From Clostridia bacterium (GTDB lineage: Bacteria > Bacillota_A > Clostridia > Oscillospirales > CAG-272), in contig JAGBRZ010000030.1 in NCBI GenBank assembly GCA_017632155.1, positions 1 through 31,037 on the forward strand: 31,037 bases of DNA, written 5' to 3'. The position numbers and the translations under genes were made by a program. The notes under the pieces were generated by a model. The model did not search any database. It was not told where the DNA came from and worked only from the letters and a program-made list of their open reading frames with translations. This document shows positions 1 through 31,037 of the stretch, in pieces. Position 1 is the stretch's first letter, and every line of letters begins with the position of its first letter.

Positions 1-135
1 GATATACAAATCTACCCTAATGAATTCAGCATTTCATTTGATTTGGACGAGCCCGATGACGATATCTCACATACTCTTGAAAGTAAAGAGCAGTTGTACC
101 GTGTGATTTCAGAAACGATTGCCTTGTTAAAATAA
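1..135 (+). CDS. C-terminal fragment of an unknown protein
   Basis: The first 45 codons of the window are open in frame 1 and end at TAA 133-135, giving the last 44 residues of a protein whose start lies outside the window. The fragment is acidic, with a DEPDDD stretch, and ends in a short helical-looking segment. I do not recognise a family. A strong rho-independent terminator follows 11 bases after the stop, which supports this as a genuine gene end. Confidence 0.6.
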   Translation, partial: DIQIYPNEFSISFDLDEPDDDISHTLESKEQLYRVISETIALLK

Positions 136-146
136 CTCAATATTAT

Positions 147-181
147 AAAAGCCATCACGAAAATATCGTGATGGCTTTTAA
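147..181 (+). terminator. Rho-independent terminator
   Basis: A perfect 14-bp stem (147-160 with 166-179) closes a 5-base loop and its 3' arm ends in TTTT. It ends the upstream partial gene and separates it from the nifS promoter. The A-rich 5' arm means it could also work on the minus strand. Confidence 0.85.
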
Positions 182-275
182 CTTCCTTATGAGAACCAGC
201 CTTTTCGGGCGGATTTTTTATTGGAATTATAAAGTATTGTAAAGTAAATAATTAATTAAGATAATTACATTTTTC

Positions 276-304
276 TTGACAATCACGCCCTCATATTGTA
301 TAAT
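276..304 (+). promoter_or_regulatory. Sigma-A promoter of nifS-nifU
   Basis: Consensus TTGACA (276-281) and TATAAT (299-304) are separated by 17 bp. The start codon at 348 lies 44 bases after the -10 box. No IscR-like regulator gene is present nearby. Confidence 0.85.
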
Positions 305-347
305 ATTATGGGCAAAAATGATAAAAACTATAAATATGAGGTTTATT

Positions 348-1538
348 ATGAAAATATACGCAGATAATGCCGCGACGACGAAAATGAGTCGTGCGGCAAT
401 AGAAGCGATGCTCCCCTATATGAGCGAGATCTACGGCAACCCTTCGAGCCTTCATTCCGAGGGACAGGCTGCCGCAGAGGCTCTCTCGGATGCAAGGGAG
501 AGGATCGCAAAGCGTCTCGGATGCTCCGCGCGTGAGATCATTTTCACGTCGGGCGGCAGCGAGGCGGACAACCAGGCGATCATCACCGCCGCAAAAATCG
601 GAGAGAAGAAGGGCAAAAAGCATATTGTTTCGACTGCTTTTGAGCACCACGCCGTTCTTCACGCTCTCGAAGCGCTCGAAAAGCAGGGCTTTGAGGTGAC
701 TCTCCTTGACATTCACGACAACGGAATAGTTACGGCTGACGATGTAAAAGCGGCACTCCGCCCCGACACTTGCCTTGTCACCGTTATGTATGCAAACAAC
801 GAGATCGGAACCGTTCAGCCCATTGCGGAGATCGGCGCAGTTTGCCGCGAGGCGGGCGTGCTCTTCCACACCGACGCGGTTCAGGCGGCGGGATATCTTG
901 AGATCGACGTTGTCAAGGAAAACATTGATATGCTCTCGCTTTCGGCACATAAGTTCCACGGCCCCAAGGGCATCGGCGTTCTTTACGCGAAGAAGGGCAT
1001 CATCCTTCAAAATCTCATCTACGGCGGCGCGCAGGAAAGAGGAAAGCGCGCGGGAACCGAAAATATCCCCGCTATTATGGGTATGGCGGCGGCATTTGAC
1101 GAGGCTTGCGACAAGATCGAGGCAAATTCCGCGAAGCTCACAAAGCTGCGCGACAGACTCATCGAGGGGCTTTGCTCGATCCCCCATTCGATACTCAACG
1201 GCGACGCGAAAAAACGTCTGCCCGGAAACGTAAACGTCTGCTTCGAGGGTATCGAGGGCGAATCACTTCTCCTTCTCCTTGACGATAAGGGAATCGCGGC
1301 ATCTTCGGGTTCTGCCTGCACTTCAGGCTCGCTCGACCCAAGCCACGTGCTTCTTGCACTCGGCAGACCTCACGAGGTCGCTCACGGCTCGCTCCGTCTT
1401 TCACTCTGCGAGGAAAACACCGAACAAGAGGTTGAATACATCATCGAGGCGGTAAATGACGTCGTTTCGCTCCTTCGCGGAATGTCGCCCGTATGGCGCG
1501 ATCTTGAATCGGGCAAAAAAGAATTTATTTTGAAATGA
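348..1538 (+). CDS. nifS: Cysteine desulfurase, NifS/IscS family
   Basis: This 396-residue PLP enzyme removes sulfur from cysteine and passes it as persulfide to Fe-S scaffold proteins in the cytoplasm. The N-terminus YADNAATT, the GNPSS-H segment, the PLP lysine in [10 protein letters not shown] (K202) and the active-site loop SSGSACTSG with catalytic C324 are all present. The length is normal for the class. The start is placed at ATG 348 because GAGG lies at about 338-341, the family N-terminus begins there, and the consensus promoter -10 box is only 44 bases upstream. An in-frame start at 276 would overlap the promoter. The gene is followed after 10 bases by nifU, forming the two-gene arrangement typical of non-nitrogen-fixing clostridia. 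Family assignment is firm; the nifS versus iscS name is a convention. Confidence 0.95.
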
Positions 1539-1548
1539 GGAAACTAAA

Positions 1549-1980
1549 ATGGCATTATACAGCGAAAAAGTAATGGATCATTTCCGCAACCCCCGCAATG
1601 TCGGCGTTATCGAGAATGCTGACGGCGTTGGCGAGGTCGGTAACGCAAAGTGCGGAGATATTATGAAGATATATCTCAAGATCGAAAATGACATCATCGT
1701 TGACGTCAAGTTCGAAACTTTCGGCTGCGGCTCCGCGATCGCATCCAGCTCGATGGCAACCGAAATGATCAAGGGCAAGCCCATCAGCGAGGCACTTCAG
1801 CTTACCAATAAGGCGGTTACCGAAGCTCTCGACGGTCTTCCCGCGCAGAAGATCCACTGCTCCGTCCTTGCAGAAGAAGCAGTCAAGTCCGCGGTCAAGG
1901 ATTACTACGACAAAAACGGCATAATCTACGATTGCAAGCTCTTCCACGATTGCTCTACCTGTGAGCATTGTCATCATTAA
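1549..1980 (+). CDS. nifU: Fe-S cluster assembly scaffold, IscU/NifU family
   Basis: The 143-residue protein is the scaffold on which Fe-S clusters are built using sulfur from the upstream desulfurase. The three conserved ligand cysteines are visible: C35 in NAKCGD, C60 in TFGCGSA and C104 in IHCSVLAE. The N-terminus YSEKVMDHFRNPRNVG is typical of the clostridial NifU-like type. The C-terminus carries an extra Cys/His-rich tail with C135, C138 and C141 ending in HCHH; its role is unknown. A GAGG ribosome binding site sits in the 10-base gap after nifS, so the two genes are co-transcribed. A terminator follows 7 bases after the stop. Confidence 0.95.
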   Translation: MALYSEKVMDHFRNPRNVGVIENADGVGEVGNAKCGDIMKIYLKIENDIIVDVKFETFGCGSAIASSSMATEMIKGKPISEALQLTNKAVTEALDGLPAQKIHCSVLAEEAVKSAVKDYYDKNGIIYDCKLFHDCSTCEHCHH

Positions 1981-1987
1981 TAAAATC

Positions 1988-2023
1988 TTGGCGTACCTGT
2001 GAAAACAGGTATGCCAATTTTTT
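1988..2023 (+). terminator. Rho-independent terminator of the nifS-nifU operon
   Basis: A 13-bp stem (1988-2000 with 2005-2017, one G-U pair) with a GAAA loop is followed by six T residues at 2018-2023. Confidence 0.9.
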
Positions 2024-2039
2024 GAAAGTTTCAAATTTT

Positions 2040-2077
2040 ACTTGACATTGACGCAACGTCAAGTGATATGATATAAT
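2040..2077 (+). promoter_or_regulatory. MerR-type promoter with nested palindromes
   Basis: TTGACA (2042-2047) and TATGAT (2067-2072) are separated by a 19-bp spacer, the long spacing characteristic of MerR-activated promoters. The spacer holds the palindrome TTGACG-CAA-CGTCAA (2048-2062), and a wider inverted repeat ACTTGAC/GTCAAGT (2040-2046, 2058-2064) surrounds it. An overlapping TATAAT lies at 2072-2077. The next gene is a MerR regulator, so autoregulation is the likely use. Confidence 0.75.
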
Positions 2078-2094
2078 ATAGAGGGGGTGAGGAT

Positions 2095-2796
2095 ATGTAT
2101 CAAAAGCAAATGTATGATATTACAGAGGTTTGCAAGATGCTTGGTACTACATCAAGGACGCTTCGCTTTTATGAAGAGAAAGGCATCATTCAAAGCACCA
2201 CGGTCGGAACTTCATCTCGCAGACAATATACAGAAGAGCAAATTTCTCATATAAAAAATGTTCTTGTTCTTCGTACATTGGGATTGTCCGTGAAAGCGGT
2301 TGCAGAGTTGCAAACCAAAGAAGTAGATCTTAAAGACTCTGTCCTTTCCAAGCGCGCAGAAATATATGCGTCTATTGATTCTCGCATTCGTGAAATCAAT
2401 CTTTTGAATGAAGCTTTATCAGCGCTTGAATCCGGCAAAGATATATTTGCCGAGGATTGGCAGCTTTCTTCTGCCATGAATGCAGAAGAAAAAGAAATCG
2501 CTCGAATTTGTACAGATGCCATTTTAAGCGGAGATACTGACACACTCTATGAGTATCTAAGTTCTCGTTTGGCAGAATATATGCCAAGAGACGTATACCG
2601 TGTTGTTCGAAAAGACACGTTAGCTCCACTTGGTGATTTTGTTTCGATTGATAAAACAGTTGCAGACGATAGATTTTCAAACAAATTATATTGTTTTATC
2701 AGATATTCAAAACTCGGTCTTAAAATCACATACGTATTCTACGGTGGAAGAATTGACGGGTTTTGGCTTGGATATTATGATTTGAATGCGAGGTGA
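2095..2796 (+). CDS. MerR-family regulator with C-terminal sensor-like domain
   Basis: This 233-residue protein starts with a MerR winged helix-turn-helix (about residues 7-75: YDITEVCKMLGTTSRTLRFY, then the RRQYTEEQ wing). A probable coiled-coil dimerisation helix follows (about 76-112). The C-terminal part (about 130-231) is not a standard MerR effector domain. Its pattern (helices, then a strand segment around LKITYVFYGGRIDGFWLGYY) resembles DUF3887, a small domain often found at the N-terminus of alpha/beta hydrolases. The next gene, 4 bases downstream, is such a hydrolase without that domain, so the regulator may sense the same ligand the hydrolase acts on. The ribosome binding site is GGGGGTGAGG. 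The MerR call is firm; the DUF3887 call is tentative. Confidence 0.85.
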   Translation: MYQKQMYDITEVCKMLGTTSRTLRFYEEKGIIQSTTVGTSSRRQYTEEQISHIKNVLVLRTLGLSVKAVAELQTKEVDLKDSVLSKRAEIYASIDSRIREINLLNEALSALESGKDIFAEDWQLSSAMNAEEKEIARICTDAILSGDTDTLYEYLSSRLAEYMPRDVYRVVRKDTLAPLGDFVSIDKTVADDRFSNKLYCFIRYSKLGLKITYVFYGGRIDGFWLGYYDLNAR

Positions 2797-2800
2797 GACG

Positions 2801-3808
2801 ATGAAAAGAATTATAGCTATAATTTTACTTATGTGTATCTTTGCTCTATTCGGATGTAATACCGAAATCCCTGATACAAATGAAACAAGTGATAATACTG
2901 AGACGATCCCGAATGAATCAACGAATATTCCTAACCAAGACATTCCCCAAGGTAGCATTGAGGAAAAGCATTTTGTTTTAGAAAGTAATGGCTATAAATT
3001 AAATGCAGTTTATACTTATATTGACGACGGAAATGATCATCCTGCCGTTTTGTTGATTGCAGGCTCCGGTCCAAGTGATTACGACGAAACTCTCGGCACA
3101 TTAAAGCCGTTTAAGGATATTGCAAATGGACTTGCTAAAGAAGGGATCAATTCTTTGAGAGTGGATAAAAGAACATTCAGCTATGCTGCAGACTTTGATA
3201 TAAAGTGCGGTATCGAAGAAGAATACCTCGATGATTGTAATGCCGCCATTGAATATTTGAAATCACAAAATATTTCGGGCTTGTATTTACTCGGTCATAG
3301 CCTTGGAGGTCAGATTGCCACCGAGCTTGCCGCAAGTATCGAAGGTGTTGACGGTATGATCCTTTTCAATAGCTCTGCACGGCATCTTGCAGATATTGCA
3401 TGCGATCAATATTCTGCGATCGATCCGGTAAATAAAGCGTCCTATACCACATATGCAGAGGCTGCAAAAAACGCAACAGCTAACTCGGCAAAAGGATTCT
3501 ATTATTATAGTGCAAGTGATTATTATTGGGCATCCTATAATCAAATGGATACCGCCCGAAATATTTCTAACGCTAACATAAAAACACTTATTATTAACAG
3601 TAAATTTGATAAACAATCCTTTGAAGAGGATCTTAATCTATGGTCAACGCTTTTTTCAGATACAGAAAACGTATACATATGCGTTTATGATGACATCAGC
3701 CATTTCGGATATAAGATCGATATCACAGATCCTTCGTCAATATATACCAAAGTTGATTTCCCAAGCGAGGTTATTTCCGCTTTTACTGATTTTATTAAAG
3801 GAAATTGA
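2801..3808 (+). CDS. Lipoprotein alpha/beta hydrolase
   Basis: The 335-residue protein has a lipoprotein signal peptide with lipobox LFGC (C19), then an Asn/Thr/Glu-rich linker (about 20-52) and an alpha/beta hydrolase domain. The oxyanion segment LIAGSGPSDYDET, the nucleophile elbow GHSLGG (S167), a candidate acid in NSKFDKQS and a candidate histidine in DDISHFGY make a plausible catalytic triad. It should sit on the outer face of the membrane and cleave an ester or amide; the substrate is unknown. ATG 2801 was chosen because GAGGTGAG precedes it and it opens the signal peptide. It lies 4 bases after the MerR gene stop, so the two form an operon. Confidence 0.85.
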   Translation: MKRIIAIILLMCIFALFGCNTEIPDTNETSDNTETIPNESTNIPNQDIPQGSIEEKHFVLESNGYKLNAVYTYIDDGNDHPAVLLIAGSGPSDYDETLGTLKPFKDIANGLAKEGINSLRVDKRTFSYAADFDIKCGIEEEYLDDCNAAIEYLKSQNISGLYLLGHSLGGQIATELAASIEGVDGMILFNSSARHLADIACDQYSAIDPVNKASYTTYAEAAKNATANSAKGFYYYSASDYYWASYNQMDTARNISNANIKTLIINSKFDKQSFEEDLNLWSTLFSDTENVYICVYDDISHFGYKIDITDPSSIYTKVDFPSEVISAFTDFIKGN

Positions 3809-3982
3809 TGAAAATGAAGAGATTGGCTTGTTCCTTGCATTAAGCTTTTTCATCTTTTCCCCGCTATGCTTGCCTCAGAACGCGAGTGTCGGCAAAAGCG
3901 AAAACAAAATAGGGTGTTTCGAACCTACGATAAATCAGGAGCACCTTCTTATACTTTCCGTTGATATTTTCAACCGAAATTA
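3809..3982. other. Intergenic stretch without a recognised gene
   Basis: No credible gene, terminator or promoter is visible here. One frame is open from inside the hydrolase gene to 3983, but that reading overlaps a firmly identified gene and has no start or ribosome binding site of its own. The base composition is mixed, and it could be a decayed remnant of a coding sequence. Confidence 0.35.
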
Positions 3983-4046
3983 AACAATGCGGTTGTTGCA
4001 TCGGTGCGAATATAATGATACAATATAGTCAGAACAAGCGCTTGTT
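3983..4046 (+). promoter_or_regulatory. Promoter and paired AACAA/TTGTT operators of the XRE gene
   Basis: TTGCAT (3996-4001) and TACAAT (4019-4024) are 17 bp apart. A perfect 14-bp palindrome, AACAAGCGCTTGTT, lies at 4033-4046 just downstream of the -10 box. A second, imperfect copy of the same half-sites (AACAA-N5-TTGTT) lies at 3983-3997 overlapping the -35 box. The arrangement suits autorepression by the XRE protein encoded next. Confidence 0.6.
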
Positions 4047-4070
4047 ACTTTATGCCATGGAGGTCAACTT

Positions 4071-5126
4071 ATGGAACTTAAAATCAGCGAAAATTTAAAA
4101 AGATTGCGCAAAGAACGCGGAAACACACAGGAGGATCTTGCAAATCATCTTGGAATATCCGTGCAGGCGATCTCAAAATGGGAACGCGGCGACGGATTCC
4201 CCGATATAACGCTTCTACCTTATATTGCATATTATTATGAAGTAACTGTTGATGATATATTGGGATGTAATTCTTTGCGTAAGCAGGATGATCTTGAGGA
4301 ATTCAAGAAGAAAGCTCAGGTACTCATCAACAAAGGAAAACGCAAAGAAAGACTTGAGCTTTGCCGAGAGATGCAGAAAAAATATCCGAATGAGGAATTA
4401 GTACTGCATAATTTGCTTCACGATCTGTTTTCAGTGAATTGCATAAAAAACAGCGAGGAAATAATCAGCATAGCCAACAGGCTTTTGAAAAGCGATTCTT
4501 TGGAATACCGCTACGGTGCAGTTCAAATGCTTGCCTTCACTTATTCAAGGTTGGGAAACGACGAAAAAGCGGTGGAATATGCCGAAATGATACCGTGCAA
4601 CAAAGATCTGCTTTCATCTGTATTAAAGGGAAAAGACCTGGTAGAACACTGCCGATGGTATTTTTGGAACGTTTGCGATACTATGCTCAGATTATCTCAC
4701 AATATGACGCAGTGCCCCGAAGCGGAATATTCTGCAGAAGATCGACACGCCATAAGAGAAACTATATATAAATTTTATTATATGATTTTCTCGGACGGCG
4801 ATTTCGGTTGGTGGGAAAACAGACTCGGCAGACTTTGCCGTGATATGGCAATAAGCTCGGCAGAAATGGGAAAAACGGACCAAGCATTTGACGAGCTTGA
4901 AAAAATGTGCGATCATATGGAAAAGTATCAGCAATTCACAAGTATCGAGCATTCATCCCCGCTGGTGCGCGGATTGAAATATGATTCTTCGCAAAGCGGA
5001 AGCAGTACGGAAAGAAGTATAGCGTGCGATTTCCTTTGTTCTTTGGGAGATAATCCTCGGTTTAATTGCTTACACGATGATGAAAGAATGCAGACCGTAA
5101 AAAATCGCCTGCAAGCTCTTGGATAA
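4071..5126 (+). CDS. XRE-family regulator with C-terminal helical repeat domain
   Basis: The 351-residue protein begins with a Cro/CI-type helix-turn-helix (about residues 5-62, including TQEDLANHLGISVQAISKWE). The rest, about residues 75-345, is rich in helices with paired-helix spacing that suggests TPR-like repeats, as in peptide-sensing RRNPP-type or related Firmicute regulators. No small signalling-peptide gene was found beside it. The ribosome binding site GGAGG precedes ATG 4071. The palindrome at 4033-4046 between promoter and start is the likely operator. The gene stands alone and is closed by a terminator. Confidence 0.85.
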   Translation: MELKISENLKRLRKERGNTQEDLANHLGISVQAISKWERGDGFPDITLLPYIAYYYEVTVDDILGCNSLRKQDDLEEFKKKAQVLINKGKRKERLELCREMQKKYPNEELVLHNLLHDLFSVNCIKNSEEIISIANRLLKSDSLEYRYGAVQMLAFTYSRLGNDEKAVEYAEMIPCNKDLLSSVLKGKDLVEHCRWYFWNVCDTMLRLSHNMTQCPEAEYSAEDRHAIRETIYKFYYMIFSDGDFGWWENRLGRLCRDMAISSAEMGKTDQAFDELEKMCDHMEKYQQFTSIEHSSPLVRGLKYDSSQSGSSTERSIACDFLCSLGDNPRFNCLHDDERMQTVKNRLQALG

Positions 5127-5132
5127 ATTCCT

Positions 5133-5160
5133 GCCCCGCCTTGTGCGGGGCTTCGTTTTT
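5133..5160 (+). terminator. Rho-independent terminator
   Basis: A G/C-rich 7-bp stem GCCCCGC/GCGGGGC (5133-5139, 5145-5151) is followed by TTCGTTTTT. It closes the XRE gene. Confidence 0.85.
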
Positions 5161-5234
5161 GTGAGAAACAAAGCGCTTTTTGCGATGGATTTCAAAAACT
5201 CTGCACCCATAACTCTGCACTCTGTACTTTTTAA

Positions 5235-5263
5235 TTGACAACTCCCCCTCTTTATGCTATAAT
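5235..5263 (+). promoter_or_regulatory. Sigma-A promoter of the sugar/glycan operon
   Basis: Perfect consensus TTGACA (5235-5240) and TATAAT (5258-5263) with a 17-bp spacer lie 31 bases before the first gene of the operon. Just upstream (about 5190-5225) there is a degenerate CTCTGCA-type short repeat of no clear role. Confidence 0.85.
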
Positions 5264-5294
5264 TAAACTATCAATATTACCGTGAGGTGAAGTT

Positions 5295-6068
5295 ATGAAG
5301 ATTGGCGTTTGTGCTAACTATGACCGCTGGGGCATTATTGCCGCGGCGGGGTATGATTACGTTGAGGGGAATTTTTCAAAGATCGCGAGAGCGACAGAGG
5401 AAGAATTTGAGGAAATGAAGGAGGCACTTGCGGCTTCCGGTATAAAAATGGAAGCGACCAACGGTTTCTTCCCGGGTGATTTTCAGCTTTATTCGAAGGA
5501 TAATTTCGAGGAAATAAAGAAAAACGTCCGCGAATATTGCGAGCGTGGCTTTGCGCGCGGCGCATCCCTCGGGCAGAAGGTTGCCGTCATCGGTTCTTCG
5601 GGGGCGAGAAATATTCGTGAAGGCTATACGCGCGAGGAGGCGGAGGAGCAGTTCTGCGAGGTTCTTCGAATCTGCGGCGAGGTCGGCGCAAAGTACGGTG
5701 TTGCCGTTACCGTTGAGCCGCTGAATACCAAGGAAACGAATTTCATTATCACATTTGCGGACGGAATGGACATCGCTAAAAAGGTGAACCACCCGAACGT
5801 GCTTGCGATGATCGACCTCTATCACCACGCGCAGAACGGCGAGCCGCTTTCGACGCTTGACGGCACCGAGGGCGTTCTTGTTCACGCGCATCTTGCACGT
5901 GCCGACAGACTGACACCCACGCCCGATGACGCGGCGGAGATCGACCCGAAGATCGAGTATCTGAAAAAGGTCGGCTATGACGGACGCATCAGCCTTGAAT
6001 CCAAGCATCATCCCGATTTCGAGACTGCGATCAAGAACGCATATCCGCTTCTTTCGAAATACAGGTAA
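5295..6068 (+). CDS. Sugar phosphate isomerase/epimerase-like TIM barrel protein
   Basis: The 257-residue protein belongs to the xylose isomerase-like TIM barrel superfamily (AP endonuclease family 2 fold). Probable metal ligands are E141 in TVEPLN, D174 and H177 in MIDLYHH, H199 in VHAHLA and E235 in ISLESK, each at the end of a strand as the fold requires. Relatives interconvert keto-sugars or inositol derivatives; the exact substrate cannot be read from the sequence. No signal peptide is present, so it acts in the cytoplasm. GAGGTGA precedes ATG 5295. It is first in an operon with a fucosidase and esterases, which suggests a role in handling released sugars. Confidence 0.85.
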   Translation: MKIGVCANYDRWGIIAAAGYDYVEGNFSKIARATEEEFEEMKEALAASGIKMEATNGFFPGDFQLYSKDNFEEIKKNVREYCERGFARGASLGQKVAVIGSSGARNIREGYTREEAEEQFCEVLRICGEVGAKYGVAVTVEPLNTKETNFIITFADGMDIAKKVNHPNVLAMIDLYHHAQNGEPLSTLDGTEGVLVHAHLARADRLTPTPDDAAEIDPKIEYLKKVGYDGRISLESKHHPDFETAIKNAYPLLSKYR

Positions 6069-6073
6069 TTAAT

Positions 6074-7285
6074 ATGGTTTTTGACAATAAATTCGGAATG
6101 TTCGTCCATTGGGGCATCTATGCGCAGACGGGAGTGCAGGAGCAGGTCTACGCGCGCTTCGATTGGGACAGAGAAAAATATGAATCGCTTCAAAACACCT
6201 TTAATCCCATAAATTACGACCCCGAAAAGTGGGTTCTTCTCGCAAAAGAGGCGGGGATGAAGTATATTTGCTTCACGGCGAAGCACCACGACGGATTTTG
6301 TATGTGGGATACAAAATATACCGACTACAACGTGATGAACACGCCCTACGGCAAGGACGTGCTCAAGATGCTCTCCGATGCTTGCAAAAAACACGGAATG
6401 CTCCTCGGACTTTACTATTCGAATCCCGACTGGAACCATCCGCTCGGCTACAATCCGAATTCGACGCATCAGTGGAAGGCGGTCGATAAGGAAACCGTCG
6501 ATACCGAGGGCTACCGCGAGTACGTGAAAAATCAAATCACCGAGCTTTTAACGAATTACGGCAAGATATACACCCTTTTCTGGGATATTCCGCCGAAGAT
6601 CAACGATCCGACGCTGAACGAGCTCGCAAGAAAATTGCAACCCGGCATACTCATCAACGATCGCGGTTGGGATAAGGGTGATTTTTCGACTCCCGAGCGC
6701 GAATACCGCGCCACCGAGGGTGAGAGATTTACAAGAATGACCGAGGCGTGCAACTCACTCGGACGTCAGAGCTGGGGATACCGCGAAAATGAGGATTTCT
6801 ATTCCTACCGTCATCTCGTTTCCTCGATCGACCGCATTATGGCGATGGGAGGAAGCTACCTTCTCAACGTTGGACCCAACGGCCTCGGCGAGATAACCGA
6901 GGAATACGCTTCGCGTTTGCGACGAATCGGCGATTGGTATAACCGAATGGAGGGCTGTCTTGAGGGCGCCGAGGGCGACTCCTTTGACTACTCGGTAAGG
7001 CACGATTCTTGCATCGTAAACCGCAAAAACGGTAAACTTTACTTCCATTTATATAATAGTGCATCTTCTTCGGCAGTAGATATTAAATATTTTCCGCACA
7101 CGCCGAAGCGCGTTCGCCTTTTGAATACGGGCGCAGACCTTGCATTTTCCTTTGAATGCCTGCCCGAATTTTTCAACGGAAAAACAGGAAGAGCAGAACA
7201 CGAATACCTGCACATCACAGGCATCCCGATCGACGAGCTTTCAAATGAGGCGATAGCTTTGGAAATTGAAATAGAGGAGAATTGA
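6074..7285 (+). CDS. Alpha-L-fucosidase, glycoside hydrolase family 29, cytoplasmic
   Basis: This 403-residue enzyme should release alpha-linked L-fucose by the retaining mechanism of GH29. Diagnostic segments are KFGMFVHWGIY (about 6-16), YICFTAKHHDGFCMWDT (about 64-80, with H71 and H72) and TLFWDIPP, whose D171 is the likely nucleophile. ILINDRGW and the conserved LLNVGPNGLGEI follow. A short beta-sandwich tail ends the protein, which is somewhat shorter than many GH29 enzymes. There is no signal peptide, so it acts on imported oligosaccharides. The gene starts 5 bases after the isomerase gene with only a weak AGG, so translation is probably coupled. Confidence 0.9.
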   Translation: MVFDNKFGMFVHWGIYAQTGVQEQVYARFDWDREKYESLQNTFNPINYDPEKWVLLAKEAGMKYICFTAKHHDGFCMWDTKYTDYNVMNTPYGKDVLKMLSDACKKHGMLLGLYYSNPDWNHPLGYNPNSTHQWKAVDKETVDTEGYREYVKNQITELLTNYGKIYTLFWDIPPKINDPTLNELARKLQPGILINDRGWDKGDFSTPEREYRATEGERFTRMTEACNSLGRQSWGYRENEDFYSYRHLVSSIDRIMAMGGSYLLNVGPNGLGEITEEYASRLRRIGDWYNRMEGCLEGAEGDSFDYSVRHDSCIVNRKNGKLYFHLYNSASSSAVDIKYFPHTPKRVRLLNTGADLAFSFECLPEFFNGKTGRAEHEYLHITGIPIDELSNEAIALEIEIEEN

Positions 7286-7286
7286 A

Positions 7287-8011
7287 ATGAATAAAAAATC
7301 ACCTACGAAACCATACGCAGCTTTGCATACGTTAATGACGCGATCTGCAAAAAGCCGATCAAGGGCATTGTTATCAATTTTTGCGGATTGAACAACAAGG
7401 ATATGTATGACGAGGACACCAACGAGGGTGTTTATTACGGCGAGGAGGGTGTGATCTATCTGCATCCCTACAACAATCCTTGGTCCTGGATGAACGCGCA
7501 GGCGATCGCTTATACCGATGAGATTGTTGACGTCCTTTTTGAAAAATACGATCTGCCCAAGGATACGCCCGTCGTGTCGATGGGACACAGCATGGGCGGT
7601 CTTGCTTCGCTTGTTTACACGAAATACTCAAAGCGCACACCTGTTGCGTGCATCTCGAATTGCCCCGTTTGCGATCTGGTTTACCACTTCACCGAGCGCC
7701 CCGATCTGCCGAGAACGATATACAGCGCGTTCTGGAACGAAGAGGGTGAGCTGAACGATATTCTGAAGCGCTATTCTCCCTTCCACCTTGCGCCCGAAAT
7801 GCCGAAGGTAAAGTATTACATCTTCCATTGCGACAAGGATAAGTCTGTAAATATCAACAACCATTCGATGAAATTCGTTGAGGCGATGAAGACGTGCGGA
7901 CAGGATATCGAGCTTGAGATCATCCCGAATCGCGGCCATTGCAAGCTGACCTACGCGGCTCAGGACAAGAAGCTTCGCCTTGCGCTTGACTATATCGGCG
8001 GTGCAAAATGA
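7287..8011 (+). CDS. Alpha/beta hydrolase with an N-terminal frameshift in a poly-A run
   Basis: A strong ribosome binding site (AGAGGAG) precedes ATG 7287, but that frame stops after 34 codons. The hydrolase reading begins in another frame immediately after the A6 run at 7293-7298 (ITYETIRSFAY and so on) and stays open to 8011. One extra A would join MNKK to ITYE and give an intact protein of about 241 residues. The hydrolase part has the nucleophile elbow GHSMGG, a candidate acid in CDKDKSVN and a histidine in NRGHCKL. Without slippage, a shorter form could start at TTG 7388 but would lose the first beta strands. This may be a sequencing error, slippage-dependent expression or an early pseudogene. 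It overlaps the next gene by 4 bases. Confidence 0.75.
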
Positions 8012-9012
8012 TCCCGAACGTTTGTGAGCTTGAAAAAGGCGAGATAGTCGATCTTCTTTTGCGTGAGGAATACGGATATCTGCCCGCCGCACCGATCTCG
8101 GTCAAGGCAGAGCTTGTTGAGCGCGATAAAAGATTCTGCGCCGGCAAGGCTGATCTTGAAATTTACAACCTTGTTTGCGAATGCGATTTTGGAAGCTTTT
8201 TCTTCCCCATTCGCGTTGTGATACCAAAGAAGAACAGACCGGTCCCCGCCTTTGTGCACATCAACTTCCGCCCCGACATTCCCGACAGAGCTCAGCCGAC
8301 CGAGGAGATCGTCGATGCGGGCTATGCGGTGCTATCCTTCTGCTACAAGGAAGTTACCTCCGATGACGGTGACTTTACCAGCGGTCTTGCGGGACTTGTT
8401 TATCCCGACGGTAAGAGGGATCCCGATTCCTGCGGTAAGCTCGGACTTTGGGCGTGGGCGGCAATGCGAGTGCTTGATTATGCTTTGACACTTGATTCGA
8501 TCGATCATTCAAAAGTAAGTGTAACGGGACATTCACGCCTCGGAAAGACCGCGCTGCTTGCGGGAATGCTCGACGAGCGTTTCTATTGTGCCATCTCGAA
8601 CGATTCGGGATGCTCGGGCGCGTCGATCGCAAGGGGCAATGACGGCGAGACTGTCAAAAATATCGTTGATCGCTTCCCCTATTGGTTCTGCGAGAACTAC
8701 TATAAATACTCGGATAACGAGGATGCGATGCCCTTTGATCAGCATTTCCTTGTTGCCGCGAACTACCCGCATCGCGTTTGCGTTGCAAGCGCCGAGGATG
8801 ATGCCTGGGCGTGCCCGAAAAATGAATTTCTTGCGTGCACACTTGCGAGCGATTTTTACAAAAAGCACGGCGGTAAAGGTTTTCCGGCAGATGCTATGCC
8901 CGAATGCGGCAAGCCGATCCTCGGCGGTGACATCGGTTACCACATCCGCAAGGGAACACATTACCAGAGCCGCGAGGACTGGAATTACTATATCAAATAT
9001 CTTGAAAGTTAA
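8008..9012 (+). CDS. CE15-like (glucuronoyl esterase-related) alpha/beta hydrolase
   Basis: The 334-residue protein has an alpha/beta hydrolase core with nucleophile elbow GHSRLGK, close to the G-x-S-R-x-G-K pattern of glucuronoyl esterases (CE15). The later segments RFPYWFCENYYKY, MPFDQHFL, ANYPHRVCVASAEDDAWA and a C-terminal GTHYQSREDW also match the layout of that group. Typical CE15 enzymes are secreted; this one has no signal peptide and probably acts inside the cell on imported sugar esters. It begins in an ATGA overlap with the preceding hydrolase gene, so the two are translationally coupled. Substrate specificity is uncertain. Confidence 0.75.
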   Translation: MIPNVCELEKGEIVDLLLREEYGYLPAAPISVKAELVERDKRFCAGKADLEIYNLVCECDFGSFFFPIRVVIPKKNRPVPAFVHINFRPDIPDRAQPTEEIVDAGYAVLSFCYKEVTSDDGDFTSGLAGLVYPDGKRDPDSCGKLGLWAWAAMRVLDYALTLDSIDHSKVSVTGHSRLGKTALLAGMLDERFYCAISNDSGCSGASIARGNDGETVKNIVDRFPYWFCENYYKYSDNEDAMPFDQHFLVAANYPHRVCVASAEDDAWACPKNEFLACTLASDFYKKHGGKGFPADAMPECGKPILGGDIGYHIRKGTHYQSREDWNYYIKYLES

Positions 9013-9024
9013 GGAGATAATAAA

Positions 9025-9825
9025 ATGAAATACGTATTTGACCACGATTTTCACATTCATTCGCAGATCTCATCCTGCTCGCGTGACCCCGGTCAGACCA
9101 ACGAGCGCATTCTGCAGTATGCACAGGAGGAAGGACTTCACACTATCGTTCTTGCCGACCATTTTTGGGACGAAACCGTAGAGGGCGCGTCAAAGTGGTA
9201 CTCAAAGCAGAATTTTGAGCATATCTCCCAGGCAAAGCCTCTGCCGCAGAGTGAGGGTGTCAAGTTCCTTTTCGGTTGCGAGACCGAGATGGATAAATAT
9301 ATGACCGTTGGTTGCTCGCGCGAGAGAATGGACGAGTTTTCCTTCATCGTCATTCCCACCACCCATTTCCATATGGAGGGCTTTACCCTCTTCCTTGAGC
9401 AGCTCGAATCCCCCGAGACCCGCGCAAAGGCTTGGGTTGAAAAGTTTGACGAGCTTTTAAAGCAGGATCTGCCTTTCCACAAGATCGGCATAGCGCACCT
9501 GACCTGCGGACTCATTTGGAAGGGTGACCGCCCGAAGTATCTTGAAACCATTGATTCCATTCCCGTCGAGGATATGCACCGTCTGTTTGCCAAGGCGGCA
9601 AAGCTCGGCGTTGGCATCGAGATCAACCCCGGCAATATGAAGTATGCCGAGGAAGAGAAGGATATCCTTCTCCGTCCCTTCCGTATTGCGAAAGAGGAAG
9701 GCTGTAAGTTCTACTGCGGAAGCGACGTTCACCACCCCGAAAACTTTGCGACCGTCCGCAAGTGGATCGAGCGCGGAATTGATGACCTCGGACTGACCGA
9801 GGAGGATAAGTTTATTCTTAAATAA
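9025..9825 (+). CDS. PHP-domain phosphoesterase
   Basis: The 266-residue protein carries the metal-binding motifs of the PHP superfamily: DFHIHS (H10, H12) near the N-terminus, ADHFWD (D45, H46), the GCETEM glutamate, and SDVHHPE near the C-terminus. Family members hydrolyse phosphate esters such as histidinol phosphate or sugar phosphates. Its operon position suggests a sugar-derived substrate rather than histidine synthesis, but this is inference. AAGGAGA precedes the start, 12 bases after the esterase gene. Confidence 0.85.
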   Translation: MKYVFDHDFHIHSQISSCSRDPGQTNERILQYAQEEGLHTIVLADHFWDETVEGASKWYSKQNFEHISQAKPLPQSEGVKFLFGCETEMDKYMTVGCSRERMDEFSFIVIPTTHFHMEGFTLFLEQLESPETRAKAWVEKFDELLKQDLPFHKIGIAHLTCGLIWKGDRPKYLETIDSIPVEDMHRLFAKAAKLGVGIEINPGNMKYAEEEKDILLRPFRIAKEEGCKFYCGSDVHHPENFATVRKWIERGIDDLGLTEEDKFILK

Positions 9826-9898
9826 TTTTTTGGTGTTTTGTGATCCCGTTGTTTTTATCATAATGAAGCCATATTTCGAAAGGAGGAAATATGACGGT

Positions 9899-11269
9899 AT
9901 GAGTAAAATAAGAGATAAAATTAAACCACTGCTTACAATAATCGTGCCTGTGGCACTTATTCTGCTTGCATCTGCAATGATAACCGGATGCGGAGAAGAT
10001 CCGATCCCCTTGGCAGAGAATACTGCCGAAAGTTCCGCGGCAATCGAAAATACAGAATCGCCCGCGATCTATGAAACAACCGCGACCGAGCCGCCTACCC
10101 CGCCTCCGTTTGACCCCAAAAACGTAGAAATTGTGGAGAATCCCACGGATTCCAGTATGTCGTCACCCTTAATTTATACAACTTGGGAAGGCTTGGACTT
10201 TTCAAATCTTCTCAGGTACGAGATCGACTATTACAAAAATCAACCCGACAAATATCTTGCGATCAACGTTTTTCGCAGAAACGGTGATTATTTCTACACA
10301 GACTATGTTTATGAGGGAATGACGTATAAGGAATTGGAAGATGCGATACTCACGGCATCGAATAAAGCAACTCTTATGCAGTATCTGATCAGCAGAGAAG
10401 GCGAGATACTCAAATATGGTAAGGAAGTTGTAACCGGAAAGGGTGTTCCGACGGATGATCTCTTGATCGATGATTTTGATAAAGGTGTTCGTTGGGCGGA
10501 AAGTCTGTATGATCAGACTGTTGCCAAATATAATGGAATGCTTTCGCGCTATATAGTTGACGGTGACTTCCTTTCCGAACTCGCGGAAAGTGATAGAGTT
10601 CTGTTCAAAGAGGAGTATAACGCACTCAAGGAAAAGATGTCCGAAATGAGGCAATACTATTTTCAAAGGCACGAGGCGGGCGATCTTGATTTGTTTGAAT
10701 CGTTGGGATTAAATGCAGACGAGATCAACGGCAAGCTTTGTATATTTGCAACTTTCGAACAGCTTCGGGGACTCGCGGGCAGAGCGGATATGTCTGCCTT
10801 CAGCTTCACGCCTCTCCCACGCAGCGATTATCTTGACGTTTATCCCGTGAGTGATCTTCAGGATGATTATAAGACCGATCGCACCATCGGCGGTTTTGCG
10901 CTTGATAAAATTGTCTTTGAAAACCTCCGTGTAGAAAACGAAAGAACGGTCAATGTTTATGTTTCGACCGACGAGGAATTCTATTGTGCGCTTGATGAAA
11001 CGATCCATAAGTATAAGCGCGGGGATCTGTATATTGAATTGCAATTTTATGCAAAAAGAGAAAACGGAACCAGGTATTGTATCGATATTTCCGAGCTCGA
11101 GGGGCTCAAGTACAGCGGATATTATGTTTCGAAGTATTCGTTCCTCACTGCCGTCAAGCTGCGATTTGAGGACTTCAACGATCCCGAAATAATGGCATGT
11201 CTTCGCGATCTCTCCTTGCGCGAGGAAATAACACGAATCGGTATTACACACCGAATGTATGTTGGATAA
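9899..11269 (+). CDS. Lipoprotein of unknown function
   Basis: The 456-residue protein has a lipoprotein signal peptide ending in MITGC (C31). A Thr/Pro/Glu-rich linker follows (about residues 40-75) and then a large acidic, mixed alpha/beta region with many Tyr and Asp residues. I recognise no catalytic motif or family. AGGAGG lies at 9881-9886. ATG 9899 opens the signal peptide at a 12-base spacing, while a closer ATG at 9891 is out of frame and reads only ATG ACG GTA TGA, overlapping the true start. An in-frame ATG at 9863 lies upstream of the ribosome binding site. A bidirectional terminator follows. Confidence 0.75.
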   Translation: MSKIRDKIKPLLTIIVPVALILLASAMITGCGEDPIPLAENTAESSAAIENTESPAIYETTATEPPTPPPFDPKNVEIVENPTDSSMSSPLIYTTWEGLDFSNLLRYEIDYYKNQPDKYLAINVFRRNGDYFYTDYVYEGMTYKELEDAILTASNKATLMQYLISREGEILKYGKEVVTGKGVPTDDLLIDDFDKGVRWAESLYDQTVAKYNGMLSRYIVDGDFLSELAESDRVLFKEEYNALKEKMSEMRQYYFQRHEAGDLDLFESLGLNADEINGKLCIFATFEQLRGLAGRADMSAFSFTPLPRSDYLDVYPVSDLQDDYKTDRTIGGFALDKIVFENLRVENERTVNVYVSTDEEFYCALDETIHKYKRGDLYIELQFYAKRENGTRYCIDISELEGLKYSGYYVSKYSFLTAVKLRFEDFNDPEIMACLRDLSLREEITRIGITHRMYVG

Positions 11270-11274
11270 ATATC

Positions 11275-11312
11275 AAAACCGGATCCGCGCTTCAGCGCGG
11301 ATCCGGTTTTTG
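11275..11312. terminator. Bidirectional rho-independent terminator
   Basis: A perfect 16-bp stem (11275-11290 with 11295-11310) and a TTCA loop has A-runs and T-runs on both sides. It lies between two convergent genes and can serve both. Confidence 0.9.
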
Positions 11313-11319
11313 TTAAAAC

Positions 11320-11943
11320 TTATTTGGCATAATAGTACCTGTTGAGCACTTCAAATTTGTATTCTGTATACTTCGGTATAGAAGTGAGAAAACTCGCGAT
11401 CTCGTCGGAGAGGTCGTAGTCTTCATTATGGAGAGATGAGGTGATTGTTGTTGATTTTGTGCCAAAAACAGCGGTTACCTTTATCTTGGCGGGGGAATAA
11501 ACTCTTTGCCTGCCGTGATTGCGACGGTATACCAAACGGTATTCACCGGGTACGAATCTGATCTGCTTTATGCTTTCCCATGGCAGGATGTGCGTATCAA
11601 GGACAATTCCGTAAGATGTAAGGTGCCCAAAGCGGGTTAAATTACGTTCCTCAAAATTCTTGTATTCCAAAATCAGTTTGTTATGTTCTTCATCTGTCAT
11701 AGCGGAGAGAAGACGGGATTGAAGAAGCGCTTGCTTGGAAACATAATATGCTATCAGAATAGGGATGCCGACGGTGAACGGTATCATAAAAATACCGAAC
11801 CAAACCGAAACTGCAAAAAATATGAGCGAGAAGAGAAGCATAAGAGGAAAAGACAGCAGCCCGCCTATAAATGCGAATTTGAAGTCGGTGGTTATTTTCT
11901 TACCAAACGGCGAGTATTTTATTCTTTCAAAATTGATTTTCAT
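11320..11943 (-). CDS. Membrane protein with two N-terminal transmembrane helices
   Basis: The 207-residue protein has a short cytoplasmic start, two adjacent hydrophobic helices (about residues 22-46 and 48-68) forming a hairpin, and a soluble C-terminal region. That region includes a strand-rich segment (HILPWESIKQIRFVPGEYRLVYRR and after) reminiscent of YcxB-like or bacterial PH domains. The resemblance is weak, so function is unknown. ATG 11943 was chosen because AGGAGA precedes it on the minus strand. It has its own promoter, divergent from the sulfatase gene. Confidence 0.75.
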   Translation of the reverse strand: MKINFERIKYSPFGKKITTDFKFAFIGGLLSFPLMLLFSLIFFAVSVWFGIFMIPFTVGIPILIAYYVSKQALLQSRLLSAMTDEEHNKLILEYKNFEERNLTRFGHLTSYGIVLDTHILPWESIKQIRFVPGEYRLVYRRNHGRQRVYSPAKIKVTAVFGTKSTTITSSLHNEDYDLSDEIASFLTSIPKYTEYKFEVLNRYYYAK

Positions 11944-11969
11944 TTTAATTCTCCTAAACAAGTAATTTC

Positions 11970-11998
11970 ATTATAGCATAAAATGAATTAAATGTCGA
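11970..11998 (-). promoter_or_regulatory. Sigma-A promoter of the two-helix membrane protein gene
   Basis: On the minus strand TCGACA (11998-11993) and TATAAT (11975-11970) are 17 bp apart, 27 bases upstream of the start. Confidence 0.75.
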
Positions 11999-12025
11999 TA
12001 GGTTATGGAAAATTTAGACTAAACA

Positions 12026-12054
12026 TTGAAAACTTATCTCAAATATGATATAAT
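12026..12054 (+). promoter_or_regulatory. Sigma-A promoter of the sulfatase gene
   Basis: TTGAAA (12026-12031) and TATAAT (12049-12054) are 17 bp apart, 34 bases before the start codon at 12089. Confidence 0.8.
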
Positions 12055-12088
12055 TAAACCGATAAAGAAACGACTATGGAGGTTACTC

Positions 12089-13648
12089 ATGGCAAACAAG
12101 AAGCAAATGGTATTCATAATGACCGACACACAGCGTTGGGATATGGTGAACTGCTACCGTGAGACGGGGCTTTCAACGCCTTGTCTTGATGCGCTTGCGG
12201 CGGACGGCGTTCGCTTTGAACGTGCGTATACGACACAGCCCGTCTGCGGTCCGGCTCGTGCGGGACTCTTTACGGGTACTTATCCCTCGTGGAACGGCTC
12301 GTGGGCGAACGGTATGGCTCTCGGCGACAACGTCAAGACCATCGGTCAGCGACTTTCCGACAATGGAATCAAATGCGCGTATATCGGCAAGTGGCATCTC
12401 GACGGCACCGATTATTTCGGCAACGGCTTCTGTCCCGAAGGCTGGGAAGAGGAGTATTGGTATGATATGCGCCGCTACCTCGAGGAGCTCACCGAGGATG
12501 AGCGAGTTAAGTCGCGCTGCAGAAAGACGATGAATTTTGAGGATATTCCCGATGACTTTACATATGGCTCGCGCGTTCTCAAGCGCGCGCTCGACTTTAT
12601 GGAAAAGTACAAGGATGAGGATTACTTCCTCGTGGTTTCCTTCGACGAGCCGCACGGTCCTCACCTTTGCCCCGAGCCTTATGCGAGTATGTATAAGGAT
12701 TACGAATTCCCGAAAAACCCCGCGGTCTGGGATACTCTTGAGGGTAAGCCCGAGCATCAGAAGGTCTGGGCGGCGGCGCGCGGCAACGTGGAAAAGGATC
12801 GCGATGCTGTCAAGATCAAGCAGCCCTACTTTTTCGGATGCAATTCCTACGCCGATCACCTCATCGGCGAGGTCGTCAAATGCGTTCCAGACAGCGCGAT
12901 GATAATGTATACCTCCGATCACGGCGATCTTCTTCAGTCGCATTGCCTCTTTGCAAAGGGTCCTGCGCCATATGATGACGTTGCACGCATTCCCTTCATC
13001 GTCCGTCACCCCGAGGGCGAGCGCGGCACGGTCTATTCAAAACGTCCCGTTTCACACATCAGCGTATGTCCCACCGTTATGGATTTCTTCGGTCTGCCCA
13101 TCCCGAAGGTTCTTCAGGGCGAGAGCATCCTCGATGCCTGCTGCGACACGAATGCCGATGCACCCGAGCTTGTATTCTACGAGTTCACCCGCTTCGAGCA
13201 GGACCACGATCACTACGGTGGATTCCAGCCGATGCGTGCAGTAACCGATGGCAGATACAAGCTTGCGATCAATCTGCTTTCCGATGACGAGTTCTATGAT
13301 CTTGAAAAAGATCCTTACGAGCTCAACAACCTTATCAATTCCGAAGAGTACGCCGCAGAGCGCGACCGCCTGCACGATGCGATCCTTGACCGTATGTGCG
13401 AGCAGCGCGACCCCTTCCGCGGATATTACTGGGATAACCGCCCCTGGCGCAAGGATGCCGCCGCACCTCATTGGAGATACCGCGGATTCACCCGTCAGCG
13501 CGAGAATGAGGAATACGAACCCCGCCAGCTTGACTTTGTCAATGGCCTTGTAATGAATCATCCCCAGAGATTTAAGATCAGCAACGAAAACGTAAAGTTC
13601 AAATCGCTCGATCATCTTGTTGAGTGGCTGAAGCATTATGATGATTGA
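12089..13648 (+). CDS. Sulfatase, Cys-type, cytoplasmic
   Basis: The 519-residue enzyme belongs to the arylsulfatase family and hydrolyses sulfate esters. The metal site starts with FIMTDTQ (D13). The formylglycine signature is PVCGPARAGLFTG, with C53 as the residue to be converted. A later metal motif is MYTSDHGDLL (D277, H278), and the C-terminal LEKDPYELNNL is typical. The core CxPxR is kept but the usual Ser/Ala before Arg is Ala. In an anaerobe this Cys would need a radical-SAM maturase, which is not in the window. No signal peptide is present, so the substrate must be imported. ATG 12089 follows TGGAGG (12077-12082). A start further upstream at 12026 would overlap the promoter. Confidence 0.93.
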   Translation: MANKKQMVFIMTDTQRWDMVNCYRETGLSTPCLDALAADGVRFERAYTTQPVCGPARAGLFTGTYPSWNGSWANGMALGDNVKTIGQRLSDNGIKCAYIGKWHLDGTDYFGNGFCPEGWEEEYWYDMRRYLEELTEDERVKSRCRKTMNFEDIPDDFTYGSRVLKRALDFMEKYKDEDYFLVVSFDEPHGPHLCPEPYASMYKDYEFPKNPAVWDTLEGKPEHQKVWAAARGNVEKDRDAVKIKQPYFFGCNSYADHLIGEVVKCVPDSAMIMYTSDHGDLLQSHCLFAKGPAPYDDVARIPFIVRHPEGERGTVYSKRPVSHISVCPTVMDFFGLPIPKVLQGESILDACCDTNADAPELVFYEFTRFEQDHDHYGGFQPMRAVTDGRYKLAINLLSDDEFYDLEKDPYELNNLINSEEYAAERDRLHDAILDRMCEQRDPFRGYYWDNRPWRKDAAAPHWRYRGFTRQRENEEYEPRQLDFVNGLVMNHPQRFKISNENVKFKSLDHLVEWLKHYDD

Positions 13649-13650
13649 CG

Positions 13651-13924
13651 TAGGGTGACAAGAATAATACGAACCAGCCTCAAAGCTTTAATTTTTGGCG
13701 CTTTTAGGCTTGTCGTCCTAGCAAGGTTAATACCTTGCGTCGTCCTCCGCACCAAAAATCACCTAAAAATTAAGGTTTTGAGGTCGGAGATTTTTTGGCT
13801 GACAAATATTTGTCAGCAGCAGGAAAACGCCGAAGATAGTATATTAATACGTTCGAGGCGTTTAACGAACTGATGGCGGATATTTGTCGCCAAAAAACTA
13901 GTTCGGATTATTTTTGTCACCCTA
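13651..13924. repeat. Structured inverted-repeat element (MITE-like or ncRNA)
   Basis: The element starts 2 bases after the sulfatase stop. Its ends are 24-base inverted repeats (13651-13674 and 13901-13924) matching at 22 of 24 positions, both bounded by TA. Inside are two long stems. One pairs 13678-13696 with 13765-13783 (19 pairs, two of them G-U) and encloses the hairpin GCAAGG/CCTTGC (13721-13738). The other pairs 13791-13809 with 13880-13897 (18 pairs, one bulge) and encloses AAACGCC/GGCGTTT (13825-13831, 13857-13863). Single-stranded joints are only 3, 7 and 3 bases, so the whole folds as a three-way junction. A 20-bp palindrome at 13798-13817 offers an alternative fold. No coding potential is apparent. 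TA-bounded inverted repeats suggest a MITE of the IS630/mariner type; a structured RNA is the alternative. Confidence 0.7.
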
Positions 13925-14029
13925 GTGAAAAGTTTCGGAAGTTTTTCTCGCTTAGCTCGAAAAACATCGTTGAATAATTTTATTTGTTTTTGATAATTCT
14001 TTGTATAAGCTTAAAATTGCAGCAGTAAA
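13925..14029. other. Intergenic spacer after the inverted-repeat element
   Basis: A/T-rich, with one small inverted repeat GTTTTTC/GAAAAAC (13941-13947, 13959-13965) and no recognisable gene. Confidence 0.4.
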
Positions 14030-14079
14030 ATAAAAAATCTCGGGATTTAATGAAGCTATGCTTCACTAAATCCCGAGAT
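14030..14079 (-). terminator. Strong terminator of the minus-strand ABC operon
   Basis: A 20-bp stem (14037-14056 with 14060-14079, one wobble pair) and 3-base loop is followed on the minus strand by a T-rich tract (complement of 14030-14036). Its orientation fits the end of the lipoprotein/ABC operon at 14230. On the plus strand the T tract is weaker. Confidence 0.8.
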
Positions 14080-14229
14080 CTTTATTTACCGGAACAATGG
14101 TTTATTGCCACACAGTATATTATCAAAGCTGAACAAAATTATTATGCAAGCCGATTTCCGAGTAAAACGAGGAAATCTACCATAACTTGTCACTTTTCAC
14201 TTTACAATTTTCACTGTCGCGAAGCGACC

Positions 14230-15138
14230 TTACAGCTCCCAAGTCGCAAGCCACTCGGCGAATTCAAGGTAAGTTGCCTGCATCTTAGCGTCGAACTCCT
14301 CTGAGCGGTTCATCTTATACTGCGTTCTGCCGTCGCCAAACTGACCCGCATATTCGGTAACTGTTGCATAATTACCTGCTTCGATCTCAGCAATTGCTTC
14401 TGCGGCGAGGGCTTCTGCCTTGCGGATGTTTTCAACAAGCGCGGCGAAATCAGTCTTGCTCACGCTTTCAACCTTCGCGATTAGGCTGTCGAAATAACCG
14501 GGCTGATAACCGTAGTTATACTGCGCATCCTCGGTTTGATAGAAATAGATCGCGTCTTCGGGATAGAGGTAGTCCGATCCGCCCTCGAACTGCGCCGTAT
14601 AGGTCGGCCAGAAGCAAAGGAAGTTGATGTATTCGTACATCTGATAGATCTCCGCAATGACGTCAGTCGATGCGAGCTGCTGCCAAAGCTTGATCTTGGG
14701 ATCCATATCGTCGGTGTTGAGGACGGTATAGGTGGCATCCTTGATGCGGTAATTGTATTCGTAGCCGAATTCGTCGGTGTAATCTCCGAATTCGAGAACG
14801 CCCGTCACCTGGATCGCGCGGTCGGTGAATTCAAATCCGTCCGCCGACTTCGCGTAGACCGCCATTGTGTTTGCGAGCTGTGTCGTGTTCGGCACGCAGA
14901 AGGGGCAGCTCTGGTAGGGAAGGTTCATAAGATACATAAACTCGCCCGAGATAGGGGAAAGAGTTGACATATATCCGATGATGGTCACTTCCTTGCCGTC
15001 AAGCTTCTCCATCTCCTCTATGCTTTGCGCCTGCGAGAAGGAGAGAAGCTGACCGCTTCCCGTGCCGCTTTTATTGCAAGACGCGAGGGGCAGGGCGGTG
15101 AAGATAATTGCTAAAATGAATGCAAACGTCCTTTTCAT
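14230..15138 (-). CDS. Lipoprotein with DUF3299-like domain, metal ABC operon
   Basis: The 302-residue protein has a lipoprotein signal peptide with lipobox LASC (C21). Residues about 42-105 (LDGKEVTIIGYMSTLSP, MNLPYQSCPFCVPN with C78 and C81, TMAVYAK, AIQVTGVLEFG) have the layout of DUF3299, an OB-like domain found in proteins linked to periplasmic metal handling in Gram-negative bacteria. The rest is Tyr- and acid-rich and helical. It is the last gene of the operon and its start ATG overlaps the permease stop (ATGA). I infer an extracytoplasmic metal-binding or accessory role for the ABC system; no direct evidence shows which metal. Confidence 0.75.
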   Translation of the reverse strand: MKRTFAFILAIIFTALPLASCNKSGTGSGQLLSFSQAQSIEEMEKLDGKEVTIIGYMSTLSPISGEFMYLMNLPYQSCPFCVPNTTQLANTMAVYAKSADGFEFTDRAIQVTGVLEFGDYTDEFGYEYNYRIKDATYTVLNTDDMDPKIKLWQQLASTDVIAEIYQMYEYINFLCFWPTYTAQFEGGSDYLYPEDAIYFYQTEDAQYNYGYQPGYFDSLIAKVESVSKTDFAALVENIRKAEALAAEAIAEIEAGNYATVTEYAGQFGDGRTQYKMNRSEEFDAKMQATYLEFAEWLATWEL

Positions 15139-16316
15139 CAGTCGGAAAGTCCGTCCTTTCTTGACATGTTAAGCGTGCAGACCACGGTGGGAATTACGCT
15201 GATCGTGAATATAAGCGCCATAATGGCAAGCTCAAGGGGATAAATCTTTGAACTGTTAAGAACGATACCCATCGAAGCCACGAACTCTCCCATAAGGATC
15301 AGGCAAAGGCGCGAGGTCGCGAAGGCAAGCACGGTAGAAATAAGACCGATTATACCGTTCTGCAGAATGTAAAGCATATTGATCTTGCTCATGCCGATTC
15401 CGATCAGGCGCATCAGCGAGATCTCCTTTTTCGAGTCGTACATATTGAGCAGAGTGATGACCGAAATGATGAAAATGTTCATTATTAATATAATGATGCA
15501 GAGGATGTAAACTATCTTCGAGCTCATATCCACGTTTTCAAGCACTTCGCGGAGCACTTCCGAAGGATTGATGACGAGAAGCTTCGCGTCCGCGCCGTAT
15601 TCGGTCTTGACGGCGTTGTAATGATTGAAGCTCTTCGTCTTGACGAGGATCGCGCAGATCTCGCCGTGCTCCTCGTGTTCGTGCTCTTCCTGCGTGTGCT
15701 CTTCCTCACCGCCGTGATCGTGGGTTGCCCAAACGGTTTCGACCGCGGTGAAGATCACGTTGTCGTATGATGTGTTCGTCTGATTGAGGATGCCGACGAC
15801 CTTGAGCGGATTCTGCTCGTGCGCGTGACCGCCCTCAGCAAGTCCGTGCGAAGTGATGAGCTCGTCACCAAGCGAAATTCCGTATTTCTTTGCGACAGCC
15901 GACCCGATAACGCACTCGAATTTTGCGTCGAACATCTCGCCGTCCGCAAGGGTCTTGTTTTCAAGGAAGAAGGGCTCTGTGCCAACGATCTTCGCGCCGT
16001 TGTAGGAGTCGCCCATAGTGAAGGGAACTGCCGCGTTGATTCGCATATCCGCGCGCAGGTTTTCCACGTATTCGTAAGAGATCGTGCCAAGCGGCTTGTC
16101 GGTGAAGAACATCGTGTTCATTGCAAGCTGCGTCGAGCTGCCCGCGGGACCGATGATGATGTCGTAATACTCCGCCGTGCTCTTGAAGCCGTCGTCGACC
16201 TGCTCGGAAATATTGTAAGCGAGAAGCGCAACACAGGCGGAAATGACTATCGAAATAACTATGAGGACGATCTTTACTTTTTTGATCGCCATATTCTTGA
16301 TCGCAAACTTAAACAT
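15138..16316 (-). CDS. FtsX/MacB-type ABC permease with His-rich extracellular loop
   Basis: The 392-residue protein has one N-terminal membrane helix (about 14-34), a large extracytoplasmic domain of the MacB-core type, and three C-terminal helices (about 285-310, 325-355, 362-385). This is the usual FtsX-like permease plan. The outer domain carries a His/Glu-rich stretch at residues 199-218 (H199, H201, H207, H212, H214, H217) and a nearby HAHE at 164-167, which strongly suggests binding of zinc or another transition metal. It overlaps the ATPase gene by 8 bases, has GGGAGG upstream, and overlaps the lipoprotein gene at its end. Import versus export cannot be decided from sequence. Confidence 0.9.
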   Translation of the reverse strand: MFKFAIKNMAIKKVKIVLIVISIVISACVALLAYNISEQVDDGFKSTAEYYDIIIGPAGSSTQLAMNTMFFTDKPLGTISYEYVENLRADMRINAAVPFTMGDSYNGAKIVGTEPFFLENKTLADGEMFDAKFECVIGSAVAKKYGISLGDELITSHGLAEGGHAHEQNPLKVVGILNQTNTSYDNVIFTAVETVWATHDHGGEEEHTQEEHEHEEHGEICAILVKTKSFNHYNAVKTEYGADAKLLVINPSEVLREVLENVDMSSKIVYILCIIILIMNIFIISVITLLNMYDSKKEISLMRLIGIGMSKINMLYILQNGIIGLISTVLAFATSRLCLILMGEFVASMGIVLNSSKIYPLELAIMALIFTISVIPTVVCTLNMSRKDGLSD

Positions 16317-16950
16317 CTCTTCTGCCTCCCGTCACTTCGTTCATGTCAATGGTGCAGTCGAAATATTTGCCAAGGCGCTCGTCGTGGGTGACCGCGATCA
16401 GCGTCTTTCCCTTTGAGATCTCAATAAGCTGTTTGATGACAGCCTCACCGATGGCGAAGTTGAGATTGCCCGTCGGCTCGTCGGCAAGGATGATGTCGGG
16501 CTTCTTGACAATGGCGCGCGCAATCGCGACCCTCTGCTTTTCGCCGCCCGAAAGATGCTTGACCTTTTTGTTCTTCTTGTCAAGGATGCCGAGCGACTCA
16601 AGAACCTCGTCCGCCGCAGAGGTGTCAACCTTTTCGAGCTTTAAGATGTTGATGTTATCAATGACCGTCATATCGGGGATGAGTTTGAAATCCTGAAAAA
16701 TGTATCCTATTTTATTAATACGGAATTTATCCTTTTCCTTTTGCGACTTGGAGGTCATCTCCTCGCCTCCGATCTCAATGTTGCCCGACTCCGGCGAGAG
16801 GATTCCCGCGATCATATTAAGCAGTGTGGATTTGCCGCATCCGGATGCTCCCAGGAGCATATAGGACTTGCCGTCCTCGAACACAAGATCGCGGTAGTCG
16901 ATCGCGGTCTCGTTCTGAAAGTGTTTTGAAAGATCTGTTGTTTTGATCAT
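16309..16950 (-). CDS. ABC transporter ATP-binding protein, LolD/MacB type
   Basis: The 213-residue ATPase shows Walker A GASGCGKST (34-42), a Q-loop in IFQDF, signature LSGGEKQR (132-139), Walker B IILADEPTG (152-160) and the H-loop AVTHDE. It powers the FtsX-type permease encoded directly downstream with an 8-base overlap. ATG 16950 follows GGAGA on the minus strand; an in-frame upstream reading has no ribosome binding site and lacks family similarity. The gap to the small upstream gene is 50 bases. Confidence 0.93.
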   Translation of the reverse strand: MIKTTDLSKHFQNETAIDYRDLVFEDGKSYMLLGASGCGKSTLLNMIAGILSPESGNIEIGGEEMTSKSQKEKDKFRINKIGYIFQDFKLIPDMTVIDNINILKLEKVDTSAADEVLESLGILDKKNKKVKHLSGGEKQRVAIARAIVKKPDIILADEPTGNLNFAIGEAVIKQLIEISKGKTLIAVTHDERLGKYFDCTIDMNEVTGGRRDV

Positions 16951-17000
16951 AATTGTTCTCCTTTGAAATTCGATTGTATTTGCGTGAATTTCAAAGGCGC

Positions 17001-17300
17001 TTATGAGGTGATCTTGGTCTTCAGCGCGACCGGAGAGGAAAAAGCGATATAGAACCCACCGGATCGCATAGCCTCGCACACATATATAAATAGAAGAATA
17101 GCGATGGTGCAGAGCATAGCCCGCAGAGATATACGCAACTCTGCCAGCGCACTAGATACAAGGCAGATAAGACAGTCGTTCGTGCAACAGCTGTGATCGT
17201 GTGTGCAGTAAAGTTCGGCAAGAGGCGAAAGCATCAGAAAAGCAAGCAGTATAACTGCCGCGAGTAGTGCAACTCCACGCTTGTAAATCCGAATCGACAA
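17001..17300 (-). CDS. Small Cys/His-rich membrane protein, first gene of metal ABC operon
   Basis: The 99-residue protein has a hydrophobic N-terminal segment (about 9-28), a compact Cys/His cluster YCTHDHSCCTNDCLIC (C32, H34, H36, C38, C39, C43, C46) and a second hydrophobic helix (about 61-77). Small proteins with an HDC-x4-CPIC-like cluster occur beside zinc transporter or Zur genes in Firmicutes, so it may bind metal at the outer membrane face. The start is TTG 17300, which follows AGGAGG at good spacing on the minus strand; an ATG further upstream has no ribosome binding site. Function is inferred from composition and position only. Confidence 0.7.
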   Translation of the reverse strand: MSIRIYKRGVALLAAVILLAFLMLSPLAELYCTHDHSCCTNDCLICLVSSALAELRISLRAMLCTIAILLFIYVCEAMRSGGFYIAFSSPVALKTKITS

Positions 17301-17344
17301 AATTATCCCTCCTTGCCTATATTTATACAAAATAATATACATTT

Positions 17345-17374
17345 ATTATAACACAAAGAAGAATCAAAGTCAAT
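17345..17374 (-). promoter_or_regulatory. Sigma-A promoter of the metal ABC operon
   Basis: On the minus strand TTGACT (17374-17369) and TATAAT (17350-17345) are 18 bp apart, 44 bases before the TTG start. A/T-rich inverted half-sites (AATAAT/TATTAT) lie downstream of the -10 box, but I do not see a clear Zur box. Confidence 0.65.
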
Positions 17375-17649
17375 GATCGTGAGAGAAAAAGCACGTGAAA
17401 GTCAGGTGAAGGTTATTGACTAATAGCTTCCTTATATAATATACCAATAAGGCGGCAAACAGGATAGGAATTCTTAATAGTTATAATGCAATAATACAAC
17501 GTTATGTTCTGCCTTAAATTGCGAAAATGTGGCTGTTAAAAATAATTGTAATAAAATAAAAGAATTACCAATATTAAACAATATCGATTTTTCACGATAA
17601 AAACCTACTTAAAATTTTATTAATTTCCCAATTATTTTTCCAAAAGGTA
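17375..17649. other. A/T-rich divergent intergenic region
   Basis: No gene is visible. A small inverted repeat CCTTAT/ATAAGG lies at 17430-17452. The stretch 17540-17649 is very A/T-rich with phased A and T runs, as expected of an UP element feeding the strong promoter at 17650. Confidence 0.45.
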
Positions 17650-17678
17650 TTGACAAAAACCAAAAAGTAGTGTAAAAT
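17650..17678 (+). promoter_or_regulatory. Promoter of the cohesin-protein operon
   Basis: Consensus TTGACA (17650-17655) and TAAAAT (17673-17678) are 17 bp apart and are preceded by A/T-rich DNA. Confidence 0.75.
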
Positions 17679-17834
17679 ATGATACGTGATGTTATGCTAT
17701 GCCGAAGTGTATCAATTGACGCTTGATATGCGGGGGTGATGAGGCTTGTGTCGGCACGTAAGGAACGATACAACATCTTGTCGAAGCATGGCATGACGAA
17801 CTCCCAAAAACATTTTTTCGAAAGGAAAGAAAAC
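17679..17834 (+). other. Long 5' leader of the cohesin-protein mRNA
   Basis: About 150 bases separate the predicted transcription start from ATG 17835. The leader can form TATCAA/TTGATA (17710-17715, 17723-17728) enclosed by GCCGA/TCGGC (17701-17705, 17751-17755). I recognise no known riboswitch. An unused GTG at 17736 reads in frame into the gene but would bury the signal peptide. Confidence 0.4.
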
Positions 17835-20800
17835 ATGAAAAAGATTTTTGCGTTTGTGTTGGCATCTCTCATGGTTCTGTCGCTCGTACCTGCGTCTGCG
17901 TTTGCGGCAATTTCCGTTGATACTCCCTGCCCCACAATACACACCGTTGCAAACTGTGATGCTGTGATCATCGGATCTCAGGAAGCAGATTGCGCAAACC
18001 CCGGTTACACTCGTTTCCAGTGTACCAAGTGTGGCGAACAGTTCCTTGGCAACATCGTTGCTGCAGGCGGCCACAAGTGGGTTCTTGATGAAGATCACAA
18101 GAACACCAAGATTCCCGCATGTACAGAGGGCAAGGACGGCTTCGGTCACTATGACTGTTCCGTTTGTGGCGCTACTAAGGAAGAGGCAATTGCTCTTGCT
18201 AAGCTCCATGACCTCGTATTCGTTTCCGGCGTAGGCTGCGAGGCTGCTTACGTTTGTACTGTCTGCGAAGGCACCTTCAACTCCAAGGGTGGAGAAGTTG
18301 GCGAGCATGCAGGTTGGGAACTCAAAGAGGTTGTTACCGAACCCACCGCTAAGACCAATGGTCTTGCTATCTTTGTTTGTACCGCTAAGAATTGCGGCGC
18401 AACCAAGGAAGTAACCATCAACGCTCAGTGCGATTGCAAGAACGACTACAAGTCTCAGGCTGCATTCTACAATGCATACGCTGCAGGCAAGTTCGTTCTC
18501 AAGACAAAGCCTTCCAAGGTTACTTGTACCGCTGATGGTAAGTACGCTATCTACGCTTGCGTAGACTGTGGCGCTTTCATCAGATGGAAGACAAATGACT
18601 CCAAGAAGTCTACCGATCTTCCTGAGGCTGTTCTTAATGAGGATGGTCAGGTTACCGGTATCAAGAACGGTAAGTTTGAGTTCGTAGCAAAGAACGAGAA
18701 CTCCACCTCTTCTTACAAGATCACCAAGCTTGGTCACTCCTATGTAGCTGACAATGATAAGGATCATCCCAAGCAGGTTACTGATGCTTGCAACTACTCC
18801 AAGTATTGTAAGAACTGTAAGAAGTACATCGCTCAGGATGGACACGCTTGGTTCGAGATCAACTCCACCGCTGCTACCTGTGAGACCTACGGTATCACCT
18901 ACAAGGTATGTCAGGTTTGTGGTCAGAACAAGAACGAGGTTAAGGATCCCCTTGGCCACGATCTCGCTACCGAGGTTTACCCCTCCACTTGCGGTACCTA
19001 TGGTTACACCATTACCTACTGTAAGAATGACACTAAGTGTACTTACACCAAGCCCGCTTCCGGCGCTAACTACTATGACTTTGCTACCGGTAAGGTATAT
19101 GCAGACGTTACTGTAGACCACGATGCTAAGAGCAGCACCGCTAAGGTTGTTCGTCCTATCGTAAGCATCGTTCCTCTCACCGAGCTCAAGGGCTCTCACA
19201 CCTTCACTACTACTCAGATCATCGGCGGCCAGGCTAACTGCGCATCCGGTCTCGTAGTAATGCAGACATGTAAGGATTGTAACTACGTTACTTATACTCA
19301 GATCGCTCCCAAGGGTCACACCTTCGGCGAGACCACCACTATCGAGGCTACTTGCACTTCTTCCGGTTCTATCATGAAGACCTGTAAGGTATGTAACTAC
19401 CTTGATATCATCGTACTTCCCAAGCTCACCGCTCACAAGTACGTTCAGATCGACCTCCAGTACAACTGTGCTGGCGAGTTCTTCCAGGCTCCTGATGGCC
19501 GTTTCTATCACGGTATCAGCACCATGGCTTGTGCATTCGGTTGTGCAGGCACTGAGGTTAAGAACTACATCGATCCCGTTGGCGCTTCCTCTGCTAAGAT
19601 TTGGTTCGAAAGCTTCGAGGATGCTACCAAGTATCACGGTGCAACCCTCACTCTCGTAGCAGGCAGCTACCGTGCTCCTAGCTGCACTTCCGCTGGTTAC
19701 GGCATCTACGTATGCGGTACTTGCGGTCAGAGCGTATATGTTACCACTCCTGCAGTTGGTCATATGCCCACTCTTACTCCCGAAGGAAAGCCCATCGAGA
19801 TCCCCGGCAAGGCTGCTACATGTACCGAGTCCGGCCTCAAGGCTTACAGCCTCTGCGCTACCTGCAATGGCTCCATCATTCTCAATGAGAAGGGCGAGTA
19901 TGTTTCTGTCACTACTGCACAGCTCGTTACCAATCCTCACTCCGCAACTCTCGTTCCCGTTGTCGTAACTTCTTGCGACGGCGTTAACTCCGTTACCTAC
20001 TACAAGTGTTCCGTTGACGGCTGTGGCAAGATCTTTGCTGACGCTGAGGCTAAGACCCCCGTTGCTAAGCTTCCCGCTGACAAGGCACACACTTGGAAGG
20101 TTCTCTACTCCGGCGTAGTTCTTAACTGTAACAACGACGGTTATCCCGAGATCAGATACTGCGCAACTTGTAAGACTCTTGAGAAGACTCAGTACGCTGA
20201 GTTCCTCAAGGATGGCGAAGTTGTTGTTGACGTTTACTCCTTCGAGTCCTGGAACGTTGAGGAGTATGCAATTCCCACCGTTATCAGCTATGTAAATGGC
20301 GCTTACAACAAGGCTGCTGACAAGGTTGCTAAGTACTCTCACGGCGAAGCTAAGAACTGTCCCGCTGAGTGGGCAGGTCTCATCATGAACCACGAGGCAT
20401 ATTCTAACGCTGCTGACTGCGACGAAGAGTATGGTTATGTTGGTCACCTCTGCCTCATCTGTGGCTACGAGTACATCACTGACTTCGTAACTGCTGCTGG
20501 CGGACACTACAACATCTACGGCGAGAAGCTCGAAGAGAGCTGCGCTAACTATGTTGCAGTTAAGGATAGAACTTGTATCAACTGTAACAAGACCATTGGT
20601 GTTGCTGCAGAGCTCCACAATGTTGTTAAGGGCGAGACCATCGCTCCCACCTGCTCCACCGAGGGCTACACCTATTCTTACTGTAAGAATGACGGTTGTA
20701 CTTGGGTACAGGTTTCCGACGCTAAGCCTGCTGTAAAGCCTGCTGATTACCACAAGAACACCAAGAACCTTAAGGTTGGCGGCGTTGAGGCTGACTATGC

Positions 20801-21734
20801 TACCGTTGGTAATTCCTACACCTACTGTCCTGTTTGCCTTGAGGTTATCAAGGTTCAGAAGGAAACCAAGCTCGATGAGGCTGGTCTTGAGATTCAGCTC
20901 TCTACCGACACTGATTCCTACATCCCCGGCTCCAAGGTATACGTAACTGTAACCCTCAACTCCCTCAAGGGTGTTGATGTTTGGGGTGTAAACTTCCCGA
21001 TCACCTATGATCCTGCTGTATTCAAGTATGTTGGTTACACCTTCAATACTGCTGCAGGCGCATTCCAGACCTTCACTGTTAACGCAGTTCAGTCTTACAA
21101 GACCTTCGACTATTACGGATCTCTCTTCACTAAGGGTGACTTTACTGATGCAGGTGTAGTAGTTGTTGCTGCAAGCGCAGACGATGAGATCGCTATCAAG
21201 GGCGCTCAGACTCTCGCAACCTTCGAGTTCGAAGTAATCAACTACTCCGGAACCGAGACCGAGGCTACCTTCGCTGTTGAATCCAAGAGCGTTCTCACCG
21301 GTGTTGAACTCGGTGCTGAGTACGTATCTGCAGTTGGCGGATACCTCGTTGACGAATCCAAGGCTACCGTTAAGACCTACGCTGCTGACGTAGTTGACGG
21401 TATGGGTAAGACTGTTCCTACCAACGCTATCGACTCTCTCGGTAACAAGGCTAACTACGCAACCGTTAACGTTGCTGGCTTCCTTGATCTCGATGGTAAG
21501 AACGGTATCACCATGGCTGATGCTCACCTCCTCTACGCTCTCATTTACAACAATGAGTATGACGTACTTGCAGATGCTGACTTCGACGGCAAGATCACCG
21601 CTTATGACCTTAACGTTCTCTACAGCATCCTTGTTGGTCAGATCACTGTTGAGGATTACCTCAATCCTCCCCAGACTGTTGTAGAAGCAGCAGAGAATGG
21701 CCAGATTCCCCAGTCTTGGTGGAAGAACAACTAA
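17835..21734 (+). CDS. Secreted Cys/His-module protein with cohesin and dockerin domains
   Basis: The 1299-residue protein has a Sec signal peptide ending in SAFA. About 1000 residues of repeated modules follow, each with a TC, a CxxC about ten residues later and a GH (for example ATCTSSGSIMKTCKVC). Residues about 1013-1200 form a cohesin-like beta domain (LSTDTDSYIPGSKVYVTVTL, then WGVNFPITYDPAVFKYVGY). Residues about 1212-1275 form a dockerin-like pair of calcium loops. The second loop (DADFDGKITAYD) is canonical. The first (DLDGKNGITMAD) has Lys-Asn where Asn-Gly is expected. There is no membrane anchor. Codon use is extremely biased, suggesting very high expression. The next gene starts 43 bases later and encodes an anchored cohesin protein. 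ATG 17835 follows GGAAAG and opens the signal peptide. Confidence 0.88.
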   Translation: MKKIFAFVLASLMVLSLVPASAFAAISVDTPCPTIHTVANCDAVIIGSQEADCANPGYTRFQCTKCGEQFLGNIVAAGGHKWVLDEDHKNTKIPACTEGKDGFGHYDCSVCGATKEEAIALAKLHDLVFVSGVGCEAAYVCTVCEGTFNSKGGEVGEHAGWELKEVVTEPTAKTNGLAIFVCTAKNCGATKEVTINAQCDCKNDYKSQAAFYNAYAAGKFVLKTKPSKVTCTADGKYAIYACVDCGAFIRWKTNDSKKSTDLPEAVLNEDGQVTGIKNGKFEFVAKNENSTSSYKITKLGHSYVADNDKDHPKQVTDACNYSKYCKNCKKYIAQDGHAWFEINSTAATCETYGITYKVCQVCGQNKNEVKDPLGHDLATEVYPSTCGTYGYTITYCKNDTKCTYTKPASGANYYDFATGKVYADVTVDHDAKSSTAKVVRPIVSIVPLTELKGSHTFTTTQIIGGQANCASGLVVMQTCKDCNYVTYTQIAPKGHTFGETTTIEATCTSSGSIMKTCKVCNYLDIIVLPKLTAHKYVQIDLQYNCAGEFFQAPDGRFYHGISTMACAFGCAGTEVKNYIDPVGASSAKIWFESFEDATKYHGATLTLVAGSYRAPSCTSAGYGIYVCGTCGQSVYVTTPAVGHMPTLTPEGKPIEIPGKAATCTESGLKAYSLCATCNGSIILNEKGEYVSVTTAQLVTNPHSATLVPVVVTSCDGVNSVTYYKCSVDGCGKIFADAEAKTPVAKLPADKAHTWKVLYSGVVLNCNNDGYPEIRYCATCKTLEKTQYAEFLKDGEVVVDVYSFESWNVEEYAIPTVISYVNGAYNKAADKVAKYSHGEAKNCPAEWAGLIMNHEAYSNAADCDEEYGYVGHLCLICGYEYITDFVTAAGGHYNIYGEKLEESCANYVAVKDRTCINCNKTIGVAAELHNVVKGETIAPTCSTEGYTYSYCKNDGCTWVQVSDAKPAVKPADYHKNTKNLKVGGVEADYATVGNSYTYCPVCLEVIKVQKETKLDEAGLEIQLSTDTDSYIPGSKVYVTVTLNSLKGVDVWGVNFPITYDPAVFKYVGYTFNTAAGAFQTFTVNAVQSYKTFDYYGSLFTKGDFTDAGVVVVAASADDEIAIKGAQTLATFEFEVINYSGTETEATFAVESKSVLTGVELGAEYVSAVGGYLVDESKATVKTYAADVVDGMGKTVPTNAIDSLGNKANYATVNVAGFLDLDGKNGITMADAHLLYALIYNNEYDVLADADFDGKITAYDLNVLYSILVGQITVEDYLNPPQTVVEAAENGQIPQSWWKNN

Positions 21735-21777
21735 TTGTTGATCCATAATATAACAACTTTAGAATAGGAGAACTCAA

Positions 21778-23910
21778 GTGAAAAGAATACTTTGTATCCT
21801 CTTCGCTCTGTGTTCTGTCATAACTCTATCGTTGTCAGTATCAGCTGAATCAACCAATAAACTGACTTATGCAGTGGAAGCTTCGGCTTCCACTGTATCT
21901 GCAAATACCGAATTTACATTATTAGTAAAGGTTGCCGAGAATACCGGTATTTGCTGGGCGAAGGCCGTAGTCTCCTATGATTCTTCGGTACTCACATACA
22001 TAGATTATTCGACAGACCAAAGCGTATTTAAATCTACAATTACCGCAAATAACCCCAAAGACGGAGAAGTAGTTGTTACCCTTGGTGGTATTTCCGTACT
22101 CTTCGCACCCAATCCTACTGTGTTTACAGATAAGGGCGTTTTTGTTGCTCTTACATTCAGAGTAAATGAAAATGCTAAAGCGGGCGATACCGTTGTGTCT
22201 GTAAAAACCTCTGAAAATGACGTCGTAAAGATCGTTAATTCAGTTCCTAATTACGATTATAAGATCACAAATGCTTCCACAACCGTCAAAGTTAACGCCG
22301 GTAGCCACAAGTGCACTCCTGCAGCAGCAGTAAAGGAAAATGAAGTTCCTGCTACTTGCTTGGCAGAAGGACATTATGATATGGTTGTTTACTGCACTTC
22401 TTGTGGAGGAGTCATTAGCCGTGAAACTAAAACCATTGCAAAGACTAGCCACGTTGCCGGAGCTGTGATTCGTGAAAATGTTAAGGAAGCTACTTGCCTT
22501 GCAACCGGTTCTTACGATGAAGTGACTAAGTGTACTTATTGCCAGACCGAAATGTCACGCAAGAAGGTCGATCTTCCTAAGACCGATCACAAGCCCGGAG
22601 AATCAAAGATTGAAAATCTCAAGGACGCTACTTGCACACAGCAGGGAAGCTATGATTTGATCACATATTGCTCGATTTGTAAGGCTCAGTTGTCTAAGAC
22701 AAATGAAATTATTGAATTCGGACCTCATACACCCGGTGCAACTAACGAAGAGAATCACATAGCCCCCACTTGCGCAAAGGCCGGTTCTTATGAGATCGTT
22801 ACATACTGTAAAGTATGTAGCAAGGAAGCAAGCAGAGAGAAGAAAGAAATTCCCGCACTTGAACATGTAAAGGGCAATTCTGTAAAGGAAAATCAGAAAG
22901 CCGCTACTTGTGCAAAGGAAGGTTCTTATGACGAGGTTGTATACTGCACTGTTTGTAAGGGCGAGGTGGCAAGAGTCACTGTAAAGATCGCCAAGACAGA
23001 GCATACACCCGGTAATGCTAAAGAAGAAAATAGAAAAGCTCCCGTAAACTGCGGAGCTGATGGAACATATGATTCTGTTGTATATTGCTCTGTTTGTAAA
23101 ATAGAGCTTAGCAGAATTACACAAAGCATTCCTGCACCCGCGCATAAGCCCGGCCCTGCAGCAACTGCAACCACTCCTCAAATTTGTACCGTTTGTAATA
23201 AGGTACTTGCTCCGAAGCTTGACCACGTTCATAGCTGGGCAAGTTCTTGGACAAAGGACGCAGTCGGCCATTGGCATACTTGCTCCGGATGCGATAATAA
23301 AAACAATTACGAAGAGCATCACTATACAAACGGTTGCGACGCAGATTGCAACATTTGTGGTGCATCTCGTGCTGTTGTAGGTCATCAGTACGATAATGAC
23401 TGCGATGATATTTGCAACAAATGTAATGAAAAGCGCACTATTGTTGGACATACATATGATAACAACTGTGATGGCACTTGTAATACATGTGGCACTCAGC
23501 GTCCTGTAACTCATACTTATGACAACAACTGTGATGCAACATGTAATATCTGTAATACTCCCCGAGTTGCTGCAGATCACGTATATGGAAGTTGGAATAC
23601 TGTTAAGGAAGCTACCGCTACTACTGACGGTCAGCGCGAGCGTACCTGCAACATTTGCGGTAATAAGCAGACTGAGGTAATTCCCGCCACCGGATCTACT
23701 GCTGATACTACAGTAACAACCACCGAGCCTACTCCCGGTACTTCGGGTAGCGAAGTTACCACAGAGAAGACTCCCGGCCCCGAGGCTACTGAGCCCAATC
23801 AGACCGAAGATCCCGGTGTTGAAGACCCCGGATGCGGATCTGTTGTATCCATGGGCATCGCTATTATCGCGATCCTCGGTACCGCACTTATTATGAAGAA
23901 GAGAGATTAA
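21778..23910 (+). CDS. Membrane-anchored cohesin-domain protein with Cys/His repeats
   Basis: The 710-residue protein starts at GTG 21778 behind GGAG, with a signal peptide ending near VSAE. Residues about 27-172 form a cohesin-like domain (LTYAVEASASTVSANTEFTL, AKAVVSYDSSVLTYIDY). Six full Cys modules of about 46 residues follow (residues about 176-480), then four short modules of about 22 residues with HxYDNNCDxxCNxC (about 515-600). A Thr/Pro/Glu linker leads to a C-terminal helix GIAIIAILGTAL preceded by GCG and followed by KKRD, a surface anchor. It is probably in an operon with the preceding cohesin/dockerin gene and could hold that protein at the cell surface. Binding between them is inference. 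Confidence 0.88.
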   Translation: MKRILCILFALCSVITLSLSVSAESTNKLTYAVEASASTVSANTEFTLLVKVAENTGICWAKAVVSYDSSVLTYIDYSTDQSVFKSTITANNPKDGEVVVTLGGISVLFAPNPTVFTDKGVFVALTFRVNENAKAGDTVVSVKTSENDVVKIVNSVPNYDYKITNASTTVKVNAGSHKCTPAAAVKENEVPATCLAEGHYDMVVYCTSCGGVISRETKTIAKTSHVAGAVIRENVKEATCLATGSYDEVTKCTYCQTEMSRKKVDLPKTDHKPGESKIENLKDATCTQQGSYDLITYCSICKAQLSKTNEIIEFGPHTPGATNEENHIAPTCAKAGSYEIVTYCKVCSKEASREKKEIPALEHVKGNSVKENQKAATCAKEGSYDEVVYCTVCKGEVARVTVKIAKTEHTPGNAKEENRKAPVNCGADGTYDSVVYCSVCKIELSRITQSIPAPAHKPGPAATATTPQICTVCNKVLAPKLDHVHSWASSWTKDAVGHWHTCSGCDNKNNYEEHHYTNGCDADCNICGASRAVVGHQYDNDCDDICNKCNEKRTIVGHTYDNNCDGTCNTCGTQRPVTHTYDNNCDATCNICNTPRVAADHVYGSWNTVKEATATTDGQRERTCNICGNKQTEVIPATGSTADTTVTTTEPTPGTSGSEVTTEKTPGPEATEPNQTEDPGVEDPGCGSVVSMGIAIIAILGTALIMKKRD
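22303..23220 (+). repeat. Six tandem Cys-module repeats within the coding sequence
   Basis: Six degenerate repeats of about 44-47 codons plus a partial seventh. Each has the pattern H-x-P/A-G, E-N, A-T-C, G-x-Y, Y-C-x-x-C and ends with I/L-P/A-K/A before the next His. The DNA has diverged, so these are old protein-level repeats. Confidence 0.8.
23320..23577 (+). repeat. Four short HxYDNNCD-type repeats within the coding sequence
   Basis: Four tandem units of 21-22 codons with the pattern H-x-Y-x-N-x-C-D-x3-C-N-x-C and a nearby Arg. The acidic Asn/Asp-rich start and three Cys per unit suggest metal binding. Confidence 0.8.
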
Positions 23911-23929
23911 TCATCTTCCTTTTGAAAAA

Positions 23930-23966
23930 CCCTGCCGCCCAAACGGGGCGGCGGGGACCTTTTTTA
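23930..23966 (+). terminator. Rho-independent terminator of the cohesin-protein operon
   Basis: A G/C-rich 11-bp stem (23930-23940 with 23946-23956) is followed by a T run from 23960. Confidence 0.9.
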
Positions 23967-23984
23967 TAATTTTTGATTTTTGAA

Positions 23985-24013
23985 TTGACTTTCTTTGAAT
24001 ATTATGATATACT
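23985..24013 (+). promoter_or_regulatory. Sigma-A promoter
   Basis: TTGACT (23985-23990) and TATACT (24008-24013) are 17 bp apart, 28 bases before ATG 24042. Confidence 0.75.
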
Positions 24014-24041
24014 TTAATGAAAGACGTTTGGGAGGGAAGAG

Positions 24042-24899
24042 ATGAGAAGAGTTTATTTGACCAGAGAAAAGTGTATAGCGAGTTGTTTTTCCAAAATGCT
24101 TGTTTACGTTGAAGATCAAACACGCGGTGAAGTTGAACTTGACGGTATCCCTTGCCGACTTATCGGAAAGCTTACGAATGGCGAGACCATCGATTTTGCA
24201 ATCTCCGAAGATTCGCGCAATATCTTCGTTATCTGTGAAAATAATATGATGAAAAACTATTGCGGCGATAAGATCCTTCTTTCGGCGGGTGATACAGATG
24301 TCGAGCTTTCCGGCAGAAATATCTACAATTTTGCGCTTGGACATCCCTTCCGCTTTAACTCTGTAACTGATGGAGAGTCACTTGAAAGCCGTAAGCGTGA
24401 AAACAGAAAGGGCATTGCGCTGACCGTTGCGGCTGTAATCATCGGTCTTGTGTTTGGTTTCATTGTTTCAGCTGATAATCTGTTTTCAAAGCCGAAGAAC
24501 TTTATCAGCGATACTTTTGAGATCACTCTTACCACCAATTTCAACGATAAATATGAGGACGGAGTTTATTACTTTGGCTCGAAGGATTCCTCAGTTGCGG
24601 TTTATGAGTACGGTTATGCGGATCACGTGACGATCGAAGCTATGAATGCAGATGAATTCCTCGAGGTGCTCAAATCAAGCGGTCATTTTGCATCGGACGC
24701 GCATATTGTATCCGAGTCGGGTCTGTTCTTCGTTGAGGATCGCGCAGAGTCGAATTCCGGTGAGATCAGAAGCTATATGACTGTTTTTGTCAAGGGTGAG
24801 GAGAGCTTTTTCCTTTTTGAATTCGGTTGCGAGGTAGAGGAATATTCCAAACTGAGAGCTGACTTCATAGAATGGGCGTCTACAATTAAAATTAAATAA
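24042..24899 (+). CDS. Single-pass membrane protein of unknown function
   Basis: The 285-residue protein has a soluble N-terminal region of about 120 residues with several strands, a charged stretch SRKRENRKG, one transmembrane helix (about 124-143) and an outer C-terminal domain of about 140 residues. The positive stretch before the helix puts the N-terminus inside. No family motif was recognised. GGGAGGGAAGAG precedes ATG 24042. It lies 11 bases upstream of the dNTPase gene and is probably co-transcribed with it. Confidence 0.75.
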   Translation: MRRVYLTREKCIASCFSKMLVYVEDQTRGEVELDGIPCRLIGKLTNGETIDFAISEDSRNIFVICENNMMKNYCGDKILLSAGDTDVELSGRNIYNFALGHPFRFNSVTDGESLESRKRENRKGIALTVAAVIIGLVFGFIVSADNLFSKPKNFISDTFEITLTTNFNDKYEDGVYYFGSKDSSVAVYEYGYADHVTIEAMNADEFLEVLKSSGHFASDAHIVSESGLFFVEDRAESNSGEIRSYMTVFVKGEESFFLFEFGCEVEEYSKLRADFIEWASTIKIK

Positions 24900-24910
24900 A
24901 CGGTGAAAGA

Positions 24911-26110
24911 ATGTTGAAATATGAATCGCTGTCCGATGCGCTTACCCGCCGAATAGAGGCGGAGAAGCGGACCGGCAGTTTTGAGCGAATGGGCTTTGAA
25001 AATTCTAATATTACAAGGCGAAACAGCCTGAAAAAGGACAGCGGAAGCGTCTGGCGCCCGCCTTTTGTCCACGATATCGATAAGATACTTCATTGCCCTT
25101 ATTATAATAGGTACACTGATAAAACGCAGGTGTTTTCGCTGATCAAAAATGATGATATCACGCGCCGCAGCCTGCACGTTCAGCTTGTTTCAAGAATTGC
25201 GAGAACGATCGGTGCTGCGCTGAATCTTAATCTTGACTTGATCGAAGCGATCGCGCTTGGCCACGATATGGGTCACCCGCCGTTTGGGCATACGGGCGAG
25301 GCTTATCTTGACGGTCTGTTTTATGCTCATACGGGCAAACATTTTATGCATAATATCCACTCGGTTCGCGTGCTTGATTGTCAATTCCCGCTGAATATCA
25401 GCCTTGAAACTCTCTCGGGTATTGCTTTTCACGACGGGGAGATGGAGCTTGAGGAATACGTTCCGCAAGAGATTTCCGGATTTGGTGAGTTTGATGCGAT
25501 CATTGAGCGTTGCTATACCGACCGAAAGTTTGCATCAAGACAGCTCCCCACAACTCTCGAGGGATGCGTTGTTCGCCTTGCCGACATCATTGCATATCTC
25601 GGAAAGGATCGCCAAGATGCAGTACGTGCAAAGGTGGTATCGGAGGATGCTTTTGTCAACGAGGATATCGGTTCGATAAATGCCGAGATCATCAATAATC
25701 TCGTGGTCAATATCATCGAGAACAGCTATGGCAAGCCGTATATAAAGCTTGATTCGAAGCATTTCAAGGCTTTGAAAGCATCGAAGAAAGATAATTACAA
25801 CCTGATCTATGAAAGCGCCGCAACTCGCGCGAAGCTTGATATTACCGCAAAGCCTATGATGCGCGATATTTATATGCGCCTACTCGACGATCTCCTCAAT
25901 GATAACAGAGAGTCGCCGATCTTCACACACCACATCGACTATATCAACAAATCATACTACAAGCGCGTTGTTCCTTATGAGGATAGTGAGCCGAACCAGA
26001 TTGTTGTTGACTATATTGCGGGGATGACAGACAATTATTTCATTGAATTGCACCGTCATCTTTTTCCCGAAAGTGATTATAAAGTAGAATACAAAGGATA
26101 TTTTGATTAA
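24911..26110 (+). CDS. HD-domain dNTP triphosphohydrolase, Dgt-like
   Basis: The 399-residue protein matches the deoxyguanosinetriphosphate triphosphohydrolase-like family, which removes triphosphate from dNTPs. The N-terminal region RPPFVHDIDKIL, then TDKTQVFSL, is typical. The HD metal site comprises H89 in SLHVQL, H118-D119 in ALGHDMGHPPFGH and a later Asp in VRLADIIAY. It is cytoplasmic. Its stop overlaps the next start by one base (TAATG), so translation is coupled. The downstream DHH phosphoesterases and SurE make this a nucleotide-turnover operon. Confidence 0.85.
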   Translation: MLKYESLSDALTRRIEAEKRTGSFERMGFENSNITRRNSLKKDSGSVWRPPFVHDIDKILHCPYYNRYTDKTQVFSLIKNDDITRRSLHVQLVSRIARTIGAALNLNLDLIEAIALGHDMGHPPFGHTGEAYLDGLFYAHTGKHFMHNIHSVRVLDCQFPLNISLETLSGIAFHDGEMELEEYVPQEISGFGEFDAIIERCYTDRKFASRQLPTTLEGCVVRLADIIAYLGKDRQDAVRAKVVSEDAFVNEDIGSINAEIINNLVVNIIENSYGKPYIKLDSKHFKALKASKKDNYNLIYESAATRAKLDITAKPMMRDIYMRLLDDLLNDNRESPIFTHHIDYINKSYYKRVVPYEDSEPNQIVVDYIAGMTDNYFIELHRHLFPESDYKVEYKGYFD

Positions 26111-27051
26111 TGTTTAAGAAAATTCTGCAGGAAATTCTGCACTATGATAAAATAATTATTCACCGCCATTCGAATCCCGACGGCGACGCGTTGGGAAGTC
26201 AGATCGGTCTGCGACTGATCCTTGAGGAAAATTTCCCCGAAAAGAAGGTCTACACAGTCGGCGATCACGCCAAGAGATACTCTTTTATGGCTCGTTCAAA
26301 GATGGACGAGATTGGCGACGATGTTTATGAGGGTGCGCTTGCCATCATACTTGACACTTCCGCAAAGGCGCTTATCAGCGATGACAGATTCACCCTTGCG
26401 GCAAAGACTATTCGCATCGACCATCACATTTTCTGCGAAAAGATCGCGGATATCGAACTGACCGACACCTCTTATGAAAGCTGTGCGGGACTTGTTGCGG
26501 CATTTGCGAAGGAGTGCGGTCTGCGTCTGACTCCTCTTGCGGCGAAGACTCTCTATACGGGTATGATAACCGACTCGGGCAGATTCCGCTATGATTCCAC
26601 GTCTTCGCAGACGTTTCGCATCGCGGCGTATCTTTTTGAGCAGGAATTTGATACTAACGATATTTACCGCAATCTTTACGCCGATGATTTCGCGCATATC
26701 AGACTCAAGGCGGAATTCGTTTTGAAGATCAAGTTTACCGCGAATAAGGTTGCCTATATCTATACAACTCTCGAGGAGGCGAAGGCAACGGGCGCGGATA
26801 CCTTTGCGATCTCGCGCGGAATGGTCGGAACCATGGCGGAGATCCGCGGCGTTGACGTTTGGGTCAACTTTACCGAAACCGAGGAGGGCGTTCTCTGCGA
26901 GATACGCTCAAGCAAGTATAACATCAACCCCATCGCCGTGAAGTATGGCGGCGGCGGTCACAAGAAGGCAAGCGGAGCGACGGTTGCGGACAGGGAAGAG
27001 GCAATGAAAATGCTTGCCGATCTCGATAAACTCGCGGAGGTGGGAGAATGA
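26110..27051 (+). CDS. DHH-DHHA1 phosphoesterase, NrnA-like (copy 1)
   Basis: The 313-residue protein has the DHH domain motifs HRHSNPDGDALGS (H18, H20, D24, D26), a central ILDTS, IRIDHH, and TGMITDSGRFRY. The DHHA1 substrate loop is GGGGHKKASGA near the C-terminus. Relatives degrade nanoRNA and dephosphorylate pAp or cyclic dinucleotide products. The length is normal for NrnA. It overlaps the genes on both sides by one and four bases. Confidence 0.88.
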   Translation: MFKKILQEILHYDKIIIHRHSNPDGDALGSQIGLRLILEENFPEKKVYTVGDHAKRYSFMARSKMDEIGDDVYEGALAIILDTSAKALISDDRFTLAAKTIRIDHHIFCEKIADIELTDTSYESCAGLVAAFAKECGLRLTPLAAKTLYTGMITDSGRFRYDSTSSQTFRIAAYLFEQEFDTNDIYRNLYADDFAHIRLKAEFVLKIKFTANKVAYIYTTLEEAKATGADTFAISRGMVGTMAEIRGVDVWVNFTETEEGVLCEIRSSKYNINPIAVKYGGGGHKKASGATVADREEAMKMLADLDKLAEVGE

Positions 27052-28028
27052 GTAAAGAACTTATGAGCGCGGTCCTTGGAAAGATCAAGGAATACGATAG
27101 AATATTTATATTCCGCCACATCCGCCCCGACGGCGACTGCGTTGGCTCGTCAAAGGGACTTTGCGAGATCTTGCACCTCAGCTTCCCCGAAAAGGATGTG
27201 CGCGTTGTCGATTGGCAGAAATGCGATTATCTTGCATTCCTTGATATTGAAGAAGAGAGCGTTGACGATTCTCTTTATGCCGATGCACTTGCCATTGTCA
27301 TTGACACGGCAACCTCAGAGAGGATCTCGAATCAGAAATTCAGCCTTTGCCGCGAGGTGGTCAAGATCGACCACCACATCCCCGTGGAGAATTACGGCGT
27401 TATCAACTGGGTCGAGGAGCACAGCTCGTCTGCCTGCGAAATGATAGCGAGATTCTACCTTGAGTTCAAGGATCAGCTCAAGATCAACGAGCGCGCGGCA
27501 ACTCTTATCTATACGGGAATGGTCACCGATTCGGGCAGATTCCGCTTCCGCGGTGTTTCGGGAGATACTATGCGCGCGGCAGGCGCAATGCTTGAGGTTG
27601 GCATCGATACCGATCGCCTTTACGCAAATCTTTATATCGACGATTTTGATCAGCTCAAGTTCAAAGCGCACGTATATAATAAGATGAAGATAACCGAAAA
27701 CGGCGTGGCTTATATTCACGTCACGGCGAAGATGCAGGAGCAGTTTGCCCTCACGGCAGAGAAGGCAAGCGCGAGCGTTTCGTATCTTGATTCCATCCGC
27801 GGAAGTCTTATTTGGCTTGCTTTTATTGACAATGCCGACGGCACTATCCGCGTGCGTCTGCGCTCGAGATTTGTGACTATCAATGATATAGCAGAAAAAT
27901 ATCGCGGCGGCGGTCACGATTGCGCAAGCGGCGCGACTCTCCTCAAAAAGAGCGAGATACGCAAGCTTCTTGCAGATGCTGACGCAAAACTGAAAGAATA
28001 CAAAGAAAATAATGAGGGTTGGTTATGA
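27048..28028 (+). CDS. DHH-DHHA1 phosphoesterase, NrnA-like (copy 2)
   Basis: The 326-residue paralogue of the preceding gene has FRHIRPDGDCVGS (H24, D28, D30), VIDTA, VKIDHH, TGMVTDSGRFRF and the DHHA1 loop RGGGHDCASGA. The two copies share motif order but have clearly diverged, including GGGHDC in place of GGGHKK in the substrate loop, so they may prefer different substrates. It starts in an ATGA overlap with copy 1 and ends in an ATGA overlap with surE. Confidence 0.88.
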   Translation: MSKELMSAVLGKIKEYDRIFIFRHIRPDGDCVGSSKGLCEILHLSFPEKDVRVVDWQKCDYLAFLDIEEESVDDSLYADALAIVIDTATSERISNQKFSLCREVVKIDHHIPVENYGVINWVEEHSSSACEMIARFYLEFKDQLKINERAATLIYTGMVTDSGRFRFRGVSGDTMRAAGAMLEVGIDTDRLYANLYIDDFDQLKFKAHVYNKMKITENGVAYIHVTAKMQEQFALTAEKASASVSYLDSIRGSLIWLAFIDNADGTIRVRLRSRFVTINDIAEKYRGGGHDCASGATLLKKSEIRKLLADADAKLKEYKENNEGWL

Positions 28029-28738
28029 GAATACTTATCACAAATGATGACGGAATAGGATCCGAGGGCATACGCGCGCTTGTGGACTGGGCGCAGAAGC
28101 TCGGCGAGGTCAGCGTTTTTGCGCCTAACGTTGAAAAGAGCGGAAAGAGCGTGAGCGTTGAACTGCGCGAGGCATTCAAGGTGGAAAAGGTCGAATATCC
28201 CGGTGCCGTTGAGGCTTATGCGGTTCATTCGACACCCGCAGACTGCGTGCGCTTTGCCGTTCTCGGCCTGGGCAAAAAGTTCGATCTTGTCCTCTCGGGT
28301 GTAAACAAAGGTCAGAATCTTGGTCACGATATCAATTATTCGGGCACCGCGGGTGCGGTTATTGAGGCGGCAATGCACGGAATCAACGGCATTGCAGTTT
28401 CCACAAGCAAAAAGGGACTCCCCACCGCTATCGCAAATTTTGACCGCGTTTACGATTACTTTATCGAGCGTGATCTGTTCTCCTACTGCAAGACCTACAA
28501 CGTGAATTTCCCGACAAAGGAAGTCCTCGGAATAGAGATCACCCGTCAGGGCGGAGTCCGTTTTTCGGATGAATACAGACCGATCGGTGACGATATGTAT
28601 ATGCCGAGCGCCTACGTTTGCTTCGAGCTTACGGGCAATAAGGAGATCGACCTTGATGCGATCAATATGGGATACATTTCGATTTCTCCGATGACTTGGT
28701 CAAGAACCGATATGAATGTTTTTGAAAAACTGAAATAA
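28025..28738 (+). CDS. surE: 5'/3'-nucleotidase SurE
   Basis: The 237-residue protein shows the SurE signatures MRILITNDDG (D8, D9), VFAPNVEKSGKSVS, VHSTPADCVRFA and LSGVNKGQNLGHDINYSGT. It dephosphorylates nucleoside 5'- and 3'-monophosphates. ATG 28025 is preferred over 28019 because it begins the family N-terminus, lies 7 bases after GAGGG, and overlaps the upstream stop as ATGA. It ends the nucleotide-turnover operon. Confidence 0.93.
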   Translation: MRILITNDDGIGSEGIRALVDWAQKLGEVSVFAPNVEKSGKSVSVELREAFKVEKVEYPGAVEAYAVHSTPADCVRFAVLGLGKKFDLVLSGVNKGQNLGHDINYSGTAGAVIEAAMHGINGIAVSTSKKGLPTAIANFDRVYDYFIERDLFSYCKTYNVNFPTKEVLGIEITRQGGVRFSDEYRPIGDDMYMPSAYVCFELTGNKEIDLDAINMGYISISPMTWSRTDMNVFEKLK

Positions 28739-28745
28739 ACAAAAT

Positions 28746-28777
28746 GCCCGCTGCAAATTTGTGCAGCGGGTATTTTA
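28746..28777 (+). terminator. Rho-independent terminator of the nucleotide-turnover operon
   Basis: A 10-bp stem GCCCGCTGCA/TGCAGCGGGT (28746-28755, 28762-28771, one G-U pair) is followed by ATTTTAAT. Beyond it, 28778-28855 shows only a weak inverted repeat ATTTGTG/CACAAAT (28795-28814). Confidence 0.85.
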
Positions 28778-28860
28778 ATAGGGCGATATCTTATATTTGT
28801 GAAAGTGCACAAATGAAAGATTCAAAAATTGGCTATGTTTACGAAAAAAACAAACAACTA

Positions 28861-28889
28861 TTGACAATTTATAAAAAATATTATATAAT
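28861..28889 (+). promoter_or_regulatory. Sigma-A promoter of anchored GLUG-type protein 1
   Basis: Perfect TTGACA (28861-28866) and TATAAT (28884-28889) with a 17-bp spacer, flanked by A/T-rich DNA. Confidence 0.9.
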
Positions 28890-28900
28890 TATAACAACTA

Positions 28901-28940
28901 ATACCGAAAACGGTATAAAAAAAGAAAGAGGTAATTTACC
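28901..28940 (+). promoter_or_regulatory. Leader hairpin and palindromic ribosome binding region
   Basis: ATACCG/CGGTAT (28901-28906, 28911-28916) forms a small hairpin near the 5' end of the mRNA. GGTAATTTACC (28930-28940) is an inverted repeat that includes the GG of the GAGG ribosome binding site and abuts ATG 28941. Both features recur in the second gene copy. Confidence 0.55.
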
Positions 28941-30713
28941 ATGCGCAAAACACTTTCCATCATCCTTTGCGTTATGATGCTCCTCTCGGCTTGCAGCTTT
29001 GCTATTCCCGCTTCCGCTGCTCCCGAAGGAACCGCAATCAATACCGCAGACGAATTCCTGGCTATGGTTTCCACTCCTGCTGATGCTACTGAGCCCACCG
29101 CTAAGTACTATCTTGCATCAGACATCACCCTTCCCGCTTCCTATGCAGAGCCCTTCTGGGGTATTCTCGACGGTAACGGCAAGACCCTCACCGTAACCAA
29201 CCCCGTATTTGCTGACTTCTCCGGCTCGGTTTCCAACCTCACCATCAAGGGCGAGATCTACTACACCGATGCTGACGCAGCAGGCTTCGCAACCACCTCC
29301 TCCAGAGGTTACACCGCTACCAAGGTTACCAACAATGCAAACGTAACCGTTATGGGTAACGGTAAGCACATTGGTGGTTTCTCCGCAAGAATCGTTAACA
29401 ACAAGGAGCTCGGCATTCCCGCAGAGTGCTGGTTCATCGATTGTGTAAACAACGGTAACCTCTACATCGACTCCACCGCAGACGAGAAGATGAGAGCCGG
29501 CGGTTTCTCCGGTATTCTTGACCTTTCTCACTTTGCAAACTGTGTAAACAACGGTAACATTTACATGAAGGGTAACATCTGCATCGGCGCAGGCTTCGTA
29601 GGTCGTGTAGCTCTTACCGCAGCTATGAACGGCGCTGAAGCATTCAGCTGTGTAAACAATGGTAACGTTGTTGTTGAAGACACCTACACCTCCAAGGACG
29701 GTACTGTAGGTGCAGGTACTGCAGGCGCAGACGCAGGCGGATTCTTCGGCTACATCGGCGGATCCGGCAACGCAGGCTGGTACAAGCTCTGGGGTTGCAC
29801 CAACAACGGTGACATTACCGGTCCCTACAGAGTAGGCGGTATGGTAGGATACGTTTACGCATCCGGTTCTACCGCATTCGTTGACATTCAGTTCTGCATC
29901 AACGCAGGTAACCTTACATACGGTCGTATCGCAGGCGGCTCAAACGCAACTACTAACGACTACTGTGGTCCTTTCGTTGGTTACACCAACTCTCCCTTCA
30001 CCACCATCAAGTACTGTATTGATACCGGTACGATCACTCTCGTTGAGAATTCCATCAACGCTAACGACGGCAGATCCTTCTGCGGACTTTCCTCCGCTGA
30101 CGGTACTCAGTACGACATTAAGGGCGTTTACGTTCTTAACAAGGAACAGTACAAGTGGGTAACTTACTCCCATAACCCCAGCTACGTAGCTAACTGCCAC
30201 GAGATCAATACTGCAGAAGGCATCATCGTAACCACTCTCGAGGACATCAAGGCAGGTAAGGTTGCATACCTCATCAACGAGGCAGCTCTTGCTGACGATT
30301 ACGGCTATGCAATGTTCGATTCCGATGACTATGCATGGGCAGGCTTCAAGTCCGGTGATGCATACGCTTTCACTCAGAAGCTCGGCACCGATAACTATCC
30401 CGCAGGTAACACCGGTTCCGCTAACTGGGTAGTTCTCAACGGCGACAAGTACGAGAACGGCGAGAAGGGCGCAACAGCTACTACCGAAGCTCCCGAGACC
30501 CAGGCTCCCGAAACTCAGGCTCCCGAGACCCAGGCTCCCGAGACTCAGGCTCCCGCAGTAGAAGAGACTACCGCAACTGCAGCTCCCGAGCAGACTCAGG
30601 CTCCCACCACCGAGCCCGCTCCCGCTAAGAAGGGTTGCGGCGGTATGATCGCAGGCGGCGTTGCTATCATCGCTATCCTCGGCACCGCTCTCCTTATCAA
30701 GAAGGAAGACTAA
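28941..30713 (+). CDS. Secreted, membrane-anchored GLUG/beta-helix-like protein
   Basis: The 590-residue protein has a signal peptide ending in ASAA. A region of about 390 residues follows with repeated units such as CVNNGNLYI, CVNNGNIYM, CVNNGNVVV, CTNNGDITG and CINAGNLTY, interspersed with GGF or VGGMVGYV, the pattern of GLUG repeats in right-handed beta-helices. A Thr/Glu/Pro linker contains four exact APETQ units. The C-terminus has GCG, the helix GVAIIAILGTALLI and KKED, almost the same anchor as the 710-residue cohesin protein. Codon use is strongly biased, implying high expression. Its role is probably adhesion or surface display; no catalytic motif is seen. It is monocistronic and followed by a second copy. 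Confidence 0.88.
   Translation: MRKTLSIILCVMMLLSACSFAIPASAAPEGTAINTADEFLAMVSTPADATEPTAKYYLASDITLPASYAEPFWGILDGNGKTLTVTNPVFADFSGSVSNLTIKGEIYYTDADAAGFATTSSRGYTATKVTNNANVTVMGNGKHIGGFSARIVNNKELGIPAECWFIDCVNNGNLYIDSTADEKMRAGGFSGILDLSHFANCVNNGNIYMKGNICIGAGFVGRVALTAAMNGAEAFSCVNNGNVVVEDTYTSKDGTVGAGTAGADAGGFFGYIGGSGNAGWYKLWGCTNNGDITGPYRVGGMVGYVYASGSTAFVDIQFCINAGNLTYGRIAGGSNATTNDYCGPFVGYTNSPFTTIKYCIDTGTITLVENSINANDGRSFCGLSSADGTQYDIKGVYVLNKEQYKWVTYSHNPSYVANCHEINTAEGIIVTTLEDIKAGKVAYLINEAALADDYGYAMFDSDDYAWAGFKSGDAYAFTQKLGTDNYPAGNTGSANWVVLNGDKYENGEKGATATTEAPETQAPETQAPETQAPETQAPAVEETTATAAPEQTQAPTTEPAPAKKGCGGMIAGGVAIIAILGTALLIKKED
30489..30548 (+). repeat. Four 15-bp tandem repeats encoding APETQ
   Basis: Four in-frame 15-bp units encode Ala-Pro-Glu-Thr-Gln. 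They differ only at synonymous positions, so copy number could change by slippage while keeping the frame. Confidence 0.95.
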
Positions 30714-30727
30714 TTACATATTTATAA

Positions 30728-30763
30728 AGGAAACCTCCCAATTTCGGGAGGTTTCCTCTTTGT
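30728..30763 (+). terminator. Rho-independent terminator
   Basis: A perfect 12-bp stem (30728-30739 with 30746-30757) is followed by CTTTGT. It separates the two tandem surface genes. Confidence 0.8.
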
Positions 30764-30822
30764 ATAAAATAACGAAAAATTGAAAATCACTTTGGTTTTG
30801 CTCAATTTGATTATAAAAACTA

Positions 30823-30851
30823 TTGACAATTTATAAAAAATATTATATAAT
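30823..30851 (+). promoter_or_regulatory. Sigma-A promoter of anchored GLUG-type protein 2
   Basis: TTGACA (30823-30828) and TATAAT (30846-30851), 17-bp spacer. A leader hairpin ATACC/GGTAT (30863-30867, 30874-30878) and the same palindromic ribosome binding region follow. Confidence 0.9.
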
Positions 30852-30903
30852 AGTTATAACTAATACCGAATTAGGTATAAATTAAAGAAAGAGGTAATTT
30901 ACC

Positions 30904-31037
30904 ATGCGCAAAACACTCTCCATCATCCTTTGCGTTATGATGCTCCTCTCGGCTTGCAGCTTTGCTATTCCCGCTTCCGCTGCTCCCGAAGGAACCGCAA
31001 TCAATACCGCAGACGAATTCCTGGCTATGGTTTCCAC
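30904..31037 (+). CDS. Start of a second, nearly identical anchored surface protein
   Basis: The gene opens with ATG 30904 behind GAGG and is cut by the end of the window after 44 codons. The encoded residues (signal peptide and start of the mature protein) are identical to those of the gene at 28941, with one synonymous base change. Whether the rest diverges cannot be seen. Confidence 0.9.
   Translation, partial: MRKTLSIILCVMMLLSACSFAIPASAAPEGTAINTADEFLAMVS

Follow-up and report, generated by a model that had tools for sequence, protein, structure and literature searches.

Cohesins and dockerins are already known outside cellulosomes, mostly without an assigned function, and Peer et al. reportedly treated non-cellulosomal cohesin and dockerin modules in 2009. 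In cellulosomes, as set out in the sections of PMC11557425 used here, a monovalent adaptor is a protein with a single cohesin and a single dockerin; an anchoring scaffoldin joins one or more cohesins to an element that attaches it to the cell, for example a C-terminal transmembrane helix. In the Limousia mucinolysome, the dockerins of cSca1 and cSca2 are predicted to bind the cohesin of the wall-anchored cSca5 (sections of PMC12997984 used here).

Here we describe two adjacent genes, A and B, in a 31,037-nt window (the whole stretch of DNA that was analysed). By domain and helix predictions, A has the composition of a monovalent adaptor and B that of an anchoring scaffoldin. A preliminary description had seen in this pair the logic of a cellulosome; the adaptor-plus-anchor layout agrees with the definitions above, but no primary scaffoldin and no dockerin-bearing glycoside hydrolase was found at the locus. 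The pair resembles cellulosomal adaptor and anchoring scaffoldins, as covered by those sections of PMC11557425, in consisting of a single cohesin-plus-dockerin protein and a cell-attached cohesin protein, and differs from them in that the bulk of both proteins is made up of Cys3His modules and that no CBM, no cellulase and no primary scaffoldin with several cohesins was found at the locus, A and B having one cohesin each. With the Limousia mucinolysome it shares a gut bacterial host, an N-terminal cohesin on the anchored protein and a C-terminal dockerin on secreted protein; unlike A and B, the Limousia scaffoldins have as many as five cohesins and serve as docking sites for mucin-degrading GHs and peptidases (same sections of PMC12997984), whereas no enzyme was found with the A/B pair. 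A search of titles and abstracts in the open-licence literature returned no enzyme-free two-gene pair with Cys3His arrays. A and B, with two cohesins and a single dockerin between them, are a compact case of two genes that recurs in uncultured gut Clostridia, and they make the purpose of an enzyme-less cohesin-dockerin system directly testable with two small proteins.

Organization of the Locus

All features described below lie on the forward strand. Gene A (17835–21734) starts with an ATG at 17835 and encodes a Cys-rich protein of 1299 aa, predicted to be secreted, with a cohesin, a C-terminal dockerin and no anchor. After a gap of 43 nt, gene B (21778–23910) starts with a GTG at 21778 and encodes an anchored cohesin protein of 710 aa; the coordinates and lengths originally given for both genes are correct. 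Upstream of A, a promoter-like site (TTGACA-17-TAAAAT, 17650–17678) has 11 of 12 matches, a consensus match only, with 16 such sites in the region against 9.8 expected. A weaker site (9/12) sits inside the A–B gap, as does the AGGAG ribosome-binding-like site of B (21766–21770), which was read by eye. Directly 3′ of B lies an intrinsic-terminator-like hairpin of 11 pairs, 10 of them GC (23930–23956); weaker terminator-like sites occur within A and B (7 overall vs. 5.3 expected), and none was found in the A–B gap. The two genes are probably co-transcribed as an operon. An NCBIfam search yielded no relevant model for the pair, and a viral-contig scan using a neighbouring gene gave no match.

Domain Architecture of Proteins A and B

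Protein A opens with a putative signal peptide of ∼25 residues (17835–17909), a hydrophobic start that is largely invariant across 10 aligned A proteins. Residues 32–1001 (17928–20837) form a Cys-rich part with 17 C-x-C-x(2-5)-C units and 11 C-CxxC-H modules, in which many Cys and His columns are invariant among the same 10 proteins, that of the window included. Protein B contains six C-x11-C-x2-C-x15-H modules (residues 194–456, 22357–23145), modelled as three-stranded beta units; among the 24 Cys/His of this array, 16 are invariant and four more are conserved at ≥90% in 41 aligned B proteins including that of the window. A second array of shorter Cys/His modules follows (residues 502–601, 23281–23580; low-confidence model). 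The 11 C-CxxC-H modules of A and the 6 of B compare with averages of 0.18 and 0.28, respectively, over 100 shuffles. In each module, a structural zinc ion is most likely bound by the three Cys and the His.

The C-terminal anchor of B is a predicted membrane helix at residues 689–709 (23842–23904), with GCGS before it and KKRD after. The most hydrophobic C-terminal 18-mer scores 2.5 in B vs. 1.1 in A; its value is at least 2.3 in all 18 B proteins whose end was covered and at most 1.7 in all 22 A proteins.

PF00963 (Cohesin) matches residues 1021–1142 of A (20895–21260) with 30.7 bits and residues 37–144 of B with 34.0 bits, both above the cut-off of 24.1. The modelled fold of A extends beyond the Pfam bounds, and the N-terminal cohesin of B spans residues 26–175 (21853–22302). 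AlphaFold2 models and comparison with solved cohesins gave the cohesin beta-sandwich fold for both proteins. The nearest solved folds to both include Clostridium perfringens 2vo8, 2jh2, and 2w1n and C. acetobutylicum CohA2 (6kgc), at identities of 11–22%. The three C. perfringens structures are non-cellulosomal cohesins of GH33/GH84 proteins; unlike A and B, all four are presumably parts of glycoside hydrolases or of a cellulosome. A phmmer search against solved structures returned no match at E 1 for the C-terminus of A or for B. In a tree of 54 cohesins, which has long branches and A-cohesin slices that include some Cys-repeat residues, all 22 A cohesins group on a single branch (97/93), separate from 10 other sampled cohesins; nine of these ten are placed among the cohesins of B, which do not make up a single clade.

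The dockerin of A (residues 1214–1275, 21474–21659) was recognized by family profiles. Its first EF-hand loop (DLDGKNGITMAD, 21486–21521) is degenerate and its second (DADFDGKITAYD, 21573–21608) canonical, and in the AlphaFold2 model a helix follows each loop (model residues 216–227 and 245–255). The window copy scores 11.8 bits against PF00404 (Dockerin type I), below the curated cut-off of 22.9, though 14 of 21 orthologues from relatives pass it (G001, G039, G058, G063, G078, G132, G570, G684, G654, G642, G687, G571, G150, and G020, the last when its neighbours in frame were included). The remaining copies are under the cut-off (G002, G513) or undetected by Pfam (G003, G004, G743, G672, G524). 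A profile of 17 A-type genes, none of them from the window's clade, gave the window dockerin 41.0 bits (E 1.1e-12), the sole match among 125 window ORFs, with none in shuffled ORFs. Leave-out profiles found the dockerin in 22 of 22 A proteins, and profile-profile comparison with 16 canonical dockerins gave 96.8% and 98.1%, vs. 0.2% for a Cys-repeat control. The dockerin slice of G642 lay one loop too far upstream in the tree, the profile comparison, the 17-gene profile and the leave-out table, and its A-cohesin slice was likewise shifted by the misplaced dockerin cut; after the G642 row was put in register, the window dockerin was still found at 40.3 bits. A strict calcium-loop pattern fits loop 2 in 19 of the 22 A proteins, the exceptions being G642 (strict loop 1 instead), G003 (looser pattern), and G004 (one inserted residue). 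Both loops fit it in nine of the 21 relatives (G039, G063, G058, G132, G570, G524, G020, G571, and G150). Judged from its sequence, the C-terminal domain of A is a real though divergent dockerin, in which at least the second EF-hand loop would hold calcium. The features named in the preliminary description, namely a cohesin-like domain in each protein, a dockerin-like domain in A, Cys/His repeat modules and a C-terminal membrane anchor in B, have all held up. The domains are not the unrelated Ig-like folds considered there: structure prediction gave real cohesins, and profile comparisons a real divergent dockerin.

Recurrence of the Pair and Other Cohesins and Dockerins

At E 1e-8, a search with the C-terminal end of A alone matched 48 of 395 family genomes. 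Scores reached at least 56 bits in 22, and 20 of these 22 relatives have A followed by B. The search gave 12 new loci; in all 10 that were scanned, the gene after A begins with a Pfam cohesin, above the cut-off in nine. Leave-out profiles found the cohesin in 21 of 22 B genes, including that of the window. In the exception, G150, a small cohesin-dockerin gene separates A from an anchored protein with no detectable cohesin, and only such a small gene is present at the G148 match.

The original statement that the window holds no dockerin-bearing enzyme agrees with a search of its 125 ORFs, which found no further dockerin with two profiles (one of 16 canonical dockerins and, for cohesins, one of the B cohesin); the first matched no ORF at E 10, A's own dockerin being missed too, and the second missed the cohesin of A, which limits the search. 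Genome-wide counts covered 21 of the 22 top-scoring relatives (all but G148), whose genomes are drafts of unstated completeness. In nine of these (G002, G063, G078, G132, G570, G684, G743, G654, and G672), Pfam at E 0.01 detected no cohesin or dockerin outside the pair and no dockerin enzyme, and no other dockerin was detected in G571 and G524; because Pfam misses A's own dockerin in several relatives, the lack of other dockerins holds only within the reach of Pfam. G132 and G078 have weak additional matches to dockerins, with E-values of 0.026 and 0.63, respectively.

Further dockerins and cohesins, possible competitors, occur in G001, G003, G004, and others. These three genomes have 20 dockerin-matching ORFs besides A, of which 19 were scanned and 18 had a dockerin match at E 0.01. 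The further dockerin proteins carry S8 subtilase, NAGPA, transglutaminase-like or LRR domains. The 18, some of them cut by contig or region ends, contained no GH, PL or CE family other than two NAGPA phosphodiester glycosidases; there was one sub-threshold carbohydrate-binding match (Cthe_2159). At other loci, G003 encodes a four-cohesin protein that also has a dockerin, and G001 a two-cohesin protein.

A Model for the Pair and Its Alternatives

We consider it reasonably probable that A and B, rather than being a cellulosome, are an adaptor-plus-anchor pair free of enzymes in which the dockerin of A docks on the cohesin of B. Docking is the simplest reading given the A-then-B order in 20 of the 22 top relatives and the nine of 21 genomes without another detected cohesin or dockerin. 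Because the pair recurs and in some genomes supplies the sole such domains detected, it looks like a system dedicated to surface attachment and not a fibre-degrading machine. The assembly would be oriented on the cell with the C-terminal helix of B in the membrane and its N-terminal cohesin exposed at the tip of a rod of Cys3His modules. The C-terminal dockerin of secreted A would bind calcium in its second loop at least and plug into that cohesin, and the ∼980-residue Cys-rich body of A, probably zinc-stabilised, would be kept on the cell surface. The cohesin of A would then offer a second socket, for another copy of A or for other dockerin proteins where a species has them. As a guess, the biological role might be that of a surface stalk, an adhesin or a metal-holding coat. 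The system could be the source of a new pair of orthogonal binding domains, and it suggests that gut bacteria build surface structures from rods of zinc-type Cys3His modules.

The boldest reading takes the second socket further: copies of A would chain head to tail through their own cohesin and dockerin, with B capping the chain at the membrane, to give a long, self-assembling, enzyme-free and zinc-rich surface fibre. In the nine genomes named above, A's own dockerin is the only candidate ligand found for its cohesin, and the single branch of the A cohesins in the tree (97/93) fits this reading too; we regard such chaining as unlikely all the same. About as improbable, in our judgement, is that A and B form the surface part of a larger network, an ordinary cellulosome-like adaptor and anchor that recruits peptidases, transglutaminase-like proteins or phosphodiester glycosidases encoded elsewhere. 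The domains of the further dockerin proteins in G001, G003, and G004 and the four-cohesin protein of G003 are what such a network would comprise, but beyond the pair those nine genomes have no detected cohesin or dockerin, and G571 and G524 have no other dockerin detected. In the cohesin tree, the separate branch of the A cohesins speaks against a network, but most of the other sampled cohesins fall among those of B.

The strict calcium-loop pattern, so widely kept at loop 2, and the retention of a dockerin gene next to a cohesin gene in nearly all top relatives both argue against the cohesin and dockerin folds being kept merely as structural modules of an adhesin, with no docking of A on B; we think this very improbable. 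The export of the proteins speaks for Cys modules that are disulphide-linked and bind no metal, the pair being a redox-stabilised stalk. Against this, the regular modules each retain a single His and three Cys, so that disulphides within a module would leave at least one Cys over, and the host is presumably a gut anaerobe; we give a disulphide-linked stalk a low probability.

Lower-Scoring and More Distant Matches

Among the 26 lower-scoring family matches, 11 were inspected. In G134, G678, and G696, a Cys-rich dockerin gene has a cohesin gene as its downstream neighbour; no such arrangement was seen in G011, G655, G703, G746, G048, G034, G095, and G116. In G083 the protein examined is another cohesin protein. 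In a sample of the order, 124 of 394 genomes matched at E 1e-4, many via the dockerin part alone; five of these genomes were inspected, and the arrangement is pair-like in G196 and G500 and absent in G257, G174, and G301. Searching the genus with B gave matches in 13 of 13 genomes; among the matches listed, only those in G001–G004 extend over cohesin and repeats, the others covering the anchor or Cys repeats. In G678 and G500, the second protein carries a dockerin too.

Recurrence of the cohesin–dockerin gene pair in related genomes

Gene A (17835–21734, plus strand) encodes a secreted cohesin–dockerin protein of 1299 residues, and gene B (21778–23910) a 710-residue protein with an N-terminal cohesin and a C-terminal membrane helix. 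Four draft Clostridia MAGs recovered from the hindgut of ruminants (yak, dairy cattle, and goat) all have A adjoining B within a similar neighborhood. The cohesin–dockerin end of A matched 48 of 395 same-family genomes; 11 matches scored at least 160 bits, and the next score dropped to 90. We examined all 22 genomes scoring at least 56 bits; in 20, A is followed on the same strand by a gene whose start encodes a hydrophobic segment and a cohesin; the two genes are no more than 65 nt apart and in one case overlap by 4 nt. Because the query was this end of A only and contained no B sequence, the cohesin in the following gene is an independent prediction borne out. The exceptions were the relatives' draft genomes G150, where a small cohesin–dockerin gene sits between A and an anchored protein lacking a detectable cohesin, and G148, which has the small cohesin–dockerin gene only. 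The C-terminus was strongly hydrophobic in all B-type proteins whose end was available (18 of 18) and in none of the 22 A proteins. Among 16 lower-scoring genomes and members of an order-wide sample, five had pair-like loci (G134, G678, G696, G196, and G500) and 11 did not. In G678 (locus L140:2646–6071) and G500 (L152:4051–5892), the dockerin profile likewise matches the second, cohesin-bearing protein of the pair-like locus; in G678 this protein is followed by a third one, anchored and Cys-rich. In a cohesin tree the A cohesins formed one branch (97/93), whereas the B cohesins did not, most other sampled cohesins being placed among them.

A 1344-residue open frame (17712–21746, minus strand) lies antisense to the whole of A, and nothing supports its being a gene. 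Long antisense frames, some exceeding A, recur in G001, G003, and G132, so frame length alone would select the wrong strand.

Domain composition of A and B

Pfam passes in relatives, profiles built from A genes, a profile–profile match, and EF-loop patterns together identify the C-terminal domain of A, as judged from sequence, as a divergent dockerin; the dockerin-like domain of the preliminary description is thus real. The window's own copy scored only 11.8 bits with Pfam and was unmatched by a profile of 16 canonical dockerins, but 14 of 21 relatives have an A dockerin that exceeds the Pfam cut-off (G020 only with neighbors in frame). A profile of 17 A genes from outside the window's clade matched the window dockerin at E = 1.1e-12 (1.9e-12 once one profile row was set in register) and nothing besides A among 125 window ORFs. 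Leave-out profiles detected the dockerin in 22 of 22 A proteins, and profile–profile comparison with canonical dockerins gave 97–98% (control, 0.2%). In 19 of the 22, the second EF loop conforms to a strict pattern; the first loop is degenerate in the window, but nine relatives have both loops in conformity.

As previously described, Cys/His modules rather than cellulases or CBMs form the bulk of both proteins. B has six C-x11-C-x2-C-x15-H modules plus a second array of shorter ones, and A carries 17 C-x-C-x(2-5)-C units in addition to 11 C-CxxC-H modules; sequence shuffles averaged 0.18 and 0.28 such modules. Across 41 aligned B proteins, 16 of the 24 Cys/His positions in the six modules were invariant and four more nearly so. 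Each module, with three Cys plus one His, would supply the full set of ligands for a zinc site, and zinc binding is predicted. Repeats of this type are not peculiar to the pair: of 7993 candidates scored in a search with B, 1395 matched, and LRR, InlB-repeat, and dockerin proteins from Clostridia and Lachnospiraceae appear in the lower ranks of the best 120 matches.

B (at 23812–23910) shares a C-terminal motif with the protein at 28941–30713 (motif at 30615–30713): GCG, then a hydrophobic helix with AILGTA, then KK(R/E)D. Each of the genomes G001–G004 has between 7 and 15 matches to the motif, G150 has eight, and seven other relatives have one or none. No NCBIfam model names the motif, which includes a conserved Cys and may serve as a lineage-specific signal for C-terminal anchoring or sorting. 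Anchor type varies by lineage: the G039 B protein (L108:6070–7497) ends in SPKTGD, a helix, and a basic tail (Pfam Gram_pos_anchor 18.8 bits, cut-off 20), resembling a Clostridioides difficile sortase signal, and the G134 B-type protein (L139:7236–8972) ends, by eye, in an apparent SLH-like repeat.

Other cohesins and dockerins

Among 21 relatives with draft genomes of unstated completeness (Pfam, E 0.01), nine had no cohesin or dockerin detected besides A and B (G002, G063, G078, G132, G570, G684, G743, G654, and G672). This absence is not certain, because Pfam also misses A's own dockerin in G743 and G672, and weak additional matches occur in G132 (E 0.026) and G078 (E 0.63). The remaining 12 carry additional modules. 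In G001, G003, and G004, 19 of 20 other dockerin-matching ORFs were scanned and 18 had a dockerin match at E 0.01, accompanied by subtilase (1), NAGPA (2), transglutaminase-like (2), LRR (3), or cohesin (5) domains, or by no known partner domain. NAGPA was the sole glycoside hydrolase family found in these 18 proteins.

A second cohesin–dockerin locus type occurs at L061:1907–6109 (G003), L062:8812–15122 (G004), and L054:3008–12860 (G001). It has small cohesin–dockerin proteins next to anchored Cys-rich cohesin proteins (the latter in G001 and G004) and next to dockerin proteins, several of which also carry an LRR or transglutaminase-like domain; in G003 it includes a protein that combines four cohesins with one dockerin. 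At L057:1143–7448 (G001), an S8 subtilase with a dockerin adjoins a protein that has two cohesins as well as a dockerin.

Docking model and genomic setting

The simplest model is that the A dockerin would occupy the B cohesin, since it is the sole dockerin found in several of these genomes, a cohesin partner is encoded by the adjoining gene, and that partner carries the anchor. Where no other dockerin was detected, A is the sole candidate ligand for its own cohesin, an indication that A may form chains; a ligand that is not a dockerin is equally possible. The cellulosome-like layout proposed earlier fits, on sequence evidence, a monovalent adaptor plus an anchoring scaffoldin as defined in PMC11557425, and resembles the cSca1–cSca5 step of the Limousia mucinolysome (PMC12997984). 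Unlike these systems, the A–B locus is without enzyme, CBM, or multi-cohesin scaffoldin, and A and B are mostly Cys3His modules. No account of such a pair was found in the open-licence literature, to which the search was confined.

It is a fair guess that A and B share one transcript, and only a guess because promoter- and terminator-like sites are common by chance in this region: a promoter-like site (11/12 matches) lies upstream of A, a weaker one (9/12) inside the 43-nt gap, which has no terminator-like site, and a strong terminator-like site lies 3′ of B. Farther upstream (5295–13648) are an alpha-L-fucosidase, a glucuronyl-esterase-like protein, a sulfatase (SGSH-like), and a TIM-barrel isomerase-like protein, perhaps a glycan-use cluster; no dockerin was detected on these proteins. 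B is followed by a 285-residue protein (24042–24899) with one membrane helix by eye and no Pfam family over cut-off, and genes of similar size also lie 3′ of B in G003 and G004.
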